From NCBI GenBank assembly GCA_949293335.1, contig CASFDA010000013.1:186001-250000 (forward strand): DNA of 64,000 nt. The letters are read 5' to 3'. Below the pieces are notes generated by a model. That model saw nothing but the letters and a program-made list of their open reading frames with translations, had not been told where the DNA came from and ran no database searches. A program made the translations under genes and the position numbers. How positions within the stretch are numbered: the first letter of the stretch is position 1; every line of letters starts with the position of its first letter. Positions 1 through 64,000 of the stretch are shown here, in pieces. Source of the stretch: an uncultured Spirochaetales bacterium. GTDB taxonomy: Bacteria > Spirochaetota > Spirochaetia > Sphaerochaetales > Sphaerochaetaceae.

Positions 1-612
1 GCCATCTCCGCCACTCTTCATCAGGTCAAGTGCCAGATTATCATCGCCAGAGAGCACAGAGAAATCATCATTTGTCCTTTCAATAACAGTCTTCATCTGT
101 TCGAGGGAACCTGATGCCTCTTTTACAGCAACAATATTCGGACATTCTTCTTCGAGGCGAACAAGTGTTTCTGTCTCGAGATTGATGCCGGTCCTTCCCT
201 TGATATTGTAGAGGATGCAAGGGATCTTGACTGCTTCTGCAATTGCCTTGAAATGGAGATAAAGTCCCTTCTGTGTTGGCTTGTTGTAATAGGGATTCAC
301 CAGCAATACAGCATCTGCTCCCGAATCTTCAGCGTGTTCCGAGAGTCTTATGGCTTCCCTGGTGCTATTGGATCCGGTACAGGCAATGACAGGAACCCTT
401 CCATTTGCGATCTTGACGGTCTTTGCGATAACCCTGTCATGTTCTTCATGCGAAAGAGTAGGACTTTCTCCAGTTGTTCCGCATGGAACGAGTCCGTCAA
501 TTCCCTCTTCGATCTGAACGTTTATTATCTTTTCCAGATTCTGATAATCAACGTTCCCTATCTCAGTAAAAGGTGTTATGAGCGCTGTGTATACTCCTCT
601 GAATCTATTCAT
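1..612 (-). CDS. dapA: 4-hydroxy-tetrahydrodipicolinate synthase (partial)
   Basis: Condenses aspartate semialdehyde with pyruvate in the diaminopimelate/lysine pathway. It is read on the minus strand from ATG at 612 and runs off the left edge, so only about 204 N-terminal residues are visible. The protein opens MNRFRGVYTALITPF, carries the GTTGES substrate-binding loop, the catalytic-triad tyrosine in ILYN and the Schiff-base lysine in VAVKEAS. Its start overlaps the dapB stop by 8 bases, so dapB and dapA are translationally coupled in one operon. Family identity is firm; the C-terminal third is not in the window. Confidence 0.95.
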   Translation of the reverse strand, partial: MNRFRGVYTALITPFTEIGNVDYQNLEKIINVQIEEGIDGLVPCGTTGESPTLSHEEHDRVIAKTVKIANGRVPVIACTGSNSTREAIRLSEHAEDSGADAVLLVNPYYNKPTQKGLYLHFKAIAEAVKIPCILYNIKGRTGINLETETLVRLEEECPNIVAVKEASGSLEQMKTVIERTNDDFSVLSGDDNLALDLMKSGGDG

Positions 613-1369
613 TCTGGTTCCCTCCAAACATTCCATTGGCAAAATCATCCATCGTGTAGATCCCGTCTTCCTGCATCTGTATCCATCTGGCGGCCAGTAT
701 TGCCCCTTTTGCAAAACCACTTCTTGATCGCGCTGTATGGGTGATTGTGATCTCCGCATCATCATTGTCGATGAAAAGTGTGTGCATCCCTGTTTGCGAC
801 CCGACCCGTATCGAGGAAACACAGAGTTCTTCTGGAGAAATTTTTCCGTCAAGGGGCATTGCCGCGATCTTTTTCTTTCGGCCAACCGTCTTCAATATCT
901 CCCCGGCTGCCATCAATGCAGTTCCAGACGGTGCATCTGCCTTGTTCCTGTGATGGGATTCAAGGATCGCGATGTCATATTCTGGGAGGATATCCAGCAT
1001 TTTTCCGGCACTTTTTATGATGGCGAGGAACAAATATACGCTGATCGAGAAGTTGCCTGAGTAGATGAACTTTCTACGCATTCCTTCTGTTTCTTTTGCT
1101 ATCTCTTCAAGCTCGTCATACCATCCTGTAGTACCGATTACTGCAGGAAGTGCATTTTCTGCATATATCATGATGTGTTTTCTGACTGCTTCCATCGAAG
1201 AAAAATCGATCACAACATCAGCGTTCTTCAGACTTGCAGTATCCACATTGTGTGATGTGATGTGCTTGTCATTTGAAAATGGATCGATTATTGAGACAAC
1301 TTCACCTTCGCTCAAAAGGGAATGTATCATCTTTCCCATTTTTCCATATCCGACGATTGCTACCTTCAT
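605..1369 (-). CDS. dapB: 4-hydroxy-tetrahydrodipicolinate reductase
   Basis: NAD(P)H-dependent reductase following DapA in lysine/diaminopimelate synthesis. The N terminus MKVAIVGYGKMG is a Rossmann glycine-rich loop; ESHHRNKADAPSGTA holds the catalytic His/Lys pair, and the C-terminal half has the tetramerisation/substrate fold. An upstream ATG at 1378 is in frame, but GGAG lies directly against it and 9 bases before the ATG at 1369, so 1369 is the better start (254 aa). First gene of the dapB-dapA operon, transcribed from the repeat-bearing promoter at 1420-1449. Confidence 0.95.
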   Translation of the reverse strand: MKVAIVGYGKMGKMIHSLLSEGEVVSIIDPFSNDKHITSHNVDTASLKNADVVIDFSSMEAVRKHIMIYAENALPAVIGTTGWYDELEEIAKETEGMRRKFIYSGNFSISVYLFLAIIKSAGKMLDILPEYDIAILESHHRNKADAPSGTALMAAGEILKTVGRKKKIAAMPLDGKISPEELCVSSIRVGSQTGMHTLFIDNDDAEITITHTARSRSGFAKGAILAARWIQMQEDGIYTMDDFANGMFGGNQNE

Positions 1370-1402
1370 ATTGTTCATCTCCGAGTAGAAAAGTAGCAGA
1401 AA

Positions 1403-1454
1403 ATAACAAGTATGTCTATATTATAACAAATATGTTAATATAATAACAAATATA
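1403..1454. repeat. three direct repeats with 20-bp period upstream of dapB
   Basis: ATAACAARTATR occurs at 1403-1414, 1423-1434 and 1443-1454, exactly 20 bases apart, so all copies face the same side of the helix. The outer copy contains the -35 and the middle copy abuts the -10 of the dapB promoter. This spacing suits a multimeric regulator; the protein is unknown. Confidence 0.6.
1420..1449 (-). promoter_or_regulatory. promoter of dapBA
   Basis: On the minus strand a -35 TTGTTA (1444-1449) and a perfect -10 TATAAT (1420-1425) are separated by 18 bases and point at dapB. The -35 lies inside one of three direct repeats described separately. Sequence match only. Confidence 0.6.
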
Positions 1455-1492
1455 GTCAAAAATATGCCTTATGGGGGGCTCAAAAATCAATG

Positions 1493-2293
1493 TTACTGGA
1501 TTTCGATCACTTCAAGATCTTCTGGCACAATGACATTTTGGGAAAAGTATTCTTTTGCTTCCTTTGTATAGAGTTCCTTTCTGTTTCTTATGTTCTTGTC
1601 CTCTGTGTGGTAGAGGATAAGATTCCTGACATTCAGCTTCGTTGCAAGTTCCGCTGCGTCTTTTACTGTCGAATGATTTTTTTCATAAGGATGGAACACG
1701 TCCCTCTCTTCATATAGGCAGAAAGCCTCACTCATCAGGTAATCTGCGTTTCTGGCATATACTTCTTCTGCATCCATATAGGGCTCGTCGCCAAGACATG
1801 TTATCTTTTTCCCGTTCTTCACGAGCGAGAACCCGAATTGTTTTGCCTTTGTTGAGTGTATGTCAAAGAATGTGATCTTTCCCCCGAGAGTCTCCCGTTC
1901 TTCCCCGTCCTTCACCTCGACAAGGAAAATTCTTTTCCCGATATACTCAGTCTGGCTTTTCTGCAGGAGGAGGTGTGTCATCTCCATGAGTATGGATATG
2001 ACCTCATCGTGGGCATAAATAACAAGATCGCCTTCATAGGTTCCTTTCTTCATGTTCTGCGCGATGATACGGATCATCCATATGATCCCGAGAATATGAT
2101 CGATGTGTTTATGTGTTACGAATATGCTATGGATGTTCTTCCAGGAAAGGCCAATCTTCTCAAGATTCACAAGTATCTGGTTGCCACCTCCTGCATCTAC
2201 CAGAAGATGTTCATTTCCTTCTGAGATGACAAAACATGTATTATAGCATTTTGTGACTAGTGCGTTTCCGGTTCCAAGCATTGTGATCTTCAT
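1493..2293 (-). CDS. MBL-fold hydrolase, ribonuclease Z-like
   Basis: Metallo-beta-lactamase fold protein of 266 residues resembling tRNA 3'-processing RNase Z/BN. MKITMLGTGNA is the first strand and loop of that family, and the metal site THKHIDH (His61, His63, Asp65, His66) is complete; further histidines occur near 200-225. It lacks the long exosite insertion visible in classic RNase Z, so it may be a paralogue with another phosphodiesterase role. A GAGG precedes the start, directly after the T-tract of the tRNA-Pro terminator, which is an unusually tight arrangement. Family certain, substrate not. Confidence 0.8.
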   Translation of the reverse strand: MKITMLGTGNALVTKCYNTCFVISEGNEHLLVDAGGGNQILVNLEKIGLSWKNIHSIFVTHKHIDHILGIIWMIRIIAQNMKKGTYEGDLVIYAHDEVISILMEMTHLLLQKSQTEYIGKRIFLVEVKDGEERETLGGKITFFDIHSTKAKQFGFSLVKNGKKITCLGDEPYMDAEEVYARNADYLMSEAFCLYEERDVFHPYEKNHSTVKDAAELATKLNVRNLILYHTEDKNIRNRKELYTKEAKEYFSQNVIVPEDLEVIEIQ

Positions 2294-2304
2294 AAGGCCC
2301 TCGC

Positions 2305-2337
2305 AAAAAAGAAAACCCCATCTCGCAACGGATGGGG
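2305..2337 (-). terminator. terminator after tRNA-Pro
   Basis: On the minus strand the arms CCCCATC and GATGGGG (2316-2322, 2331-2337) enclose an 8-base loop and are followed by a T-rich run. It ends about 12 bases before the start codon of the downstream hydrolase gene. Confidence 0.8.
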
Positions 2338-2353
2338 CATTCTGCTATCATTA

Positions 2354-2426
2354 TCGGGACGAATGGACTCGAACCATCGATATCCTGCTCCCAAAGCAGG
2401 CGCCATAGCCGCTAGGCGACGTCCCG
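2354..2426 (-). tRNA. tRNA-Pro (anticodon UGG)
   Basis: The minus strand folds as a cloverleaf. The acceptor CGGGACG pairs with CGTCCCG, the D arm is GCC/GGC, the anticodon stem CCTGC/GCAGG has loop TTTGGGA (anticodon TGG, G37), and the T arm contains GGTTCGAGTCC. The discriminator is A and the CCA end is not encoded. It is divergent from nth with 29 bases between, so its promoter must lie within the nth coding region. Confidence 0.95.
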
Positions 2427-2455
2427 TCAACATGCGGTAGTTTAAGGTAAAGTAC

Positions 2456-3082
2456 ATGGAATCGTCAATAGACTCTGAGATTTTAAACATTCTTTTTTGC
2501 TATTATCCTGAAAAAATCGAATTTATCGAAGAAAAGGATCCTTTCAAATTCCTTTCTACAGTCATTCTTTCTGCATCGAATACAGACATCTCCGCAAAGA
2601 GGAGTGCGGATAAACTCTTCTCCGTTTTTCCTGATGTCGATGCGATCTGCTTGGCAAATACGGAAGAGATCGAGGATCTGATCAGGTCTTCAGGCCTTTA
2701 TAAGAATAAGGCGAGATCGATAAAAGCGCTTGCCCAGTACATAAAGGAAAATGGGAAAATCCCCGAAAGCGTTGAAGAGCTTACAGCTATTCCTGGAATC
2801 GGTGTGAAGACGGCAAATTGCTATCTTGGATTCTTGGCCCGTCCAGCTGTCATCGTCGACACACATTTCGCGAGGGTCTCATATCGCCTTGGCCTTGTGA
2901 AGAAGAAGGATCCAGCAAGTATTTATAAAGAAATACGGGAAAGATACGATGAGAAAATATGGTATAGGATGTCGATGGTCCTCAATCTTCATGGGAGAGT
3001 ATGCTGCCTTGCGAAAACACCGAAGTGCAAAGTCTGTCCAGTATCTATGTTCTGTCCTTCTAGAGAGAACGATGTTCAATGA
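2456..3082 (+). CDS. nth: endonuclease III
   Basis: DNA glycosylase/AP lyase for oxidised pyrimidines in base excision repair. The helix-hairpin-helix PGIGVKTAN supplies the catalytic lysine (Lys118), and VDTHFARV carries the activating aspartate (Asp135). The C terminus has the iron-sulfur cluster pattern C-x6-C-x2-C-x5-C (Cys184, 191, 194, 200). At 208 aa it has the usual length. AAGG lies about 9 bases upstream of the ATG. Its 3' end overlaps the convergent unknown gene by 23 bases. Confidence 0.95.
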   Translation: MESSIDSEILNILFCYYPEKIEFIEEKDPFKFLSTVILSASNTDISAKRSADKLFSVFPDVDAICLANTEEIEDLIRSSGLYKNKARSIKALAQYIKENGKIPESVEELTAIPGIGVKTANCYLGFLARPAVIVDTHFARVSYRLGLVKKKDPASIYKEIRERYDEKIWYRMSMVLNLHGRVCCLAKTPKCKVCPVSMFCPSRENDVQ

Positions 3083-3503
3083 TTGAGAAATACGGCCAAT
3101 GTAGTTTGCATCTCATCAGTGAACTTACTCGCATTTCCTTTTCTCCTTTGAAAAGAGGAGGGGGCTGTACAGAACTTTCATGATTGAGAAATAGTCCAGT
3201 TTCCTGTACTTCAAGGCCGAGGGCATTCTGCAGGATCGATATTGGTTTTTCGTCCTTTGTCCGCATCAGCCAGCCGTATTTTGATAAAATCATCTCATCT
3301 GTGATTGTGAGAGACTGGAATGAAGGAAGCTTCTTGCTGATTCTCGAGTCCGATCCGAGAATGATGGATGGAGGCAGGACATACATGTCAAAAAGTCCTG
3401 TTTCTGCAAAATAGGACTGCATCAGCCTTCTTAGTGCGAGTTCATCACTTTCCCGAAAGGTCAAAATAGTGATGAGTTCATCTTTATTAACATCTTTTGA
3501 CAA
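3060..3503 (-). CDS. hypothetical protein
   Basis: A 147-residue reading frame not recognised as any family. It begins with a TTG codon, reads MSKDVNKDELITILTF, and contains a mixed hydrophobic/charged pattern typical of a folded cytoplasmic protein; no membrane segment or metal motif is visible. A possible ribosome site AAGGAG lies about 13 bases upstream, which is far. It faces nth (23-base overlap of the 3' ends) and is divergent from rpmB. Its length and amino-acid make-up argue for a real gene, but with no motif that remains uncertain. Confidence 0.5.
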   Translation of the reverse strand: MSKDVNKDELITILTFRESDELALRRLMQSYFAETGLFDMYVLPPSIILGSDSRISKKLPSFQSLTITDEMILSKYGWLMRTKDEKPISILQNALGLEVQETGLFLNHESSVQPPPLFKGEKEMRVSSLMRCKLHWPYFSIIEHRSL

Positions 3504-3519
3504 AAACTTTCCATTCTCC

Positions 3520-3549
3520 TTTACACTTTTTGCTCATTTTTGATATAGT
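3520..3549 (+). promoter_or_regulatory. promoter of rpmB
   Basis: TTTACA (3520-3525) and TATAGT (3544-3549) are 18 bases apart, about 65 bases ahead of the rpmB start. Confidence 0.6.
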
Positions 3550-3556
3550 CTAGCTG

Positions 3557-3580
3557 TTGACACCATGCTCCGGGTGTCGA
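3557..3580 (+). promoter_or_regulatory. hairpin in the rpmB leader
   Basis: GACACC (3559-3564) and GGTGTC (3573-3578) form a stem extendable by two pairs on an 8-base loop, in the 5' untranslated region between promoter and rpmB. Ribosomal-protein leaders are often autoregulated through such structures; for this one it is only a suggestion. Confidence 0.35.
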
Positions 3581-3614
3581 TTGCTTATTGAATTTTATTA
3601 AGGTGGATATAATC

Positions 3615-3845
3615 ATGGCAAGACGATGTGACATCTGTGGAAAGGGAACAGTAAGCGGACAGATCGTTCCGCGCAAGGGACAGGCCAAGAAGGCCGGTGG
3701 TGTCGGTCAGCACATTGGCGTGACCAAGAAGAGAGAATTCAGGCCAAACCTTATTTCTGTTAAGGCTTTGATCGATGGAAGCCCAAGGACAATCAGGGTT
3801 TGCACACGCTGCCTGAGAAGTGGAAAAGTTGAGAAGGTAGTATAA
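3615..3845 (+). CDS. rpmB: 50S ribosomal protein L28
   Basis: Large-subunit ribosomal protein of 76 residues. MARRCDICGKG near the N terminus and VCTRCLRSG near the C terminus give the two CxxC pairs of the zinc-binding form of L28. The ATG at 3615 follows AGGTGG by 8 bases; an in-frame ATG at 3588 would lack a ribosome site. It is monocistronic by appearance, with its own promoter and a terminator right after it. Confidence 0.97.
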   Translation: MARRCDICGKGTVSGQIVPRKGQAKKAGGVGQHIGVTKKREFRPNLISVKALIDGSPRTIRVCTRCLRSGKVEKVV

Positions 3846-3874
3846 TTCCAGAATTCATATGGAAAATATTCAGA

Positions 3875-3899
3875 AGGCTCCTTTATGGGGCCTTTTTTT
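3875..3899 (+). terminator. terminator of rpmB
   Basis: AGGCTCC (3875-3881) pairs with GGGGCCT (3887-3893) around a 5-base loop, followed by seven T. It lies just upstream of thrA, so thrA is expressed by readthrough or from an unseen promoter. Confidence 0.85.
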
Positions 3900-3914
3900 G
3901 AAAAAGGAGGAAAG

Positions 3915-6311
3915 ATGGAGTATTCGGTTCACGCACTCTCTGGCTCAATGATCAAGGGCAAGAAAGAGATGGAAAGGCTTCACGATCTTGTTGCGGGAGA
4001 GAGTCAGGAAGGCTTTTCTTCTGTTCTTGTCATTTCTCCTGTACGTTCAGGGGAACTCTCTCTTTCTGTTCTCGCACCATTTGCAGAAGCTCATGATGAG
4101 AGGTTGTGGTCTGGACTTGAGAAGGTGCAGACTTCATGGTCTGAATTATCAGAAGAGACTCTTTCGGAAAATGGCAGCAAGGCATTTCTTGAAAGCATGA
4201 ACAAGGTTTTCGAGGAGGCCGAAGACATCCTTAAATCAATTTGGATTCTCTCATCTGCAAGTAGTGAGAGCCTCTCGTTTCTCGATGACAAGTCCGCATA
4301 TTTCATCTCGCGGCTTTTTGAGCTTTTTTATCTTGAGAAAACAGGATCAGATATAAAACTGGTTCCATATACTCAGCTGAAGGGTGGAATAATCGATGGA
4401 ATTTCCATTGTCTATGGATCTTTTCCACCACCTCCTGCAGCACCTTCTGGCTGGACAGAGTATGAAAGTGAATATGCCGCAAGCACAATCGCGTCAGAAC
4501 TATCAGCACGCCTGACGTTCTGGAATACAAGAGGACTTTTGCGAACTGCAAGCTACAAGGAGGTTCCGTCATCTTCGGTCATCAGATCACTTTCTTTTGA
4601 AGAAGCTACAGAACTTTCATTCTTTTCCGCTCCGATCGTTCATCCGCATTCTTTCATTCCAATGGAGAAAAAGGGGCTTCCGATTAGACTCCGGTACTGG
4701 GATGATGATCAGGATGAGGGGACACTGATTTCTGCTGAAGATGATAGTTTCATAAAAGGAGAGGTGAAGGCATTTTCATCCATCATGGGAATTGCGCTGA
4801 TAAACATCGAAGGAAGTGGAATGAGTGGAATTCCTGGAATCTCATCTCGACTTTTCTCAGCTCTTAAAGAAGAGAATATCAGCGTGATTTTGATCTCTCA
4901 GGCATCAAGTGAATACTCCATATGTTTTGCTGTCAGGAAGGATGAATCTGAGAAGGCGCTCACCGTTGCCACAAAGACATTCAGTGAAGAACTGGAAAGT
5001 GGTGCAATTGGAAAGATTACCCGTTCGGTTGATCTTGCGATTCTTGCAGTTGTGGGCAATCAGATGGCAGGTTCGATCGGAATTGCTGCGAAATTCTTCT
5101 CATCCCTTGCAAAGGCTGGCGTGAACATCAGGGCAATTGCCCAAGGGTCCAGCGAGAGGAACATATCTGCTGTCATTCTCGAAAAAGATGCCGGAAAAGC
5201 AATCAGGGCACTTCATTCTGTCTTTTTCTTCTCTTCCCAGACCCTTTCACTCGGCTTATACGGACCTGGTAATATCGGAGGAACCTTCCTCGACCAGATC
5301 GAAAAGGAGAGGGATAGGCTCAAAAAGGTTTTTGATCTGGACATCAGAGTACGTGGAATCGCAAACAGTACAAGAATGCTCCTCAGCGAGGATGGTCTGG
5401 ATCTTTCTTCGTGGAGAATGGATTTTTCCAAGAACGCGGTACCTTATGATGAAGAGAAGTTCCTTTCCCATATAGGAGCCTCGTATTATCCGCACAAGGT
5501 AATTGTTGATGCGACTACCAGCGAAGCACGGGCAAGAAGCTATAAAGATCTTCTGCTTTCCGGTTTTCATGTGATAACCCCGAACAAGAAGGCTGGTAGT
5601 GGTGATTATAGCTACTACAGGGAGCTGATGGAGAGCGCGCACAAGACAGGAAGCCGTTTTTATTATGAGACCACAGTGGGTGCAGGCCTTCCTATTATCG
5701 TGACGCTGAAGGATCTCAGGGAGACTGGAGACGAGATAATAAAAATAGAGGGGATGGTGTCAGGAACCCTTTCGTGGCTTTTCTCGATGTATGATGGTAC
5801 TGTTCCATTCTCATCTCTTGTTCTCAAAGCACGTGAAATGGGTTTTACAGAGCCAGATCCGAGAGATGACCTCTCTGGTATGGACGTTGCAAGAAAGACT
5901 GTGATACTTGCACGTGAGATGGGGTATCCGGTAGAACTCGGATCTTTCCCCGTAACACCACTTTTCCCTGAAAGTCTTTCTTCCATCTCACTTTCTGAAT
6001 TCCTTTCCCGGATAACGGAGCTTGACGGATTGATGCTTGAGCTTTTCAATAAAGCTAAGGAGAAGGGCAAAGTCCTCCGTTATGTAGGTGTGGCTGAAGG
6101 TGGAAAGTGTAGTGTTGGACTTGAAGAGTTTTCACCAGATCATCCGTTTGCTATGGCAAAAGGAACAGACAATGTGATCTCTTTCAAGACTCGCCGTTAC
6201 TTTGATCAGCCTCTGGTCATCAAAGGTCCGGGTGCCGGTCCTGAAGTTACCGCAGGGGGAGTCTTCGCAGATCTTCTTCGTCTGGGCGAATATCTTGGTT
6301 CAAAAGTATAA
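3915..6311 (+). CDS. thrA: ThrA-type fusion: degenerate aspartokinase plus homoserine dehydrogenase
   Basis: 798-residue homologue of bifunctional aspartate kinase-homoserine dehydrogenase I. The start at 3915 follows AAGGAGG; an upstream in-frame ATG at 3885 lies in the rpmB terminator loop. The homoserine dehydrogenase half looks intact: GLYGPGNIGG cofactor loop, TPNKKA, GAGLPI and EPDPRDDLSGMD. Two ACT domains are recognisable (SSEYSI, SSERNI). The kinase half aligns in length, but its catalytic signatures are gone: KFGGTSV is replaced by HALSGSM near residue 6, the GRNGSD nucleotide loop by YESEYA near 183, and TDVDGVY by WNTRGLL near 203. I infer a dehydrogenase with a regulatory pseudokinase. 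thrC follows after 14 bases. Confidence 0.9.
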   Translation: MEYSVHALSGSMIKGKKEMERLHDLVAGESQEGFSSVLVISPVRSGELSLSVLAPFAEAHDERLWSGLEKVQTSWSELSEETLSENGSKAFLESMNKVFEEAEDILKSIWILSSASSESLSFLDDKSAYFISRLFELFYLEKTGSDIKLVPYTQLKGGIIDGISIVYGSFPPPPAAPSGWTEYESEYAASTIASELSARLTFWNTRGLLRTASYKEVPSSSVIRSLSFEEATELSFFSAPIVHPHSFIPMEKKGLPIRLRYWDDDQDEGTLISAEDDSFIKGEVKAFSSIMGIALINIEGSGMSGIPGISSRLFSALKEENISVILISQASSEYSICFAVRKDESEKALTVATKTFSEELESGAIGKITRSVDLAILAVVGNQMAGSIGIAAKFFSSLAKAGVNIRAIAQGSSERNISAVILEKDAGKAIRALHSVFFFSSQTLSLGLYGPGNIGGTFLDQIEKERDRLKKVFDLDIRVRGIANSTRMLLSEDGLDLSSWRMDFSKNAVPYDEEKFLSHIGASYYPHKVIVDATTSEARARSYKDLLLSGFHVITPNKKAGSGDYSYYRELMESAHKTGSRFYYETTVGAGLPIIVTLKDLRETGDEIIKIEGMVSGTLSWLFSMYDGTVPFSSLVLKAREMGFTEPDPRDDLSGMDVARKTVILAREMGYPVELGSFPVTPLFPESLSSISLSEFLSRITELDGLMLELFNKAKEKGKVLRYVGVAEGGKCSVGLEEFSPDHPFAMAKGTDNVISFKTRRYFDQPLVIKGPGAGPEVTAGGVFADLLRLGEYLGSKV

Positions 6312-6325
6312 AAAGGAGTATTGCT

Positions 6326-7588
6326 ATGGAATTCGTATCAACTCGGGATAGGGAAGGCAAAGGTTATTCGTTTACGAAAGCAGCTCTCAAGGGACTTGCT
6401 CCAGATAGGGGGCTGTTTGTTCCCAAAAGCATTCCCGCACTAAGCAGCGAATATACACAGGAAAAGGGGCTTGGTTATGAGGCTTATACCATCCTCAAGC
6501 CGTTCTTTGAATCCGATGAGAGCGAAGGGGATTTGCTTGATATCACGAGAAAGGCCTTTTCTTTTCCGCTTTCAATGCATGCTGATGGGGGAAAGGACAC
6601 GCTTGAGCTTTATTATGGCCCTACCTGTTCATTCAAGGATTTCGGAGCCCGTTTCCTTGCTTTCCTTCTTGATAGTGTCCTCAAGAAGAGTGGAGAGAAG
6701 AAGACCATACTTGTTGCAACTAGCGGAGACACAGGAAGCGCAGTAGCCTCTGCATTCAGCGAGTGTGAGAACATAAGTGTGAAATTGCTGTTTCCCAAGG
6801 ACGGTGTTTCCGAGAGACAGAAGAAACAGCTTACATGCTGGAAGGGAACATCAGTAAGTTCATATGAAGTTGACGGTACGTTCGATGATTGCCAGAAAAT
6901 GGTCAAGGATGCGTTCATGGATCCTGAATACTCTTCATCTCTTTCAAGCGCTAACAGTATCAATATCGGGCGCTTGATGGCTCAGATGGTATATTATTTC
7001 CATGCGTCATTCCTTTATGAGGCAAAGTACGGGGAAAAACCAATTGTGATCGTTCCTTCTGGAAATGTAGGAAATGTGACGGCTGCATATTATGCAAAGG
7101 AGATGGGTGCCCCGATCAGGAGACTTATAATCGCCACAAATGCAAATAGAAGTGTAGAGGATTATATCTCGAGTGGAAAATTCACTCCTAGGGCAAGCAT
7201 AAGGACTCTTGCGAACGCTATGGACGTAGGAAATCCTTCCAATCTCGAACGTCTTTTTGATCTGTTCCCTACATACGAGGTCTTCAAGCAGAATGTAAAG
7301 GCATACTATGCAATGGATGACAAGATAGAGGATACCATCAGGCGTGTCTATGATGAGAAGGGGTATGTCATCTGCCCTCATACAGCCTGTGGTGAGTTTG
7401 TCAGGAGAATGTGGTTCCGCGATGAGCCTACGATTGTTGTCTCGACTGCCCATCCTGCGAAGTTTGATAAGATTGTCGAGCCTCTTATCGGAAGGAAGAT
7501 CGCGATCCCTGAGAGTCTCTACGGGATGATCAAGAGTGATAGCGATTACAAAGAGATCGGAAAGGATTACCACGAACTCTTCAATTGA
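6326..7588 (+). CDS. thrC: threonine synthase
   Basis: PLP enzyme converting O-phosphohomoserine to threonine, 420 aa, close to the Escherichia coli type in length. GPTCSFKDFGARF carries the PLP-binding lysine (Lys104); ATSGDTGSA is the phosphate-binding loop and VPSGNVGNV a second cofactor contact. AAAGGAG precedes the ATG by 7 bases. It follows thrA directly, forming a two-gene threonine operon (no thrB kinase in the window). The last 8 bases overlap the convergent MATE gene. Confidence 0.95.
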   Translation: MEFVSTRDREGKGYSFTKAALKGLAPDRGLFVPKSIPALSSEYTQEKGLGYEAYTILKPFFESDESEGDLLDITRKAFSFPLSMHADGGKDTLELYYGPTCSFKDFGARFLAFLLDSVLKKSGEKKTILVATSGDTGSAVASAFSECENISVKLLFPKDGVSERQKKQLTCWKGTSVSSYEVDGTFDDCQKMVKDAFMDPEYSSSLSSANSINIGRLMAQMVYYFHASFLYEAKYGEKPIVIVPSGNVGNVTAAYYAKEMGAPIRRLIIATNANRSVEDYISSGKFTPRASIRTLANAMDVGNPSNLERLFDLFPTYEVFKQNVKAYYAMDDKIEDTIRRVYDEKGYVICPHTACGEFVRRMWFRDEPTIVVSTAHPAKFDKIVEPLIGRKIAIPESLYGMIKSDSDYKEIGKDYHELFN

Positions 7589-8948
7589 GTTTCTCTTTAG
7601 GGACGGCATGGCCAAGGAAGTAATAAGCTGCCAGGGCCAATGCCGCTATTATCCAGCTGATAGGATAACAGGCAAACACCATCATGAATTCAGCTGAGAA
7701 GTAAGGCAGGGCAAAGAGCCATATCATTCTCAGTACGCATATCCCCACGACCGTGATGATTGTGGGGATGAATGTTTTTCCGCACCCGCGCAATGCTCCT
7801 GATAGTATTTCGATAGGCATGTATGTGATCCAGACTGGTGCAAGGAAACGCAATATCTCAACGCCAAGATTGATGACTTCCTGATCTGAGGTGAACAGCA
7901 TGATTCCCCATTTCCCAGCAACATAGAAAAGTGTCGATATCATTAGCGTCAAAGCAGTTCCCATCAGGAGAGAAAGTCTTATTGTTGTCCTTACTCTCTT
8001 GTAAAGCTCTGCTCCGAAGTTCTGTCCGACAATAGTCGTTATTGCAACTCCAAGGGCGTTTATAGCCATCCAGAAGATCGTGTCTAGTTTTCCGAACGCA
8101 GCCCACGCAGCAGCTGCATTCGTTCCATATCCGTTTATATTCACCTGTATGATTATGTTTGAGACTGTGTAGAGTGCAGATTGTATTCCCGCAGGTAGTC
8201 CGATCTTTAGTATGCTTGAAAGGATTTTCAAGTCAATCCTCACTTCCTTCCATGAAAGTCTGAGGTGATCCTTTCTCCTCATCAGGAAGAAGATTACAAG
8301 TATGGCGCTGATTATCTGGCTTATTATGGTTGCAATTGCAGCTCCATCGACATTCATCTTGAAAAATCCGACAAACAGAAGGTCAAGTACGATATTCACT
8401 CCACAACTGATGATCAGGAACCAGAGTGGCTTTTTTGAATCTCCGAACGCACGGAAAATGCCGCTCCCCATGTTGTATATGGTGTTTGCGATACTTCCCA
8501 TGAAGAATATCCTCATGTATGAAGTTGCAAGGGGAAGCACATCATCGGGAGTTCCCATCATCACTAGTATAGGGCGTGTGAACAGAACTCCAATGATTGT
8601 GATAAGAACTCCGCAGATGGTCGAGAGCGCAATGCTCGTATGAATTGCCTTTCTTGTCCCGCTTTCATATTTTGCACCATAGTACTGGCTGATCACCACA
8701 GTCGCTCCTGAAGAAAGGCCTACGAAGAAGCCTATCAGGAGGTTGATCGCAACGCTGGTTCCTCCTCCGACTGCGGCAAGGGCCTCTTTGCCCAGAAAAC
8801 GTCCGACAATGACTGCATCGGCAGTATTATATAGCTGTTGGAAGAACGTTCCGAGGAGAATAGGGAAGAAGAAAATCAGGATCTGCTTCCAGATCACCCC
8901 TTCTGTTATCGCATTGTATCTCGAATCGCCATTGATTTTCACACGCAT
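7581..8948 (-). CDS. MATE-family efflux transporter
   Basis: Inner-membrane cation-coupled multidrug/toxin exporter of 455 residues with about twelve hydrophobic segments. FFPILLGTFFQQLYNTADAV, then the glycine-rich VGRFLGKEALAAVG, is the typical MATE first helix pair, and a second related repeat starts near 240 (GLPAGIQSALYTVSN). No strong ribosome site is visible at the ATG. It is convergent with thrC and divergent from the feo operon. Substrate cannot be read from sequence. Confidence 0.9.
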   Translation of the reverse strand: MRVKINGDSRYNAITEGVIWKQILIFFFPILLGTFFQQLYNTADAVIVGRFLGKEALAAVGGGTSVAINLLIGFFVGLSSGATVVISQYYGAKYESGTRKAIHTSIALSTICGVLITIIGVLFTRPILVMMGTPDDVLPLATSYMRIFFMGSIANTIYNMGSGIFRAFGDSKKPLWFLIISCGVNIVLDLLFVGFFKMNVDGAAIATIISQIISAILVIFFLMRRKDHLRLSWKEVRIDLKILSSILKIGLPAGIQSALYTVSNIIIQVNINGYGTNAAAAWAAFGKLDTIFWMAINALGVAITTIVGQNFGAELYKRVRTTIRLSLLMGTALTLMISTLFYVAGKWGIMLFTSDQEVINLGVEILRFLAPVWITYMPIEILSGALRGCGKTFIPTIITVVGICVLRMIWLFALPYFSAEFMMVFACYPISWIIAALALAAYYFLGHAVPKEKLN

Positions 8949-9016
8949 TTATATACATCAAAGAGAACTCTTTGAGTAGAGAGAGGAAATAAAATTAGAA
9001 TACACTAATTTTTGTA

Positions 9017-9048
9017 TTGACAGCTATATTTTGTTTAACTAGACTAAC
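9017..9048 (+). promoter_or_regulatory. feo promoter with overlapping palindrome
   Basis: TTGACA (9017-9022) and TAGACT (9040-9045) are 17 bases apart. A dyad GTT-N3-CTAG-N3-AAC (9033-9048) is centred on the -10 element. This is a plausible site for a metal-responsive repressor. It is not a clear Fur or DtxR consensus, so the regulator is unassigned. Confidence 0.5.
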
Positions 9049-9086
9049 AAGCGTAAAAAGGGCTAAACCCTTTGGAGAGTTAATTG

Positions 9087-9296
9087 ATGCCATTGAATTT
9101 ATTGTCAAATGGAACATCCGGAACGATCGCGAGAGTTTCCGGAGGAGAAGAGGAGAGGAAGTTCCTTATGAACCTAGGCTTTCTTCCAGGGGTGGAAGTA
9201 AAGGTTATTAATTCCTTCTCGGGTAATATAATAGTCGATATAAAATCATCGAGAATCGCATTAAATAAGGAAATGGCAAGACACATTTTAATTTGA
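9087..9296 (+). CDS. feoA: FeoA-family protein (first copy)
   Basis: Small cytoplasmic SH3-like partner of the ferrous iron transporter FeoB. The 69 residues include the family pattern FLMNLGFLPGVEVKVI followed by a short beta-barrel and RIALNKEMARHI. The ATG at 9087 lies 9 bases after GGAG; a TTG at 9084 is also in frame. First gene of an apparent feoA-feoA-feoB operon driven from 9017. Confidence 0.85.
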   Translation: MPLNLLSNGTSGTIARVSGGEEERKFLMNLGFLPGVEVKVINSFSGNIIVDIKSSRIALNKEMARHILI

Positions 9297-9323
9297 TGTG
9301 TACTTGACTACTTTGGAGGATAT

Positions 9324-9542
9324 ATGACGCTAGGAGAAGCAGAGATCGGAAAAACTGTCATCGTCAAGAAAATCGAAGGGGATGCTGCCTACAAGAAAAG
9401 AATCATGGATATGGGGCTTACCAAAGGGACTGAAGTTTATATACGCAAAGTAGCACCTCTTGGAGATCCCGTCGAAGTAACAGTTAGAGGATACGAACTA
9501 TCTGTTAGAAAAGAAGACGCAAAGTGTGTGGAGGTAATCTGA
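9324..9542 (+). CDS. feoA: FeoA-family protein (second copy)
   Basis: Second FeoA domain protein, 72 aa, preceded by GGAGG. KKRIMDMGLTKGTEVYIRKVAPLGDP is the diagnostic FeoA stretch (seen in two pieces, residues 24-50). It is more canonical than the first copy. The stop codon overlaps the feoB start (TGATG), so translation is coupled. Two tandem FeoA proteins beside FeoB are known from other anaerobes. Confidence 0.9.
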   Translation: MTLGEAEIGKTVIVKKIEGDAAYKKRIMDMGLTKGTEVYIRKVAPLGDPVEVTVRGYELSVRKEDAKCVEVI

Positions 9543-11719
9543 TGCAATATAAATTTGCCTTGGCGGGCAACCCGAATTCGGGAAAGACTACTCTTTTCAA
9601 TGCCCTTACTGGTGCGAATCAGTACGTTGGAAACTGGCCTGGTGTTACTGTCGAGAAGAAAGAAGGAAAACTGAAGGGAAAGAAAGAGGATGAAATTACC
9701 CTAGTTGATCTTCCTGGAATTTATTCCCTTTCCCCGTATACGCTTGAAGAGGTCGTGAGCCGTAATTTCCTTCTTGATGAAAAACCCGATCTCATCATCG
9801 ATATTGTTGATGCAACGAATATTGAGAGGAATCTTTATCTGACTACACAGCTCATAGAGACTGGAATACCTGTTCTTGTTGCGCTGAATATGACAGATCT
9901 TCTTGATAAGAATGGTCTCAAGATCGATGTTGGTAGACTTTCTTCTTATATTTCTGCACCGGTTGTTGAAATAAGTGCGCTCAAGAAGAAGGGATTTGAT
10001 GAACTGATTGATAAAGCAGTTAAAATCGCGAAAGAAAAAAAGAGTTCTCTCATCAAGGATCTTTATTCTGAAGAAGTAGAAGATTCTCTCGAGAGAATAG
10101 AGGCACTTCTTCCGGAAATTCCTTCACTTGAGAAAAGATGGTATGCGGTCAAGGTATTCGAGAACGATGAGAAGATAGCTCCTCGTGTCATCAGGAAAAA
10201 AGAAGATGAGGATAAGATTGCCGATATCAGGAAAGAAATCGAGAAGAAGCGTGATGACGATGCTGAAGGCATCATCACGGATGAGAGGTACAAGTATATC
10301 CAGAAGGTCGTGAAGATCGCGGTGAGAAAGAGTTCGGCCAAGATGTCTGTTTCTGATAAGATCGATATGGTCGTAACAAACCGTATTCTTGGTCTTCCAA
10401 TATTCCTTCTTGTGATGTTTGTCGTCTATTACATCAGTGTGACGACTGTCGGAACCTGGGTCACAGACTGGACTAATGATTCCTTCGGTGGCTGGGTATC
10501 TGACCTTGCGACAAATGCGCTTTCGCTCATTGGGGCAGGAGATGTTGCCACAAGTCTTGTAGTTGACGGAATAATAGGCGGACTTGTAGCTGTTCTTGGC
10601 TTTGCCCCCCAGATGGCAATTCTCTTCTTCTTCCTTTCGATATTGGAAGACTCAGGATACATGGTACGTATTGCGTTCGTCATGGACAGGATCTTCAGGC
10701 ACTTCGGTCTTTCTGGAAAGAGCTTCATCCCTCTTTTGATATCATCTGGCTGTGGCATTCCAGGAATCATGGCAAGCCGTACTATTGAGCAGGATAATGA
10801 CAGAAGACTCACAATCATGACAGCGACATTCATCCCGTGTGGTGCAAAGCTTCCTGTAATTGCACTAATCAGTGGTGTCATTGCAACATATACGACAGGA
10901 AGCAGCATCATCGGCGGAATTCTTGCCCCTCTTATGTATTTCATTGGAATTGTTGCTGTTCTTGTCGCTGCTATCATCCTCAAGAAGACCCGTCCTTTTG
11001 CAGGAAAGAGTGCACCTTTCGTCATGGAACTGCCGAGTTACCATATCCCCTCTGCAAGAAACGTATTCATGCATGTCTGGGAACGTCTCAAGGGTTTTCT
11101 CGTCAAGGCAGGAACTATACTTTTCCTTGCTTGCGTAGTGATGTGGTTCCTCTCTGGATTCGGATTCACTGAAAATGGCTTTGGCATGGTCGAGGATAGT
11201 GCGGACAGCCTCCTGGCACTTATCGGTGGAATTATCGCACCTCTCTTTGCTCCGCTTGGTTTCGGCGAGTGGCAGCCAGTTGCGGCATCCCTTTCTGGGT
11301 TTACGGCAAAGGAAGCTATCGTATCTACTATGGGAGTCCTTGCGAATGTAGCAGGAGATACAGAAGATGCATTGAATGTCGCAAGTGGTGTTGCTATCTG
11401 GTTCCCGACAATTATCAGCGCGTTCTGTTTCCTCCTTTTCAATCTGCTTGATTCCCCATGCCTTGCTGCAATCGCAACCATGGCACAGCAGATGCAGGAC
11501 AGGAAATGGTTCTGGTTTGCAATTGTCTTCCAGAATGTATTTGCTTACTTTGTAACTCTGATGGTATATCAGATCGGTACATTCGTAACCGGAGGTGCCT
11601 TTGATCTGGGAACAGCTGTCGGAATACTGACATTATGTGTCTTTGTATATCTTCTTTTCAGAAAGAATCCATATAAAGAAATGAATGTATATTCAAAGCG
11701 CTCAGTAAGTGTAGCATAA
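9542..11719 (+). CDS. feoB: ferrous iron transporter FeoB
   Basis: GTP-gated inner-membrane Fe(II) importer of 725 residues. The N-terminal G domain shows GNPNSGKTT (G1), DLPGIYS (G3), NMTD (G4) and SALKKKG (G5). A helical spacer (about 180-270) leads to the membrane part with the two Gate motifs, including CGIPGIMASR and FIPCGAKLP, each with the conserved cysteine. Starts at ATG 9542 within the feoA stop. It is followed by a hairpin and a set of tiny genes likely linked to its function. Confidence 0.97.
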   Translation: MQYKFALAGNPNSGKTTLFNALTGANQYVGNWPGVTVEKKEGKLKGKKEDEITLVDLPGIYSLSPYTLEEVVSRNFLLDEKPDLIIDIVDATNIERNLYLTTQLIETGIPVLVALNMTDLLDKNGLKIDVGRLSSYISAPVVEISALKKKGFDELIDKAVKIAKEKKSSLIKDLYSEEVEDSLERIEALLPEIPSLEKRWYAVKVFENDEKIAPRVIRKKEDEDKIADIRKEIEKKRDDDAEGIITDERYKYIQKVVKIAVRKSSAKMSVSDKIDMVVTNRILGLPIFLLVMFVVYYISVTTVGTWVTDWTNDSFGGWVSDLATNALSLIGAGDVATSLVVDGIIGGLVAVLGFAPQMAILFFFLSILEDSGYMVRIAFVMDRIFRHFGLSGKSFIPLLISSGCGIPGIMASRTIEQDNDRRLTIMTATFIPCGAKLPVIALISGVIATYTTGSSIIGGILAPLMYFIGIVAVLVAAIILKKTRPFAGKSAPFVMELPSYHIPSARNVFMHVWERLKGFLVKAGTILFLACVVMWFLSGFGFTENGFGMVEDSADSLLALIGGIIAPLFAPLGFGEWQPVAASLSGFTAKEAIVSTMGVLANVAGDTEDALNVASGVAIWFPTIISAFCFLLFNLLDSPCLAAIATMAQQMQDRKWFWFAIVFQNVFAYFVTLMVYQIGTFVTGGAFDLGTAVGILTLCVFVYLLFRKNPYKEMNVYSKRSVSVA

Positions 11720-11730
11720 TTGTGTTCATT

Positions 11731-11759
11731 CTCCTTTCCTCCCTTCAGGGAGGGAGGAG
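11731..11759 (+). promoter_or_regulatory. hairpin between feoB and the Cys-rich gene
   Basis: CCTCCC (11738-11743) pairs with GGGAGG (11748-11753) on a TTCA loop, extended by CTCC/GGAG across a small internal loop. No T-tract follows, so it may lower or stabilise expression at this junction rather than terminate. Confidence 0.45.
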
Positions 11760-11774
11760 TTAGTGAGGAGAGAG

Positions 11775-11954
11775 ATGGCAGATTTCATTGTAGTGGCTGT
11801 GGTCATGATTCTTGCGCTTCTTGCAGTGTTCAAGATAAGGAAAGATAAAAAGAATGGAAAATGTACAGGATGTACTGAAGCTTCATGCTCACATTGCCGT
11901 TTTCAGGATGATGAATACATCTCGAGACTGATCAGGGAAAAGAGGAAAGAGTAG
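11775..11954 (+). CDS. FeoB-associated Cys-rich membrane protein
   Basis: A 59-residue protein with one N-terminal membrane helix (FIVVAVVMILALLAVF), a short basic stretch, then a cysteine cluster CTGCTEASCSHC. This matches the small FeoB-associated Cys-rich family found behind feoB in many anaerobes, thought to assist FeoB. The ATG at 11775 follows GAGGAG by 4 bases; an in-frame GTG at 11763 is less likely. Confidence 0.75.
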   Translation: MADFIVVAVVMILALLAVFKIRKDKKNGKCTGCTEASCSHCRFQDDEYISRLIREKRKE

Positions 11955-11955
11955 G

Positions 11956-12063
11956 ATGGGATCATCTACAGGCTCAATGCTGTTGTTCATTGTTTTCTTT
12001 CTGGCTGTCTATTTCATCGCTCTTTTCGTGATGTTCCTTATAAAGAAGATTAGACGACGATGA
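11956..12063 (+). CDS. 35-residue membrane miniprotein
   Basis: A short gene between two Feo-linked genes. It starts one base after the preceding stop and overlaps the next start (ATGA at 12060), so it is embedded in the operon. The product is a single membrane helix (MLLFIVFFLAVYFIALFVMF) with a basic tail KKIRRR. The tight junctions on both sides and the clean helix are the case for it being real; no homologue is recognised. Similar single-helix proteins could act as small FeoB-complex subunits, which is inference. Confidence 0.55.
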   Translation: MGSSTGSMLLFIVFFLAVYFIALFVMFLIKKIRRR

Positions 12064-12404
12064 CAGATATAATCATTTTCATACTGGTGTTGCTTCTCTT
12101 GATAGTTGCAGGAAAAAAGAGCATCAGGCATTTCAAGGGTGAGTGTTCCTGCTCCTCTTCTGCAGGAACAGGCAAAAGAGAAGAGAAGAAGCTCAGCGAG
12201 ATAAGGGATGTTGTTTCTTTCCATGTCGATGGAATGCATTGCGAGAACTGCGAGAGAAGAATTGAGGACAGGCTCAATTCACTTGACGGCCTGAGTGCAG
12301 AGGCAGATTTCAAAAAAAGGATTTGCACGGTTTCATCAGAAGGAAAGATAGATATTCAGAAAGTCAGGTCAATAATCGAAGACCTCGGCTATACGGTTAG
12401 GTAA
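12060..12404 (+). CDS. membrane-anchored heavy-metal-associated domain protein
   Basis: 114 residues: an N-terminal membrane helix (IIIFILVLLLLIVAG), a short Cys-rich linker with CSCSSS, then an HMA ferredoxin-like domain with the metal-binding motif GMHCENC (residues 58-64). The front half resembles the FeoB-associated Cys-rich family and the back half a copper/metal chaperone, so it looks like a fusion of the two. Last gene of the feo operon. It probably handles metal at the inner face of the membrane. Confidence 0.75.
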   Translation: MTDIIIFILVLLLLIVAGKKSIRHFKGECSCSSSAGTGKREEKKLSEIRDVVSFHVDGMHCENCERRIEDRLNSLDGLSAEADFKKRICTVSSEGKIDIQKVRSIIEDLGYTVR

Positions 12405-12557
12405 AAACGGGAGTGCTGCAGAACGTGGCACTCTCTTGCTGTCTCTGGAGAAGACAGTAATTTCTTATCCCATAAAGCTTCCACTCTGTCAGTACTCGAT
12501 TACAATCCGGACATCGGACAGTGTTAATTCTATCTTCATTTGCCTTTTAACGAACAA

Positions 12558-12625
12558 AGCAGGACCGAAGTCCTGCTCTGTGATTTGAGATGCTGCCGAT
12601 TCTCAAAAAGTGAGTATTTCGGCAG
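12558..12625. other. two strong hairpins between convergent genes
   Basis: AGCAGGAC/GTCCTGCT (12558-12565, 12570-12577) closes on a CGAA tetraloop. CTGCCGA/TCGGCAG (12593-12599, 12619-12625) encloses a smaller CTCA/TGAG stem. Neither has a clear T-tract. They lie between the 3' ends of the HMA gene and the phosphofructokinase gene and may protect or end both transcripts. Confidence 0.5.
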
Positions 12626-12647
12626 TCACATTTCGTAAAGGAATTGC

Positions 12648-14306
12648 TTATTCCTGATGCTCCAGAGAAAGTGTCCTTGTCGGAATATCACAAACGCTGC
12701 TAGGCCCGTAGTACTGGATAGCTCCAGGGAAGGTGAAGCAAGTCTCTACTGCCCACTTGTCCCTATGCGATGCAAAGTATGCAAATGGCTTTCCATCAAG
12801 TTCGACAAGTGCCTTCTTGATAACGGGCTTCTTGACTCCGCTCCTCTGCTCGAGATTCATCATCTTTGTGATTGGAATACCGCCAGCCTTCCATTCATCC
12901 GCACTCTTGCTGAGATTGCTGATGGTAGAAAGATAGCCTGTGTATCCATTAGAGATGAGCATGAATGCATTGTATCCGAGGCTGTAGCAGTAGTCAGCGT
13001 CGAAGTTTGACGGGAATGCACATCTTCCTTCATATCCGAAGAAGTGGGAGAGGGTAGAGAACTTTCCATTGTACTTGCCTTCCTTCTTGAGCTCTTTGAG
13101 CTTTACCTCGCAAAGCGCAATGAGAAGCTTCTCTGTCTCGATGCGGGAGACCTGAACGTTTCCATGGGGATCCCTGTCCATCAGAAGCTGTTTCTCGATT
13201 TCGAGAGGGAGAGATGCGAATACACCAAAACTCTCAGCTGTCAGGTTCTTTTTCATGAAAGCATATTTCTCGTCCCATTCGGAAATTGCATTGAACTCGT
13301 CTTTCTTGAGTGCGACTATGTCATTGAGTTCTCCGATGAGCTTCTTGACTTCAGGAACGAATTCGATGAGTCCCTCAGGAACTATGACAACACCATAGTT
13401 AAGTCCTTTCTCAGCTCTCTTCACGACAGAAGATACAACAACATCTGCAATATCAGAAAGGCTCATCTGCTTCTTCTCGACTTCCTCGCTGATGAGACAG
13501 ATGTTAGGCTGTGTTTCAAGGGCGCATTCAAGGGCGATGTGAGATGCAGAACGTCCCATTACCTTTATGAAGTGCCAGTACTTCTTAGCACTGTTTGCAT
13601 CGCGTTCAATGTTTCCGATCAGTTCTGAATATGTCTTTGTCGCTGTATCGAAACCGAATGATACTTCGATGACATCATTCTTCAGATCTCCGTCGATTGT
13701 CTTAGGACATCCGATGACCTGAACACCACTGTTTGTCTTTGCAAAATATTCGGCAAGAACGGCTGCGTTTGTGTTGCTGTCATCTCCGCCGATGATGACT
13801 ATGGCTGTGATGCCATGTTTCTTGCAGACTTCTGCCGCGACAGCGAATTGTTCTTCTGTCTCAAGCTTGGTTCGGCCAGATCCGATGATGTCGAATCCTC
13901 CGGTATTCCTGAACATATTGATGTAATCATCTGTAAGCTCGATATAATCATCGTCCAGAAGGCCAGAAGGGCCCTGCTTGAATCCAAGAAGAACGTTCTC
14001 CTTGCTTGCTTTCTTGAGAGCATCGTAAAGACCAGTGATGACATTGTGTCCACCAGGAGCCTGACCTCCGGAAAGGATTACGCCAACAACTTCTTTTCTC
14101 TTTTTTGCATGGCTCTTTCCCTTCTTGAACTCGACTTCTTTCATTCCGTAAGTATTTGGAAAGAGCTTCTTGATCTCCTCCTGATCGCTTACACTTTCTG
14201 TCGTCTTGCCTTCAACAGCCTCGATTTCTCCAATTTCGTGCCTCAGCATGCTTGGAAGCTTTGGCTGATACTCATAACGTGCCTTCTGTAAAGGTGATAG
14301 ATCCAT
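12648..14306 (-). CDS. pfp: diphosphate-dependent 6-phosphofructokinase
   Basis: Phosphorylates fructose 6-phosphate with pyrophosphate in glycolysis, reversibly. It is the long type (552 aa) found in spirochaetes and plants. [10 protein letters not shown] is the phosphate loop, GGDDSNTNA carries the Asp that favours pyrophosphate over [11 protein letters not shown] holds the catalytic Asp and MGRSASHIA the sugar-phosphate contact. The ATG at 14306 follows GGAGG by 8 bases; an upstream ATG at 14330 lies before that site. Divergent from the YaiI gene. Confidence 0.95.
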
Positions 14307-14407
14307 ATAGGTTTCCTCCACATTGATCATGATAAATGAAATCGGTGTATTCTGTCAGCAAAAAGCCTTCCACATCAGCGCTTTCCGCCTTAGTATCTTT
14401 TCTAGAG

Positions 14408-14956
14408 ATGATGTCTTTGTTCATAGATGCCGACAGTCTCCCTAAAAGGGAGAGGGAAATATTACTGAGGAGAATACGAAAGGAAGGGCTGGAAGCTTAC
14501 TTTGTCGCAGACAGGATCCTTTCTGATGTGAGACTGGCAATAGAGGAGGATACTGCAGATAAACGGTCCGCCTACCGGGACATCCTTCCTCGCAAAGAGA
14601 TGAAGAAAATAAAGAGCGGCATACATATGATCGTTGTAGCGACAGACGAGAACAGCGCTGATGACGAGATCGTACGGATCGCAGAGCCTCCCTCTCTGGC
14701 TATAACCCATGACATTCCTCTTGCAAAAAGACTGATTGACAAGGGGATAACTGTCATGGATGACAGGGGCCATGAACTCGGGAAGGATAACATAAACGAA
14801 CGGCTCTCTATGCGTTCTTTCATGCAGGATCTCAGAGAAAGTGGTTTTGAAAGTGAAAAGACTAAAGCCTTGACTGAAAGGGATATCGCTAACTTTTCCA
14901 ATACTCTCGACAGGTTGATAATGAGGTTGAAAAAAGCCCCAGACTGCGGTAAGTGA
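14408..14956 (+). CDS. YaiI/YqxD family protein (UPF0178)
   Basis: Conserved bacterial PIN-like protein of unknown role. FIDADSLP near the N terminus corresponds to the family VDADACP motif, and LAITHDIPLAKRLIDKG with DDRGHELGKDNI matches the second half of the family. The conserved part starts with the ATG pair at 14408/14411; an in-frame ATG at 14336 would add a 24-residue Ser-rich extension. No good ribosome site decides between them. About 183 aa from 14408. Confidence 0.75.
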   Translation: MMSLFIDADSLPKREREILLRRIRKEGLEAYFVADRILSDVRLAIEEDTADKRSAYRDILPRKEMKKIKSGIHMIVVATDENSADDEIVRIAEPPSLAITHDIPLAKRLIDKGITVMDDRGHELGKDNINERLSMRSFMQDLRESGFESEKTKALTERDIANFSNTLDRLIMRLKKAPDCGK

Positions 14957-15158
14957 AAATTTTGGGGTAGTATGGCATTCCGCAGCCTGAGGCAAAGGAT
15001 TTAGAACTTGCTTGAGATTATAATCCAACGAAAAAGTTTGAATTTGAAGTAGAAATAACGCTTTTGTGTTGCTTCAGTGAATTATTTTTGTAAAAGCAAC
15101 TTTTTTGTGCAGGGTGTGCAAATTAAGCAGTTTCCAACTTTGCCGCATTATTCAGGAC

Positions 15159-15650
15159 ATGAAGAAACCAATAGCACTAGATGGAAGTTTTACAGATGAG
15201 GAAATCAAACGCCTTTCACTTGATTTCCAGATAGTCAAGGACAAAAGTTATGAATACATGTTTGTGAAAGGGCAGAGCCTTTTCCGCATTGCAAGTGATT
15301 ACAGCGAATGTGCATCCTGTTCTGCAACGTTGGTGATCGTTACTGAAAATCTGCGGGTTGCACTCCTGGAATCTGCATTCCCTTCCTCCATTGTCATCAG
15401 GGACGACTGGGTGATTCCTGAAAACAGAGAAAAAAGGAAGGAGCCTTTCTTCTCGCAGAGAGAGGAAAAACTCCTTTCTGAACTTGAATATGGCCTCTCG
15501 ACGAAAGAGCTATGCCAGAAGATGGCGCTCTCTGAAAGAAGCCTGAGAAGGATGAAAGAGAAGCTCCTTGAGAAAACAGGACTTTTCTCGACACAGCAAC
15601 TTGCGCTCTATTCGCTCCTTCATGATCTGGTCAGAATTCAGCGCTCTTGA
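15159..15650 (+). CDS. LuxR-type helix-turn-helix regulator
   Basis: 163-residue protein with a C-terminal LuxR-like DNA-binding domain: [20 protein letters not shown], then an [15 protein letters not shown] recognition-helix region (about residues 95-150). The N-terminal 90 residues do not show the acidic pocket and phosphorylated Asp of a receiver, so it may be a degenerate receiver or another sensor. The ATG at 15159 is chosen because the extension from 15105 has no family character. Its 3' end overlaps asnS on the other strand by 20 bases. Target genes unknown. Confidence 0.65.
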
Positions 15651-17004
15651 CGTACCTCGGATATGGAATGACATCCCTGATGTTCTGCACACCAGTTACG
15701 TATTGCACTGCGCGTTCGAAGCCAAGTCCGAATCCTGAATGTGGTACAGAACCGAATTTGCGGAGCTCAAGATACCACCAGTAATCCTCTTCTTTCAGGC
15801 CAAGCTCCTGCATCCTCTCCTTGAGGACATCGAGCCTCCATTCACGTTCAGAACCTCCGATGATCTCTCCAAGCCTCGGGGCAAGGACATCCATGCCCCT
15901 CACAGTCTTCCCGTCATCGTTCATCTTCATATAGAATGCCTTGATCTCTTTCGGATAGTCAGTAACGATGACCGGACGTTTTGCAACGACTTCCGTCAGA
16001 TATCTTTCGTGTTCGCTCTGGATATCAGAGCCCCAGTGAACCTGATACTCGAACTTGTCATTCACTTTTTCGAGGATTGAGATCGCATCTGTGTATGTCA
16101 TGTGCTCGAATGGACTGTTGATGACGTGCTCAAGTGTCTCAATGACACCCTTGAGGACAAAGTTGTCAAAGAAAGCCATGTCTTCAGGGTTCTTTTCGAG
16201 GACGCGTGAAAAAACATACTTGAGGAATTTCTCTGCTACCTCCATATCCCCATAGAGATCAGTAAAGGCCATTTCTGGTTCAACCATCCAGAACTCTGCG
16301 AGATGGCGTGTTGTGTTACTGTTCTCTGCCCTGAATGTCGGTCCGAATGTATAGATATCCTTCAGTGCGAGCGCATATGTCTCTCCCTCAAGCTGGCCAG
16401 AGACAGTCAGATTGGCCATCTTTCCAAAGAAGTCCTTTGTGTAATCCACTTTTCCATCTTCGCCCTTTGGTACGTTTTCCAGATCGAGTGTAGTTACCTG
16501 GAATTGTTCCCCCGCACCCTCACAGTCACTTGCTGTGATGATTGGGGTGTTCACATATACGAAACCATTTTCCTGGAAGAATGAGTGGATGGCATAGCTC
16601 ATTGTATTGCGGACACGCGCAACAGCTCCGAAGAGATTTGTCCTAGCTCTCAGATGAGCCTTTTCCCGGAGAAATTCGACTGTGTGCCTCTTCTTCTGGA
16701 GAGGATAGTCATCAGGGCATTCCCCGATGAGTGCAATGGATGTGAGCGAGAGTTCGACTTTCTGTTCTCCGTGACTCTCGACTATAACTCCCTCTGCGTG
16801 AACGGAGGAGCCTGTAGAGATGCCATCGAGATTGATGTCATTCAGCTTTTCCTTGTCGATAACAACCTGAAGACCCTTCAGTGAAGAGCCATCGTTCAGT
16901 TCCAGAAAAGTTACGTTCTTTCCGTCCCTTCTCGTCCTGACCCAGCCCTCGGCAACTACTATTTTTTCTGAGGGCGCTGTATTGAGTAGATCCTTTATTC
17001 TCAT
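15631..17004 (-). CDS. asnS: asparaginyl-tRNA synthetase
   Basis: Class IIb aminoacyl-tRNA synthetase of 457 aa. The N-terminal OB-fold anticodon-binding domain ([20 protein letters not shown]) is followed by the class II core with motif 2 ([15 protein letters not shown]) and motif 3 ([13 protein letters not shown]). ATG 17004 is 8 bases after AAGG; a GTG at 17013 is in frame but worse placed. Together with asnA at 22062 it gives the cell its own asparagine and Asn-tRNA route. Confidence 0.96.
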
Positions 17005-17046
17005 ATTCCTCACCTTGGAAATTGATATGATTATTCACTTTTTGAC

Positions 17047-17066
17047 CTAGGGTGATCAACACCTAG
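17047..17066. promoter_or_regulatory. inverted repeat upstream of asnS
   Basis: CTAGGGTG and CACCTAG form a 7-bp stem with one bulged G and a 5-base loop, 43 bases upstream of the asnS start and divergent from the WalJ gene. It could be an operator or leader hairpin; no T-box signature is present. Confidence 0.3.
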
Positions 17067-17218
17067 AGGAAAGTATATAAACTTGTACTATCAGGCGAAT
17101 AGTTAATTAGCACTACGGTGGATATAGGTAGTTATTGATTCAAATCATGTAAAATTAGGGATAGATATCCATACTCCATCTTGCTGTAAAATGAAAACAT
17201 CTTAATTGGGAGTTCTCG

Positions 17219-17995
17219 ATGGAATACATTGTTCTGGCTAGCGGCAGTTCAGGAAATTCATATTGCTTTACAGATGGGGAGACGACTTTTCTGATTGATG
17301 CGGGAATAAGTCTGACTCAGCTTAAGAAGCGTATGGATACCTATTACCTGAGGCCGGAAGATGTCGATGCGATCTTTCTCACCCATTTGCATCCTGACCA
17401 TGTCAAAGGAGTTGGGGCATTCCAGCGGAAATATCCGGATGTGACGGTATATTTATCGTCTGTCGCACTCTCCGCCTCTGGCGATATCATAAAGCGTATG
17501 CGCCTTGAGGATCTTGTCCCTTTCAATTTTGGCGATGTCCTCTCTGTCGGTGGTTTTGAAATCACTCCTTTCCGGACCATGCACGACAGCCCGGGTTCTG
17601 CTGGCTATCAGATACTTCATAACGGCAAGAAGCTTTTCCTGATGACTGATACAGGGATAATAACCGAGGATGCGAATTCTTTTGCAGATTGTGCTGATGT
17701 CTATTTCATCGAAGCGAACTACGACGCTGAGATGCTGGAGAACGGACCTTATCAGAAATGGCTCAAGAAGCGTATCTCCGGACCTTATGGACATTTGTCG
17801 AATAGTGATGCGGTCTCTTTTGCGAAAAAGTATGCGAAAAGAGGGGCAAGCTGCATATTCGTGCATCTGTCGGAGAATAACAATACTGTCGAATTAGTTG
17901 AGAAACTTATGCATAGAGAAATACAGAGCGGGATCTTCCTTTATGCCATAGAGAGGGGAGATTCTTTCAAAGGGGAATTGGATGACCAGGAATAA
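17219..17995 (+). CDS. MBL-fold hydrolase, WalJ/YycJ type
   Basis: Metallo-beta-lactamase superfamily member of 258 aa. The opening VLASGSSGNSYCF is diagnostic of the YycJ/WalJ group, and THLHPDH (His56, His58, Asp60, His61) is the metal site. Family members are linked to DNA repair or cell-wall homeostasis as 5'-exonuclease-like enzymes. The next gene starts inside its last 14 bases, so the two are coupled although their functions differ. Confidence 0.88.
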   Translation: MEYIVLASGSSGNSYCFTDGETTFLIDAGISLTQLKKRMDTYYLRPEDVDAIFLTHLHPDHVKGVGAFQRKYPDVTVYLSSVALSASGDIIKRMRLEDLVPFNFGDVLSVGGFEITPFRTMHDSPGSAGYQILHNGKKLFLMTDTGIITEDANSFADCADVYFIEANYDAEMLENGPYQKWLKKRISGPYGHLSNSDAVSFAKKYAKRGASCIFVHLSENNNTVELVEKLMHREIQSGIFLYAIERGDSFKGELDDQE

Positions 17996-19769
17996 AAAGA
18001 AGGAAAAAGAGATTGTGATAAGCAAGAAAGTATGCCGGAAAGTAAAGAGGAAAGATGGACTGAAGATGAAGTTCATGACCGAATATACTTTCAGGAATTT
18101 CTATGAGGTAATAAATTCGCGATATGCGAAGAGAACAATGTACAGTGTTTTCAGGGAAGAGGGGAGCCAGCTTACATATTCGCTTTTCTTCCACTATGTG
18201 AAAGCTGTCGGAAGCTATCTTATGTCACTGGGCCTCAAGAAGGGTGACAAGGTCGCCATCATTGGCGAGTCTGCACCGCAGTGGATGGTGATGTATGTTG
18301 CACTCACCGGTTTTGGTGCTGTTGCTGTTCCTATACTTCCAGACTTTTCAGAACGCGAGATCAACGCGATCCTGAAGCATGCGGAAGTAAGTGGGGTTGC
18401 GGTGAATTCGAAACAGTACCAGAAGGTCAGGGCGAGTGCAGAGGAGCTATCTTTCCTTCTTTTCCGTCTTGATGATCTTGTGCATATCCCGGCTGAACTT
18501 GGTGTTCCAGATAGCGATAGGTTCATCTCCTCTCCAGGTGTTCCGATGAAAGAGCAGAAGGTTAACCAGAAGCTGCTTGATTCCTCCAGGCCGGAAGAAA
18601 GTGATGTCGCATCGATAATCTATACATCAGGAACTACAGGAAACAGCAAGGCAGTCGTGCTCTCCCATATGAATCTCCTGAGATGTGCAGATCTCAATAC
18701 AGACCACTATGTCAGACTGAAGGCTGGGGATAAGGTCCTCTCAATTCTTCCGATGAGCCATGTGTATGAGTTTACAATCGGCCAGCTCCTCGTACTACTG
18801 CAGGGAATGGAAGTTGTTTTTCTTGGAAAGCCGCCAGCTGTGTCCATCCTGATGCCTGCCCTTGCAGAAGTAAGGCCTCATGTCATGCTCTCTGTTCCTC
18901 TTCTGATGGAGAAGGTATATCGTTCGGCCGTTGCACCCCTTCTTCAAGGGAATGGAAGGCTAGCCCGTCTTTCCCGCAAACCTTTGATAGGTTCAATTGT
19001 CTACCGTCTCATTGGAAACAAGATAAAAAGTACTTTTGGAGGAAGGCTCAAGTTCTTTGGAATCGGCGGCGCACCGCTTGATCCCGAAGTGGATGAGTTT
19101 CTCTACAGATCAGCATTTCCATATGCAATCGGATATGGCCTTACGGAGACAAGTCCTCTCATCGCAGGCTGCAAGCCGAAGAAGAGAGATCACAGGGTTG
19201 CCTATATCGGACATGTGGTCAGTGATGATGATGTCATTCTCCTCGACAAGAACGACGAGGGAGTAGGGGAAATTGCGGTAAAGGGACCAAATGTGATGCA
19301 GGGTTATTACAAGAATGATGAACTGAACAAGGAAGCGTTCACATCTGACGGATATTTCCGTACTGGAGACCTTGGTGCGTTTGATTCCTCCGGACGCCTG
19401 GCTATCAAGGGAAGGGTAAAGACAATGATATTGGGTCCTGCAGGGGAAAACATATATCCTGAATCGATTGAAAATATAATAAACAGCAAGGAGTATGTGA
19501 CAGAGTCACTGGTCGTTCCTGAGGATGGGGGGCTTCTTGCTCTTATACGAATAGACATCGAGCTGATGAGCAAGAATCTGAAGATCAGCATAGACGAAGC
19601 GAAGAAGGAAGCTGTCAAGTACATCTCTTCTATGAGGAAGGACGTGAACAGCCAGCTCTCCTCTTATTCAAAGATAAATAATGCAGAACTTCAGGAGGAA
19701 CCGTTTGACAGGACTCCGACACAGAAGATCAAGAGGTTCCTGTATCCCAAGAAGAAAAAGAAAGAATGA
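17982..19769 (+). CDS. long-chain acyl-CoA synthetase (AMP-forming)
   Basis: Activates fatty acids to acyl-CoA through an acyl-adenylate; 595 aa. IIYTSGTTGNSKAVV is the AMP-binding P-loop, YGLTETSP the second core motif, and YFRTGDLGAFDSSGRLAIKGR the hinge region. A basic N-terminal 28-residue stretch precedes the conserved domain. AAGGGG six bases before ATG 17982 supports this start, though ATG 18066 is possible. Spirochaetes that scavenge host fatty acids often carry several such enzymes. Confidence 0.88.
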   Translation: MTRNKKKEKEIVISKKVCRKVKRKDGLKMKFMTEYTFRNFYEVINSRYAKRTMYSVFREEGSQLTYSLFFHYVKAVGSYLMSLGLKKGDKVAIIGESAPQWMVMYVALTGFGAVAVPILPDFSEREINAILKHAEVSGVAVNSKQYQKVRASAEELSFLLFRLDDLVHIPAELGVPDSDRFISSPGVPMKEQKVNQKLLDSSRPEESDVASIIYTSGTTGNSKAVVLSHMNLLRCADLNTDHYVRLKAGDKVLSILPMSHVYEFTIGQLLVLLQGMEVVFLGKPPAVSILMPALAEVRPHVMLSVPLLMEKVYRSAVAPLLQGNGRLARLSRKPLIGSIVYRLIGNKIKSTFGGRLKFFGIGGAPLDPEVDEFLYRSAFPYAIGYGLTETSPLIAGCKPKKRDHRVAYIGHVVSDDDVILLDKNDEGVGEIAVKGPNVMQGYYKNDELNKEAFTSDGYFRTGDLGAFDSSGRLAIKGRVKTMILGPAGENIYPESIENIINSKEYVTESLVVPEDGGLLALIRIDIELMSKNLKISIDEAKKEAVKYISSMRKDVNSQLSSYSKINNAELQEEPFDRTPTQKIKRFLYPKKKKKE

Positions 19770-19779
19770 TATGGAAATT

Positions 19780-19810
19780 AGGGCGCGGTTCACTTCACCT
19801 CGCCCTTTTT
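19780..19810 (+). terminator. terminator of the acyl-CoA synthetase gene
   Basis: AGGGCG (19780-19785) and CGCCCT (19801-19806) form the base of a stem extended by GGT/ACC, followed by T5. Confidence 0.85.
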
Positions 19811-19823
19811 AATGCCATATAAT
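19794..19823 (+). promoter_or_regulatory. promoter of the DAHP synthase gene
   Basis: A perfect -10 TATAAT (19818-19823) with a weak -35 TTCACC (19794-19799) at 18 bases. The -35 lies in the 3' arm of the upstream terminator. The expected transcription start (about 19830) is only a few bases from the ATG at 19833. Confidence 0.5.
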
Positions 19824-19832
19824 ACAGCCGCT

Positions 19833-20915
19833 ATGGATGAAGTTAAACGAAGCGGAGAGCGCATTACCGGTGTGGAATTGATGCCTAGCCCGGGATTTAT
19901 AAAGGAGAAATACCCGATAAGAGGGGAAATCAGGAACGAGATTGCTGGATACAGGGAAGAAATAGGGAAGATCCTCAAAGGAGAATCCGACAAGGTCCTT
20001 GCGATCGTCGGTCCTTGCAGCATCCATGATTACGATGCGGCAATTGAGTATGCAAAGAAGCTGAAGAGTCTTTCCGAAGAGCTTTCAGATACGTTCTTTA
20101 TCGTCATGAGGACATATTTTGAGAAGCCAAGGACCAGTACAGGTTGGAAAGGGTTCATCCTTGATCCAGATCTTGACGGAAGCTACAACATCCCGAAGGG
20201 TGTCGAGGTTGCCCGCCGGCTACTTCTGGAAATCTCTGAACTCCATATTCCTCTCGGATGCGAGGTCCTCGATCCGATCCTTCCTCAGTACATAGATGAG
20301 GTGATGAGCTGGTCAAGTATCGGAGCACGTACTACAGAAAGTCAGGTACACAGGAATATAGCGTCTGGGCTTTCAGTTCCTGTCGGGTTCAAGAATTCGA
20401 CCAGCGGGGATCTCAATGCTGCACTCAATGCGATCAGGAGCGCGAACTATCCTGCATCGTTCATCGGTGTGGATCATCAGGGAAGGAGCAGTGTGTTCCA
20501 TACAAGCGGAAATGAGTTTGCGCATCTGATAATGCGTGGTGGTGATGATGGCCCGAACTATTATGAGGATATAGTTGAGGATGCAGGTGAAGAGATGAAG
20601 GAGAGGGGACTTCTCAGTTCGATCGTCATCGATTGTTCTCACGCTAATTCAAAGAAGGACTACAGAAGACAGCGCAGGGTTCTTCGCAGCGTGATCGATC
20701 AGATCGCACTTGGAAGCAAATACGTGAAAGGTTTCATGCTAGAGTCGAATTTGTTTGAAGGAGCGCAGAAACTTGAATGCGGGAAGGAGAGCCTCAAGTA
20801 CGGGGTCTCAGTGACCGATGGCTGTATCGGATGGAAAGAGACAGAGAGGATCCTGCGTCATGCAAGGAATGTTCTCCTCTCTGCAAAGAATAAAGATCTG
20901 GAGGAGCTGTTTTGA
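19833..20915 (+). CDS. aroF: 3-deoxy-7-phosphoheptulonate synthase
   Basis: First enzyme of the shikimate pathway, joining phosphoenolpyruvate and erythrose 4-phosphate. It is of the class I AroF/G/H type, 360 aa. Family motifs are VGPCSIHD, MRTYFEKPRT, GWKGFI, GARTTESQ and KNSTSGDLN. An ATG at 19812 lies ahead of the likely transcription start, so the Met at 19833 is preferred; it matches the N-terminal length of enteric AroF. If the promoter call is right the mRNA is almost leaderless. The next gene overlaps its stop. Confidence 0.93.
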   Translation: MDEVKRSGERITGVELMPSPGFIKEKYPIRGEIRNEIAGYREEIGKILKGESDKVLAIVGPCSIHDYDAAIEYAKKLKSLSEELSDTFFIVMRTYFEKPRTSTGWKGFILDPDLDGSYNIPKGVEVARRLLLEISELHIPLGCEVLDPILPQYIDEVMSWSSIGARTTESQVHRNIASGLSVPVGFKNSTSGDLNAALNAIRSANYPASFIGVDHQGRSSVFHTSGNEFAHLIMRGGDDGPNYYEDIVEDAGEEMKERGLLSSIVIDCSHANSKKDYRRQRRVLRSVIDQIALGSKYVKGFMLESNLFEGAQKLECGKESLKYGVSVTDGCIGWKETERILRHARNVLLSAKNKDLEELF

Positions 20916-21484
20916 AAAAGATATTTGTATTTCTGGCAGATGGTTTTGAAGAAGGAGAAGCCGTATTGCCGCTTGATATAATGAGAAGAGCAGGAATTGA
21001 TGCTGTGACAGTTTCCATAAATGAAAGTAGGACTGTTACGTCAAGTCACGGTCTCGTGGTCATGGCGGATGAAACGATCTCTTCTGTTGATGCATCAGAG
21101 TGTGATGGTGTTTTTCTTCCAGGGGGAATGCCCGGAGCGCTGAATCTTTCCCAGTCGTGGCCCCTTAATGAGCTTATAATCAAGTGCAATGCAGAGGGAA
21201 AACTGATCAGCGCGATCTGTGCTTCCCCTTCTGTTGTTCTGGCAAATCTCGGAATTTTGGATGGAAGGGATGCAACTTGTTATCCGGGGTGCGAGAAATA
21301 CTCGCCAAAGAAGGATTTCCTTGATGTCGGAGTTGCGATGGATGGGAACATAATCACTGGAATGTCGGTAGGTTATGCCATGGATTTTGCTCTTTCCGTT
21401 GTCTGTTTCTTGGAAGGACATGAAAAGGCCGATGAAGTGTACAAGGCAATTGTTCCAGGTGGGGAAGAAGAGGAGGAAGAGTAA
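20912..21484 (+). CDS. DJ-1/PfpI family protein
   Basis: YajL/ThiJ-like protein of 190 aa. The nucleophile elbow SAICASPSVVL holds the reactive cysteine (Cys103), with the conserved acidic partner in GFEEGEA (Glu16). Such proteins act as deglycases/chaperones or small hydrolases under stress. Translation starts at TTG, whose bases overlap the aroF stop (TTGA), with GGAGGAG upstream; no ATG is available near. The C terminus ends in an acidic EEEEEE tail. Confidence 0.85.
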   Translation: MKKIFVFLADGFEEGEAVLPLDIMRRAGIDAVTVSINESRTVTSSHGLVVMADETISSVDASECDGVFLPGGMPGALNLSQSWPLNELIIKCNAEGKLISAICASPSVVLANLGILDGRDATCYPGCEKYSPKKDFLDVGVAMDGNIITGMSVGYAMDFALSVVCFLEGHEKADEVYKAIVPGGEEEEEE

Positions 21485-21490
21485 AAGAAA

Positions 21491-21514
21491 AAGCACCTGT
21501 GTGGTGCTTTTTTT
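21491..21514. terminator. bidirectional terminator
   Basis: AAGCACC (21491-21497) and GGTGCTT (21503-21509) with T7 on the plus strand and a T-rich run on the minus strand. It serves the DJ-1 gene and the convergent mscL. Confidence 0.9.
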
Positions 21515-21954
21515 CATTTCTTTTCCTTGAGGATGTCCCTTATCTCTTCAAGGAGAATCTCCTCATTGCTCTTCTTCGGAGGTTCTGGGCTGGCAGCTGC
21601 CATTTCTTCTTCTTTCTGCCTGTCGATGCTTTCTCTGAGCTTGTTGAATGCTTTTACGACAATGAAGATCACGAAGGAGATGATCAGAAAGTTGACTACT
21701 GCGTTGATGAACATTCCATATCTGATTGCAACTTCTTCTGTAGTATCTGTCGCTGCCTTGAGAACGAGCTGCATTGAGGAAAAGTCCACGCCTCCGAGCA
21801 ATAAACCAACACAGGGCATTATCACGTCGTTGACCAGGCTTGTGGTGATTGCACCAAACGCTCCGCCAATTACGACACCTACTGCAAGATCCACGACAGA
21901 GCCGCGGGTAATGAATTTCTTGAATTCCTGAAAAAATCCGTTTTCTTTTGACAT
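21514..21954 (-). CDS. mscL: large-conductance mechanosensitive channel
   Basis: Osmotic emergency valve of the inner membrane, 146 aa. FFQEFKKFITRGSVVDLAVG with VVIGGAFG is the amphipathic N terminus and pore helix, and a second membrane helix lies near residues 78-100 (NAVVNFLIISFVIFIVV). The C-terminal helix NEEILLEEIRDILKEKK forms the cytoplasmic bundle; between them is an acidic/proline linker. ATG 21954 is the start of the conserved protein; the frame is open further upstream without family character. Confidence 0.95.
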   Translation of the reverse strand: MSKENGFFQEFKKFITRGSVVDLAVGVVIGGAFGAITTSLVNDVIMPCVGLLLGGVDFSSMQLVLKAATDTTEEVAIRYGMFINAVVNFLIISFVIFIVVKAFNKLRESIDRQKEEEMAAASPEPPKKSNEEILLEEIRDILKEKK

Positions 21955-22010
21955 GAAGCTGATGCTATTTGTTTTGAATATTTTTTTCAATATCAGCAAT
22001 GAATATGCAA

Positions 22011-22039
22011 TTGATGAAAAAGTAAAAAAACTGTTAGAT
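22011..22039 (+). promoter_or_regulatory. possible asnA promoter
   Basis: TTGATG (22011-22016) and TTAGAT (22034-22039), spacing 17, about 20 bases ahead of asnA. Confidence 0.4.
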
Positions 22040-22061
22040 TTTTCCCGATGGAGAAATGAAA

Positions 22062-23090
22062 ATGTCGATAATTGAAGGCTATAAATCGGTTCTAGATCCG
22101 CACGATACTGAAAAGGCAATAAAGAAAGCAAAGGATACGTTCGAAAAAGAACTATCAGGCGCTCTCAGGCTGAGCCGGCTCACGAGTCCTCTCTTTGTCC
22201 CGGCAGGAAGCGGGATAAATGATGATCTCAACGGGGTGGAGAAGCCTGTCTCGTTTTCTGTAAAGGCCCTTGGCGGAAAGAGGATGGAGATCGTGCAGTC
22301 CCTTGCAAAATGGAAGAGGATGGCACTCGCCGATTATAGCGTTCCCGTCGGAAGGGGAATATATACAGATATGAACGCTCTCCGTCCGGACGATATTGTT
22401 GATGAAATACATTCAATCTACGTCGATCAATGGGACTGGGAAAAGGTAATCGCAAGCGAGGAGAGGAATCTCGATTATCTGAAAAAGACAGTCAGGGAGA
22501 TCTTTGATGCGATCAAACGGACTGCATTTCTCCTTTCTGAAACATATCCTGCACTTGAAGACACTCTTCCCGATGAGATCACATTCATACATTCAGAGGA
22601 TCTCCTTGAAGAGTATCCTGATCTTTCCCCTGAAGAGAGGGAGAAGAGGGCGGCTAAAAAATATGGCGCCATATTCGTCATCGGGATCGGTGCAAAATTG
22701 AAGGACGGGAGAGAGCATTCCATGAGAGCTCCTGACTATGATGACTGGTCAACGGAGACTGGGAATGGTCACAAGGGGCTCAATGGCGACATCATTGTCT
22801 GGGACACCGTCAGGAAGGATAGCCTTGAGTTATCCAGCATGGGCATAAGAGTTGATCAGAGTGCGCTTTTGAAGCAGCTTGAGATAAAGAACCTTGAGGA
22901 GAGAAAAGAGCTTTACTGGCATAAGAGATTGCTTTCTGGAGCATTCCCGGAAACAATCGGAGGCGGAATAGGGCAGTCAAGGCTGTGCATGTTCCTTCTG
23001 CACAAGTGCCATATCGGAGAAGTTCAGGCCTCGTGCTGGAGCGAGGAAGAAAGGAAAAAGGCACAAGAAAACGGTGTGTTCTTGATCTGA
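22062..23090 (+). CDS. asnA: aspartate-ammonia ligase
   Basis: ATP-dependent, ammonia-using asparagine synthetase, 342 aa and related to class II synthetases. Family stretches include QSLAKWKRMALADY, DQWDWEKVI and GGGIGQSRLCMFLL near the C terminus. GGAG is 8 bases from ATG 22062 but only 2 from ATG 22056, so the former is chosen. A TGCCTG/CAGGCA hairpin (23095-23114) follows the stop without a T-run. Confidence 0.95.
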   Translation: MSIIEGYKSVLDPHDTEKAIKKAKDTFEKELSGALRLSRLTSPLFVPAGSGINDDLNGVEKPVSFSVKALGGKRMEIVQSLAKWKRMALADYSVPVGRGIYTDMNALRPDDIVDEIHSIYVDQWDWEKVIASEERNLDYLKKTVREIFDAIKRTAFLLSETYPALEDTLPDEITFIHSEDLLEEYPDLSPEEREKRAAKKYGAIFVIGIGAKLKDGREHSMRAPDYDDWSTETGNGHKGLNGDIIVWDTVRKDSLELSSMGIRVDQSALLKQLEIKNLEERKELYWHKRLLSGAFPETIGGGIGQSRLCMFLLHKCHIGEVQASCWSEEERKKAQENGVFLI

Positions 23091-23114
23091 TTCTTGCCTG
23101 ATTATTTTCAGGCA

Positions 23115-23436
23115 GAAAGATGTTTGTCGCCTGTACTATTGCATGTGGTTGGACAGTAAGGCAAATTTCTTTTTCACGGGCTTGATGATCAAAAATCCTT
23201 CGCATCGTTTGGTGCGGAGGACAGTGGTTATCAGCCTGTTTTCCATTATAAACATTTCATGCTTTTCTCCCTTTCTTTAGGATTTCATATTTTCTTTTTG
23301 GAATTTCTGCTCATTCTTAGCTATCCGCTACTTTAGATATTTTAGTAAGTTTCTTGCGTGATGCTACACATGAAATTAGGCTGGAATTAAAGGTTGTATT
23401 TTTCTATTTCTGCTCTTTCAGTAACATTTTTCTTGA
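23115..23436. other. gene-free stretch before the chimeric locus
   Basis: AT-rich sequence between asnA and the permease fragment. I see no reading frame of interest, RNA gene or convincing promoter. Some of it may be decayed coding DNA of the lost permease gene, but no frame reads recognisably. Confidence 0.4.
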
Positions 23437-23610
23437 CGGTCCAGAATAAGGAAGATGAAAAAAGGCTACGAAGTAGAGCCCGTCGGATTGATGATAGCAA
23501 AGATGATCCTGATTTCTGCTGTAGTCCTGTATATTTCCTATCTTCTTGGAAGAGACAAGTGTATCCCTATTGTCGTTGTTCTTCTTGCTGTTGTCATTTT
23601 CTGTTATAAA
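23437..23610 (+). pseudogene. fragment of a XylH/GguB-like sugar ABC permease
   Basis: About 58 codons reading RSRIRKMKKGYEVEP, then a hydrophobic segment (GLMIAKMILISAVVLYISYL) and DKCIPIVVVLLAVVIFCYK. This resembles the interior of monosaccharide permeases (XylH/GguB), just before the segment that normally continues into FGRRIYAIGGN. A stop codon (TGA, 23434) lies directly upstream in frame and the similarity ends abruptly near 23610, where transposase-derived sequence begins. Judged to be a remnant, not a functional gene. Assignment is by memory of the family and should be tested by search. Confidence 0.5.
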
Positions 23611-24942
23611 ATCTGCCGCAAAACCCATAACCTTGTCTGTGGGATGCAAGGCAGATGTGCTATGATATCAATGATGGCAAGCGAAGCCTCTCCAATGGCA
23701 GGAAACAGCATTACAGATAAGGCATATCAGGAGACTGGGGATTGTCCTATGCCTCCTGTGCATATACCCTGCCGTCCCAATCCCGGACCATCGGCGGAGA
23801 CAGCCATGCAGGGCCGGTACCCGCGTGATATACCCTTCAGCCAGAAGCTCGGCGTATGCAGCAGAGAGTACCTGATAGGGCGAAAGCAGCATACCCTGTG
23901 CGTGAAGCTCAGGAAGGATGATGATTTCTCCTTCCTCAATGTCCGCATCGATATCTGCGGAGCGATATGGAACACAGGCTGCACCCTCATGCGGGAATAC
24001 TACAAGAATACAGGGAAGACAATGTCGAAGGGCATGCTGTACGGACAACTCGGCCAGATGCGGAAGCATACGCCGTCCTGGAGCCTTGTATACTCCCAGG
24101 TCCTCCAGCAGATAGCGGACAGGATACTTGCCGCATATGAGCTGTTCTTCACGAACGCAAAGAAGAAGAGGAACGGGGCTAAGCTGAAGTGCTCCCCTCC
24201 GAAGTGCCATAAGGTGAGGAAGCAGAGATCGATGACGTTCAAGCAGTACGGCAAGGGCTTCTCTTTCACAGGGCCGGGAGAGGTGAGGATACAGGGAAAG
24301 AAATTCAGGTACTACGATTCATATGGCGGGCAGCTGGAGCAGGTTGCGGTCCACACGATGACAGTCAAGAGGAACAGCCTCGGCGAGATATTCCTATACA
24401 TCACATACTCTGCAGACACCAAGGGTGAAAGCTGGGAAGGCAGGGCAGATGTGGGGATGGATTTCGGGCTGAAGCGGTCCCTGACGCTGTCTGACGGGAC
24501 AGTCATCAGGCATCCGGAGTTCTGCAAGCAGTATGCGAAGGATATAAGGAAGCTTAGCAGAGCGCTATCAAGGAAGCAGGGAGGCAAAAAAGGGGAAGCA
24601 TGGTCAGGAGGCTACAGGAAAGCCCTTGGGGACCTTGCCCGGCTGCATCTGAAGATAGCGAACCAGCGGCGTGACTGGTTCTACAAGCTTGCCTGGGAGC
24701 TATGCAAGAAGTATTACAATATTCCATATAGGAGAATTGCTGTTGTAGAGAGCCTCGATAGTGATGAGACGTCGTATGAGAGAACATTGAGGGAACTTGG
24801 AGAACACCCTGAAATAAACTGTATCTTCATAGTCGCTGCAGGTGTTGAGGGTTGTCTGCGTGCTGTAAAAGAGAAGAAAGCAAAGGAAAATGGTGTCTAC
24901 GTCATGAGTTTTGACGATATAGATGCCACAAAAAACTTATAA
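23455..24942 (+). pseudogene. tnpB: chimeric frame with truncated TnpB (IS200/IS605-type)
   Basis: A 495-codon open frame in three parts. Codons 1-55 are permease remnant. Codons about 150-415 are a TnpB-like RNA-guided nuclease/transposase: the N-terminal region with SQVLQQIADRILAAYELFF, the RuvC-I strand VGMDFGLKRSLTLSDG with the catalytic Asp, and LARLHLKIANQRRDWFYKLA before the expected RuvC-II. The RuvC-II glutamate, the zinc ribbon and RuvC-III are missing. From NIPYRRIAVVES on, the frame continues into a LacI-type sensor domain. No TnpA, clear element ends or target duplication is seen. The nuclease part cannot be active. Confidence 0.7.
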
Positions 24943-25097
24943 GAGAGGGAGCAATAGAAAACACGATCTGTCAGGAGCCATTCAGGCAAGGGTACAGATC
25001 TCTTTCTGATTTGATACAGTACATCATAGACAACGAGATAGGGATAAATGACTACATTACAAACAACATCATAAAGATAAAGGAGAATATCGATTAA
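24714..25097 (+). pseudogene. C-terminal remnant of a LacI-family regulator
   Basis: The sequence reads IAVVESLDSDETSYERTL, then IFIVAAGVEGCLRAV and VYVMSFDDIDAT, the end of a LacI/periplasmic-binding-type sensor domain. At an A6 tract (24930-24935) the frame breaks. Adding one A lets it continue as LIREGAIENTICQEPFRQGY to a stop at 25095-25097, which is the expected family C terminus. The DNA-binding half is absent. It sits 12 bases upstream of the sugar kinase gene, so it was probably that operon's regulator before the TnpB-associated rearrangement. Confidence 0.75.
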
Positions 25098-25109
25098 AAG
25101 GAGGTTGAT

Positions 25110-26594
25110 GTGAGTCTGTATTTAGGTGTTGATCTTGGAACTTCTGCTGTGAAAGTCATCTTGGTATCAGGTGATGGCAGGGTATTGAATACAGTTATAA
25201 ATGAGTATGATCTCCACTTTCCTCATCCAGGCTGGGCAGAAGAAAACCCGGATGACTGGTGGAATATGACAAAAGATGGGATCAGACAGGTAATCCAAGG
25301 TTTTGACAGCAATGATATCAAGGGTCTTGCAGTTGCTGGACAGATGCATGGTTTGGTCACTCTTGATGAAAATGATAACGTGATCAGACCTGCTATCCTC
25401 TGGAACGATGGAAGATGCTATAAAGAAACTGATTACCTGAATAATGTGATAGGGAAGGAATTTCTTTCCAGACACTCTGCCAATATTGCATTTGCAGGAT
25501 TCACTCTTCCTAAAATTCTCTGGATGAGAAATAACGAGAAGGAAGCATTCGGCAGGATAAAGAAGATCATGCTCCCGAAAGATTATATAAACTACAAGCT
25601 TACGGGAGAGTTTACAACAGATTATTCTGATGCATCTGGCATGCTTCTTCTTGATGTCGGGAACAAGAAATGGTCTGATGAAATGATAGAAATAGCTGGC
25701 ATAGAAAAGAATATGCTGGCCTCTCTCCATGAAAGTTATGACGCAATTGGAAAGATAAAGAAAGAGATTGCAGAAGAATTGGGCTTGGGAGAGGATGTTC
25801 TCGTCGCTGCGGGGGCTGGGGACAATGCTGCAGCTGCAATAGGGACTGCTACTGTCGGGAATGGCAGATGCAATATAAGTCTTGGTACAAGCGGGACAAT
25901 GTTCATCTCTTCCAGTAGTTTCAACATTGATAAATACAATGCACTTCACAGCTTTGCTCACGCAGATGGAAACTACCATTTGATGGGATGCATGCTCTCT
26001 GCAGGTTCCGCCAGCAGGTGGTGGATGCTCGATATCCTTGGTACTCACGATTATCTGGCAGAGGAGTCGAGGATAAATGAAGAGAGGCTAGGGAAGAACA
26101 AGGTATTCTTTCTTCCGTACCTGATGGGGGAGCGCAGTCCGATAAATGACACTGATGCACGCGCGACATTTACAGGTATGAGCATGGATACCAGCAGAGC
26201 TGATTTGACTCAGAGTGTACTTGAGGGGGTTGCCTTTGCTTTCCGAGATAGTTTTGAAGTTGCCAAATCACTTGGCCTCGATATAAAGAAAAGCACTATA
26301 TGTGGTGGAGGCAGCAAGAGTTCGCTGTGGCGGAAGATCATAGCCAATGTACTTGGAATTCCGCTTGAGATTCTTGAGACCGAGCAAGGACCGGGGTATG
26401 GAGCATGTATTCTTGCAATGGTTGCTGATGGCCTATATGAATCAGTGGAAGAAGCTTCCGGGCATCTGGTGAAAATCAAGAAAACGGAGTATCCCGATGC
26501 CGAACTTGTAAAAGCATATGACGAGAGGTATGCGGAGTTCAAAGAGATTTATCCGGCTATGAAGGAATTATTCAAGAAACTTGGAGGAAAATGA
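25110..26594 (+). CDS. xylB: xylulokinase-type FGGY sugar kinase
   Basis: Phosphorylates a ketopentose, most like D-xylulose kinase; 494 aa. LGVDLGTSAVKVI is the N-terminal ATPase strand, GQMHGLV and ILWNDGR are xylulokinase signatures, GAGDNAAAAIGTA has the catalytic Asp and CGGGSKSSLWRKI the C-terminal FGGY motif. Translation starts at GTG 25110, five bases after AAGGAGG; the ATG at 25108 is out of frame. First of three genes with the DUF4867 protein and an isomerase. Which sugar is used is uncertain given those partners. Confidence 0.88.
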   Translation: MSLYLGVDLGTSAVKVILVSGDGRVLNTVINEYDLHFPHPGWAEENPDDWWNMTKDGIRQVIQGFDSNDIKGLAVAGQMHGLVTLDENDNVIRPAILWNDGRCYKETDYLNNVIGKEFLSRHSANIAFAGFTLPKILWMRNNEKEAFGRIKKIMLPKDYINYKLTGEFTTDYSDASGMLLLDVGNKKWSDEMIEIAGIEKNMLASLHESYDAIGKIKKEIAEELGLGEDVLVAAGAGDNAAAAIGTATVGNGRCNISLGTSGTMFISSSSFNIDKYNALHSFAHADGNYHLMGCMLSAGSASRWWMLDILGTHDYLAEESRINEERLGKNKVFFLPYLMGERSPINDTDARATFTGMSMDTSRADLTQSVLEGVAFAFRDSFEVAKSLGLDIKKSTICGGGSKSSLWRKIIANVLGIPLEILETEQGPGYGACILAMVADGLYESVEEASGHLVKIKKTEYPDAELVKAYDERYAEFKEIYPAMKELFKKLGGK

Positions 26595-26595
26595 G

Positions 26596-27228
26596 ATGGA
26601 AATAAAGAGTGTTTTTGATAAATCTTTCGCCCCTTACGGAGCGATACTGGATTATCTGGATACGAAGACTCTTCTTGAACGTATGGATAAGGTAGATTAC
26701 AGAGAGGGAGTCAGCTATGAGCCATCGATGGCAGAACTAGAAGAGGATCCAATATTTGATTGTCTGAGAGAAAGCACATTTGGCGGAATGCCGATTGAGA
26801 TCGGTTTATGCTGGGGACATAACACGAAGCTCAATTGCCTGGAATACCACAGGGACAGCGAGATAAATATCGGGATCGGCGATTTCATCCTCCTCCTGTC
26901 CAAAAAAGAAAACATAGTTGCAGGGAAGCTGGACACATCTACCGTTCAGGCATTCAGGGTTCCCGGTGGTGTTGCTGTTGAGGTTTATGCCACTAGTCTT
27001 CATTATGCTCCCTGCAGTGCGAGGAAAGAGGAAGGTTTTAAAGTGGCGATAGTTCTTCCAAAAGGAACTAACGAAGAGAGGCCGGACTTTCCGATCCGTT
27101 GCTATGAAGATAGTCTGATGACAGCAAGGAACAAATGGCTTTTGGCTCATAGCGAGAGCTCTGAGGCTGAAAATGGTGCGGTTGTGGCCCTGACAGGCGA
27201 TAACATAGATATTAAAAATCTTATATAA
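26596..27228 (+). CDS. DUF4867 family protein
   Basis: 210-residue cytoplasmic protein of the uncharacterised DUF4867 family, which travels with sugar isomerases and kinases. Characteristic are FGGMPIEIGLCWGHNTKLN, LEYHRDSEINIG and AFRVPGGVAVEVYATSLHY; the scattered His and Glu in a small beta-rich protein suggest a cupin-like metal site. ATG 26596 is 8 bases after GGAGG. It may be a mutarotase or lyase-like accessory in this pathway; that is inference. Confidence 0.7.
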   Translation: MEIKSVFDKSFAPYGAILDYLDTKTLLERMDKVDYREGVSYEPSMAELEEDPIFDCLRESTFGGMPIEIGLCWGHNTKLNCLEYHRDSEINIGIGDFILLLSKKENIVAGKLDTSTVQAFRVPGGVAVEVYATSLHYAPCSARKEEGFKVAIVLPKGTNEERPDFPIRCYEDSLMTARNKWLLAHSESSEAENGAVVALTGDNIDIKNLI

Positions 27229-27245
27229 AACAGTAGGAGGGAAAA

Positions 27246-28718
27246 ATGAAAAATATTCCAGAAATAAAACTTGGTCTTATTGCAGTAAGCAGGGGATGTT
27301 TTCCTAAGGAGCTTTCTGAAAGAAGGCGTGACGCAATCAAAAAGGCCTACAAAGGCGATCTCTATGCATCTGATATTATCGTGACGACAGAGCAGGATGC
27401 GCTTGCTGCTGTTGAAGATGTAAAGAAGAACGGAGTGGATTCTCTTGTTGTGTTCCTAGGCAATTTTGGTCCGGAGACTCCAGAGACACTTATCAGTGAA
27501 TATTTTGACGGTCCCATCATGTATGTGGCAGCCGCAGAAGGAGATGGAGATCTTTTTGATGGAAGAGGTGATGCATACTGTGGCCTTCTCAACTGCTCAT
27601 ACAACCTAGGACTCAGGGGGAAGAGAGCTTATATTCCGGAACACCCAGTTGGAAGGGCTGAAGACCTGGCAAAGAGGATCGAGGAGTTTGTTCCTGTAGC
27701 AACAGCAATCGTAGGACTGAAGAATCTGAAGATCATTGCATTCGGACCACGCCCAGATGATTTTCTGGCATGCAACGCTCCTATCAAGGCTTTATATGAT
27801 CTTGGTGTCGCAATTGAGGAAAACAGCGAGCTCGATCTCCTTGCTGCATACAACAAGCATATGGGGGATGAAAGAATACAGGCAAAAGTGAAGGAAATGG
27901 AGACCGAGCTTGGGCCTGGAAACAAGTACGCAGGAATCTTGCCGCGTCTTGCCCAGTATGAACTTACACTTCTTGATTGGGCAGAGGAGCATAAGGGGAA
28001 CAGGAAATATGTGGCCTTCGCCAACAAATGCTGGCCTGCATTCCAGACGGAATTCAAGTTCGTGCCATGCTATGTCAACAGCCGCCTGACACAAATGGGA
28101 ATACCCGTCTCCTGCGAAGTTGATATATATGGTGCACTATCTGAGTATATCGGACTATGTGTCTCAGGGTGTCCTGTCACTCTTCTTGATATCAATAATA
28201 CAGTTCCGCAGAGTATCTATGATAAGGCTATCAAGGGCAAATATGACTGCCAGCTAGAAGAAGTGTTCATGGGTTTCCACTGTGGAAATACATCATGCAG
28301 CCTATTGAAGAATCCTCATATGGGTTATCAGCTCATAATGAAGAGGGACCTTGAGCCAGAACTTAAGGAACCCGATATCACAAGAGGAACGATGGAAGGG
28401 AATATCAAGGCAGGTGATATCACATTCTTCCGCCTGCAGAGCAGTGCTGATACAAGCCTCAAGGCATATGTTGCTGAGGGTGATGTACTCGATGTTGATT
28501 GCGAGAGCTTTGGATCGATCGGAGTATTCAGGATTGCCGAGATGGGCCGCTTCTACCGCCATGTGCTTGTTGAGAAACAGTATCCACATCATGGAGCAGT
28601 GGCTTTCGGGCATTATGGAAAAGCTCTATTCTCTGTATTCAAGTATCTTGGAATTGCTGATATTTCATATAATCAGCCAAAGAGCTTGCCGTATAAGAGC
28701 GAAAATCCGTTTGCTTGA
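27246..28718 (+). CDS. L-fucose/L-arabinose isomerase-like protein
   Basis: 490-residue member of the fucose/arabinose isomerase fold, which interconverts aldoses and ketoses with Mn2+. Candidate metal ligands are Glu in CEVDIYGALS, Asp in LLDINNT and His in HHGAVAFGHYGK near the C terminus, in the expected order. It is shorter than FucI (about 590 aa). AGGAGG precedes the start. With the kinase upstream it would feed a ketose to phosphorylation; the sugar is not determined. Confidence 0.75.
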   Translation: MKNIPEIKLGLIAVSRGCFPKELSERRRDAIKKAYKGDLYASDIIVTTEQDALAAVEDVKKNGVDSLVVFLGNFGPETPETLISEYFDGPIMYVAAAEGDGDLFDGRGDAYCGLLNCSYNLGLRGKRAYIPEHPVGRAEDLAKRIEEFVPVATAIVGLKNLKIIAFGPRPDDFLACNAPIKALYDLGVAIEENSELDLLAAYNKHMGDERIQAKVKEMETELGPGNKYAGILPRLAQYELTLLDWAEEHKGNRKYVAFANKCWPAFQTEFKFVPCYVNSRLTQMGIPVSCEVDIYGALSEYIGLCVSGCPVTLLDINNTVPQSIYDKAIKGKYDCQLEEVFMGFHCGNTSCSLLKNPHMGYQLIMKRDLEPELKEPDITRGTMEGNIKAGDITFFRLQSSADTSLKAYVAEGDVLDVDCESFGSIGVFRIAEMGRFYRHVLVEKQYPHHGAVAFGHYGKALFSVFKYLGIADISYNQPKSLPYKSENPFA

Positions 28719-28740
28719 AAATCAAAAGACATAACAGAAG

Positions 28741-28776
28741 GCACTCAAGCAGGAGTCAAATGCTTGGGTGCTTTTT
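28741..28776 (+). terminator. terminator of the sugar operon
   Basis: GCACTCAAGCA (28741-28751) pairs with TGCTTGGGTGC (28761-28771) with one G-U pair, followed by T5. Confidence 0.92.
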
Positions 28777-28864
28777 ATATGACTTGGCCGTGAGTTTTCA
28801 CTATGAAATACAGGAGATGTAAAGGAGCGCAACGCCAAAGATAGAATCCCTTAATTTTGCCTGA

Positions 28865-29575
28865 TCAGAACCAGATCCATGCCATCGATATTGCAATCAT
28901 GAAGATTGCCCAGACAAAATCATAATATTTTACTGAAAGATTGAGATAGTATGTTCTACTTGCAGTTCCATCAAATCCTTTGGATTCCATCGCCATAGCG
29001 ACATTCTCAGCCCAATGCAAAGCATTCACCAGAGCTGTAAATAGGGGCTTTGCTGACCATGGCCAGAGCTTCAGTCCTCTTACTTCAAGTGCAAGTTTTA
29101 TCTGACAGTATTCTCTTCTGATCATAGGCAGCAGATTCCATGCGGCCAGCACACCATATGCGAATTTTGCATCAAGATGACATTGTTGCATCAGGCTATA
29201 GACAAAAGCCTGTGGATTTGTAGTGAAAGAGAATAGCATACCCAAAAACGCGTAAGCATATATCCTGAGGGCAACTGCCAATGCGTCATGCATATTTGAA
29301 GCGTTCAATGATGCCACGAGAAAATTGCGGGAACTATCAAGGACTTCCTTATCGTTTCCGCCGCGAAGCAAAAGCGCGGTGAATATGCTCAGTGCCGCCA
29401 GCGTGGCTGGAAGCAGCACGCTTAGCACTTTCTTGCTCATGCATCCAGATACAAGCATTGAGAGAAAGCATATTGCGATGATTATTGCATTCCAGAATAC
29501 GGAAGGACTGAAGGAGATTACGAGAGCCGAAATAAGGATCGTGATGACTTTAACCGATGGATTTATCTGTCTCAT
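28865..29575 (-). CDS. ykoC: ECF transporter T component YkoC
   Basis: Energy-coupling transmembrane subunit of the thiamine-precursor importer, 236 aa with five or six hydrophobic segments. AAWNLLPMIRREYCQIKLALEVRG contains the Ala-Arg-Gly-type coupling region (at about residues 155-180) used to contact the ATPase. The start at 29575 follows GGGAG and overlaps the ykoD end by 26 bases; a Met at 29587 is possible. Last gene of ykoFEDC. Confidence 0.82.
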   Translation of the reverse strand: MRQINPSVKVITILISALVISFSPSVFWNAIIIAICFLSMLVSGCMSKKVLSVLLPATLAALSIFTALLLRGGNDKEVLDSSRNFLVASLNASNMHDALAVALRIYAYAFLGMLFSFTTNPQAFVYSLMQQCHLDAKFAYGVLAAWNLLPMIRREYCQIKLALEVRGLKLWPWSAKPLFTALVNALHWAENVAMAMESKGFDGTASRTYYLNLSVKYYDFVWAIFMIAISMAWIWF

Positions 29576-30944
29576 ATATTCTCCCATTTCTGATTCTCCA
29601 GATTTTATTTGCATAAAGAGTTGCAAGATCCTCATCATGTGTCGAGAAAATTACAGAAAGACCTTTCTGGATTCTTTCTGCCAGACCTTTCATGATAGCG
29701 GCAGTAGATGGTGTGTCCTGTCCATATGTCGGTTCATCAAGAAGCAGCAATCTCTGATTGCCCGCTATCATGGAGATGACTCCTAATTTCCTTTGTTGTC
29801 CCTGACTGAGCATATAAGGTGAGTATCTGGAATAATTGGCAAGGCCAAATAAAGTTAATAGGCTAATATCTGCAGGCTTTGCCTCTTCCGCTACGGTGGA
29901 TGCAATAAACTGATTTGACGGGTTCTGGAAGACAATTCCTATGCTCTTGTAGATATCTTGTCTTTTATACGTTTTGAGGTCATTGTCATCGATGATTATT
30001 GAGCCTTCGTAAGGCTTTATTCCAAGCAGTGTCAGGAATAAGGTTGTTTTTCCACTGCCTGATGGTCCAAGAAGGGCAATCATATCACCAGCTTTCACAG
30101 ACAGGCTTGGAATCTCAAGGACTGTTTTCTCTTTCTTGCTATGTTTTATTGAGACCGCTTTGAGGCTCAAGAATGGCTTCGTATCTGGAAAAGAAGGGGA
30201 GATGACAGGTACATAATAATCTTCATACTTTTTAAGCGAAGGGTATGATATGCCATCTGATAATATCTTCCCTTTCTCTCCCAGGACTATCCATCGAGGG
30301 GAAAAACCTATCCAGTTTTCTGCTTTATGATCGATTGCGATGATTGTTGTCTCTGGATTCTGGCGCTGCTTCTGCTTCAGCAACTGTAAAAACGAATCTC
30401 GTGAGACACTATCCAAATTGGCAAATGGTTCATCAAGCACCAGTACCTTGCTATCAAGTATCATTGCAGCACATAGGCTTGCTTTCTGTTTTTCTCCTCC
30501 TGAAAGGATTGAGAATGGTTTATCTAGAAGATCTGAAACTGAATACGTAGCTGCAAATTCCTCAATCTTCGAATCCATCTCTTCAGCTTCTACCTTTGCG
30601 TTCTCGAGACAAAATCTCAGCTCATCCCTTAAATTGCCCATACAGAACTGAAGATCGGGGTTCTGGAATACTATTGCGATCTTTCCCCTTCTTTCCCTTG
30701 GAGGAACATCCTTTATCTCTGAGCCATCAATCTTTATAGATCCATTTATGAGGAACCCGCCGTTTTCGGGGTAAAGTCCGCAGATGAGGTTTGCCAGTGT
30801 GCTTTTCCCGCATCCGCTTTCTCCGAGTATCACAACGGTTTCCCCTTCTTTGATATCCAGAGTAAAATGCTCCAGAATGTTCCTCTCGCTCTTTTCGAAG
30901 TAACGGAAGGTGATATCGTCAATCAGGCAGACATTATTTCCCAT
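29550..30944 (-). CDS. ykoD: ECF transporter ATPase with two ABC domains (YkoD)
   Basis: 464-residue duplicated ATP-binding subunit. Domain 1 has GESGCGKST, SGGEKQKASL and VLDEPFANLD; domain 2 has GPSGSGKTT, LSQGQQRKLG and LLDEPTYGQD, so both sites look competent. The start at 30944 overlaps the ykoE end by 11 bases; the frame further upstream overlaps ykoE and lacks family character. Powers uptake through YkoE/YkoC. Confidence 0.93.
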   Translation of the reverse strand: MGNNVCLIDDITFRYFEKSERNILEHFTLDIKEGETVVILGESGCGKSTLANLICGLYPENGGFLINGSIKIDGSEIKDVPPRERRGKIAIVFQNPDLQFCMGNLRDELRFCLENAKVEAEEMDSKIEEFAATYSVSDLLDKPFSILSGGEKQKASLCAAMILDSKVLVLDEPFANLDSVSRDSFLQLLKQKQRQNPETTIIAIDHKAENWIGFSPRWIVLGEKGKILSDGISYPSLKKYEDYYVPVISPSFPDTKPFLSLKAVSIKHSKKEKTVLEIPSLSVKAGDMIALLGPSGSGKTTLFLTLLGIKPYEGSIIIDDNDLKTYKRQDIYKSIGIVFQNPSNQFIASTVAEEAKPADISLLTLFGLANYSRYSPYMLSQGQQRKLGVISMIAGNQRLLLLDEPTYGQDTPSTAAIMKGLAERIQKGLSVIFSTHDEDLATLYANKIWRIRNGRIYETDKSIG

Positions 30945-31524
30945 AGCTGTCTTCGGAATCAGCTGAGATAGCATATCCCTTGAGGACACCGGCTTTTGCC
31001 AGACTGTCAGCGAGAAGCCTGCTTCCGAAACCACAGAATATGATTGCACTTATTGTTCTGATGATCAGAATAAGCAGTACAATACCTATGCTCATATTCC
31101 AGTAGCTTTGCCTTATGCCAGTCCATATGAAGCTCAAGAGAGATGCCCCGACTGCAGATAGTATCATTGTTGTCTGATCGTATTTCCTGTATTTTGTGAA
31201 AAAGAACGCCGCTTCACATCCGAGCCCCTGAATAAAGCCACTAATGAATATTATCGGTCCGAACATATTGCCCATCAGGACTTCAAGAAGCGCGGCAAGC
31301 ATCTCTGCTATGATTCCAATTCCTGGTTTGCGGATTACATATGTGATGAAAGATGCAGCCATGAACCATACACCATATATTGGCTCGTATCCCAGGATTC
31401 CCCATCCGCTAGGAGTTAGGATGCCTGTTATTGCGGTACCTAGATAGACCATGCCAAGATAAGCAACACCGAAGACAGCGGCACAGATTGCCATAAAAAG
31501 AATTTCCTTGAGTTTCCAATTCAT
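30934..31524 (-). CDS. ykoE: ECF substrate-binding membrane subunit YkoE
   Basis: S component for hydroxymethylpyrimidine/thiamine precursors, 196 aa, six hydrophobic segments. WKLKEILFMAICAAVFGVAY, then YEPIYGVWFMAA and KPGIGIIAEMLAALLEVLMG follow the YkoE pattern. ATG 31524 comes 6 bases after GAGG; a GTG at 31536 is in frame. It starts 8 bases after the ykoF stop. The TPP riboswitch upstream of the operon agrees with the substrate. Confidence 0.88.
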   Translation of the reverse strand: MNWKLKEILFMAICAAVFGVAYLGMVYLGTAITGILTPSGWGILGYEPIYGVWFMAASFITYVIRKPGIGIIAEMLAALLEVLMGNMFGPIIFISGFIQGLGCEAAFFFTKYRKYDQTTMILSAVGASLLSFIWTGIRQSYWNMSIGIVLLILIIRTISAIIFCGFGSRLLADSLAKAGVLKGYAISADSEDSYGK

Positions 31525-31532
31525 ACAACACC

Positions 31533-32156
31533 TCACTTTGCAGTCGGACTATTTACGGACAGTGTGATTTCGAAGATATAGTGGGAAAGTCTTTTTTCAC
31601 AATATTCAGCTACCCATTCGAAATAAGAGAATAGATCCTGCACATCCCCCTGAAGGATAGTTGCATAATGCGAAGAGCAGTCATAAATTCCAAGATCTAT
31701 GGATTTGTTGACTACATCTGCTATGTATTGCATGTAATTGTCGACTCCCATTGGATAGAGGGAGATTTTTGAATTCACAGGGAAGTGTATGTCTGAGATA
31801 TTTGGGGCATTGAGCAGTACGTCATCATCTGCAAGATGACTTTCTGCGTCAGTGTCTCCCGGGCAACCTTTTGACAACGTGATTTCCATAGTGCTATGTA
31901 CATCTTTTCTGTATGAGTAGATGAAGCAGGCTTTGAGCGCATCGAGTACATGACATCTTCTGCCTCGGTAGATTGTCGAGAGACGATCTGTCTTGCTCCA
32001 GATTTTGGATGTATCAACCTTGGAGACGGAAGAGAGTATGATGTCAATGAAATCATCCGTCATTGGCGAGAGACTGAAGCGACATCCCGTGATATCCTTC
32101 GATGCTCCACAACTGCCTGCACAGCAGGACCCATAACTAACATAATGTTTGTTCAT
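31533..32156 (-). CDS. ykoF: thiamine/hydroxymethylpyrimidine-binding protein YkoF
   Basis: Soluble 207-residue protein with two Ykof repeats. GCRFSLSPMTDDFIDIIL with a following KIWSKTDRLSTIYRG forms repeat one, and ISLYPMGVDNYMQYIADVV repeat two; GCPGD is also typical. A Cys-rich N terminus (CCAGSCG) is present. AGGAGG lies 9 bases before ATG 32156. YkoF binds thiamine-related pyrimidines in Bacillus; here it is the first gene under the riboswitch. Confidence 0.88.
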   Translation of the reverse strand: MNKHYVSYGSCCAGSCGASKDITGCRFSLSPMTDDFIDIILSSVSKVDTSKIWSKTDRLSTIYRGRRCHVLDALKACFIYSYRKDVHSTMEITLSKGCPGDTDAESHLADDDVLLNAPNISDIHFPVNSKISLYPMGVDNYMQYIADVVNKSIDLGIYDCSSHYATILQGDVQDLFSYFEWVAEYCEKRLSHYIFEITLSVNSPTAK

Positions 32157-32214
32157 AAAAAATGAACCTCCTGATGAAAACACAAAGAGATTCATGTCGA
32201 GTTTGTCTGCGATC

Positions 32215-32292
32215 ACTCCCTCCGCTGGTATTATCCAGATCAGGTTTTTGGGTCAGGTCTTGCCTTTCTCAGCTTTGCAGCTCCCCAGAATC
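32215..32292 (-). promoter_or_regulatory. TPP riboswitch (THI element)
   Basis: The minus strand contains, in order, GGGGAGC, GCTGAGA, an ACCTGACCC helix, the conserved AACCTGATCTGG, TAATACCAGCG and GAGGGA. These are the core elements of the thiamine pyrophosphate aptamer. It ends about 58 bases ahead of the ykoF start and should shut the operon down when TPP is plentiful. Confidence 0.95.
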
Positions 32293-32312
32293 ACTTTGAT
32301 TATCTTGGCCCG

Positions 32313-32342
32313 ACTGTAGCAGAATGCATAGCTAGATGTCAA
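32313..32342 (-). promoter_or_regulatory. promoter of ykoFEDC
   Basis: TTGACA (32337-32342) and TACAGT (32313-32318) on the minus strand, spacing 18, directly ahead of the riboswitch. Confidence 0.75.
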
Positions 32343-32783
32343 ATAGTCAGTTTCCCGGAAGAAAATTTCATATAGTGAGGCTTACTATTTATCTTCTTAT
32401 GACAATTTAGAGGAAAGTTCCAATTCAATTTATTTTAGAAATCACTTATCTTAAAACGTTATATCTATATCTGAAAACCGAGGCTCATTAAGGAAAAACA
32501 AAACTAGTACTCACATCATCCACTGTTTGCATAATTATTTGAGCTTCTGATAATCTCCAGCTTTGATAAAAGCTATTTTCTTATGAAAGCATACGCGAAT
32601 ACTCTCAATGTAATAGGTAAGTATGTGCTTTGCGATTTCTGATTTTATTTAGAATTATTTTTAATTTGATGTTTTAAAAGAGTTATTTGTGTGTACTGCT
32701 TGGTTGGAAGATTTTGGTATTGATATTGGAATCTGAAGATATGATGCGTTATCATTGTGTCGTATAAGATTGCGGGTGTAGAG
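32343..32783. other. gene-free AT-rich spacer
   Basis: Lies between the ykoF promoter and the nuclease-helicase gene. It contains AAAACGTTATA at 32453-32463, identical to part of the LacI-type site in front of the regulator at 44394, but not as a full palindrome. No gene or RNA seen. Confidence 0.4.
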
Positions 32784-34643
32784 ATGATTGTATATTCAGG
32801 TAATAAAGAGTCTTTCCAACGGGATTTGATCAATGGTGTTATTGCATCAAAAATCGAAGTCTTGTTTTCATCTTTAGGCATTCCAAGGGAGAGCCGTGCA
32901 GAGTACAGATCTTGGGAGAATTCTTTACCTAAAATCGGAATGATCATATCGAATCGGAAGATAGATGATGATGTTCAGGTTGCTCTAGAGTATCAGATAC
33001 CATTAACATCAAAACGTGTTGACTTTATGATTGGTGGCAATGATGGTGTCCGCAACAATGTTGTAATTGTAGAGTTGAAGCAATGGGAAACCTGTCGTGC
33101 TACTACTCGTGAGAATGTAGTGAAAGCTTTTACAGGAGGAGCAGAAAGGGATGTTCCTCATCCGTCACAACAGGCATATTCGTATGCAAAATTAATAGAA
33201 AATTTTAATGAAGCCGTAAGAGAGAATGATATAGGTCTTATTCCCTGTGCATTTCTTCATAATTATAAAGAGGAAAATAGAGATCAGATCTGTAATATCC
33301 GATATAAGGAAGCGCTGTCTGATGCACCTGTATTTTTGAAGGAAGATGGTTATGGATTATCGGAATTCATATCACGATATGTACCAAAGCCCGCAAAGAA
33401 AAATCTATTTGAGATACTTGAAAATGGAAAACTGAGGCCATCGAAATCATTGCAGGAAGAGGTAGGGCGTATCCTAAACGGCAATACGGAATTCGATATG
33501 ATTGACGAACAGCTAGTAGCGTACTCTACGATTCTTAAGCTTGTCGAAAACTCTGTCAATGATTCCAAAAAACATACAATAATTGTTCAAGGAGGGCCTG
33601 GAACAGGTAAGTCTGTTATTGCTATCAATCTCTTGGCAAAAATAATCAATAATGGTTTTTCATGTGCCTATGTCACGAAGACAAGTGCTCCAAGATATAC
33701 CTTCTCTGAGAGCTTGATAAAGGGAAAACATAAACTTTCCTATCTGAGAGGTTTGTTCAAAAGTGCAGGAACTTGTTATAAGTTGAATGCTGATACATAT
33801 ACCTGTCTCTTGTGCGATGAGGCGCATAGATTGACTGCGAAGTCTGGTATATATTCTAATTTGGGCGAAAATCAGGTAAAAGAAATAATCAATGCTTCTA
33901 GAATCAGTGTATTCTTCGTGGATGAAGGACAGATAGTTCATGTTAGGGATATTGGAACAATTGATGAGATAAAAAAGCAGGCAGAGGCTCTTGGTGCCAT
34001 AGTACATTGCAATGACAGCCTGAAGCTCACTTCCCAGTTCAGATGCAATGGATCCGATGGATATATAGCTTTTCTTGATGATGTTCTGCAAATCAGACAT
34101 ACGGCGAATTACTCATATTTTGATCTGGACTATGATATTGAAGTTTTTGATGATGCATGTGAGATGAGAGATGCACTTCGAACAAAAAATACTAATAACA
34201 AAGCAAGGATGATTGCAGGTTACTGCTATCCATGGCTCAGCCAAAATGACAAATCAAAGATGGATATCATTCTTCCTGGAGGTTTTAAAGCTCAATGGAA
34301 TTTCACTACAGAACAGTTTGCGACGGATCCAGATTCATTTGAACAAGTCGGATGCATCCATTCTACGCAGGGACTGGAATTTGAGTATGTTGGAATAATC
34401 ATAGGTCTGGACATGGTATACAAAAACAATGAAGTTGTTACTGACTATACAAAGAGGGATCGCAGGGACTCCTCTATACCGAGGGGGAAAACACAAGAAG
34501 ATAGGGTTCTTGCCGATAAAATCATCCGGAATACGTATAAGACATTACTCTCAAGAGGACAGAAGGGATGTTATATTTATTGTCAGGACAATGCATTAAG
34601 GGATTACTTCAAAAAAAGATTATCTGCTGCCGGAAAGGGCTAA
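32784..34643 (+). CDS. PD-(D/E)XK nuclease-helicase, DUF2075/Schlafen-like
   Basis: 619-residue two-domain protein. Residues about 70-110 show a PD-(D/E)XK-type nuclease core (VDFMIGG, then VVIVELKQW with the Glu-x-Lys pair). After residue 250 comes a superfamily 1-like helicase of the DUF2075 kind: Walker A GGPGTGKSVIA, Walker B LLCDEAHRL, TSQFRCNGSD and STQGLEFEYVG. The family start MIVYSGNKE supports ATG 32784 over the GTG at 32757. It stands next to a CRISPR locus and has an AT-rich flank, so a defence role is likely but unproven. Confidence 0.82.
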   Translation: MIVYSGNKESFQRDLINGVIASKIEVLFSSLGIPRESRAEYRSWENSLPKIGMIISNRKIDDDVQVALEYQIPLTSKRVDFMIGGNDGVRNNVVIVELKQWETCRATTRENVVKAFTGGAERDVPHPSQQAYSYAKLIENFNEAVRENDIGLIPCAFLHNYKEENRDQICNIRYKEALSDAPVFLKEDGYGLSEFISRYVPKPAKKNLFEILENGKLRPSKSLQEEVGRILNGNTEFDMIDEQLVAYSTILKLVENSVNDSKKHTIIVQGGPGTGKSVIAINLLAKIINNGFSCAYVTKTSAPRYTFSESLIKGKHKLSYLRGLFKSAGTCYKLNADTYTCLLCDEAHRLTAKSGIYSNLGENQVKEIINASRISVFFVDEGQIVHVRDIGTIDEIKKQAEALGAIVHCNDSLKLTSQFRCNGSDGYIAFLDDVLQIRHTANYSYFDLDYDIEVFDDACEMRDALRTKNTNNKARMIAGYCYPWLSQNDKSKMDIILPGGFKAQWNFTTEQFATDPDSFEQVGCIHSTQGLEFEYVGIIIGLDMVYKNNEVVTDYTKRDRRDSSIPRGKTQEDRVLADKIIRNTYKTLLSRGQKGCYIYCQDNALRDYFKKRLSAAGKG

Positions 34644-34652
34644 GCCTTTTTT
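34634..34652 (+). terminator. terminator of the nuclease-helicase gene
   Basis: AAAGGGC and GCCTTTT form a 7-bp stem with a TAA loop that includes the stop codon, followed by T6. Confidence 0.6.
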
Positions 34653-35317
34653 GATGTGTATTTAAATTTGTAGTATATGTTTTCTAAATAATATATTTGA
34701 ATAATTGAATCATGGATTCTTTTGCTGAAATACAGTTTCCGATTTTGATCACTTTAATCTTCAGGGATAGTTTTTGCTGGTCTCGTTACGTTAGACCTAA
34801 TTATTAAGTCTGAATATAAAATTGCCATTGTTCCAAGTCTATTTGTGAAATAACAGGCACAGAATTGAGCTTTTCATCATCATGTTATAAATAAAGCATA
34901 ATTATTTATATGCCTGTCACAGTTCTCTGAATTCATCTTCTAGCTTTGTATGGCTCATCTTGATTTTTTTGTGGCCACTTGCGCCAAAGACTTGTTACTG
35001 AGTCAATGGAGAGGATTGCCATTTTATAAAGCATTATTTTGGTTGGAGTAGATCAAGGTGTGTTAGATTCCTTCAGTATAAGGAAACTTTGTGCATCAGG
35101 TGTGCCTAAAATGAGTAATTAAATTTTAAAATTTAAGAACAGTAGGACAGTATATGTCATATATGAGATGAGAAAATAAAAATAAGGAGAGTAGAATTAG
35201 GGCTATCTATAGGAACAACGTAGGTTCAATGTGTTTGCATGAATAAATCGTGAGCTAGATATATTTGGTAGAAGGCAATGTGTTTAGCAAGGTTTATGGC
35301 ATTGACGGAGATTTGAT
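34653..35317. other. 665-bp gene-free stretch before cas3
   Basis: AT-rich; no frame of note, tRNA or repeat. A small dyad ATATG-T-CATAT lies at 35152-35162. The cas operon promoter must be here or just upstream, but I cannot single out a convincing one. Confidence 0.4.
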
Positions 35318-37879
35318 ATGAGACGTATTGGTTATAGTTTGAAGAAGGCGAAAGCTCAAGAGACAGAAATTAATCCAGACGATTGTCTTGCGAAGACAGA
35401 TGGTTGCGATATGAATGGATTCTCGATTCCTGGCATGACTGTATACCAACATTGTCGTGGCACAGGCCTTGTGGCTAGCAGTCTAAAAGATATGTTCCCG
35501 TATCTTGATGTAAAAGGATTCTTTCCGAAAGGTTTTCAGCTGATTGCAGCCTTACATGATATAGGAAAGATATATCCCTCTTTTCAAAAACGAATAATTT
35601 CAAATCTTTCAGAATCTTCTAAATTTGAGCGCAAGGTAAATCTTTGTCTTGATGATACAGTACCACCAAGTAATGCACCCCATCATTCGGTTGTAAGTCA
35701 AGCTACTTTACAAGATATTTTTGGAGAGTCAATTGCATATATTGCAGGAGCACATCATGGTGCGATGATACAGGCCGCACCGATTCCAACTTCACAAATT
35801 GCAGGGGGAAAGCCTTGGCAGGATGCAAGACTGATGCTCTTGACACAACTTGAAGATGTTTTCGGAGCAGAGATTCCACATGATATGCCATCATTTCTTG
35901 TCGATTTTCTGCTTGGACTTGTCATTGTGTCTGACTGGATCAGTTCCTCTGTGTCTCTAGCTGATCTTATCCGTGAGGGCGATACAGTTTTCATTGAAAG
36001 AGTACTTGCTGCAGGATTTCGCAGGCATTCATATAAGCAAGGTTTGTTATTTAAGGATATTTTTGGTTTTGATATGCGCCCTGAGCAGATTTTGTTGTCT
36101 GATATGGCACTTGGTCCTGGCGTTTACATTCTTGAGGCCGGGATGGGAAGTGGAAAGACAGAGGCTGCGCTTTATTGTGCTTATCGACTTTTGGCTAAGG
36201 GAGAAGCAGAGGGCCTTTATTTTGCATTACCAACGGCAGTGACTTCTCGTGAGATGTACAAACGGGTTATTGCATTTTTGGATAAAGTCCTTGTTGGGGA
36301 AAAAGTGAGTGCAAAGCTTGTGTTTGGTGGATCTGTATTGGACAATGTCGTCTTTTCTGGAAAGTTTTCGGATCCTGACTGGTTTGACAGTCGTAAAAGG
36401 TTAATTTTGGCACCTTTTGGCGTTGGTACGATAGACCAAGCATTGATGAGTATCATTGCAGTACGGCATTCTGCAGTCAGGGCATTTGGTCTTGCTGGTA
36501 AGGTAGTGATACTCGATGAAGTACACAGCTATGATAGCTATACCAGTAATCTAATTGACAGGCTTGTTAAGGAGCTTAGAGATCTTGGTGCTACGGTCAT
36601 AATCTTAAGTGCCACGCTCCGTACTAGTAGTAGACGAAATCTTCTTGGTCTTTCTGGTTCACAGGTATTGTCTGAAGAATATCCTTCCGTGACAGCTGTT
36701 AACGATTCAGGGAAGGTCTCATGTATGGGACTTGAGGAAAACAGCGTCAAGATTGTGGTTCTTGAGCATGAAGAGAATTACGATAACGCGATAGACAAAG
36801 CTATTGAGGAGGCTTCTTGTGGCAGATATGTCCTTTGGATAGAAAACACGGTGGATGAAGCTCAGTTTCTCTACCGTGTTATGGCAGCACGTTGTGACGG
36901 TATTTGTGAAGTAGGTATTCTTCATTCGAGATTTATTGGTACAGACAGGAGGAAGAAGGAACGCAGATATGTACAGATGTTTGGAAAAGAAGGCTGGAAT
37001 TCGAGACTTTCAGGATCGGGCTGTATATTGATCGGGACACAGGTCCTTGAGCAATCTTTAGATATTGATGCGGATGTACTTTTCACTCGATTGGCTCCTG
37101 CTGATATGGTTTTCCAGCGCATTGGGCGATTATGGCGTCATAACCATATGGAAAGAACAGGAAATGCTGTCTGTCATCTCATTCATCCTCAACTTAAAAA
37201 TGTTGAGACAAATCCTCATGTGCTCGGTCCAAGCGCGGCTGTCTATGAACCTTTCATTCTCTATATGTCTCTTCGTTCGTTTTGTGCAAGGAACAAGCTG
37301 ATCGTTCCTAATGATATACGGCCAATTCTAGAAGAAGTATATGACGACAACTTTGACTGTTCTGCATTGCCTCAGATACAGGTGCTTCGTTGGAAACTGG
37401 CTGAACATCGGACAAAGCTGGAGTCTTTGGCGATTCGGGCACAGGCAAGAGTTGGACACGTATTGCCTGACGAAGAAGTATGCACAAGATATTCGGATTT
37501 GAGTTCTTCACGAGTACTGATTCTTTCGCGTGTCGATGTCAACTCAGGAAGGTTATGGCTTGTTGATGGTACTTGTCTAGACTTGTTTAATGCCAATACT
37601 CCAGAATCTCGTGCAATTATATCGTTTGCACTTGAGGAATCAATAGTGAAAGTGCCAGAAAACCATATTTCAGACTTGGATGTACACAACAAGGTAATTT
37701 TGCGACTTCTTTCAAAGTTTATTTATGTTGGACATGAAGAGACTGACGATTTGCTGACCGTTCTATTTGCATGTCAGGACAGTGATCGGCTTGCAGATAT
37801 ATATGGGAATGAGATGTCTGAAATCACATATTCATCTACTTTGGGTTATACTTTTGAAAAAGGGAGGGAAAAACGTTGA
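35318..37879 (+). CDS. cas3: CRISPR-associated nuclease-helicase Cas3 (type I-E)
   Basis: Degrades DNA marked by Cascade. 853 aa with the N-terminal HD nuclease (YQHCRG, LHDIGK with His80-Asp81, AGAHHGA) followed by a superfamily 2 helicase: GMGSGKTEA (Walker A), ILDEVHSYD (DEVH box), LSATL, and GTQVLEQSLDIDADV with QRIGRLWRH (motifs V-VI). GGAG precedes the ATG by 7 bases. First gene of the cas operon; cas8e starts inside its stop. Confidence 0.95.
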   Translation: MRRIGYSLKKAKAQETEINPDDCLAKTDGCDMNGFSIPGMTVYQHCRGTGLVASSLKDMFPYLDVKGFFPKGFQLIAALHDIGKIYPSFQKRIISNLSESSKFERKVNLCLDDTVPPSNAPHHSVVSQATLQDIFGESIAYIAGAHHGAMIQAAPIPTSQIAGGKPWQDARLMLLTQLEDVFGAEIPHDMPSFLVDFLLGLVIVSDWISSSVSLADLIREGDTVFIERVLAAGFRRHSYKQGLLFKDIFGFDMRPEQILLSDMALGPGVYILEAGMGSGKTEAALYCAYRLLAKGEAEGLYFALPTAVTSREMYKRVIAFLDKVLVGEKVSAKLVFGGSVLDNVVFSGKFSDPDWFDSRKRLILAPFGVGTIDQALMSIIAVRHSAVRAFGLAGKVVILDEVHSYDSYTSNLIDRLVKELRDLGATVIILSATLRTSSRRNLLGLSGSQVLSEEYPSVTAVNDSGKVSCMGLEENSVKIVVLEHEENYDNAIDKAIEEASCGRYVLWIENTVDEAQFLYRVMAARCDGICEVGILHSRFIGTDRRKKERRYVQMFGKEGWNSRLSGSGCILIGTQVLEQSLDIDADVLFTRLAPADMVFQRIGRLWRHNHMERTGNAVCHLIHPQLKNVETNPHVLGPSAAVYEPFILYMSLRSFCARNKLIVPNDIRPILEEVYDDNFDCSALPQIQVLRWKLAEHRTKLESLAIRAQARVGHVLPDEEVCTRYSDLSSSRVLILSRVDVNSGRLWLVDGTCLDLFNANTPESRAIISFALEESIVKVPENHISDLDVHNKVILRLLSKFIYVGHEETDDLLTVLFACQDSDRLADIYGNEMSEITYSSTLGYTFEKGREKR

Positions 37880-39375
37880 GCCAGTATTCATTCTGCCTTG
37901 TTGATGAGAAGTGGATTCCTATCGTTGGTCATGGACAGGTGTCACTGTTGGATATCTTTTATGATGACACTTTAGTTGATATCGCAGGAAATCCAATACA
38001 GAAAATAGCTATCATGAAGTTATTGATAGCTATTGCTCAGGCGTCTGTCCAATTAAAAAATGAGACTGACTGGATCACATTAGGTGTTGATGGTCTTTCT
38101 GTTGCTTCACAAAATTATCTTTTATCACATAGGCAATTGTTTGATTTATATGGAGAGAAACCTTTTTTGCAGATGCCACAATTGAAGATGCGTGAGGATG
38201 CTAAAGAAAAGGAAATATTCTTCACTTATCAGCCTGATTTGGCTTCAAGTAATGACAGCATTGTATTCGAGTCACAAAACGCACAGGAGATTAGCGATGC
38301 GGATAGGGCCCTGTTTCTAATACAGTTGATGAACTATGCTCCAGGAGGAAAACGAGTAAGTAACATAGGGGCACTAAGTAAGTCTTTTTTCGGAAAGACT
38401 ATAAGTGCCAAGGCCGGGCCTAGTCTCGGAGGCAGTGCTGGGTATCTGCAGATCTGCATGATGGGCAGATCAATTCGGGAGGGTATATATCTCAACTATT
38501 TATGTAGCGACGAGATCCTCAGAATGATGCCCAATGCTAGGATCGATGCACGTCCACCATGGGAGATGATGCCGGAGTGTGAGGATGATGATAATGCACA
38601 GATGTTGCAACACTCTGTCTATTCATGGTTGATTGCTCTATCACGGTTCGTATTGTTTTGTGATGATGGAATAAAGTATACCGAGGGTCTAGTCTATCCA
38701 AGTTACATAAAGGATGGTTATTTTGAGCCGTTTATTGCTTGCGATAAGATAAAACATAAAGCGATCTATGTAAGCCCTTCGAGGAAACCCTGGCGTTCGT
38801 TGGAGGCTTTGTTACAAAGTGTGTATGTCGTTGGAGAGGCTCAATTTGACTGTGCGATACTATCTTCACATTGGAACCGTACGAAGGCATCTTTTGAGTC
38901 ATTTTCCATTTGGGCAGGAGGTTTGAAAGTCAGTACAAATAGTGGAGACCAGAGCGTCAAACAATCAGATAATTATGTAGAATCACAGATTGAATTGTCA
39001 TCTGACAGTTTGGATACTGATTTCTACTATAGACTAAAAATGTATTTGGCTGAGGTCGAATACTTATCAAATTCAATTGGTCATGCTGTTTCTGGGTATT
39101 ACCAAAACATGGGCATGAAAGAAAAAGATATCAGTGGTATCAAAGATGCTGCAAGTTCTAGCTTTTGGGTTGTTGCTGATAGGTTTTCAGATGAAATTAT
39201 CCTCTGTGCAGAGACTGAAGACAGTAAATGGCATTCCAGTCTTATGCATCAACTGCTTGCAGAGGCTTATACGATTTATGACAGGATGTGCCGGCATGAG
39301 ACAGCAAGGGAAGTAATGTGCTGGATAAACCACAGACGGATAAGTGCTAGAGGAAGGAAAAAGGATGCGGAGTAA
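37876..39375 (+). CDS. cas8e: Cascade large subunit Cse1/Cas8e
   Basis: Large subunit of the type I-E effector that recognises the PAM and recruits Cas3; 499 aa. Family landmarks are LVDEKWIPI at the N terminus, the SLLDIF segment and GGSAGYLQI with the nearby GKTISAKAG. The start codon is TTG, whose bases overlap the cas3 stop (TTGA), with GGAGG 7 bases ahead. The sequence diverges strongly, as is usual for this subunit. Confidence 0.9.
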   Translation: MSQYSFCLVDEKWIPIVGHGQVSLLDIFYDDTLVDIAGNPIQKIAIMKLLIAIAQASVQLKNETDWITLGVDGLSVASQNYLLSHRQLFDLYGEKPFLQMPQLKMREDAKEKEIFFTYQPDLASSNDSIVFESQNAQEISDADRALFLIQLMNYAPGGKRVSNIGALSKSFFGKTISAKAGPSLGGSAGYLQICMMGRSIREGIYLNYLCSDEILRMMPNARIDARPPWEMMPECEDDDNAQMLQHSVYSWLIALSRFVLFCDDGIKYTEGLVYPSYIKDGYFEPFIACDKIKHKAIYVSPSRKPWRSLEALLQSVYVVGEAQFDCAILSSHWNRTKASFESFSIWAGGLKVSTNSGDQSVKQSDNYVESQIELSSDSLDTDFYYRLKMYLAEVEYLSNSIGHAVSGYYQNMGMKEKDISGIKDAASSSFWVVADRFSDEIILCAETEDSKWHSSLMHQLLAEAYTIYDRMCRHETAREVMCWINHRRISARGRKKDAE

Positions 39376-39865
39376 AGAGTTTATTAAGAAGTTTGTGGAC
39401 TATTTATTCTCTTTGAAAGGAAAAGACAAAGGTTTGGTGGCATACTTCAAGCGCGCTGACAAAGAGGTTTCTGAATGGAAAATTTGGCAAGTTTTGTACC
39501 GATTCGGAGTGGATTTACAATACGACGATGAGCGCAGGGCCTTTGCATTGATTGGAGCATGCATTGCGAAATCAAAGCAGAATACGAATGGGAGTGTTGG
39601 ATTAGGCAGAGCGTTTCATATTGCCACAGATAAGGAAGATGGTAATTTTTCGCCACGCTTTATGCGTGTTCTTTCAGCTGAAAACATCAATGAATTGATT
39701 GTCGTTCTCAGGCCGTCACTTGCATATCTTACTGCCAAATGTGGCAATTTGGATTTTGGTGGAATTCTATATGACATACTGGCTTTTAAGAATAATAGAG
39801 ACGATGTCCGAAAGCGCTGGGCTGAGAATTATCTCGGTGACGTAGAGGAGGATGAGAATGAGTGA
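39365..39865 (+). CDS. cse2: Cascade small subunit Cse2/Cas11e
   Basis: Small helical Cascade subunit of 166 aa that bridges Cas8e and the Cas7 backbone. It is basic and all-helical by eye, with the AYLTAKCGNLDFGG region typical of Cse2. ATG 39365 overlaps the end of cas8e by 11 bases and is preceded by AAGGA. Position between cas8e and the remaining Cascade genes confirms the assignment. Confidence 0.88.
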   Translation: MRSKEFIKKFVDYLFSLKGKDKGLVAYFKRADKEVSEWKIWQVLYRFGVDLQYDDERRAFALIGACIAKSKQNTNGSVGLGRAFHIATDKEDGNFSPRFMRVLSAENINELIVVLRPSLAYLTAKCGNLDFGGILYDILAFKNNRDDVRKRWAENYLGDVEEDENE

Positions 39866-40460
39866 TCTATTCTTGTCTCGTCTGCGTATACCACGTATTC
39901 AGCAGCTGAAAATGCATTTAATAGATGAATACGATATACACCAGCTTGTATATAGCCTGTTCCCATATGAAAAGAAGCGAAATTTTCTATATTTTCTTGA
40001 CTATGGTGGTATGGGAGATATGGATGTTCTTGTCCAGTCTGAGGTGATGCCTGATGCGATAAACTCTTTGCAGATTGAAACTAAAGTCATTCCTGATCGC
40101 TTTTGGGAAAACAGGACGTATGCATTCAAACTTAGAATTTCTCCTGTGTCGAAGAAAGATGGAAAGGTCGTGAAGGTTTTTTATAAACATATGGAAGTTG
40201 TTAATTGGCTTGTCACAAGAGAAAATTCCTATGGAGTACATTTCAATACTAATGAAACAGAAAAGATTTCATCAGGAATAATGAAAATGAAAAGCAACGA
40301 TGGTAGGCGAATAACTCTGTCTTATGTGGATTTGTCTGGTATTTTGGATGTCGTTGACTATGAAAAATTTGTACGGATTGCCCGATCTGGAATAGGTCCA
40401 GGTAAAGGATTTGGAATGGGTATGTTGCGGCTTTTGCCTATAGAAAAAATGGAGGAATAA
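39858..40460 (+). CDS. cas6e: crRNA-processing endoribonuclease Cas6e
   Basis: Cuts the repeat hairpin of the pre-crRNA and stays bound to it; 200 aa. DEYDIHQLVYSLFP places the conserved catalytic histidine (His28), and GIGPGKGFGMGMLRLLP is the glycine-rich RNA-binding loop at the C terminus. ATG 39858 is 6 bases after GGAGG, whereas ATG 39852 abuts it. Unusually for type I-E, the gene lies between cse2 and cas7 rather than after cas5. Confidence 0.92.
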   Translation: MSDLFLSRLRIPRIQQLKMHLIDEYDIHQLVYSLFPYEKKRNFLYFLDYGGMGDMDVLVQSEVMPDAINSLQIETKVIPDRFWENRTYAFKLRISPVSKKDGKVVKVFYKHMEVVNWLVTRENSYGVHFNTNETEKISSGIMKMKSNDGRRITLSYVDLSGILDVVDYEKFVRIARSGIGPGKGFGMGMLRLLPIEKMEE

Positions 40461-40465
40461 TCATT

Positions 40466-41542
40466 ATGCAAGACTATCGTGGAGTAAGAATTGAGTTTCA
40501 CATTTTACAATCATTTCCTGTCACTTGTCTCAATAGAGATGATGTTGGCTCTCCAAAAACAGCTGTTGTTGGTGGCGTCGAGAGAGGAAGAGTGAGCAGT
40601 CAGTGCTGGAAGAGGCAGGTACGTTTGGCCTTAAGAGATCTTGATGTGCATATTGCTGTCCGGACAAGAAAGATTGCAGATATGATTGAAGAACGGTGCT
40701 GTGGAGTGTGCTCTGAAGAAAAGAAAGAATATATTGCTCGTATGGCTTCTGCTATTCAAAAAAGCAAAGATACACTTTTCTTTATTTCTGAGAACGAATT
40801 AAAGACTCTTGCCGAATATGCTGATGGTGTAGTTGATTATCAGACAGAGATCAAGAAGAAAACGCTTGATAAGGATCTTGAAAAAGCGATGCCAAAACTG
40901 CTAAAGGAATGTGGAATCAAAGGTTTGACCGATCTTGATGGTCTTGATATAGCTTTGTTTGGGAGAATGGTGGCAAATGCTACAGAGCTGAATGTTACAG
41001 CGGCATCTTCCTTCTCTCATGCTATCACGACACATAGGATTTCCTCTGCTGTTGATTATTTTACGGCTGTTGATGACTATATTTCTGAGTCGACTGAAAC
41101 TGGGGCAGGTCACATTGGTGCGAATGAATTCAGTTCTGGTACATATTACAGGTATATCAGTCTTGACCTAGGTATATTGGCGAATAATCTCCATGGTACG
41201 GAAGATCTGACTAAGGCTGTTGATATTTTCACAAGAGCACTTTTCATTGCGGTTCCTGCAGCGAAACAGACTACATTCACGGGATATTGTCCTTGGGATT
41301 ATGCGCATATTCTCATCAGAAAAGGTCAGCCTTTGTCAATTTCGTTTGACAAGCCTGTGCAGTCTAAAGGTGAAGGGTATCTCGAACCAAGCAGGATTGC
41401 TATGGAAAATGCAATTCTAAGAAATGAGAAATTGTTTGGTTCGATGTATGGGTTGATTGCTGAGTTTAAGTATGGAGATGTCGAAGAATTTGGCATTGAT
41501 CAGCTTTGCAAATCAATCTGTGATGTGATTGGACGTTCCTGA
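40466..41542 (+). CDS. cas7e: Cascade backbone subunit Cas7e (Cse4/CasC)
   Basis: Forms the helical filament along the crRNA; 358 aa. RIEFHILQSFPVTCLNRDD, the SPKTAVVGGVERGRVSSQ region followed by CWKRQVR, and GANEFSSGTYYRYISLDL are typical of the I-E Cas7. Starts 5 bases after the cas6e stop. Full length. Confidence 0.94.
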   Translation: MQDYRGVRIEFHILQSFPVTCLNRDDVGSPKTAVVGGVERGRVSSQCWKRQVRLALRDLDVHIAVRTRKIADMIEERCCGVCSEEKKEYIARMASAIQKSKDTLFFISENELKTLAEYADGVVDYQTEIKKKTLDKDLEKAMPKLLKECGIKGLTDLDGLDIALFGRMVANATELNVTAASSFSHAITTHRISSAVDYFTAVDDYISESTETGAGHIGANEFSSGTYYRYISLDLGILANNLHGTEDLTKAVDIFTRALFIAVPAAKQTTFTGYCPWDYAHILIRKGQPLSISFDKPVQSKGEGYLEPSRIAMENAILRNEKLFGSMYGLIAEFKYGDVEEFGIDQLCKSICDVIGRS

Positions 41543-41561
41543 TATAGAAGGAGTATTGTGC

Positions 41562-42239
41562 ATGTATATCGTCTTGTGGTTGGAAGGCCCCTTGCAGGCT
41601 TGGGGGCATGACTCAAAGTTTGGAGTACGCGAGACATTGCCTTTTCCGACAAAGTCTGGAGTTCTTGGAATGATACTGGCGGCACTTGGAAAGGGAGGAC
41701 CTCAACGTGATTTGCTTGGGCGTTTGTCGCCACTTCCTCAACAGGTCATTTCCTATGGTTCAAACATTCAGATGACGGACTATCAAGTGATAGGAAATGG
41801 ATATTCATCGAAGGGATGGAATTCACTTCTTATACCGCGTAAACGTGATGGTAGTTTTTCTGTTGGAGGCGGTGCAAAGATTTTATATAAACAGTATTTG
41901 CAAGATGCTCGGTTTGCAGTTATCATAACTGTTCCTTGCGATCTGTGTACAGAGATTGCTGATGCTTTGCATATGCCAGTATGGCCTTTGTGCTTGGGTA
42001 GGAAGAATTGTGTACCGTCAAGGCCAGTGTTTGCTGGAATATGTGAAAGAGAATGCGATGTCGATATCGTGCTCAAACCTATTGTAGGGAATCTGAAAAT
42101 CCAGTTTCGTGTGATCGAGGGCAATTATCCTGAAATGGGGGAGGTCCTGATTCTTAATGATGTTCCTATCTGCTTTGGAGACCATAAGGAATATGAATCA
42201 CGATATGTGACAGTGATAAAGGAGTTTCCCGACGAGTGA
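41562..42239 (+). CDS. cas5e: Cascade subunit Cas5e (CasD)
   Basis: Binds the 5' handle of the crRNA; 225 aa. LWLEGPLQAWGHDSKFGVRE and PTKSGVLGMILAALG are the Cas5e signature, and FGDHKEYESRYVT its C-terminal segment. ATG 41562 is 8 bases after GAAGGAG. The final codons CCC-GAC-GAG-TGA overlap the expected cas1 start: the C of GAC falls where an ATG would need T. Confidence 0.93.
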   Translation: MYIVLWLEGPLQAWGHDSKFGVRETLPFPTKSGVLGMILAALGKGGPQRDLLGRLSPLPQQVISYGSNIQMTDYQVIGNGYSSKGWNSLLIPRKRDGSFSVGGGAKILYKQYLQDARFAVIITVPCDLCTEIADALHMPVWPLCLGRKNCVPSRPVFAGICERECDVDIVLKPIVGNLKIQFRVIEGNYPEMGEVLILNDVPICFGDHKEYESRYVTVIKEFPDE

Positions 42240-43077
42240 CCGCCTCTTAATTAAAATCACGCATGATAATCTTCCTCAAATCAAGGATAGATATCCTTTT
42301 CTATATCTGGAACGTGGACGAGTAGAAATTGATGACAGTTCAGTGAAATGGATTGATGCTGGAGGCTTCGTTGTTCGTTTGCCTATTGCAACAATCTCCA
42401 CCTTGCTTCTTGGCCCTGGTACTAGTATTACTCATGAAGCTGTCAAAGTACTATCCTCTGCAAATACCACAGTATGTTGGGTTGGAGAGGATTCCTTATT
42501 GTTCTATGCAATCAGTCAGAGTCCGACATCAGATACTAGAAAAATGCGCAGACAAATAGAGCTGGCGACAAATCCATCTCAGAGGTTAGTTGTGGCAAGA
42601 AGGCTTTTTGCACAACGATTTCCTGATGAGAATATTGAATCATTGTCGATAAGCGAACTCATGGGAAAGGAGGGGCTGAGAGTACGTGAATCGTATGAGG
42701 CTTATGCGAAAGAATATGGAGTTGGTTGGGTTGGTCGTCGATTTGTTCCTGGACAATTTCATATGAGTGATACAACTAACAAAATTCTGACTGCTGCTAA
42801 TGCGGCTTTATACTCGCTTGTATTGTCTGCTATCATTTCTACAGGATTGTCTCCTCATGTTGGTTTTATCCATACAGGAAGTCCTCTTCCATTTGTCTAT
42901 GATATTTCTGATCTGTATAAAGACAAGCTTTGTGTATCGTTCGCTTTTCGAATGACTGCTGAACTCGGATGTACATATGACAGAAAGAAGTTATTGAATC
43001 GATTCCGTGAATGTGTTTCAGAGTTTTGTCTTATGGAAAGATTGCCGAATGATTTGAGTCGAATTCTTGGAGAGTGA
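42232..43077 (+). CDS. cas1: CRISPR integrase Cas1 (type I-E) with ACG in place of the start codon
   Basis: Spacer-integration enzyme, 281 aa if read from 42232. From there the frame reads (M)SDRLLIKITHDNLPQI, the conserved I-E Cas1 N terminus, followed by LLGPGTSITHEAVK and HVGFIHTGSPLPFVYD, the usual active-site region. AAAGGAG lies 7 bases before the ACG, the right distance. No ATG, GTG or TTG occurs in frame until GTG 42343, which would remove 37 residues of the N-terminal domain. Either ACG initiates weakly or Cas1 is not made properly. The rest of the gene is intact. Confidence 0.88.
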   Translation, partial: TSDRLLIKITHDNLPQIKDRYPFLYLERGRVEIDDSSVKWIDAGGFVVRLPIATISTLLLGPGTSITHEAVKVLSSANTTVCWVGEDSLLFYAISQSPTSDTRKMRRQIELATNPSQRLVVARRLFAQRFPDENIESLSISELMGKEGLRVRESYEAYAKEYGVGWVGRRFVPGQFHMSDTTNKILTAANAALYSLVLSAIISTGLSPHVGFIHTGSPLPFVYDISDLYKDKLCVSFAFRMTAELGCTYDRKKLLNRFRECVSEFCLMERLPNDLSRILGE

Positions 43078-43083
43078 TTTAAG

Positions 43084-43371
43084 ATGATTGTTGTTATGGC
43101 AGATGATATTCCTCCTGCAGTTAGAGGGAGAATGAAGCTTTGGTTCATAGAAATTAGACCAAATGTTTTCGTTTCTGGCGTAAAGGATACTGTAGCTAAA
43201 AGTGTTGTAGAATATCTGCTCAAAAGTGCTCGGGATAGTTCGAGCATGGTAATTATAGAGAGTATACGGAAGGCACCATACTACAAGATCTCGAAACTTG
43301 GATATGGACTGGATAATATACGAGCTATTAATGGGCTTCCACTGATTTTTGACAAGATTAGCGAGGTTTAG
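43084..43371 (+). CDS. cas2: Cas2 (type I-E)
   Basis: Partner of Cas1 in spacer acquisition, 95 aa, of the I-E (CasF/YgbF) kind: MIVVMADDIPPAVRGRMKLW followed by FIEIRPNVFV. It starts 6 bases after cas1. The C-terminal extension beyond residue 75 is typical of Cas2e. The CRISPR leader begins inside or right after this gene. Confidence 0.92.
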   Translation: MIVVMADDIPPAVRGRMKLWFIEIRPNVFVSGVKDTVAKSVVEYLLKSARDSSSMVIIESIRKAPYYKISKLGYGLDNIRAINGLPLIFDKISEV

Positions 43372-43377
43372 TACTAC
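43349..43377 (+). promoter_or_regulatory. possible CRISPR leader promoter
   Basis: TTGACA (43349-43354, inside cas2) with TACTAC (43372-43377) at 17 bases; alternative -10 elements follow in the run TACTATATATGG. Only 48 bases separate the cas2 stop from the first repeat, so the leader is short. Confidence 0.45.
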
Positions 43378-43419
43378 TATATATGGTGTTACTAAGATAA
43401 AATACACCTATATGTCGCT

Positions 43420-44058
43420 GTTTGCTCCACGCATGTGGAGATGTTTCCATCTAGTAATCCTCCGACTAACTAAATTGTAAGTTTGCTCCACGCATGTGGA
43501 GATGTTTCTATGAGATATCAGCGCGAACTTCAGGAGCGTATGTTTGCTCCACGCATGTGGAGATGTTTCCGAAGCGAGTGAATGAAGTTTTTGCGACGCA
43601 ACGTTTGCTCCACGCATGTGGAGATGTTTCTAAGATATACATCACTTGTTTAACGGAAGGAGCGTTTGCTCCACGCATGTGGAGATGTTTCTATTTGATT
43701 TTCAAGAATAAGAAGCTCCCTTTAGGTTTGCTCCACGCATGTGGAGATGTTTCTTATGTTGCTGAGATTGGTAGAGATTTTTCTACGTTTGCTCCACGCA
43801 TGTGGAGATGTTTCTTACGGTTCTTCTCGTGGTGGTATAAGGCTTTAGTTTGCTCCACGCATGTGGAGATGTTTCCGAGATTGAGGCAGAACTTGCTGGT
43901 GTTGTTTGGTTTGCTCCACGCATGTGGAGATGTTTCTGATGCATCTGCTAAGCGTCAGTATCTGATGTTGTTTGCTCCACGCATGTGGAGATGTTTCTGA
44001 CAAGTAGAAGGAGCGAGGGCCTTCCAGTTTGTTTGCTCCACGCATGTGGAGATATTGT
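43420..44058 (+). CRISPR. type I-E CRISPR array, 11 repeats and 10 spacers
   Basis: Repeats of 28 bases start at 43420, 43481, 43542, 43603, 43664, 43726, 43787, 43848, 43909, 43970 and 44031. Each begins GTTTGCTCCACGCATGTGG and ends GAGATGTTTC; the arms CTCCAC/GTGGAG flank a GCAT loop, the hairpin cut by Cas6e. Spacers are 33 bases except the fifth (43692-43725, 34 bases). The last repeat ends GATATTGT instead of GATGTTTC, marking it as the leader-distal end, so the leader is on the cas2 side. No spacer visibly matches other parts of this window. Confidence 0.98.
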
Positions 44059-44393
44059 ATACACAAGCTTTTATGTTGAGATTTAAATTTCATTGAAATA
44101 ACTACATTTTTGTCACAAAGTGTTTGTATTTTAAAATATCGTTCTAATTAAGTATAGTTATATCAATTCGAGTAGAAGCACTATCTGTAAAAAAGTGTAA
44201 ATTATCGTTTGTGTTATTTTTTAATCTAGGTAATATCTTTCGTCATTTCAATATAATGCGAACGGAATTTCATTCAACATGCATTTGAAAAAGATTCAAT
44301 CAACATTACAAGTTTCCATATTCATATCTGCCAGATTTCAGATAGAAAGCTGTCTTAGAGAAAGTAATGAACTATATGCAATGCTGATTCTGC
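44059..44393. other. gene-free AT-rich trailer of the CRISPR array
   Basis: 335 bases between the last repeat and the end of the LacI regulator gene. No reading frame, RNA or repeat-like sequence recognised. Confidence 0.4.
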
Positions 44394-45422
44394 TTACGTC
44401 GAAGACCTTGCCTTATATTCAGGCTGGAAGATTGTCTGTATAGCTTCTCGGTTCTTGTTCTGTATTATCGACAGCATATGCTGAATTGCACATGTTCCAA
44501 GTGTATATCGTGAACAATGTATCGTTGACAGTGGCGGTGTGAGATATGCAGCCATCTCCAGGTCATCAAATCCAATTATCTTGACCTGTTTTGGTATATT
44601 AAGGCCGTGTCTTGTAAGTGAGTTTATTACTCCGATTGCAAAGTAATCATTTGCAACCATGAGACCAAATGGGGGAGAAGCAATTTTATAGACTTCCTCT
44701 GTGATGCGACAAGCATTTTCCAATGATGTAGTATTCCAGAACACACGATCCGGATTAAATGGTATTGATCTCTCTTCAAGTGCTTGTCTGTATCCACAAA
44801 GTCTGATGTGTTCCTTTATTCCTGCTACTGTCTTGAGATTATCAGAACCAAGTAAGATGTATATATTCTCACCACATATATCTATCAGTTTTGATGTTGC
44901 TAGTTTCTGGCCTTCATAATCATCTGTAATGACATAATTGTCATCGGTTTTTCTTATTTTTCCTGTCTTTGTGTCCCTGTATGGATAACGCGACATAAAG
45001 ACGACCGGAACAAGTACTTTCTTGTAGCTGTCCATCGATACAGGAACAGATAGAATGCCGTCAACAGGAATTGATAGGAGCTTCTTGATTGCTGCTTTTT
45101 CATATTCAGGGTCATCTTTTGTCGATATGAAAATAGGGGTATAGTCAGTGTCTTGGAGTGCTTTAGAGATTCCTGTGAGAACCTGATTATATGAAAAGTC
45201 ATTATTTGGAATTATCACACCAATTATCCGTGATTTTCCAAGGCGGAGGCTACGTGCAGAAAAGTTCGGGTGATAATTGAGTTCCCTTGCAATCGCCATG
45301 ATCCTCTCTTGCGTGGCTGCAGGTATTTCACTACTTCCATTGAGTGTTTTTGAAACGGCAGATACTGATACGCCCGCTTTGTTTGCAATGTCACTAAGAC
45401 GAACTGTTTTTTCTCTTTTCAT
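44394..45422 (-). CDS. LacI-family transcriptional regulator
   Basis: 342 aa. The N-terminal helix-turn-helix RLSDIANKAGVSVSAVSKTL and hinge helix (FSARSLRLGKS) bind DNA; residues 60-330 form the sugar-binding sensor with IIGVIIPNNDFSYNQ and KIIGFDDLEMAAYLTPPLST. It is divergent from the transketolase-TRAP operon. An imperfect CTAAAACGTTATAG lies in its own leader and a perfect palindrome in front of the operon, so it probably represses both until the substrate or its metabolite appears. Confidence 0.92.
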   Translation of the reverse strand: MKREKTVRLSDIANKAGVSVSAVSKTLNGSSEIPAATQERIMAIARELNYHPNFSARSLRLGKSRIIGVIIPNNDFSYNQVLTGISKALQDTDYTPIFISTKDDPEYEKAAIKKLLSIPVDGILSVPVSMDSYKKVLVPVVFMSRYPYRDTKTGKIRKTDDNYVITDDYEGQKLATSKLIDICGENIYILLGSDNLKTVAGIKEHIRLCGYRQALEERSIPFNPDRVFWNTTSLENACRITEEVYKIASPPFGLMVANDYFAIGVINSLTRHGLNIPKQVKIIGFDDLEMAAYLTPPLSTIHCSRYTLGTCAIQHMLSIIQNKNREAIQTIFQPEYKARSST

Positions 45423-45431
45423 ACAATTTCT

Positions 45432-45445
45432 CTAAAACGTTATAG
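45432..45445. promoter_or_regulatory. candidate autoregulatory LacI-type operator
   Basis: CTAAAACGTTATAG is symmetric at 12 of 14 positions around a central CG and lies 10 bases upstream of the regulator's start codon. It shares the AACGTT core with the operator at 45676-45693. Confidence 0.6.
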
Positions 45446-45632
45446 TTAAACTCTAATTTAATTATAAAAGCATTTTTCTAATGTAACAACTATAAGAGGA
45501 TTTAATTAAGTTAAATTTCAAATAATTTTATTTTTGCATAAATTGCTTTTATATATGATGTTATTAAAAACTTTTTTCCTACAAGTATTTTCGTTATGAA
45601 TAGACGTTAATACAGCAGGAGTTTGAAAAGAT

Positions 45633-45661
45633 TTGACAAGATGAAAAACCCATGTGATGAT
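45633..45661 (+). promoter_or_regulatory. promoter of the transketolase-TRAP operon
   Basis: TTGACA (45633-45638) with GATGAT (45656-45661) at 17 bases. Transcription would start near 45668, just upstream of the operator. Confidence 0.5.
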
Positions 45662-45675
45662 TTTAATAACAAAAT

Positions 45676-45693
45676 TACTACAACGTTGTAGTA
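45676..45693. promoter_or_regulatory. LacI-family operator, perfect palindrome
   Basis: TACTACAACGTTGTAGTA is a perfect 18-base palindrome with the central CG typical of LacI-family sites. It sits between the predicted transcription start and the ribosome site of the first structural gene, where a bound repressor would block elongation. Confidence 0.85.
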
Positions 45694-45708
45694 GGGAGGT
45701 GATCAGTA

Positions 45709-46530
45709 ATGATGCTTCAGGAAAAGGCCGACGAATTACGTCTGGAAACCTTCAAGGCCATAAATAGTGCTGGCGGAGGACACTTCGGGGGATCGTTGTC
45801 TGTAATTGAGATACTGACCGTTCTTTTATATGGAATCATGAACTATTCGCCAATGAATATGAATGATCCGGGCCGTGACAGGCTTGTACTTTCAAAGGGC
45901 CATGCAGGGCCTGCTCTTTATGTGATGCTTGCTGATCTCGGGTTCTTTGAAAAGGAAAGGCTCCGTGAGCTTGACTGCGATGGAGGAAGGCTTCCAAAGC
46001 ATATTGACAGGTTGAAAGTTCCTGGTGTTGAGTTTTCGACTGGGCCATTGGGACAAGGATTTTCGGCAGCGGGCGGAATGGCTCTTGCCCTCAAGCATTT
46101 GGGATCTTGTGCAAATGTCTATGCCGTCCTAGGAGATGGAGAATGCGATGAAGGCCAGGTGTGGGAGGCTGCAATGGCCGCTTCTCATTATTCACTCGAA
46201 AACCTGATAGCTGTTGTTGATGTCAATCATTGTCAGGTCGATGGAATGACTAATGATGTCATGGATCTAGGCGATCTGCAATTGAAATGGAAATCTTTTG
46301 GCTGGAACGTATGTTCCTGCGATGGACATGATACAGAAAAGCTATCATCAGCTATTTCTGGTTTCCTGAAGAATAAAAATGGTAAGCCTTCTGTTGTCAT
46401 CGCTGAAACGATCAAGGGTAGGGGTGTCCGTTTCATGGAAGGAAATTACAAATGGCACAGTGGCAAACTGAATGAATCGCAGTATGAGGAAGGTCTGTCG
46501 GATCTTCAGAAGGGGAAAAAGAATGACTGA
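45709..46530 (+). CDS. transketolase, N-terminal (TPP-binding) subunit
   Basis: First half of a split transketolase, 273 aa. GGHFGGSLSVIEILTVLLY is the usual N-terminal stretch. LSKGHAGPALY and TGPLGQGFSAAGGMALA line the cofactor pocket. LGDGECDEGQVWEAAMAASH through VVDVNH is the thiamine pyrophosphate motif. GGGAGG precedes the ATG by about 9 bases (ATG 45712 is also possible). Pairs with the next gene; split forms are common in anaerobes and in specialised sugar or sulfo-sugar pathways. Confidence 0.92.
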   Translation: MMLQEKADELRLETFKAINSAGGGHFGGSLSVIEILTVLLYGIMNYSPMNMNDPGRDRLVLSKGHAGPALYVMLADLGFFEKERLRELDCDGGRLPKHIDRLKVPGVEFSTGPLGQGFSAAGGMALALKHLGSCANVYAVLGDGECDEGQVWEAAMAASHYSLENLIAVVDVNHCQVDGMTNDVMDLGDLQLKWKSFGWNVCSCDGHDTEKLSSAISGFLKNKNGKPSVVIAETIKGRGVRFMEGNYKWHSGKLNESQYEEGLSDLQKGKKND

Positions 46531-47458
46531 AACAAGAGATACGAATGAAACATATGGAATGACATTGCTTTCCCTTGCAAAAAAACATCCAAATCTTGTC
46601 GTCCTCGAGGCAGATCTGGGTAAAGCATCCGGCAGCAATGTTTTCAAAGAAAAATATCCAAATCGGTATTTCAATTTCGGAGTTGCGGAGCAGAACATGA
46701 TTGGCTATGCATCCGGTATGGCCGCAACAGGGCTCATTCCATTTGCCTCTACCTTTGCAAGTTTCATGTCTCAGCGTGCGCTTGATCAGGTTGTCAATTC
46801 TGTATGTTACAACGATGAGAACGTGAAACTGATCGGAACTTACGCGGGCATTACAAGCGAGAAGAACGGAGGTACGCACATATCTGTGCTCGATATAGCG
46901 GCAATGAGGGCAATTCCGAGGATGAAAGTTTTTGACGCAGGGGATGCTATTGAACTAGAACAGATTCTTGCCTATGCCGCAGATTGCATCGGACCTGTAT
47001 ATATAAGGACAAATAAAGGCAAATTTCCTTTGTTCCATTCTGCTGACTATCAGTTCAGATTCAATAAGGCAGAGATACTTTCAGAAGGGAAAGACGCAGG
47101 CCTGATAACCACAGGACTTACAACTTATCAGGGTATTGTCGCAGTCAATCAGCTTAGAAAAGAAGGGATCAATGTCATGCACCTGCATATGCCGACTATA
47201 AAGCCTATAGACAAAGAAGCAATAGCAATGTGCATGGAGAGTACTGGCTGGATAGTCACTGCAGAGAATCACTCAGTGATTGGTGGATTGGGAATGGCCG
47301 TATGCGCTGTTACATCAGAAACACATCCTGGAAAAGTTACACGATTGGGCTTCCAGGATCATTTCGGAGAGACTGCATCAAGAGACTACATGATGCATAA
47401 ATATGGTATTGACGCAGAGGGAATCGCTGATGCTATTCGCTCGGGCCTCAATGAATAA
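46523..47458 (+). CDS. transketolase, C-terminal (pyrimidine-binding) subunit
   Basis: Second half of the split transketolase, 311 aa. VLEADLGKASGSNVF, FNFGVAEQNMIGYASGMA with the glutamate that activates thiamine, and TYAGITSEKNGGTHIS are family motifs; the C-terminal domain has TAENHSVIGGLG. ATG 46523 overlaps the previous stop by 8 bases and follows GAAGGGG. Together the two subunits transfer a C2 ketol unit between sugars or sugar-like substrates. Confidence 0.92.
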   Translation: MTETRDTNETYGMTLLSLAKKHPNLVVLEADLGKASGSNVFKEKYPNRYFNFGVAEQNMIGYASGMAATGLIPFASTFASFMSQRALDQVVNSVCYNDENVKLIGTYAGITSEKNGGTHISVLDIAAMRAIPRMKVFDAGDAIELEQILAYAADCIGPVYIRTNKGKFPLFHSADYQFRFNKAEILSEGKDAGLITTGLTTYQGIVAVNQLRKEGINVMHLHMPTIKPIDKEAIAMCMESTGWIVTAENHSVIGGLGMAVCAVTSETHPGKVTRLGFQDHFGETASRDYMMHKYGIDAEGIADAIRSGLNE

Positions 47459-47471
47459 AAAGGAGGATATA

Positions 47472-48470
47472 ATGTTCAAGAAGGTTTTACTCATTTCAGT
47501 ACTTGCATCTATTTGTGTGCTGTCTGTGTTTGCAGGGGGAAACACAGATGATCAGGAGGTCTACACATTCAGATTTGCAACGAATCAGCCGGCATCGCAC
47601 GTTGTAGGGCCTGCATATCAGGGGCTTGTCGATGAACTCAATGAAAGGGGTGGTGGAAGGATAAAGGCAACTGCTTATTTTTCTGAACAGCTTGGAAATG
47701 AAAAGGAAATGGTCGACATGATTGCTAATGATATAAATGATATCATCGGATCTCCTGGACCTTCTGCTCTGGCTGTTTATTTCCCGACGCTTGGGTTGTT
47801 TGATGCACCATACATCTTCAGGAGTCCAGAACATGCTTTAGCCTTTGCTAATGGACCGGCATCGGATGAAATGTGGGACAAAATGGCAGAAGAAACGAAT
47901 ATCAGAGTTCTCGGAACATATTATTTTGGCACAAGGCATCTTACGTGCAACAACATTGATGTAATGACTCCTGAAGATCTCAAAGGTTTCAAACTCAGGG
48001 TAATCGATTCTCCTATTTCAATTGCGACAGGAAAAGCCCTTGGCGCAAATCCGACACCACTTGCATATGGGGAGCTTTATCTAGGTCTGCAGCAAGGTGT
48101 TGTCGATGGACAGGAGAATCCTCTCGCAAATATTATTGCCATGAAATTTTATGAAGTTCAGAACAGACTTATCCTTACAGGGCATGTAACTGCAGTTGTC
48201 TGTTTTGCAATGCCTGAATCAAAATGGCAGAGCCTGCCAGATGATATTAAGCAGATAGTGCAGACAGCAGTGGATAATGCAGTTGTAAATGCATCAAAGG
48301 CGATTAGCGATAGTGAAGAGGAGATGATGCGTGAACTGCAAAATGAAGGGATGAAAATACTAACTCCTGATGTTGAATCCTTCAGAACGAATGCCCAAAG
48401 CGTGATAGATGAGTTCAGTCCACAGTGGATGGATGGAATATACGATGTGATCCAGAGTGTTCAGGAGTAA
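47472..48470 (+). CDS. dctP: TRAP transporter substrate-binding protein DctP
   Basis: Periplasmic binding protein of 332 aa. The N-terminal KKVLLISVLASICVLSVFAG is a signal peptide, probably cut after VFA. The mature part has the DctP patterns VYTFRFATNQPASH and MTPEDLKGFKLRVIDSP, whose arginine usually grips a substrate carboxylate, and QQGVVDGQENP. AAGGAGG precedes ATG 47472. It lies between the transketolase and permease genes. Ligand unknown, likely an acidic molecule. Confidence 0.93.
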   Translation: MFKKVLLISVLASICVLSVFAGGNTDDQEVYTFRFATNQPASHVVGPAYQGLVDELNERGGGRIKATAYFSEQLGNEKEMVDMIANDINDIIGSPGPSALAVYFPTLGLFDAPYIFRSPEHALAFANGPASDEMWDKMAEETNIRVLGTYYFGTRHLTCNNIDVMTPEDLKGFKLRVIDSPISIATGKALGANPTPLAYGELYLGLQQGVVDGQENPLANIIAMKFYEVQNRLILTGHVTAVVCFAMPESKWQSLPDDIKQIVQTAVDNAVVNASKAISDSEEEMMRELQNEGMKILTPDVESFRTNAQSVIDEFSPQWMDGIYDVIQSVQE

Positions 48471-48479
48471 TTGAAAAAT

Positions 48480-48510
48480 GAGAAGTTCAGATTTTACATC
48501 TGGGCTTCTC
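48480..48510 (+). other. hairpin between dctP and dctQ
   Basis: GAGAAG/CTTCTC and CAGAT/ATCTG with two G-U pairs between form a 13-bp stem on a TTTAC loop. No T-tract follows. Such hairpins often stabilise the binding-protein message so that DctP outnumbers the permease. Confidence 0.65.
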
Positions 48511-48528
48511 CCAAAGGACGACTAATAA

Positions 48529-49014
48529 ATGACAAAATTCAAAAGATTAATTGATGTACTCTGTCGAATTGAGGAGTACATAGCAATAGTTTGCCTGATT
48601 GTCCTTATTGTCATTACGACACTTGGCATAATCTGCAGGTATTTTCTCAATCAGCCTCTAGTGTGGACAGAGGAGCTCGCCCGTTTCGTGTTCATCTGGC
48701 TCATCTCTGTATGTGTCGGATATTGCGTAACGAAAAAGGATCACGTGAAAGTCGAAATGTTTGTGAATATGATGAGTGCAAAGGCTCACCGGATAGTGGA
48801 CATTGTTCTTTCATTCATGACGTTCGGTTTTTTCCTGTATCTTCTTCCGTATTCGTTCAAATTCATGCTGGTACAGGACAAGATAAAGTCAACGGCTCTA
48901 AGTCTTCCGTTTTCTTATGTCTACAGTGGCGTATTCATCGGATCTCTTCTGATCTTGATTCACCTTTCTTACAATATCGCTTGTCTCCTGACAGGCAAGG
49001 AGAATGAAAAATGA
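48529..49014 (+). CDS. dctQ: TRAP transporter small permease DctQ
   Basis: 161-residue membrane protein with four helices. VWTEELARFVFIWLISVCVG is the characteristic DctQ stretch. AAGGA lies about 10 bases upstream of the ATG. Its stop overlaps the dctM start (ATGA). Confidence 0.92.
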   Translation: MTKFKRLIDVLCRIEEYIAIVCLIVLIVITTLGIICRYFLNQPLVWTEELARFVFIWLISVCVGYCVTKKDHVKVEMFVNMMSAKAHRIVDIVLSFMTFGFFLYLLPYSFKFMLVQDKIKSTALSLPFSYVYSGVFIGSLLILIHLSYNIACLLTGKENEK

Positions 49015-50285
49015 ACATGGGACTTTTCTTTTTAATCTTCCTTGCAGTACTTCTCATGAATGGTTCAGTCGCATTCTCTATGCTCTTCTGTTCTGGTATC
49101 TACATGCTTGCTGAAGGTCTGTCTTTCATGCTTGTTGCGCAGCGTCTGGTTGCAGGAGCAAATCAGTTTGTCCTTCTCGCAATTCCATTTTTCATTCTGG
49201 CAAGCAACATAATGAATTATGGTGGAGTTACAGACAGGATCTTCAATTTTGCGAACAAGGCGGTAGGACATATACCTGGTGGACTCGGACATGCGAATAT
49301 ACTTGCTTCTGTGATATTTGCAGGTATGTCGGGTTCTGCCGTTGCTGACTGCGCCGGCCTTGGAAAGATTGAGATCAAGGCTATGAAGGACTCAGGCTAT
49401 GATGAAGGTTTTGCAGCGGCCATTACTGGTGCATCCTCAATCATAGGCCCGATTATTCCACCAAGTATTCCTTGTGTGCTTTATGGAGTTGCCGCTTCAG
49501 TTTCGATCGGTCAGCTTTTTCTTGGTGGAGCTATTCCTGGAGTCATTATGGCTGTCTGTCTGGCTGTCATGGTAACGATAGAGGCAGTCAGGAATGGATA
49601 TCCACGGGAAAAGTGGGAGGGCTTCAGGGTTCTTGGAAGGACTCTCGGAAAATCTTTCTTGTCCCTTCTGACTCCTGTGATCATACTTTTTGGCACATTT
49701 ACTGGAATTGTCACCCCTACAGAATCTGCTGTGATTGCAATCCTTTATTCATTGGCACTTGCTTTTCTGTATAAGCAAATGACTGTCAGACAATTCAAGG
49801 AAGTGCTGATTGAGACTGTAAGGACAACCGTACCGACAATGTCGATTCTATGTGCTGCACAGGTATTTGGATGGATCATGGCCAACGAACAGATTCCGCA
49901 GCTTGTACTTGCATTCTTCGAAACCTTCATTCATTCAAAATGGGCGGCCTTGATTGTTGTCAATATATTTCTTCTGATAGTTGGGTGTTTCATGGAAGCT
50001 GGAGCTGCTCTGATTATTCTTGTTCCTGTCCTCCTTCCGATCATGACATCATTTGGTGTAGATCCTGTACATTTTGGAATCATCATGGTCCTCAATCTCA
50101 TGATTGGTCTGATAACACCTCCAGTAGGAATATGTCTATACATTCTTCAGTCAATCACGACTCTCTCTTTTTCCGAGATAGTGAAGAGGATAGCACCTTA
50201 TCTTTTGTCTCTGATTATTGCTTTGATGATTGTCTCTTTTGTACCAGCAACAGTCATGTGGCTGCCAACTATGGTGTTTGGCTGA
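49011..50285 (+). CDS. dctM: TRAP transporter large permease DctM
   Basis: Ion-coupled permease of 424 aa with about twelve hydrophobic segments. Family stretches include AIPFFILASNIMNYGG, FAGMSGSAVADCAGLGKIE and IIGPIIPPSIPCVLYG, and NLMIGLITPPVGICLYI near the C terminus. With DctP and DctQ it completes the importer. Start overlaps dctQ by 4 bases. Confidence 0.95.
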   Translation: MNMGLFFLIFLAVLLMNGSVAFSMLFCSGIYMLAEGLSFMLVAQRLVAGANQFVLLAIPFFILASNIMNYGGVTDRIFNFANKAVGHIPGGLGHANILASVIFAGMSGSAVADCAGLGKIEIKAMKDSGYDEGFAAAITGASSIIGPIIPPSIPCVLYGVAASVSIGQLFLGGAIPGVIMAVCLAVMVTIEAVRNGYPREKWEGFRVLGRTLGKSFLSLLTPVIILFGTFTGIVTPTESAVIAILYSLALAFLYKQMTVRQFKEVLIETVRTTVPTMSILCAAQVFGWIMANEQIPQLVLAFFETFIHSKWAALIVVNIFLLIVGCFMEAGAALIILVPVLLPIMTSFGVDPVHFGIIMVLNLMIGLITPPVGICLYILQSITTLSFSEIVKRIAPYLLSLIIALMIVSFVPATVMWLPTMVFG

Positions 50286-50298
50286 TAAGGAGGAAATC

Positions 50299-51168
50299 AT
50301 GTCAGATTTTTTGCGCAGGTCATTGCTATATGTGCCAGCCAGTTCTGAAAAGATGCTCAACAAGGCAAGAACGATTTCTTCTGATGCAGTGATTTTGGAT
50401 CTTGAAGATTCCGTGAGTCCTGAGGAGAAAGAGAAAGCCAGGAAAAACGTAGTTGAGTATCTGCATGAACGACAGTATGAGAAAGAGGTCATTGTTCGCA
50501 TAAATGCACTGAATACTATCTGGGGATTGAAAGACATGATGGAGATCATTCCTTTGTCTCCCGACGGAATCATCTTGCCAAAAGCAAATGAAAAATCTGT
50601 TGCTGCTTATGAAATGATCTTTTTCTCCCTCTCCGGATCAGAACGGGAAAAGCACACAAGCCTCATTCCACTTCTCGAGACAGCAGAAGGAATATCTGAT
50701 GCCCGTCAGATTTTGAGTTCTTCTGGACTTATAGATGCAATACAACTTGGTGCGGAAGATCTTGCGAGGGATCTTTCAGTAGAAAGAACGAGAGAGGGAC
50801 TGGAGATTGAATTTGCCAGACAATCTCTTGTCTATATAGCCAAAGGACTTAAGCTGGATGTTCTCGATACTCCGTATACAGCGATACATGACATTGAAGG
50901 GCTAAGGGCCGATTGTATGAAGGCAAAGGCGATGGGCTTTACCGGCAAGGTCTGCATACATCCTTCACATGTCGATGTGATAAATGAAATTTTCTCGCCG
51001 TCAGAGGCTGAAATTTCAGAGGCGGGAAAAATTATAAGTGCTTATGAGGATGCCAGGAAGGATGGGAAAGGTGCAGTTTCCTACAACGGGAAGATGATCG
51101 ATCTGCCAATCCTTCAGCGAGCAGAGAATCTTATAGCACGAAACAACTTAATTCAAAATAGGAGGTAA
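50299..51168 (+). CDS. HpcH/HpaI-type aldolase, CitE-like
   Basis: 289-residue TIM-barrel enzyme of the citrate lyase beta/malyl-CoA lyase family. RSLLYVPASSEKMLNKA, ILDLEDSVSPEEKEKAR, LIPLLETAEGI and AIQLGAEDLARDL are the conserved strands with the Mg2+-binding Glu and Asp. KVCIHPSHVDVINE is the usual C-terminal region. Members cleave or form 3-hydroxyacyl-CoA or hydrolyse malyl-CoA. AGGAGG precedes ATG 50299. No citrate lyase alpha or gamma genes accompany it, so a citrate role is unlikely. Confidence 0.85.
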   Translation: MSDFLRRSLLYVPASSEKMLNKARTISSDAVILDLEDSVSPEEKEKARKNVVEYLHERQYEKEVIVRINALNTIWGLKDMMEIIPLSPDGIILPKANEKSVAAYEMIFFSLSGSEREKHTSLIPLLETAEGISDARQILSSSGLIDAIQLGAEDLARDLSVERTREGLEIEFARQSLVYIAKGLKLDVLDTPYTAIHDIEGLRADCMKAKAMGFTGKVCIHPSHVDVINEIFSPSEAEISEAGKIISAYEDARKDGKGAVSYNGKMIDLPILQRAENLIARNNLIQNRR

Positions 51169-51172
51169 TAAA

Positions 51173-52603
51173 ATGACAGAAGTAAAGGAAATCAGTCAGG
51201 AGACTAATGAATATATTGCATCTTTGGTTGAAAGAGCAAAAAGAGCGATGGCAAAAATAGCTGATTTAGGGCAGGAAGATGTACGCTGCATTTCAAAGGC
51301 CATCGGCTGGCTTGCTATCAACAAGGCTGAGGAATGGGCAGAAATAAATTTCAATGAGACAAAGATGGGGCGCCTGGAAAGCAAAGTTCAGAGAACAAAG
51401 GCCAGGGCACGTGGAATAACAAGAGACCACAATCTCGCAAAGACAGTGGGAATTGTCGATGTTGATGAAGAAAAGCAACTTGTCAAGATCGCCAAACCTG
51501 TGGGTGTCGTTGCATCCTTGGTTCCCGTTACTGTGCCAATGGGGGTTGTTTTTATCGGCGCGATGAATGCGATCATGGGAAGGAATGCAACGATATTCTC
51601 CCCTCATCCGAGAGCAAAGCACTGTACGTGGCAATGTGTTGAGGATATCAGGAGACTGTTGAAAAACATGGGTTATCCTGAAGATCTTGTTATATGCATA
51701 GAGGAACCGTCTTTGGAAAAGACCACAGCATTGATGCGTCAGGCAGATCTGATTGTTGCCACTGGTGGGGCCCCGATGGTCAAGGCCGCCTATTCATCCG
51801 GAACTCCTGCTTTTGGTGTTGGAGCTGGCAATGTCGTTGTTGTCGTTGACGAGTCAGCAGACTTGAAGGATGCTGCTGAGAAAATCATGGTTGCACAGTT
51901 GAATGACTACGCAATCGGATGTTCTACAGAAAATGCGATGGTGATTCAGGATAGTGTATATGATGCAATGCTGAAAGCTTGTGTCGAGACAGGCGCTTAC
52001 ATATGTAATCAGGAGGAGAAGAAACTTCTTGAAAAGTTCTTGTGGACTGGACCGAAGAAGTTGAATCCGAATGCAATCTGCCTTCCTGCTCCTGAAATGG
52101 CACGCCGATCAGGTTTTGTCATTCCAGAGGACAGTAAATGGCTAATAGTGGAAGAAACGGGGTATGGACCAGAGTATCCGTTCTCTGGAGAGAAGCTTTC
52201 TGTGGTTGTGACAGCATACAGATATAATTCTTTCGATGATGCTATTTCTCTTGTCAATGGTATACAGGATTATAGTGGTGCAGGCCATTCATGCGGCATC
52301 CACAGCAAGAATGACAATCACATTTTGAAGTATGCACTCAATACCCACACAAGTAGGGTTGCTGTCAATATGACGGTGGGACTTTCCAATGCTGGAAATT
52401 GGAATAATGGCATGCCTTTTACAATTAACTTGGGCTGTGGCACTTGGGGCGGAAACATAACTTCCGAGAACATAACTTGGAAAAACTATATCAATACAAC
52501 CTGGGTAGCAAGAGAGATAAAGAACTTCAAAGTACCTACAGATGAGGAACTGTTCTCTGATATTCCCTCTCGCAAAAAGTACTTTGTTGGATTGCTGGAT
52601 TGA
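51173..52603 (+). CDS. CoA-acylating aldehyde dehydrogenase, sulfoacetaldehyde dehydrogenase-like
   Basis: 476 aa. It belongs to the AdhE/EutE-type acylating branch: GVVASLVPVTVPMGVVF, TGGAPMVKAAYSSGTPAFGVGAGN (seen as two adjacent blocks around residues 198-220) and the catalytic cysteine in NDYAIGCSTEN (Cys250). The terminal WKNYINTTWVAREI resembles AdhE and sulfoacetaldehyde dehydrogenase (SauS). It would oxidise an aldehyde to an acyl-CoA with NAD+. Immediately follows the CitE-like gene. Substrate not determined. Confidence 0.85.
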   Translation: MTEVKEISQETNEYIASLVERAKRAMAKIADLGQEDVRCISKAIGWLAINKAEEWAEINFNETKMGRLESKVQRTKARARGITRDHNLAKTVGIVDVDEEKQLVKIAKPVGVVASLVPVTVPMGVVFIGAMNAIMGRNATIFSPHPRAKHCTWQCVEDIRRLLKNMGYPEDLVICIEEPSLEKTTALMRQADLIVATGGAPMVKAAYSSGTPAFGVGAGNVVVVVDESADLKDAAEKIMVAQLNDYAIGCSTENAMVIQDSVYDAMLKACVETGAYICNQEEKKLLEKFLWTGPKKLNPNAICLPAPEMARRSGFVIPEDSKWLIVEETGYGPEYPFSGEKLSVVVTAYRYNSFDDAISLVNGIQDYSGAGHSCGIHSKNDNHILKYALNTHTSRVAVNMTVGLSNAGNWNNGMPFTINLGCGTWGGNITSENITWKNYINTTWVAREIKNFKVPTDEELFSDIPSRKKYFVGLLD

Positions 52604-52627
52604 ATTGTTTGCGTGTTCTTGAATGAT

Positions 52628-52658
52628 GATATGCCTGGAACGTTTTTCTAGGCATATC
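52628..52658 (+). terminator. terminator of the transketolase-TRAP operon
   Basis: GATATGCCT (52628-52636) pairs perfectly with AGGCATATC (52650-52658); a weak T-rich TTCTCTT follows. The remaining sequence to 52937 is AT-rich and gene-free, and should hold the promoter of the next operon. Confidence 0.7.
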
Positions 52659-52937
52659 TTCTCTTGAAGGATAAAAGCAGAACTTCAATTCAGGAGGCAG
52701 AGTGCTTCGTTATATTTATTTAGTCATTGTCGCTGTGATTAAATCATCAATTTATTTGCGTATTCCAAAATGTGAATTTTCAATTAATAAACTTCTATTG
52801 TCTGTAAAATTCATGTATATCTGACGGAGATAAAAATAATACTGACAGATCAAAAGATATTTCATTCATGGTGTGTCATTTTCACTTGTTAGGAGAAATT
52901 CGGAAAAGTATGCTATATCTCAGAGCGGGAGGAAATT

Positions 52938-54107
52938 ATGGCACCACTAATAAATTTAGTCTCTTGGGAGAATGCGCCTTCTAATTTGTATGCATATCGC
53001 TTTCCAGAGACCAATCTGACAACTTTCACACAGTTGATTGTTCATGAATCTCAGGAAGCTGTACTCTTTTCAAAGGGCCGGATGATTGGAAAATTTGGTC
53101 CTGGAAAATGGACGCTGAGTACAGAAAACCTTCCCATCCTGCATGAGCTTTTTGGAATTCCTTTCGGGAAGAAGAATCCATTTACAGCTGAAATCTGGTT
53201 CGTAAACAAGCGTATACCCCTGAACCTTGACTGGAAGATATCCAACATGACCGTCAGGGATCCTGAATTCAAGTTCGTTCCCTTGGTGGCAAGTGGCCGG
53301 TATGGCCTCAGGATTGACAATGCAGAACGTTTTCTGATCAATCTTGTTGGCAATCTCCCTGAATTCTATGCAAATGACATAACTGATCATTTCCAGGGGC
53401 TGATAGAACAGAATACAAAATCTGCAATCGTGTCTTACATCACAAATAATGGTGTCAGGATCACAGAACTGGCCTCTCGTCTCAATGAAATAGCCTCCTC
53501 GCTTGAGAATGTGATGGACCCTTTCTGGAATGAGTATGGCATGAAGATAGCCGGCTTCTATGTGACGAACATTGGAATCGATGGGGAGGATGAGAACGGC
53601 AAGAGACTGCTGGAGGCTATCGCTGCTGCAAGCCAGCAGAGTATCCAGGGGTACACATGGCAACAGGAACAGGCCATGGATGTCGCCAAGAAAGCTGTCT
53701 CCAATACAGGAGATATGGGAATTCTTGGAATGGCTATGCTTGCAGGAGGCTTTGGAGCATCGGGAAGTTTCCAGGACACCATAATGAAACCTGGTGATGG
53801 CAGGGAATCTTTTTCAGGAAATGAAACTTCGCAGAAACCAAGAAGAAGGACTACTGTATTCTGCTCCAACTGTGGAAAGAGCTATTCGACTGAAAATAAG
53901 TTCTGCCCCCATTGTGGAAATCCATATAGGCCATGCCCTGTCTGTGGCGCGGACAACAGCGAGAGGGCAAAAAGGTGTGTAAGTTGTGGAAGCGTGCTTC
54001 CGGATTACTCGAAAGAAGCCTCTTCTGGATTGTATTGCTCCAAGTGCGGCAAAGCACTGGAAGCAGGAACAAAGTTCTGTCCGGAGTGTGGAACAAAAGT
54101 AGAGTAG
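52938..54107 (+). CDS. SPFH-domain protein with three zinc ribbons
   Basis: 389 aa. Residues 1-230 form an SPFH/band-7-like domain of the YdjI/virion-core type (QLIVHESQEAVLFSKGRMIG, then FGPGKWTLSTENLP). A glycine-rich linker leads to three treble-clef zinc ribbons at the C terminus: CSNCG...CPHCG, CPVCG...CVSCG and CSKCG...CPECG. GGAGG lies upstream of the start. Bacillus YdjI-type proteins gather at the membrane with PspA-like partners under envelope stress. It heads a six-gene operon and may act as its scaffold. Confidence 0.85.
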   Translation: MAPLINLVSWENAPSNLYAYRFPETNLTTFTQLIVHESQEAVLFSKGRMIGKFGPGKWTLSTENLPILHELFGIPFGKKNPFTAEIWFVNKRIPLNLDWKISNMTVRDPEFKFVPLVASGRYGLRIDNAERFLINLVGNLPEFYANDITDHFQGLIEQNTKSAIVSYITNNGVRITELASRLNEIASSLENVMDPFWNEYGMKIAGFYVTNIGIDGEDENGKRLLEAIAAASQQSIQGYTWQQEQAMDVAKKAVSNTGDMGILGMAMLAGGFGASGSFQDTIMKPGDGRESFSGNETSQKPRRRTTVFCSNCGKSYSTENKFCPHCGNPYRPCPVCGADNSERAKRCVSCGSVLPDYSKEASSGLYCSKCGKALEAGTKFCPECGTKVE

Positions 54108-54115
54108 GTGGATAG

Positions 54116-54760
54116 ATGAAGAAAATAAAATATTTTCATGTATGGATGTTGCTGCTAGCTTTCTGCTATGCCGCAATATATTTCCTGATTTTTGGTTTTT
54201 CTCTCTCTTCTGTTCAAGTTTTTCATTTCGTCATGGGTCTTGTGATCATCTCTGTCAACTGGTTCTTCCTCTCGCTTCAAATCAACAGGGATAGCCTTGA
54301 CGAGAAGATCTCCATACTCGGCTTTTCTGTCTATGTTTCGTTATCTTATTCAATTGTCACGATACTCGGACTTGTATTGCTTTCGCTCCTGAATTGTTCC
54401 TTAAAAACACAGCTGATATTTGTCTTTGTCGTACATCTGCTTCTTGTTCTTGCCATCTTCATCTCCAGGATAACCACATCACATGTGCGTTCTGTAGGGA
54501 AGAGAGAATATGACTATGTCTCGCTTTCAAATGAGATAAGTGAGCTTTTGTCTCTTCTTGAAACAAAGACCAAGAGCGAAGAGGTAAGTTCTCTCAAAGA
54601 TGAATTCAGGTTCATTTCTCCTTCCTCAAAAGAAGAGGCAATAGAGATTGACAGGAGAATCAAGGCAGAACTGAAGGATCTTCTTTCAAGAGGAGGAAGT
54701 GGGGACTATTCGAAAATCAGATCTCTCATAGAAGAGAGGAAGGTAGCAGGAAGGTTTTGA
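54116..54760 (+). CDS. four-helix membrane protein of unknown function
   Basis: 214 aa, not recognised. Four hydrophobic segments (about residues 8-28, 33-54, 66-92, 97-118) are followed by a charged, helical C-terminal tail of about 95 residues with LSNEISELLSLLETKTKSEE. Nine bases separate it from the SPFH gene and its stop overlaps the next start. The tail probably faces the cytoplasm and may contact the other operon products. Confidence 0.7.
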   Translation: MKKIKYFHVWMLLLAFCYAAIYFLIFGFSLSSVQVFHFVMGLVIISVNWFFLSLQINRDSLDEKISILGFSVYVSLSYSIVTILGLVLLSLLNCSLKTQLIFVFVVHLLLVLAIFISRITTSHVRSVGKREYDYVSLSNEISELLSLLETKTKSEEVSSLKDEFRFISPSSKEEAIEIDRRIKAELKDLLSRGGSGDYSKIRSLIEERKVAGRF

Positions 54761-56679
54761 TGCAAGGAAGACTTTACCCTGAAAGCAGCAGTATTTATCA
54801 GGATGAGGCGAAGATTCTTTATGATTACTTCTCAAAAGCTGCGGACAAGATAATAGAGGAAGAGGACAAGGTAACGAGCGAGAAGCAAAAGCTCTCTGAT
54901 GAGCTTGAAAGTCAGAAGAAAGGCAAGAATAGTTTCATTATCAAATGGTTTTTCATAATTTTCCTCTCTCTGGCTATGATCATTTTGCTTCGGGTGGTGT
55001 TCGCAAACATGTCAGAGTTGTTGTCCTTTTTCTACATCTTTTTACCTGTTTCTATCATCTATATGATTTTCGGAGTTCGGGAAAAGGACAAAAGGATAGT
55101 TGAAAAAGAGAATGAATTAAAGGCCAAAGAGGAAGAATTTGACAAAATCCGGAGAGATTACTCTGTTGGAAAACTCGGTGTAAGCTACGTGCCTGTTGCC
55201 AGAAGTGTTCCTGTCGGAGACGAGAGCATAGTAGTGGATCTCAGCGGGAATGTGAAGAGTGAAGAGTTCAAGCTTCATGAGTTCGAGGATGAGGCTAAGT
55301 TTCATTCCGATACAGATAAGCTGAGAGCTGTCATGGCATCGGTCCCATATGTCGATTCCAGGAATGAAGATGAACAGATTGACACCTCTGGAGATTCCCT
55401 CTCGATGCAGGAAATACCCGCTTATGATTATCTTTCAAAGCTCCGGAACGGGATGAATGAGCTTGAAAAAGACCTTGAGAAGATCGAAGAGATTTCTGTA
55501 TCTCTTCCTCTCCTAACGCCAGAGTCTCCTGATATGGAATTCATCAGGACTTGTGGAACTACGAGTCCTGATGATTATCCTGTGATCAATGTATTTGATG
55601 AAGAGAAAATAGATAAGAGCATCAAAGTATTCGAGCATCTCTATCAGGAGAGGAAAGAGGACAAGATGACAGGAAGTGAGAAATCCCTCTCGTCTTTCAT
55701 AGATCTCATGGCCGATGGAATAGAGATGCTTTCAAAAGAGAAGATGTACTCATCTTCTGCCCTCCTTGAGTACAACGGCAATATCTTGTCAAATGTCCTA
55801 AAATCTCCGTACCGATGCTATAGTCCCCGTCTTGAAGAGGAGGAGCTTTCTTCCCTCAGGGAGATGAATTTCAACTTTGCAGATATGGCAGACAGTTTCT
55901 CTCCTTTCCATTTCAAAGAAAGCAGTACGATGAAATTCGATCTTTTTTCTGACACTTGGGTTGATGAGACAGGATGGCATACAGCATATCCCTTCCAGAT
56001 GGGAGAAATACAGGAAGAGATCTTCATGCCGATCGTGGATGCCCTGATGAAAGATAATGCATCAGAGAGGAGGAAGCTTTACGAAAAAGTTGAGAGCGAG
56101 AAGCTTTCTTATCTGAACAAATGGCAGACAGAGACTCAGGATTTTTATGGAAGGAACAGGGATACATCAGACACGCTGAAAGCGAATATACTTGAAAATC
56201 TGGCCAAATATAACTCTGCTTATTCGAACTGGAAGGGAATAAAGGACACGATCGAACGAATGGAGAAGCAGGAAGGATCAGATCTTGAGAGCGGCAAAGT
56301 CGAGCAGGCTGAAGGCACAGGTGCGGCGATTCTTGTATCCAAGGATGTGTTCAATAAGAAGTTCTCAGATCAGGAAGCAGATTTCGATGGCTATATGGAG
56401 CGCCTTGTCGAGGATATAGAGGAGAAGGCGAGTGAATTTGCACATGTGAAGTATTTTGAGGCATATCTCTATGCTGATGATGCTCATAAGAGTGCTGTTG
56501 CCCTCTCGGAAATCCCTGTTCTGATGAAGGACAATCCATCTCTTGCAAAGATATCTCCATATGTTGCCAAGTATGGAGACATGCCGCCACATCCCGATGT
56601 TTCCCAAGAGGCCATGTCTCTTCTTTCCTGCAATATGAAGAAGTCTCTGGAACAGAAAGAGGAAGGTGATAATGTCTGA
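54760..56679 (+). CDS. large coiled-coil membrane protein of unknown function
   Basis: 639 aa, not recognised. A charged helical N terminus (1-55) precedes two membrane helices (about 60-82 and 88-106), then a long Glu/Lys/Ser-rich region with coiled-coil stretches (EKENELKAKEEEFDKIRRDY; KLRNGMNELEKDLEKIEE). No enzymatic motif is visible. ATG 54760 overlaps the previous stop and has GGAAGG 5 bases ahead. The next gene begins 8 bases before its end. Confidence 0.7.
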   Translation: MQGRLYPESSSIYQDEAKILYDYFSKAADKIIEEEDKVTSEKQKLSDELESQKKGKNSFIIKWFFIIFLSLAMIILLRVVFANMSELLSFFYIFLPVSIIYMIFGVREKDKRIVEKENELKAKEEEFDKIRRDYSVGKLGVSYVPVARSVPVGDESIVVDLSGNVKSEEFKLHEFEDEAKFHSDTDKLRAVMASVPYVDSRNEDEQIDTSGDSLSMQEIPAYDYLSKLRNGMNELEKDLEKIEEISVSLPLLTPESPDMEFIRTCGTTSPDDYPVINVFDEEKIDKSIKVFEHLYQERKEDKMTGSEKSLSSFIDLMADGIEMLSKEKMYSSSALLEYNGNILSNVLKSPYRCYSPRLEEEELSSLREMNFNFADMADSFSPFHFKESSTMKFDLFSDTWVDETGWHTAYPFQMGEIQEEIFMPIVDALMKDNASERRKLYEKVESEKLSYLNKWQTETQDFYGRNRDTSDTLKANILENLAKYNSAYSNWKGIKDTIERMEKQEGSDLESGKVEQAEGTGAAILVSKDVFNKKFSDQEADFDGYMERLVEDIEEKASEFAHVKYFEAYLYADDAHKSAVALSEIPVLMKDNPSLAKISPYVAKYGDMPPHPDVSQEAMSLLSCNMKKSLEQKEEGDNV

Positions 56680-57595
56680 CGTTGATATTCGTGTCTCGAC
56701 AGAGCCTCTTGCCAGAGAGGTCGACAGGGTCACTTCCGGTATAGCCCGTGTCAGTCTGAATGTCGAAAGCTATCAGGATGAACTTGTCAATGCTGAGAAT
56801 GAGGCCAGTGAGAAGATAAGCAACAAGATAACGCATGGGTTCTTCATGCTCACCCGTAATGAGCTTTCACAGAGAATGGTTGCATATGAAAACGAGGCGA
56901 TGAACAGTATGGTGATCGTTACTCGTTTCATGAAGGATCTTGCTGAAATCAGGAACAGGATGGAGAAAGACTACAATCAGATTTCAGCGCGCTATATCCG
57001 AATATTTTCCCGCCTTGAAAAGGGATTGGACAAATCGATACATGAACTGGACAAGGCTCTGATGAAAGTTATGGATGAGGGGTTTGACAAGATAGATGAG
57101 CGGATGCTCTTGTCCCTTTCAAAGAGCGTCAGTTATCCGTGTGATGTGATTCCATCGTCAAATGTCCTTCTTCTTTCCTATTACAGGAGAAAAGCGATAT
57201 CCATTCTCTCACAGCTCGATAACCACATAAAGGAGATGAAGAAACTTGATGAGATGCTCTCTTCTGTCCTTTCGTCAGATTTCCAATTCAGCAAAGGAAA
57301 ATACATATTCCTTCCTGTGGTCATCACTGCCTCTTCTTCCTTCTCTGGTGGAGAAGATATCGTATCCATCTCTCTCCCTGTCTTTCCTTCATCCATAGGG
57401 AAAAGCGCAAATGAGATAAAAAGCGATGTGCTTGACGATTTTCTTGCAGAAGAGGATTGGGTAGCTCTGTCGTCAGTGGAAAAGAATATATTAAGGAATG
57501 AGTTCATTTCACAAATTGAGGATCAGGACGAGAGAAAGAAGGAAATAATGCTTCGTCTCTTCGATTCTTCTCCTCTGCTTCGTAACGGAGGCTGA
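56672..57595 (+). CDS. unknown helical protein, paralogue A
   Basis: 307 aa. Unknown family, soluble, largely helical to residue 200, then a beta-rich segment. RNRMEKDYNQISARYIRIF and the region to 230 align with the next gene (KKRMESDYNIIKRRYISIF), so the two arose by duplication. The spacing of helices recalls WXG100/TerD-less stress-cluster proteins only vaguely; I assign no function. ATG 56672 follows GGAAGG and overlaps the preceding gene. Confidence 0.7.
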   Translation: MSDVDIRVSTEPLAREVDRVTSGIARVSLNVESYQDELVNAENEASEKISNKITHGFFMLTRNELSQRMVAYENEAMNSMVIVTRFMKDLAEIRNRMEKDYNQISARYIRIFSRLEKGLDKSIHELDKALMKVMDEGFDKIDERMLLSLSKSVSYPCDVIPSSNVLLLSYYRRKAISILSQLDNHIKEMKKLDEMLSSVLSSDFQFSKGKYIFLPVVITASSSFSGGEDIVSISLPVFPSSIGKSANEIKSDVLDDFLAEEDWVALSSVEKNILRNEFISQIEDQDERKKEIMLRLFDSSPLLRNGG

Positions 57596-57596
57596 T

Positions 57597-58616
57597 GTGT
57601 CATATACAGAGACTGTTTACGAGACAATTCATGGATCAGTTTATGCAGATTATCCTGCAAGCGAGCACGGTGGATCTATGCTTGTCAGCTATTCGGAACA
57701 AATTTCCATAAGCGTTACAGTAGAGGACGAGGATTTTTCAGACAGCGTCACAAGATGTACCGGGCAGATAGGTGTCCTGGATGGAGCGCTAAGGCTCTCT
57801 GCAGAAAAACAGAAGGAAGCAAAGAAGCAGTTTGCAGAAAAAATCTCTGATTCGATGATCTCCGGCTTCATGGGCTATATGGTGAATACTTTTTCTGAGG
57901 AGATGACGAAATTCGCAAACGAATGCAATGCAATCGTTCCGTCTATCACCACATATATGGCACAGCTTGAGTCTATGAAGAAAAGGATGGAAAGCGATTA
58001 CAATATCATCAAGAGAAGATATATTTCGATCTTCAAGGAACTTGATGAGGAGCTGGAGAGGAACATGATGAGGATGTATGCTCCTTGTTTTGCTCTTGTG
58101 GAAGGCTTTCTTGAAAAGATGACAGATGACCTTCTTGTCGGGAACATTGCAAATACATTCTCCTATTCCTCTTCGATTGCGCATTCCGATCTTGCGCTTC
58201 GCATTGCGATTCTGAAAAAGAGTGCTTCTGAGCTTATAAAGAGGGTAGAGGATCACCTCCTCCTGAATAAAAAGCTCGACAGCTATATCGCAAAATATGT
58301 TCATGAAGTTTCCCATGATGAGACTTGGTATTACCCTGTATTCTCACTTGAGACAGAAGATCTTGGAGAGGAGAAAACGGTTCTCTCGATTCATGTTCCA
58401 TCCATCCTTTCTGATGATAAGAGGAACGAGATACTTCTTGCTGTTGGGAAAGAGATAGAGAACAGGAATGCGGCACTGTTCCAGATGGAGAAAGAAAAGC
58501 TCCAGAACGAGTTTCTCCTTCTCCTTGAAAAAGAAAAGGATGAAAGGAAGAGGAAGAACATCCTCAGGCTTTGGAATAATTTCAAGAATCAGAAAGCAGG
58601 AGAAGAGAATGAGTAA
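57597..58616 (+). CDS. unknown helical protein, paralogue B
   Basis: 339 aa, a diverged copy of the preceding protein, with an extra N-terminal 40 residues and a charged C-terminal helix (EKEKLQNEFLLLLEKEKDER). Starts at GTG 57597, five bases after GGAGG; the ATG at 57595 is out of frame. The stop overlaps the next start. Keeping two paralogues side by side suggests a heteromeric pair. Confidence 0.7.
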   Translation: MSYTETVYETIHGSVYADYPASEHGGSMLVSYSEQISISVTVEDEDFSDSVTRCTGQIGVLDGALRLSAEKQKEAKKQFAEKISDSMISGFMGYMVNTFSEEMTKFANECNAIVPSITTYMAQLESMKKRMESDYNIIKRRYISIFKELDEELERNMMRMYAPCFALVEGFLEKMTDDLLVGNIANTFSYSSSIAHSDLALRIAILKKSASELIKRVEDHLLLNKKLDSYIAKYVHEVSHDETWYYPVFSLETEDLGEEKTVLSIHVPSILSDDKRNEILLAVGKEIENRNAALFQMEKEKLQNEFLLLLEKEKDERKRKNILRLWNNFKNQKAGEENE

Positions 58617-59604
58617 GATAGAGAATGTATCTGAACTTAGACTTGATAATACAGACCTAATACTCAAGGATAACAGAGTGAATTCCGAAATACTTCCCAG
58701 AAAATCATCTGAGCTTGATCGTTCTGTGATTATAGAAGGGAATGTCGAGATAAATGGTGCTGTGTATGGAAAGCGAATAATCGTTCATACCGGTCCTGTT
58801 GAGTTCAAGCGTGCGGCTTTCGCTTCCGATGAGTTTTTGGTCGAGCCGACAAGCAAGGGAGAGCTGGTGTTCCATGAGCAGGTTGGGTCATCTTCTGTCG
58901 TTTCCGCAACCCCTCTTTCCTCAAAGGTTATCTTTGCCTCAGATATAAACAGCAAGCGAGTCAATCTGAGAAATGCTTTTGTTGGTGGCTCCATATATGC
59001 AGACGAGATAATACTTGACAATTGTGTTGTAATTGGTGGTGTATTTGCATCGAAGAAGATAACGATGAATTCCTCAGTTGTCGGAACTTTCAACAGTCAG
59101 GCTGTCGAACTTGATGGAATTTGTTATCTGATTTATCCATCTGCATTCAGCGTGGAACCTCTTGCGAGCACAAAGAGTGCAAAACTTTATAACATCACAC
59201 TCTGTGATCTTATGGATGCATTCAAGGGAAATAAACAGAAGGAAGGCACCGGCAAGATCGATATGGATATCGATAAGATGCCACAGAGGGTCAACCTGAA
59301 AGATGAGGATGGTACGATACTTTTGGTCCATTCGTATTCTGTCGCAGCAAAAGTGCTTTCTTTCGACATCGAGGATTTCAAGAAACTCAACAATCATTTC
59401 CTCATCAATGCAGCTTCTCTTTCCGGAAAGCTTTTGAAGGATTATGAGGTAGAGGCAGATGACGGGAAGAAGAGAAATTTGGACCTTGATGAGATTTCTT
59501 CTTTCTTCTTCTCCATCCTTTCTGGAGATCTCGTCATTCCTGATGTCAAGGGAAGCATCAACTTCGAAGAACTGAAGGAAAGAATGAAGGATTCGAATAC
59601 GTGA
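58609..59604 (+). CDS. bactofilin-like beta-helix protein
   Basis: 331 aa. Residues 35-175 show short alternating strands with turn residues (VIIEGNVEINGAVYGKRIIV; GGSIYADEIILDNCVVIGG, then VFASKKITMNSSVVG). This is the pattern of a right-handed beta-helix as in bactofilins/polymer-forming proteins. The C-terminal half is mixed alpha/beta of unknown type. It overlaps the preceding gene by 8 bases with AGGAG upstream. A polymer at the membrane would fit with the SPFH protein heading the operon; inference. Confidence 0.6.
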   Translation: MSKIENVSELRLDNTDLILKDNRVNSEILPRKSSELDRSVIIEGNVEINGAVYGKRIIVHTGPVEFKRAAFASDEFLVEPTSKGELVFHEQVGSSSVVSATPLSSKVIFASDINSKRVNLRNAFVGGSIYADEIILDNCVVIGGVFASKKITMNSSVVGTFNSQAVELDGICYLIYPSAFSVEPLASTKSAKLYNITLCDLMDAFKGNKQKEGTGKIDMDIDKMPQRVNLKDEDGTILLVHSYSVAAKVLSFDIEDFKKLNNHFLINAASLSGKLLKDYEVEADDGKKRNLDLDEISSFFFSILSGDLVIPDVKGSINFEELKERMKDSNT

Positions 59605-59743
59605 TTACGAGACTGATGATGAAATGATAACAAAAGAAAGCCATTCAGTACTTGTAGCTCTTCCTGTTTCTGTGGCCTAATGCCTCTCTGGACCTTCTTA
59701 ATGATATTCGTCTTCCCAAGCGAATTTATGATGGCAACTGTAG

Positions 59744-60487
59744 ATGAAATGGAATTCGTTGTTGTATGACAGCAAACATGATTTTGTTGCTGAATACGGA
59801 AAAGGTTTACTGGAGTTTGTTCCCGAGAACAAAGGACAGACAATATTGGATTTGGGGTGTGGTACAGGCAAACTTACAGCCAAATTGGTTGCTTTATGCA
59901 ATAAAGTCATTGGTGTTGACAGTTCTCAAAGTATGATTGGCAGAGCCAAAGAACAATTTGCCGACATTGAGTTCTTTGTGTGTGACGCACTTGCTTTGCC
60001 TTTTGAAAATGAGTTTGATGTTGTTTTCTCGAATGCAGTTTTCCATTGGATAGACGATCATGATTTGCTGCTAAAGAATATACACAAGGTTTTGAAGCCG
60101 CAAGGAATTTTGGTGTGTGAGTTTGGTGCCCATGGCAATATCTTAACTATAGAGAATGCCTTTTCAAGTGCATGCAGGGAATCAGGATATAATTACAGAC
60201 CGAAGTTCAATTTTCCTACGGCAGGTAATTTTGGGGAATTACTTGAGAAAAACGGATTTACGCTTGATCTGATATATGATTTCGACAGGCCGACACCATT
60301 AAAAGATGGGGAAAATGGTTTGTCTGACTGGATGAAGCAGTTCTTTTCTTCGGAATTGGAAGTAATGCCAGAAGTGGTTGAGAATACAGTTGTGAAGAAA
60401 GTGGAAGAATTGACTAGAGAGACTCTCTGGAATGGTACAGAATGGGTTGCTGATTATCGAAGACTAAGAGCAATTGCGCATATTTGA
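59744..60487 (+). CDS. SAM-dependent methyltransferase
   Basis: Class I methyltransferase of 247 aa. ILDLGCGTGKLTAKL is the SAM-binding motif I, VIGVDSSQSMI motif post-I and DVVFSNAVFHWIDD motif II, resembling trans-aconitate/biotin-pathway-type small-molecule methyltransferases. The ribosome site is weak and the gene stands alone between unrelated operons, with a more AT-rich sequence than its neighbours, so it may have been acquired. Confidence 0.85.
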   Translation: MKWNSLLYDSKHDFVAEYGKGLLEFVPENKGQTILDLGCGTGKLTAKLVALCNKVIGVDSSQSMIGRAKEQFADIEFFVCDALALPFENEFDVVFSNAVFHWIDDHDLLLKNIHKVLKPQGILVCEFGAHGNILTIENAFSSACRESGYNYRPKFNFPTAGNFGELLEKNGFTLDLIYDFDRPTPLKDGENGLSDWMKQFFSSELEVMPEVVENTVVKKVEELTRETLWNGTEWVADYRRLRAIAHI

Positions 60488-60714
60488 GGGTCATACAATC
60501 TTCATCCTGTGATGTTTTCATAATATTTCATGCTACATCCTGCATAGAAAAAGTGAAACAGTTTCATCTGCAAAGTACTGAATTTCTATTTTCTTTTGAC
60601 GGGGATTGCTGATGATTGCATCCTCTCCGTCTCTGCGATAAACTGATTCTTGGAGTTGGAAATCAAAATATGGAATCAAGCGTTAAAAGGCTCTTTTTCC
60701 CACTGGAGTAGGGA

Positions 60715-60915
60715 ATGGAAGGGTTATCAGAAAGGGGCGGAAGGAGATCAGGTGCAGGCAGGCCAAAAGGAATAAAGGTGCCATACTCAGCCTTGTCTCT
60801 GCCAAAAGAAGATATTGAGGCATTGAGGAAACTTGCCCACAGGAACAGGTGGACGCTGAGTTTTCTTATCAGGAAACTCATTGAGAGTTACACGAAGGGT
60901 GAAGAAGTAAATTGA
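60715..60915 (+). CDS. small ribbon-helix-helix-like protein
   Basis: 66 aa. An N-terminal basic stretch GGRRSGAGRPKGIK is followed by PYSALSLPKEDIEALRKLA, then NRWTLSFLIRKLIESY: a strand and two helices, the layout of a CopG/Arc-type DNA-binding protein. TGGAG lies 9 bases ahead of the ATG. No toxin partner is adjacent. Often seen on mobile elements. Confidence 0.6.
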   Translation: MEGLSERGGRRSGAGRPKGIKVPYSALSLPKEDIEALRKLAHRNRWTLSFLIRKLIESYTKGEEVN

Positions 60916-60958
60916 ATGTAATGAATTTGAAAAAGATTGCGTAATTCATTCAATTTTA

Positions 60959-60988
60959 TTGACTATTGCATCTTTCTTCGTCTATCGT
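60959..60988 (+). promoter_or_regulatory. possible his operon promoter
   Basis: TTGACT (60959-60964) and TATCGT (60983-60988), spacing 18. If used, transcription would begin almost at the leader peptide ATG; an upstream promoter is equally possible. Confidence 0.35.
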
Positions 60989-60994
60989 CAGTGT

Positions 60995-61033
60995 ATGGAA
61001 AGAACAAGAAGACATCATCATTCGCTTTCTTAG
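60995..61033 (+). CDS. hisL: his operon leader peptide
   Basis: A 12-codon frame reads MERTRRHHHSLS and stops at TAG. The three consecutive His codons (CAT at 61013-61021) lie directly upstream of an attenuator and the hisG gene, exactly the set-up of a histidine leader. No clear ribosome site is visible ahead of the ATG, so it may be read from a leaderless message. Its identity rests on codon content and position. Confidence 0.75.
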   Translation: MERTRRHHHSLS

Positions 61034-61094
61034 ATCATGATAGCCATGATGGGTTTTCTATTGATTAATGACCTCCCATGGCGGAGGTCTTTTT
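61034..61094 (+). promoter_or_regulatory. his operon attenuator
   Basis: Three mutually exclusive pairings can be drawn. Pause stem: ATCATG (61034-61039) with CATGAT (61045-61050). Antiterminator: CCATGATGGG (61044-61053) with CCTCCCATGG (61072-61081). Terminator: GACCTCC (61070-61076) with GGAGGTC (61083-61089) followed by T-rich sequence to 61094. A ribosome stalled at the His codons would cover the first arm and favour the antiterminator. Confidence 0.75.
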
Positions 61095-61111
61095 ATTTTC
61101 AGGGAGAATAT

Positions 61112-61972
61112 ATGGACGAACGACTTTCTATAGCGGTACAGAAAAGCGGAAGACTTTCAGAAAAGAGTCTGGAACTTATAAGATCCTGCGGAATTGACTT
61201 CTATGCGGATTCTCGAGTGCTCAAGGCTTCTGCCTCTGGTTTTCCCCTCGATTTCCTCTTCGTACGTGATGACGATATTCCGAAGTATGTATCAGAAGGC
61301 ATAGCAGACATAGGGATAGTCGGAAGAAATGAGTACGATGAAAGGGGGATTGAACTAGATATCGTGAGGGATTTGAAGTTCGCTTCATGCCGCCTTAGCG
61401 TCGCCGTCCCAAAAGGTTTTGAGTACAAAGGCCTTTCTTCTCTTGAAGGAAAGAAGATTGCAACATCTTATCCGAATATCATGAAGAAGATATTTTCTTC
61501 CAGAGGGGTAAATGCGGAGCCTGTAGTGGTATCCGGTTCTGTCGAAGTGACAGTGGACATTGGTATAGCGGACGCGATACTCGATATCGTGTCTACAGGC
61601 ACCACACTGAAGATGAACGGGCTTGAGGAAGTAGAGACGATATATCGGTCTTCTGCGATCCTTGTGGCGACAAAGGACATGAAGAGTGAAAAGAAAGATC
61701 TGCTTTTTCACCTTCTGGAGAGAATTGATGCCGTAATGCTCGCAAGGCATAAAAAATATGTTCTCTTCAATCTTCCAAAGCCAAGGCTGGAGGATGCAGC
61801 GGCCATAATCGGTGGCATGAAGAGCCCTACAGTGACACCTCTGCTGGACAAGGACTGGGTATCTGTCCAGACAGTAGTTTCCGAAGAGAGGTTCTGGGCC
61901 GTATTCGAGAATTTGAAGGCGATCGGCGCAGAAGGAATTCTTGTAATGGATATCGAGAAGATGACGGAGTGA
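61112..61972 (+). CDS. hisG: ATP phosphoribosyltransferase, long form
   Basis: First committed step of histidine synthesis, 286 aa, including the C-terminal ACT-like regulatory domain of the long, self-sufficient form. ERLSIAVQKSGRLSEKSLEL, then VRDDDIPKYVSEGIADIGIVG and DIVSTGTTLKMNGL are typical. GGGAG precedes ATG 61112 by 6 bases; a frame open further upstream crosses the attenuator and is not used. Confidence 0.95.
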   Translation: MDERLSIAVQKSGRLSEKSLELIRSCGIDFYADSRVLKASASGFPLDFLFVRDDDIPKYVSEGIADIGIVGRNEYDERGIELDIVRDLKFASCRLSVAVPKGFEYKGLSSLEGKKIATSYPNIMKKIFSSRGVNAEPVVVSGSVEVTVDIGIADAILDIVSTGTTLKMNGLEEVETIYRSSAILVATKDMKSEKKDLLFHLLERIDAVMLARHKKYVLFNLPKPRLEDAAAIIGGMKSPTVTPLLDKDWVSVQTVVSEERFWAVFENLKAIGAEGILVMDIEKMTE

Positions 61973-61974
61973 AG

Positions 61975-63255
61975 ATGTATATACAGTATGCAGAGTACGA
62001 TAAGAATCTCCTTATCCGGCCATGTGACAATAAGAGCGAAGTCAAAGTGGCTGTCGAGAAGATACTACAGAATGTTCGCGAAAAAGGAGATGAGGCGCTT
62101 TTCGAGTATGCCAGAGAGTTCGACAACTCTTTCCTGTCTTCCCTTTATGCAAGTGAAGAAGAGTTTGCTGAGGCTGAATGCAAGGTACCAGAGAACATCA
62201 AGAGAGCGATACTGAAAGCGAAAGAAAATATCGAGAAATTCCACAGAGCCCAGATTCATGAAGGTGAATCTCTTGAGATAAGTAGTGGAATCAGGTGCTG
62301 GAGGAAGATCGTACCGATCAATAAAGTCGGTCTCTATGTTCCGGGAGGAACAGCTCCTCTGTTTTCTACTGTACTGATGCTTGCCATTCCCGCAGTTATT
62401 GCAGGAGTGAAGGATATAATACTTGCAACACCATCAAAGGGCGGAAAAGTGAATCCGGAAGTCCTCTACAGCGCAAGAATTGCAGGAGTCGGGAAAGTTC
62501 TGAAAGTTGGAGGGGCACAGGCCATTGCCGCTTTTGGCTATGGAACCGAAAGCATCGAGAAGCGGGATAAGATCTTCGGACCGGGAAACAGCTATGTCAC
62601 TGAGGCGAAGAAACAGATTTCAATGTATACGCAAATTGATATGCCCGCAGGTCCTTCGGAAGTTATGGTCGTTGCAGATAAGACATCAAATCCGGCATTT
62701 GTTGCAAGTGACCTGTTGTCTCAGGCCGAACATGGAAAGGACAGTCAGGTTATGCTCCTCATCATTGCAGAAGATGAGAGAAAAGCAAGAGACATATATT
62801 TGAATGTTGAAAAGGAAATGGGGAAGGAGATTGCGGAAATCGGGCGTCATGAGTACATGCTTCCGTCTCTTTCCCACTCGTACGCATTTCATGTCAGAGG
62901 AAAGAGTGAAGCGATTGAAATCATAAATGAGTACGCACCTGAACATCTGATCATATCCACAGAAGATCCTGCTTCGATCCTTGAATATGTCGAGAATGCA
63001 GGATCAGTCTTCCTGGGAAGCTATTCTCCTGAATCAGCGGGCGATTATGCATCAGGTACAAACCACACCCTTCCTACATCAGGCTGGGCAAAATCATACT
63101 CCGGTGTTTCTGTTGATTCTTTTATCAAGAAGATCACAGTTCAGGAACTTACTAGGGACGGTCTTTTCTCGATAGCGGATGTAGTAGAAGCAATGGCAGA
63201 GAGAGAAGGCCTTATGGCGCATTCCTATGCGGTGAAGGTCAGGAGAAAAGTATGA
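61975..63255 (+). CDS. hisD: histidinol dehydrogenase
   Basis: Oxidises histidinol to histidine, Zn2+-dependent, 426 aa. GLYVPGGTAPLFSTVLM, GPGNSYVTEAKK, DMPAGPSEVMVVAD and the metal-site SQAEHGKDSQ (Gln and His) are conserved, as is NEYAPEHLII. ATG 61975 is 5 bases after GGAG; a GTG at 61969 is in frame. Its stop overlaps hisC by 4 bases. Confidence 0.96.
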   Translation: MYIQYAEYDKNLLIRPCDNKSEVKVAVEKILQNVREKGDEALFEYAREFDNSFLSSLYASEEEFAEAECKVPENIKRAILKAKENIEKFHRAQIHEGESLEISSGIRCWRKIVPINKVGLYVPGGTAPLFSTVLMLAIPAVIAGVKDIILATPSKGGKVNPEVLYSARIAGVGKVLKVGGAQAIAAFGYGTESIEKRDKIFGPGNSYVTEAKKQISMYTQIDMPAGPSEVMVVADKTSNPAFVASDLLSQAEHGKDSQVMLLIIAEDERKARDIYLNVEKEMGKEIAEIGRHEYMLPSLSHSYAFHVRGKSEAIEIINEYAPEHLIISTEDPASILEYVENAGSVFLGSYSPESAGDYASGTNHTLPTSGWAKSYSGVSVDSFIKKITVQELTRDGLFSIADVVEAMAEREGLMAHSYAVKVRRKV

Positions 63256-64000
63256 TAGAAAAGTTTCTCAATCCATGGATCAGGGAGCTAGTCCCATATA
63301 GTTCTGCGCGCAGTGAGTTTTCGGGCGTGGCTGATGTTTTTCTGGATGCGAATGAAAGCTGGGAGAGCTACAGGCCGAATCTGAACAGGTATCCCGATCC
63401 GAAGGCGCGGGCTCTTCGCCTTGAGATCGAAAAACGTCTTGGCTTCTCGTTTTCCATGACAGGAATCGGGAATGGTTCTGACGAGATAATAGATCTGCTG
63501 ATAAGGATGTTCGCATCTCCGCACGAGGATTCCATCATGATAGAACGTCCTACTTATGGTACATACTCGGTTTTTGCGCGGACACAGGATGTGGCTGTCA
63601 TCGATGTTCCTCTGACAAAGGATCTCGATCTTGATGTCATCAGCATGGAGAAGATAATTGAGGAAAAGGAACCGAAGCTGACTTTCATCTGCTCTCCGAA
63701 CAATCCCACAGGGCGAGTCTATTCAATTGAAAAGATCGAGCGTCTTGCAGCATTGGAAAAAGGTATTATCGTAGTTGATGAGGCATATGCTGATTTTTCG
63801 GAGAATTTCTGTTCTGCATACTCCCTGATCGGAAAGCATGAGAACATTGTTGTCCTCAGGACCCTTTCGAAAGCTTATGGTGCTGCAGGTGCCCGCATAG
63901 GCATGCTCATCGGATCGGAAGAAGTTATAAAAGTTTTTGAGAAAACAAAGCCACCATATAATGTATCTCTTCTTTCCGAAGAGGCTGGACTTGGGGCATT
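63252..64000 (+). CDS. hisC: histidinol-phosphate aminotransferase (partial)
   Basis: PLP aminotransferase of histidine synthesis, cut by the right edge after about 249 codons. FLDANESWESYRPNLNRYPD is the usual N terminus, GNGSDEIIDLLIR the cofactor loop, CSPNNPTGR and DEAYADF the PLP contacts, and TLSKAYGAAGARIG contains the Schiff-base lysine. Starts with ATGA overlapping the hisD stop. Confidence 0.95.
   Translation, partial: MIEKFLNPWIRELVPYSSARSEFSGVADVFLDANESWESYRPNLNRYPDPKARALRLEIEKRLGFSFSMTGIGNGSDEIIDLLIRMFASPHEDSIMIERPTYGTYSVFARTQDVAVIDVPLTKDLDLDVISMEKIIEEKEPKLTFICSPNNPTGRVYSIEKIERLAALEKGIIVVDEAYADFSENFCSAYSLIGKHENIVVLRTLSKAYGAAGARIGMLIGSEEVIKVFEKTKPPYNVSLLSEEAGLGA

Follow-up and report, generated by a model that had tools for sequence, protein, structure and literature searches.

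An ACG codon in place of the cas1 start codon in a type I-E CRISPR-Cas operon of an uncultured Spirochaetales bacterium

Can Cas1 still be made, and can new spacers still be acquired, in a CRISPR-Cas operon in which the codon at the expected beginning of cas1 is ACG? The question is raised by a stretch of 64,000 nucleotides (referred to as the window; positions 186,001 to 250,000 of contig CASFDA010000013.1, assembly GCA_949293335.1) from an uncultured Spirochaetales bacterium. The draft genome, possibly metagenome-assembled, comprises 35 contigs with a total of 1.92 Mb and has a completeness of 99%. It should be noted that the ACG has been seen in this one assembled genome and that its middle base is a consensus call.

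The operon and the junction of cas5e with cas1

A complete type I-E operon, in the order cas3-cse1-cse2-cas6e-cas7e-cas5e-cas1-cas2, lies in the window, and one CRISPR array follows it (Table 1). The proteins that are the signature of this subtype, Cse1 and Cse2 together with Cas3, Cas5e, Cas6e and Cas7e, are present with NCBIfam matches over cut-off, and the type I-E adaptation pair, Cas1e and Cas2e, is present too (TIGR03638 and TIGR01873). All eight Cas proteins thus lie over their NCBIfam cut-offs, the interference genes are intact, as the original prediction states, and seven of the eight genes have standard starts. The TTG with which cse1 begins (37876–37878) is found at the corresponding place in G004, a genome of the same genus, and a weak start of the first Cascade gene seems to be common to the genus. 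Directly upstream of the cas operon, at 32757–34643, a 628-aa protein with the P-loop motif GGPGTGKS is encoded.

Table 1. Features of the cas operon, the cas1 start region and the CRISPR array (positions in the window)
Feature	Position	Strand	Evidence or remark
cas3 (helicase/HD nuclease), intact	35318..37879	+	NCBIfam TIGR01587 and TIGR01596 over cut-off
cse1/casA (cas8e), intact, TTG start	37876..39375	+	TIGR02547 over cut-off
cse2/casB (cas11), intact	39365..39865	+	TIGR02548 over cut-off
cas6e/casE, intact	39852..40460	+	TIGR01907 over cut-off
cas7e/casC, intact	40466..41542	+	TIGR01869 over cut-off
cas5e/casD, intact; final codons overlap the cas1 start region	41562..42239	+	TIGR01868 over cut-off
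Shine-Dalgarno sequence AAAGGAG, 7 nt before ACG	42218..42224	+	sequence; duplex energy −8.3 kcal/mol
ACG in place of the cas1 start codon	42232..42234	+	protein alignment; ATG of G004 at equal offset from the Cas5e stop
cas1 (type I-E), 281 codons plus stop, without standard start	42232..43077	+	TIGR03638, 312.4 bits (cut-off 215.6)
AUU, codon 7, candidate alternative start	42250..42252	+	keeps the structured core; residues 1–12 with pLDDT <50
GTG, first standard in-frame start	42343..42345	+	product from here would be missing helix 1 and strands 1 and 2
cas2e, intact, ATG start	43084..43371	+	TIGR01873, 78.6 bits, over cut-off
Leader; last 12 nt CTATATGTCGCT identical in G004	43372..43419	+	
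CRISPR array with 10 unique spacers between 11 repeats of 28 nt, the final one degenerate	43420..44058	+	

The 3′ end of cas5e reads GTG ATA AAG GAG TTT CCC GAC GAG TGA, with the TGA stop at 42237–42239. The frame of Cas1 is +1 relative to that of Cas5e and reads TAA (42217) AGG AGT TTC CCG ACG (42232) AGT GAC CGC CTC TTA ATT AAA ATC. It is open only past the TAA at 42217–42219, the ACG lies 5 nt ahead of the Cas5e stop, and the first in-frame ATG, GTG or TTG is the GTG at 42343, 111 nt downstream of the ACG. Coordinates and frames of the original prediction, which had placed the start of cas1 at an ACG and had seen no standard start for 111 bases, are therefore correct; in addition to what it described, two in-frame near-cognate codons are present, AUU at 42250 and AUC at 42256. 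Among the nine possible single-base changes of an ATG at this place only one is silent in Cas5e, namely that of T to C, so that the codons also confirm the claim that the change costs Cas5e nothing. The RNA of the junction folds no better than shuffled sequences do. The Shine-Dalgarno duplex, computed with a generic anti-Shine-Dalgarno sequence, has an energy of −8.3 kcal/mol at this junction versus −1.1 kcal/mol in G004.

The start codon in relatives and elsewhere in the genome

G004 is the nearest relative with the same system, and its Cas1 is 72% identical to that of the window. At an equal offset of 5 nt to the Cas5e stop, ACGAGTGA of the window corresponds to ATGCCTGA in G004. When 17 Cas1 sequences were aligned, 9 of the 16 relatives had a start in the exact column of the ACG (ATG in 7, GTG in 2) and the other 7 had theirs 1 to 12 codons upstream of this column. 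A standard start ahead of the conserved core was found in 30 of 31 non-redundant type I-E cas1 loci drawn from the family, the class and other phyla, the sole exception being the window. The comparison of ATG with ACG in related type I-E loci, which had been proposed as a check, thus found standard starts and no ACG in the relatives, and the unusual start of cas1 is not kept across them (30 of the 30 others standard). The simplest ancestral-state reading would be a change of ATG to ACG in this lineage.

Does the genome make general use of ACG as a start? No sign of such use was found on contig C13 (443,238 nt, approximately a quarter of the genome), where open frames with 150 or more codons were scanned for Shine-Dalgarno sequences. 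In this contig 54 first standard starts have a strong Shine-Dalgarno sequence 5–9 nt before them (41 ATG, 8 GTG, 5 TTG). Most of the listed frames that lack a standard start nearby look spurious, and cas1 alone among them is a recognisable gene with a near-cognate codon. A codon-usage scan for start-less genes yielded no convincing case, cas1 not being among its top 25. An altered initiation factor IF3 was considered as a source of a relaxed start choice; infC is present in this genome, over the family cut-off and apparently with a TTG start. Scans of IMG/VR with the junction and with Cas1 found nothing relevant, and no relevant paper on cas1 with an ACG start emerged from full-text searches of the literature.

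What the ACG codon may do

Cas1 itself appears to be in order. The residues E147, H214, D224 and D227, which we take to be the equivalents of the catalytic residues of E. coli Cas1, are invariant in the Cas1 alignment, and the frame has none of the marks of a pseudogene: no stop, no frameshift, no catalytic loss and no acceleration. The ratio of the genome's own branch to that of G004 is approximately 2.1 for cas1, 2.5 for cas7 and 1.6 for cas5 (with three outgroups; a coarse measure from two ingroup genomes). The view that adaptation has been crippled, if this is meant as decay of the gene, is therefore unsupported. Since Cas1 is otherwise intact, either the change is of recent date or the protein is still being produced; the intactness would be equally compatible with a fully functional Cas1 translated from a start that has escaped recognition.

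The AlphaFold model of Cas1 (mean pLDDT 76) indicates how much of the N terminus could be spared. Residues 1–12 are unstructured with pLDDT <50, the first structured residue is at approximately 14, and a helix (14–20) is followed by strands at 23–26, 29–34 and 37–42. The GTG at 42343 corresponds to residue 38, and in the product from there the third strand would also be cut; it is very unlikely that this product is functional.

We consider it probable, with some reserve, that the ACG is a recent hypomorphic start: initiation at it would be leaky and assisted by the strong Shine-Dalgarno sequence, adaptation would be throttled and interference would be untouched. Most simply, it would be a nearly neutral mutation of this kind and not an evolved regulatory device. 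The course of events may have been as follows. A recent ATG-to-ACG transition would have struck the cas1 start codon of an otherwise normal type I-E operon. Ribosomes would still be loaded at the ACG by the strong Shine-Dalgarno sequence, which would permit leaky initiation, and by coupling to the termination of Cas5e, and initiation would proceed at a small fraction of the AUG level. Cas1 would be made in traces, and cas2 may be partly lowered too, via coupling or polarity to the reduced translation of cas1. Spacer acquisition would be strongly reduced, and crRNA processing and interference would continue from the existing 10 spacers.

Published measurements are consistent with such a level. 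In E. coli reporter libraries ACG is within a group of codons with 0.1–1.5% of the activity of ATG (PMC6925171), and an ATG-to-ACG variant of another gene, employed in an E. coli circuit, rendered the regulator much weaker but still working (PMC10449621). From these data a low, leaky level of Cas1 would be expected, and weakened adaptation would most likely be the consequence of the start change.

There is an appreciable, if minor, chance that the ACG arose as an error of sequencing or assembly, or that the consensus took up a base from a minor strain, in which case the real codon is ATG and there is nothing unusual. In a draft of 35 contigs that is possibly metagenome-assembled, one base decides everything, and the relatives all have a start. 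However, the base in question is far from the ends of a 443-kb contig that is free of ambiguous bases, and in this contig no other recognisable gene with a strong Shine-Dalgarno sequence has lost its start. Moreover, it would be a transition, and of the nine single-base changes of the ATG the other eight would not be silent in Cas5e, a preference that an error would not show.

Rather unlikely is a start of Cas1 at another near-cognate codon, most plausibly the AUU at 42250, useful levels being reached via reinitiation past the Cas5e stop. AUU is known as a bacterial start from infC of E. coli. Here it is residue 7, and a start at it would, in the AlphaFold model, cost only residues of the unstructured stretch. 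It would presumably bring LPQIKDR to about the distance from the methionine that it has in E. coli Cas1, giving an N terminus of approximately the E. coli length, and E. coli chains do align with a matching offset. On the other hand, this AUU has no Shine-Dalgarno sequence at a good distance, the strong one pointing at 42232; part of the conserved R-L-hydrophobic-I-K motif would be lost; and AUU is itself a weak start.

It is very unlikely that the ACG was selected for its low efficiency. In this case the inefficient codon and the strengthened Shine-Dalgarno sequence would constitute a control at the level of translation that sets spacer acquisition low in this lineage, e.g., to limit autoimmunity. 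The Shine-Dalgarno sequence is indeed far stronger than that of G004; the set contains just two further non-ATG starts, which are GTG codons and likewise follow strong Shine-Dalgarno sequences; and in a published survey strong Shine-Dalgarno sequences are more common with GUG and UUG starts (PMC5622118). However, a strong Shine-Dalgarno sequence is also found with ATG (in locus L034), so that the pairing is unspecific, and no relative shares the ACG, which is confined to a single lineage. The original interpretation holds for the start substitution, the silent change in Cas5e and the intact interference genes; no positive evidence supports its proposal of the ACG as an adaptation that dampens spacer uptake, and decay of the gene is likewise unsupported.

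Most improbable of all is that ribosomes shift by +1 at UUU-CCC-GAC, close to the 3′ end of cas5e, which would yield a Cas5e-Cas1 fusion and need no start codon. In favor of it, Cas1 is encoded +1 relative to Cas5e in a frame that has no stop from 42220 onward, and +1 slippage is possible on CCC-G. Against it, the CCC is missing from G004, where the junction differs, the RNA folding offers no stimulatory structure, and we know of no Cas5-Cas1 fusion of such a sort.

The CRISPR array and comparison with known systems

The array has the properties of a type I-E array, for which palindromic repeats of 28–29 nt, spacers of 32–33 nt and a leader are characteristic, and its repeats are spaced by 61–62 nt. 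A spacer of 34 nt instead of 33 occurs once among the ten (43664–43725). The first spacer base after the 28-nt repeat is C or T in 57 of 57 spacers, 10 from the window (43448–44030) and 47 from the two arrays of G004 (L076:1693-12730). The likeliest reading is that the last repeat base is derived from the PAM and that the PAM ends in a pyrimidine, from which it would follow that the spacers of the window were acquired canonically. With 11 repeats in the window versus 49 in G004, the shorter array would fit a reduced acquisition, a comparison of one genome pair that proves nothing.

In G004 two arrays flank the operon, and in the window genome only the downstream one is found. The G004 array upstream of cas3 has the repeat variant CACATATG (L076:1693-2208) and that after cas2 the variant CACGCATG (L076:10323-12729). 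For the four newest spacers of the window, seed patterns were run against IMG/VR, and nothing relevant was found.

If real, the ACG would be a natural uncoupling, by a single base, of CRISPR memory-making from interference, and the locus would offer a ready test of the minimum of Cas1 required for adaptation. There is also a consequence for annotation: where only ATG, GTG and TTG are allowed as starts, this Cas1 will be called 37 codons short, from the GTG at 42343, or broken. As it stands, the finding amounts to a single mutation in a single genome and is a modest, if real, oddity.

How does the locus compare with what is known? It agrees with other type I-E systems in its eight genes in one operon and in the adjacent array of 28-nt repeats, and it differs from them in the ACG that cas1 has for a standard start codon, the remainder being ordinary. 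With infC and pcnB of E. coli, which have AUU starts, cas1 shares the feature that the only plausible start behind a ribosome binding site is not AUG, GUG or UUG. The start codon of infC, however, is conserved and regulatory, whereas the ACG of cas1 is found in one genome only. Finally, there are CRISPR-Cas loci whose adaptation genes are inactive or absent, and these have in common with the locus described here an intact interference together with an adaptation that is probably reduced here; in this operon, however, the adaptation genes are complete and only the initiation of cas1 is affected.

Follow-up and report, generated by a model that had tools for sequence, protein, structure and literature searches.

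A seven-gene operon with a divergent lacI gene, encoding a split transketolase (TK), a DctPQM TRAP importer, a CitE-like lyase and a CoA-acylating aldehyde dehydrogenase (ALDH), was analysed in a 64,000-nucleotide window of the genome of an uncultured gut Spirochaetales bacterium (G000). The operon probably encodes an inducible catabolic route that proceeds through the TK, the ALDH and the CitE-like lyase; its substrate would be an acidic ketose, with a 5-ketohexonate as the best candidate. This reading draws on the gene content, an operator, intact catalytic residues, a TK pocket signature and the linkages of ALDH to CitE and of TK to IolN. From gene content and linkages we infer the reactions, their order and the substrate. 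A preliminary description of this DNA had called it an undescribed catabolic module; it is a single regulated module, and we found no description of a route from TK through ALDH to CitE.

Operon layout and regulation

Profile searches across the 64-kb window recovered all eight genes as full-length open reading frames with the identities first proposed for them. Genes and associated elements are as follows:

44394..45422, minus strand: LacI/RbsR-family repressor, divergent from the operon (Pfam LacI and Peripla_BP_3)
45432..45445, no strand: operator-like imperfect palindrome CTAAAACGTTATAG at the lacI start (2 mismatches to the operator core)
45633..45661, plus strand: promoter-like TTGACA-17-GATGAT with TG ahead of the second hexamer (consensus scan)
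45676..45693, no strand: LacI operator TACTACAACGTTGTAGTA, a perfect 18-bp palindrome (sole exact core in the 64-kb window)
45709..46530, plus strand: split transketolase N-terminal (ThDP-binding) subunit, TKN (PF00456, 151.8 bits)
46523..47458, plus strand: split transketolase pyrimidine and C-terminal subunit, TKC (PF02779 and PF02780)
47472..48470, plus strand: DctP, TRAP solute-binding protein (PF03480)
48480..48510, plus strand: RNA hairpin between dctP and dctQ (MFE -18 kcal/mol, z -3.4)
48529..49014, plus strand: DctQ, small TRAP permease (PF04290)
49011..50285, plus strand: DctM, large TRAP permease (PF06808; TIGR00786 above cut-off)
50299..51168, plus strand: CitE-like (HpcH/HpaI family) CoA-ester C-C lyase (PF03328)
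51173..52603, plus strand: CoA-acylating semialdehyde dehydrogenase, SauS/SucD-like (SauS 458.7 bits; Cys250)
52628..52658, plus strand: terminator-like hairpin after the ALDH gene

The ATG of TKC at 46523 overlaps the stop of TKN by 8 nt, and the intergenic gaps along the operon are -8, 13, 58, -4, 13 and 4 nt. Because of these short gaps and overlaps, and the Shine-Dalgarno-like stretches before most starts, the seven genes are very likely co-transcribed. The hairpin between dctP and dctQ probably serves differential expression.

The operator TACTACAACGTTGTAGTA lies just downstream of TTGACA-17-GATGAT. Promoter-like matches occur at chance frequency overall, with this one placed just before the operator, and when the intergenic sequence was shuffled, ~2.5% of the shuffles contained a palindrome of at least 16 bp. 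A second spirochaete (L031) has a 16-mer identical to the operator core at the same position upstream of TKN, the TTGACA of the promoter-like element, a site similar to CTAAAACGTTATAG and, in the same place, a LacI orthologue that is 73% identical; the best NCBIfam model for the window LacI is RbsR, scoring under its cut-off. The CTAAAACGTTATAG site is a possible point of lacI autoregulation. Similarity between L031 and the window stops at lacI and at the ALDH gene, with divergent flanks beyond, and the segment therefore behaves as a self-contained cassette. In plasmid records no ALDH, CitE or TK was found at ≥60% identity. The reading frames, the gaps, the perfect palindrome and the 16-mer kept in L031 confirm the earlier claim of seven coupled genes under one LacI operator.

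The TRAP importer has a solute-binding protein and both the small and large permeases. The carboxylate clamp of SiaP-type proteins is conserved in DctP, at the positions equivalent to R127, R147 and N187, and DctP is 32% identical to 4pf6 and ~30% to SiaP. Its predicted model (pLDDT 85.9) has a fold that matches TRAP solute-binding proteins, including sugar-acid binders. The ligand of 4pf6, which we take to be KDO, was not counted as evidence.

Transketolase pocket and linkage to IolN

The two TK subunits together contain the ThDP-binding, pyrimidine and C-terminal domains and the catalytic His and Glu of split-type transketolases, and match the split-TK structure 6yaj at 261 bits. Alignment with the E. 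coli enzyme shows intact ThDP-site residues, with H26, H66, H100, H261, E411 and H473 kept. The phosphate-site residues R358 and H461 of ordinary transketolases, together with D469, are replaced by N, Y and N, which sets this enzyme apart from the housekeeping type and gives a pocket of N358/Y461/N469/K520 (E. coli TktA numbering). A point against the proposed reading is that, without R358 and H461, the enzyme could also bind a phosphorylated acceptor less tightly. Among ~50 TK C-subunits compared, 31 have R/H/D/R at these four positions; N/Y/N/K is limited to the window, L031 and L032, and K/Y/N/K to three other spirochaete TKs.

In the Thermotoga-type inositol route the hydrolase is IolN, and its product is 5-keto-L-gluconate, a 5-ketohexonate. 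It directly adjoins all three K/Y/N/K TKs and the TK of L032 (283-322 bits, cut-off 245), and at one locus (L144) IolG is also present beside the TK (451.7 bits, cut-off 355). No IolN was found within ~1.5 kb of the other TKs among the 43 loci scanned. The comparison of homologous neighbourhoods that the preliminary description had recommended thus supplied the decisive clue, one its author did not have: TKs with such pockets adjoin IolN. The window genome has no IolN above the cut-off of 245 (best 84.1 bits) and does not qualify for the Thermotoga-type inositol route; the ketose acid would therefore have to be imported ready-made, which also counts against the reading. Two further clusters in the L032 genome couple TK to makers of 5-ketohexonates, one (L098) with IolN, an IolO-like protein, UxaE, GAPDH-II and PGK, and the other (L082) with a D-mannonate oxidoreductase (363 bits, cut-off 281), two TKs and HprA.

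An engineered E. coli TktA (R358I/H461S/R520Q) converts 5-ketogluconate to tartaric semialdehyde, and TK plus succinate-semialdehyde dehydrogenase has been proposed for the conversion of 5-ketogluconate to tartrate (PMC12016104). The C-C cut proposed here is the same, and of the three positions engineered there, 358 and 461 are naturally changed from the wild type in the window TK. The window enzyme differs in being split and natural, in belonging to a dedicated operon, and in having a product that would go to a CoA ester rather than to tartrate.

The ALDH-CitE pair and its neighbours

The ALDH retains its catalytic Cys250 within GCSTEN and, matching acylating ALDHs along its full length, belongs to their superfamily. 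Its closest NCBIfam model is SauS (NF047625), at 458.7 bits against an equivalog cut-off of 600, and its nearest PDB entry is the succinate-semialdehyde dehydrogenase SucD (8cei, 301 bits over residues 14-461). Homologues with at least 60% identity all adjoin CitE, the linkage spans phyla, and the 13 sampled CitE-linked ALDHs form one clade with support of 1.0; a chain from aldehyde to acyl-CoA to C-C cleavage would explain this pairing. The ALDH is very rare in the randomly sampled host orders (2 of 392, 1 of 248, 1 of 16 and 1 of 41 genomes, counts that include the queries' own hosts), so that the statistics rest on ~12 loci.

Residues R67, E127, D154 and D268 of the lyase are invariant in 12 sequences and place it in the CitE/HpcH-HpaI superfamily. 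It scores 207.6 bits against the citE model (cut-off 443.4) and 188.7 bits against RipC (cut-off 375), and the operon has no citD or citF, as a citrate lyase (CitDEF) would require. Malyl-, tartryl- and citramalyl-type lyases were not separated by the CitE sequence.

In Bacilli, Anaerotignum and one alphaproteobacterium, a Zn-dependent alcohol dehydrogenase (ADH) and a TRAP importer, without TK, stand in front of CitE-ALDH; the TK loci of the window and L031 have no ADH. TK and Zn-ADH would be alternatives at this point, both making the aldehyde. Neobacillus niacini and Alkalicoccus saliphilus are among the culturable hosts with the ADH version. A 2-hydroxyacid (glyoxylate/hydroxypyruvate) reductase adjoins CitE-ALDH in L032, L033, L037 and L039-L041, and these reductases form one family (52-76% identical). 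Against the proposed reading, no HprA adjoins the window or L031 operons, and the best homologue in G000, 49% identical, is encoded elsewhere in the genome. Beside the Bacilli clusters is a glycerate kinase, which fits hydroxypyruvate as well as glyoxylate.

Proposed pathway

The TRAP importer would take up a ketose acid of the form HOCH2-CO-CHOH-CHX-CHOH-COO-, in which X is OH or H (a 5-ketohexonate or its 3-deoxy form). TK would cut off the HOCH2-CO end and pass these two carbons to a sugar phosphate (presumably to glyceraldehyde-3-phosphate, giving xylulose-5-phosphate), which would leave a C4 2-hydroxy-4-oxobutanoate (tartaric or malic semialdehyde). This semialdehyde would be oxidised to a CoA thioester (tartryl- or malyl-CoA) by the SucD/SauS-like ALDH, with conservation of energy, and the CitE-like lyase would cleave the thioester to glycolyl-CoA or acetyl-CoA plus glyoxylate. 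An HprA-type enzyme whose gene lies elsewhere would probably reduce the glyoxylate to glycolate. The first-proposed combination, in which an acidic compound undergoes C2 transfer, CoA-dependent oxidation of an aldehyde and cleavage of a C-C bond, is supported. To our knowledge, the CoA product of characterised CitE-family enzymes is acetyl- or propionyl-CoA rather than glycolyl-CoA, and a fully hydroxylated substrate would therefore need new CitE chemistry. The 3-deoxy substrate is a rarer compound, which counts against that version. In L032 the 3-deoxy acid might derive from quercitol, a chemically neat candidate; a search for quercitol in this role returned nothing.

We see an even chance that altered-pocket TKs split unphosphorylated 5-ketohexonates, with ALDH and CitE finishing the route, as one branch of a wider TK-initiated family for acidic sugars. 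Across that family the C4 product would be handled by interchangeable modules (a second TK, GAPDH with PGK, or ALDH with CitE).

A glyoxylate carboligase route was dropped, as the enzyme is absent from G000 and above cut-off in G103 only. Isosaccharinate was likewise rejected as the substrate of the Bacilli version: it is unsuited to be a TK donor, and a literature search gave nothing.

Alternative explanations

The TK, ALDH and CitE could act in a different order. With TK last, which we regard as unlikely, CitE would cleave a 2-hydroxymethyl-malyl-CoA-type ester to free hydroxypyruvate, which TK would use as an irreversible ketol donor with release of CO2; an alcohol acid would be imported and oxidised to the aldehyde by an ADH encoded elsewhere in the genome. 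Hydroxypyruvate is a classic TK donor, the HprA-type reductase and glycerate kinase found next to CitE-ALDH in Bacilli and Christensenella fit it, and isosaccharinate-type acids would suit the alkaliphiles that carry the Bacilli version. However, L032 carries both TK and HprA, so TK is no replacement for HprA, the nearest same-pocket TKs accompany IolN and not CitE, and the window and L031 operons lack the ADH.

The same back end might instead serve a branched or deoxy ketose acid donor, giving citramalyl-CoA, citryl-CoA or beta-methylmalyl-CoA and then acetyl- or propionyl-CoA plus pyruvate, oxaloacetate or glyoxylate. The lyase scores alike against the models of citrate lyase beta and of RipC and against the structures of CLYBL and malyl-CoA lyase, as this would allow, but we know of no natural ketose acid with such a skeleton, and the neighbouring HprA genes suggest that the 2-oxoacid released is glyoxylate or hydroxypyruvate. 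We judge it quite improbable, and nothing points to the branched sugar that had been suggested.

A route of the sulfo-TK type (SqwGH) for a sulfosugar or sulfonate, ending in sulfoacetyl-CoA, is very unlikely. In sulfo-TK, as proposed for the window operon, a C6 acidic ketose is cut by a split TK and a SauS-like ALDH makes an energy-saving CoA ester; TK and sulfoacetaldehyde dehydrogenase co-occur in sulfo-TK clusters (PMC9594981), and SauS is the closest NCBIfam model for the window ALDH, although at 458.7 bits it falls under the cut-off of 600. In the reference operons L061 and L064 the TK signature is R358/D461/N469/R520 instead of N/Y/N/K, the ALDHs fall in another clade, and the SucCD-like ligase, RpiB-like isomerase (both kinds of gene are carried by L064) and DASS-type transporter have no counterpart in the window operon. 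The latter consists of TK, TRAP, CitE and ALDH only, without an SQ isomerase, an exporter or an isethionate- or sulfoacetate-forming step. It would make one TK cut rather than two, and its CitE lyase, for which a sulfo-TK route has no role, would split the CoA ester. The operon is thus related to but distinct from sulfo-TK, as first noted from the missing isomerase and ligase, and the sulfonate substrate offered at the same time is disfavoured by all of these differences.

Least plausible of all is that a C4-dicarboxylate importer, a citrate-lyase-like enzyme and a housekeeping transketolase with unrelated activities lie side by side: each family is common by itself, but the operon is tight, its one operator is kept in L031 despite divergent flanks, the TK pocket is not of the housekeeping type, ALDH and CitE are linked across phyla, and the operon has no citD or citF and a lyase below the citE cut-off.

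Implications and relation to known pathways

If the 5-ketohexonate route is correct, gut bacteria would ferment keto sugar acids, and acids derived from inositol, by a carbon-economical route in which all six carbons end up in C2 units or in the pentose pool, no KDG aldolase takes part and the CoA ester conserves energy. Transketolases, usually called housekeeping, would have diverged into substrate-specific catabolic clades marked by a four-residue pocket signature, which would serve as an annotation rule for many 'transketolase family protein' pairs. Natural enzymes would also make the missing step from 5-ketogluconate to tartaric semialdehyde testable, a step debated for grape tartrate (PMC7970118).

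The Thermotoga-type inositol pathway (IolG, IolM, IolN, IolO) is related through the nearest same-pocket TKs, which adjoin IolN; here the acid is probably imported, and TK would replace the route from IolO through tagaturonate to UxaB. Itaconate (RipC/Ccl) and malyl-CoA lyase pathways share CitE-type cleavage of a 3-hydroxyacyl-CoA, but in the window operon the CoA ester would come from an acylating ALDH rather than a CoA transferase or ligase. The apulose-4-phosphate transketolase AptAB is likewise a split TK dedicated to sugar catabolism; unlike the window TK, to which it is ~43% identical, it retains R358/H461/D469 and uses a phosphorylated donor.

Organization and movement of the cassette

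All eight ORFs of the preliminary description were found intact, and its proposal of one operon under one operator held: the seven genes are tightly packed (gaps of −8 to 58 nt) downstream of a single perfect palindrome, which lies 3′ of a promoter-like pair (TTGACA/GATGAT). The widest gap, between dctP and dctQ, contains a stable hairpin (z −3.4). Among sampled members of the window's genus, the cassette was found elsewhere only in L031 (G001), where the operator 16-mer is identical and identically placed. DNA similarity between the two ends at lacI on one side and at the aldehyde dehydrogenase (ALDH) gene on the other; the cassette has therefore moved as one unit. Protein identity is 70–93% for transketolase (TK), TRAP, and ALDH, and only 59% for CitE.

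A CRISPR array (11 repeats of ~28 nt, GTTTGCTCCACGCATGTGGAGATGTTTC, 61–62 nt period, final copy degenerate) ends ~340 bp from the lacI stop. Adjoining ORFs resemble cas5, cas1, and cas2, and the system, at window 41529–44056, is probably type I-E.

The CitE–ALDH pair and its front ends

Relatives of the ALDH were sought in 84,980 species genomes, yielding 23 loci. A CitE relative lies directly upstream in every case with at least 60% identity, in spirochaetes, Clostridia, alkaliphilic and other Bacilli, Christensenella, Anaerotignum, Alphaproteobacteria, and one deltaproteobacterium. The CitE-linked ALDHs and the window ALDH form a single clade (13 sequences, support 1.0) that is rare among the sampled genomes. 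The CitE–ALDH comparison covers ~12 loci, the MAGs among the genomes being incomplete, and L031/G001, L038/G034, L032/G101, and L051/G109 each denote one genome in two collections. By sequence, the closest known relatives of the window ALDH are SucD (succinate-semialdehyde dehydrogenase) and SauS (sulfoacetaldehyde dehydrogenase), whose substrates are short acidic aldehydes. The sister of the clade, in L058, belongs to a module with another C-C lyase, an HMG-CoA-lyase-like protein (256.5 bits, cut-off 246); the ALDH lineage is thus paired more than once with a lyase that cleaves C-C bonds of CoA esters.

L058, 8869–15875: SauS-like ALDH, CoA transferase, HMG-CoA-lyase-like protein, split TK, transporter, LacI

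The window and L031 have a TK and no alcohol dehydrogenase (ADH). Bacilli and Anaerotignum loci lack a TK and have the order cdaR-like, (glycerate kinase), dctPQM, Zn-ADH, citE, aldh, (hprA); an ADH also occurs at one alphaproteobacterial CitE–ALDH locus. With DctP identity of only 21–28% between them, the two versions probably take up different compounds, both of which would lead to one aldehyde. Another candidate front end accompanies the pair in the window's genus (L038). The alkaliphilic and other Bacilli offer a culturable ADH version with the same CitE–ALDH back end.

L033, L039, L040, L041, about 2–12.5 kb: cdaR-like, glycerate kinase, TRAP, Zn-ADH, citE, aldh, hprA
L038 (G034), 5243–12816: TRAP, AroE-like dehydrogenase, CitE, ALDH, transaldolase-like protein

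Transketolase pocket and linkage to IolN

Aligned to E. coli TktA, the TKs of the window, L031, and L032 (Clostridia) have N358, Y461, N469, and K520. Among roughly 50 compared TK C-subunits, 31 carry R/H/D/R, those of E. coli and of the structurally solved Carboxydothermus split TK among them; the pocket is R/D/N/R in spirochaete sulfo-TK-like operons. The nearest variant, K/Y/N/K, occurs in three spirochaete TKs, all directly adjoined by IolN (NCBIfam family name; 283–309 bits, cut-off 245), and one of these loci also encodes a genuine IolG together with an IolO-like protein. These apparently divert a Thermotoga-type inositol pathway through TK.

L143, 5557–10700: spirochaete inositol cluster, IolN beside TK; two TKs
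L144, 57–8319: spirochaete inositol cluster, IolN beside TK
L145, 1103–7112: spirochaete inositol cluster, IolN beside TK; two TKs

IolN lies within ~1.5 kb of TK at 4 of 43 scanned TK loci, the three K/Y/N/K loci and L032; the window and L031, also among the 43, have a TRAP importer in its place. Four of six TKs with Y461/N469/K520 are beside IolN, compared with none of the other scanned TKs. L032 encodes in one run an IolN-like hydrolase, TKN, TKC, an IolM-like ADH, a 3-hydroxyisobutyrate-type dehydrogenase, CitE, ALDH, and HprA. IolN opens the ring of 3-dehydro-scyllo-inosose to 5-ketohexonate, which has the HOCH2-CO-CHOH terminus that transketolase requires. The engineered R358I/H461S/R520Q variant of E. 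coli TktA converts 5-ketogluconate to tartaric semialdehyde (PMC12016104), and two of its mutated positions are naturally altered in the window TK.

Proposed route and alternatives

Beyond gene content and residues, we infer every step. The substrate would enter through the TRAP importer, whose DctP retains equivalents of SiaP R127/R147/N187, the carboxylate clamp. TK would form Xu5P and a C4 hydroxy-semialdehyde, ALDH would convert the latter to tartryl- or malyl-CoA, CitE would release glycolyl- or acetyl-CoA and glyoxylate, and an HprA-type enzyme would reduce the glyoxylate. An HprA-type homologue (49% identity) is encoded elsewhere in the window's genome, a search of which found no glyoxylate carboligase (Gcl). 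The IolN linkage favours a fully hydroxylated substrate, and known CitE-enzyme chemistry a 3-deoxy one. A search of open-access papers found no description of this route, an absence that does not prove novelty.

The strongest rival is a TK that consumes hydroxypyruvate, as suggested by the HprA and glycerate kinase found with the Bacilli version; it is weakened by the co-occurrence of TK and HprA in L032 and by the TK–IolN linkage. Alternatively, the C4 units may be branched. A sulfo-TK pathway is disfavoured by TK residues, phylogeny, and missing genes.

Related transketolase clusters

The L032 genome has two further TK clusters around 5-ketohexonates. One, of inositol type with a tagaturonate epimerase (UxaE, 552 bits), suggests an acyl-phosphate route for the C4 acid-aldehyde; the other, with a D-mannonate oxidoreductase (363.5 bits, cut-off 281), is predicted to convert fructuronate to glyoxylate and glycolate via a double TK.

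L098 (G101:C1:565000-584500), 1635–8792: IolN, IolO-like, UxaE, TK, type II GAPDH-like, PGK-like kinase
L082 (G101:C3:286000-304000), 8604–16982: TRAP importer, D-mannonate oxidoreductase, two split TKs, HprA-type reductase

We infer a pathway family in which TK cuts an acidic hexulose, leaving a C4 acid-aldehyde handled by a second TK, by GAPDH and PGK, or, in the window, by ALDH and CitE. Another cluster possibly converts malonate semialdehyde to acetyl-CoA.

L148, 1369–6135: split TK (R/Y/A/R pocket), SauS-like ALDH, methylmalonyl-CoA-decarboxylase-alpha-like protein
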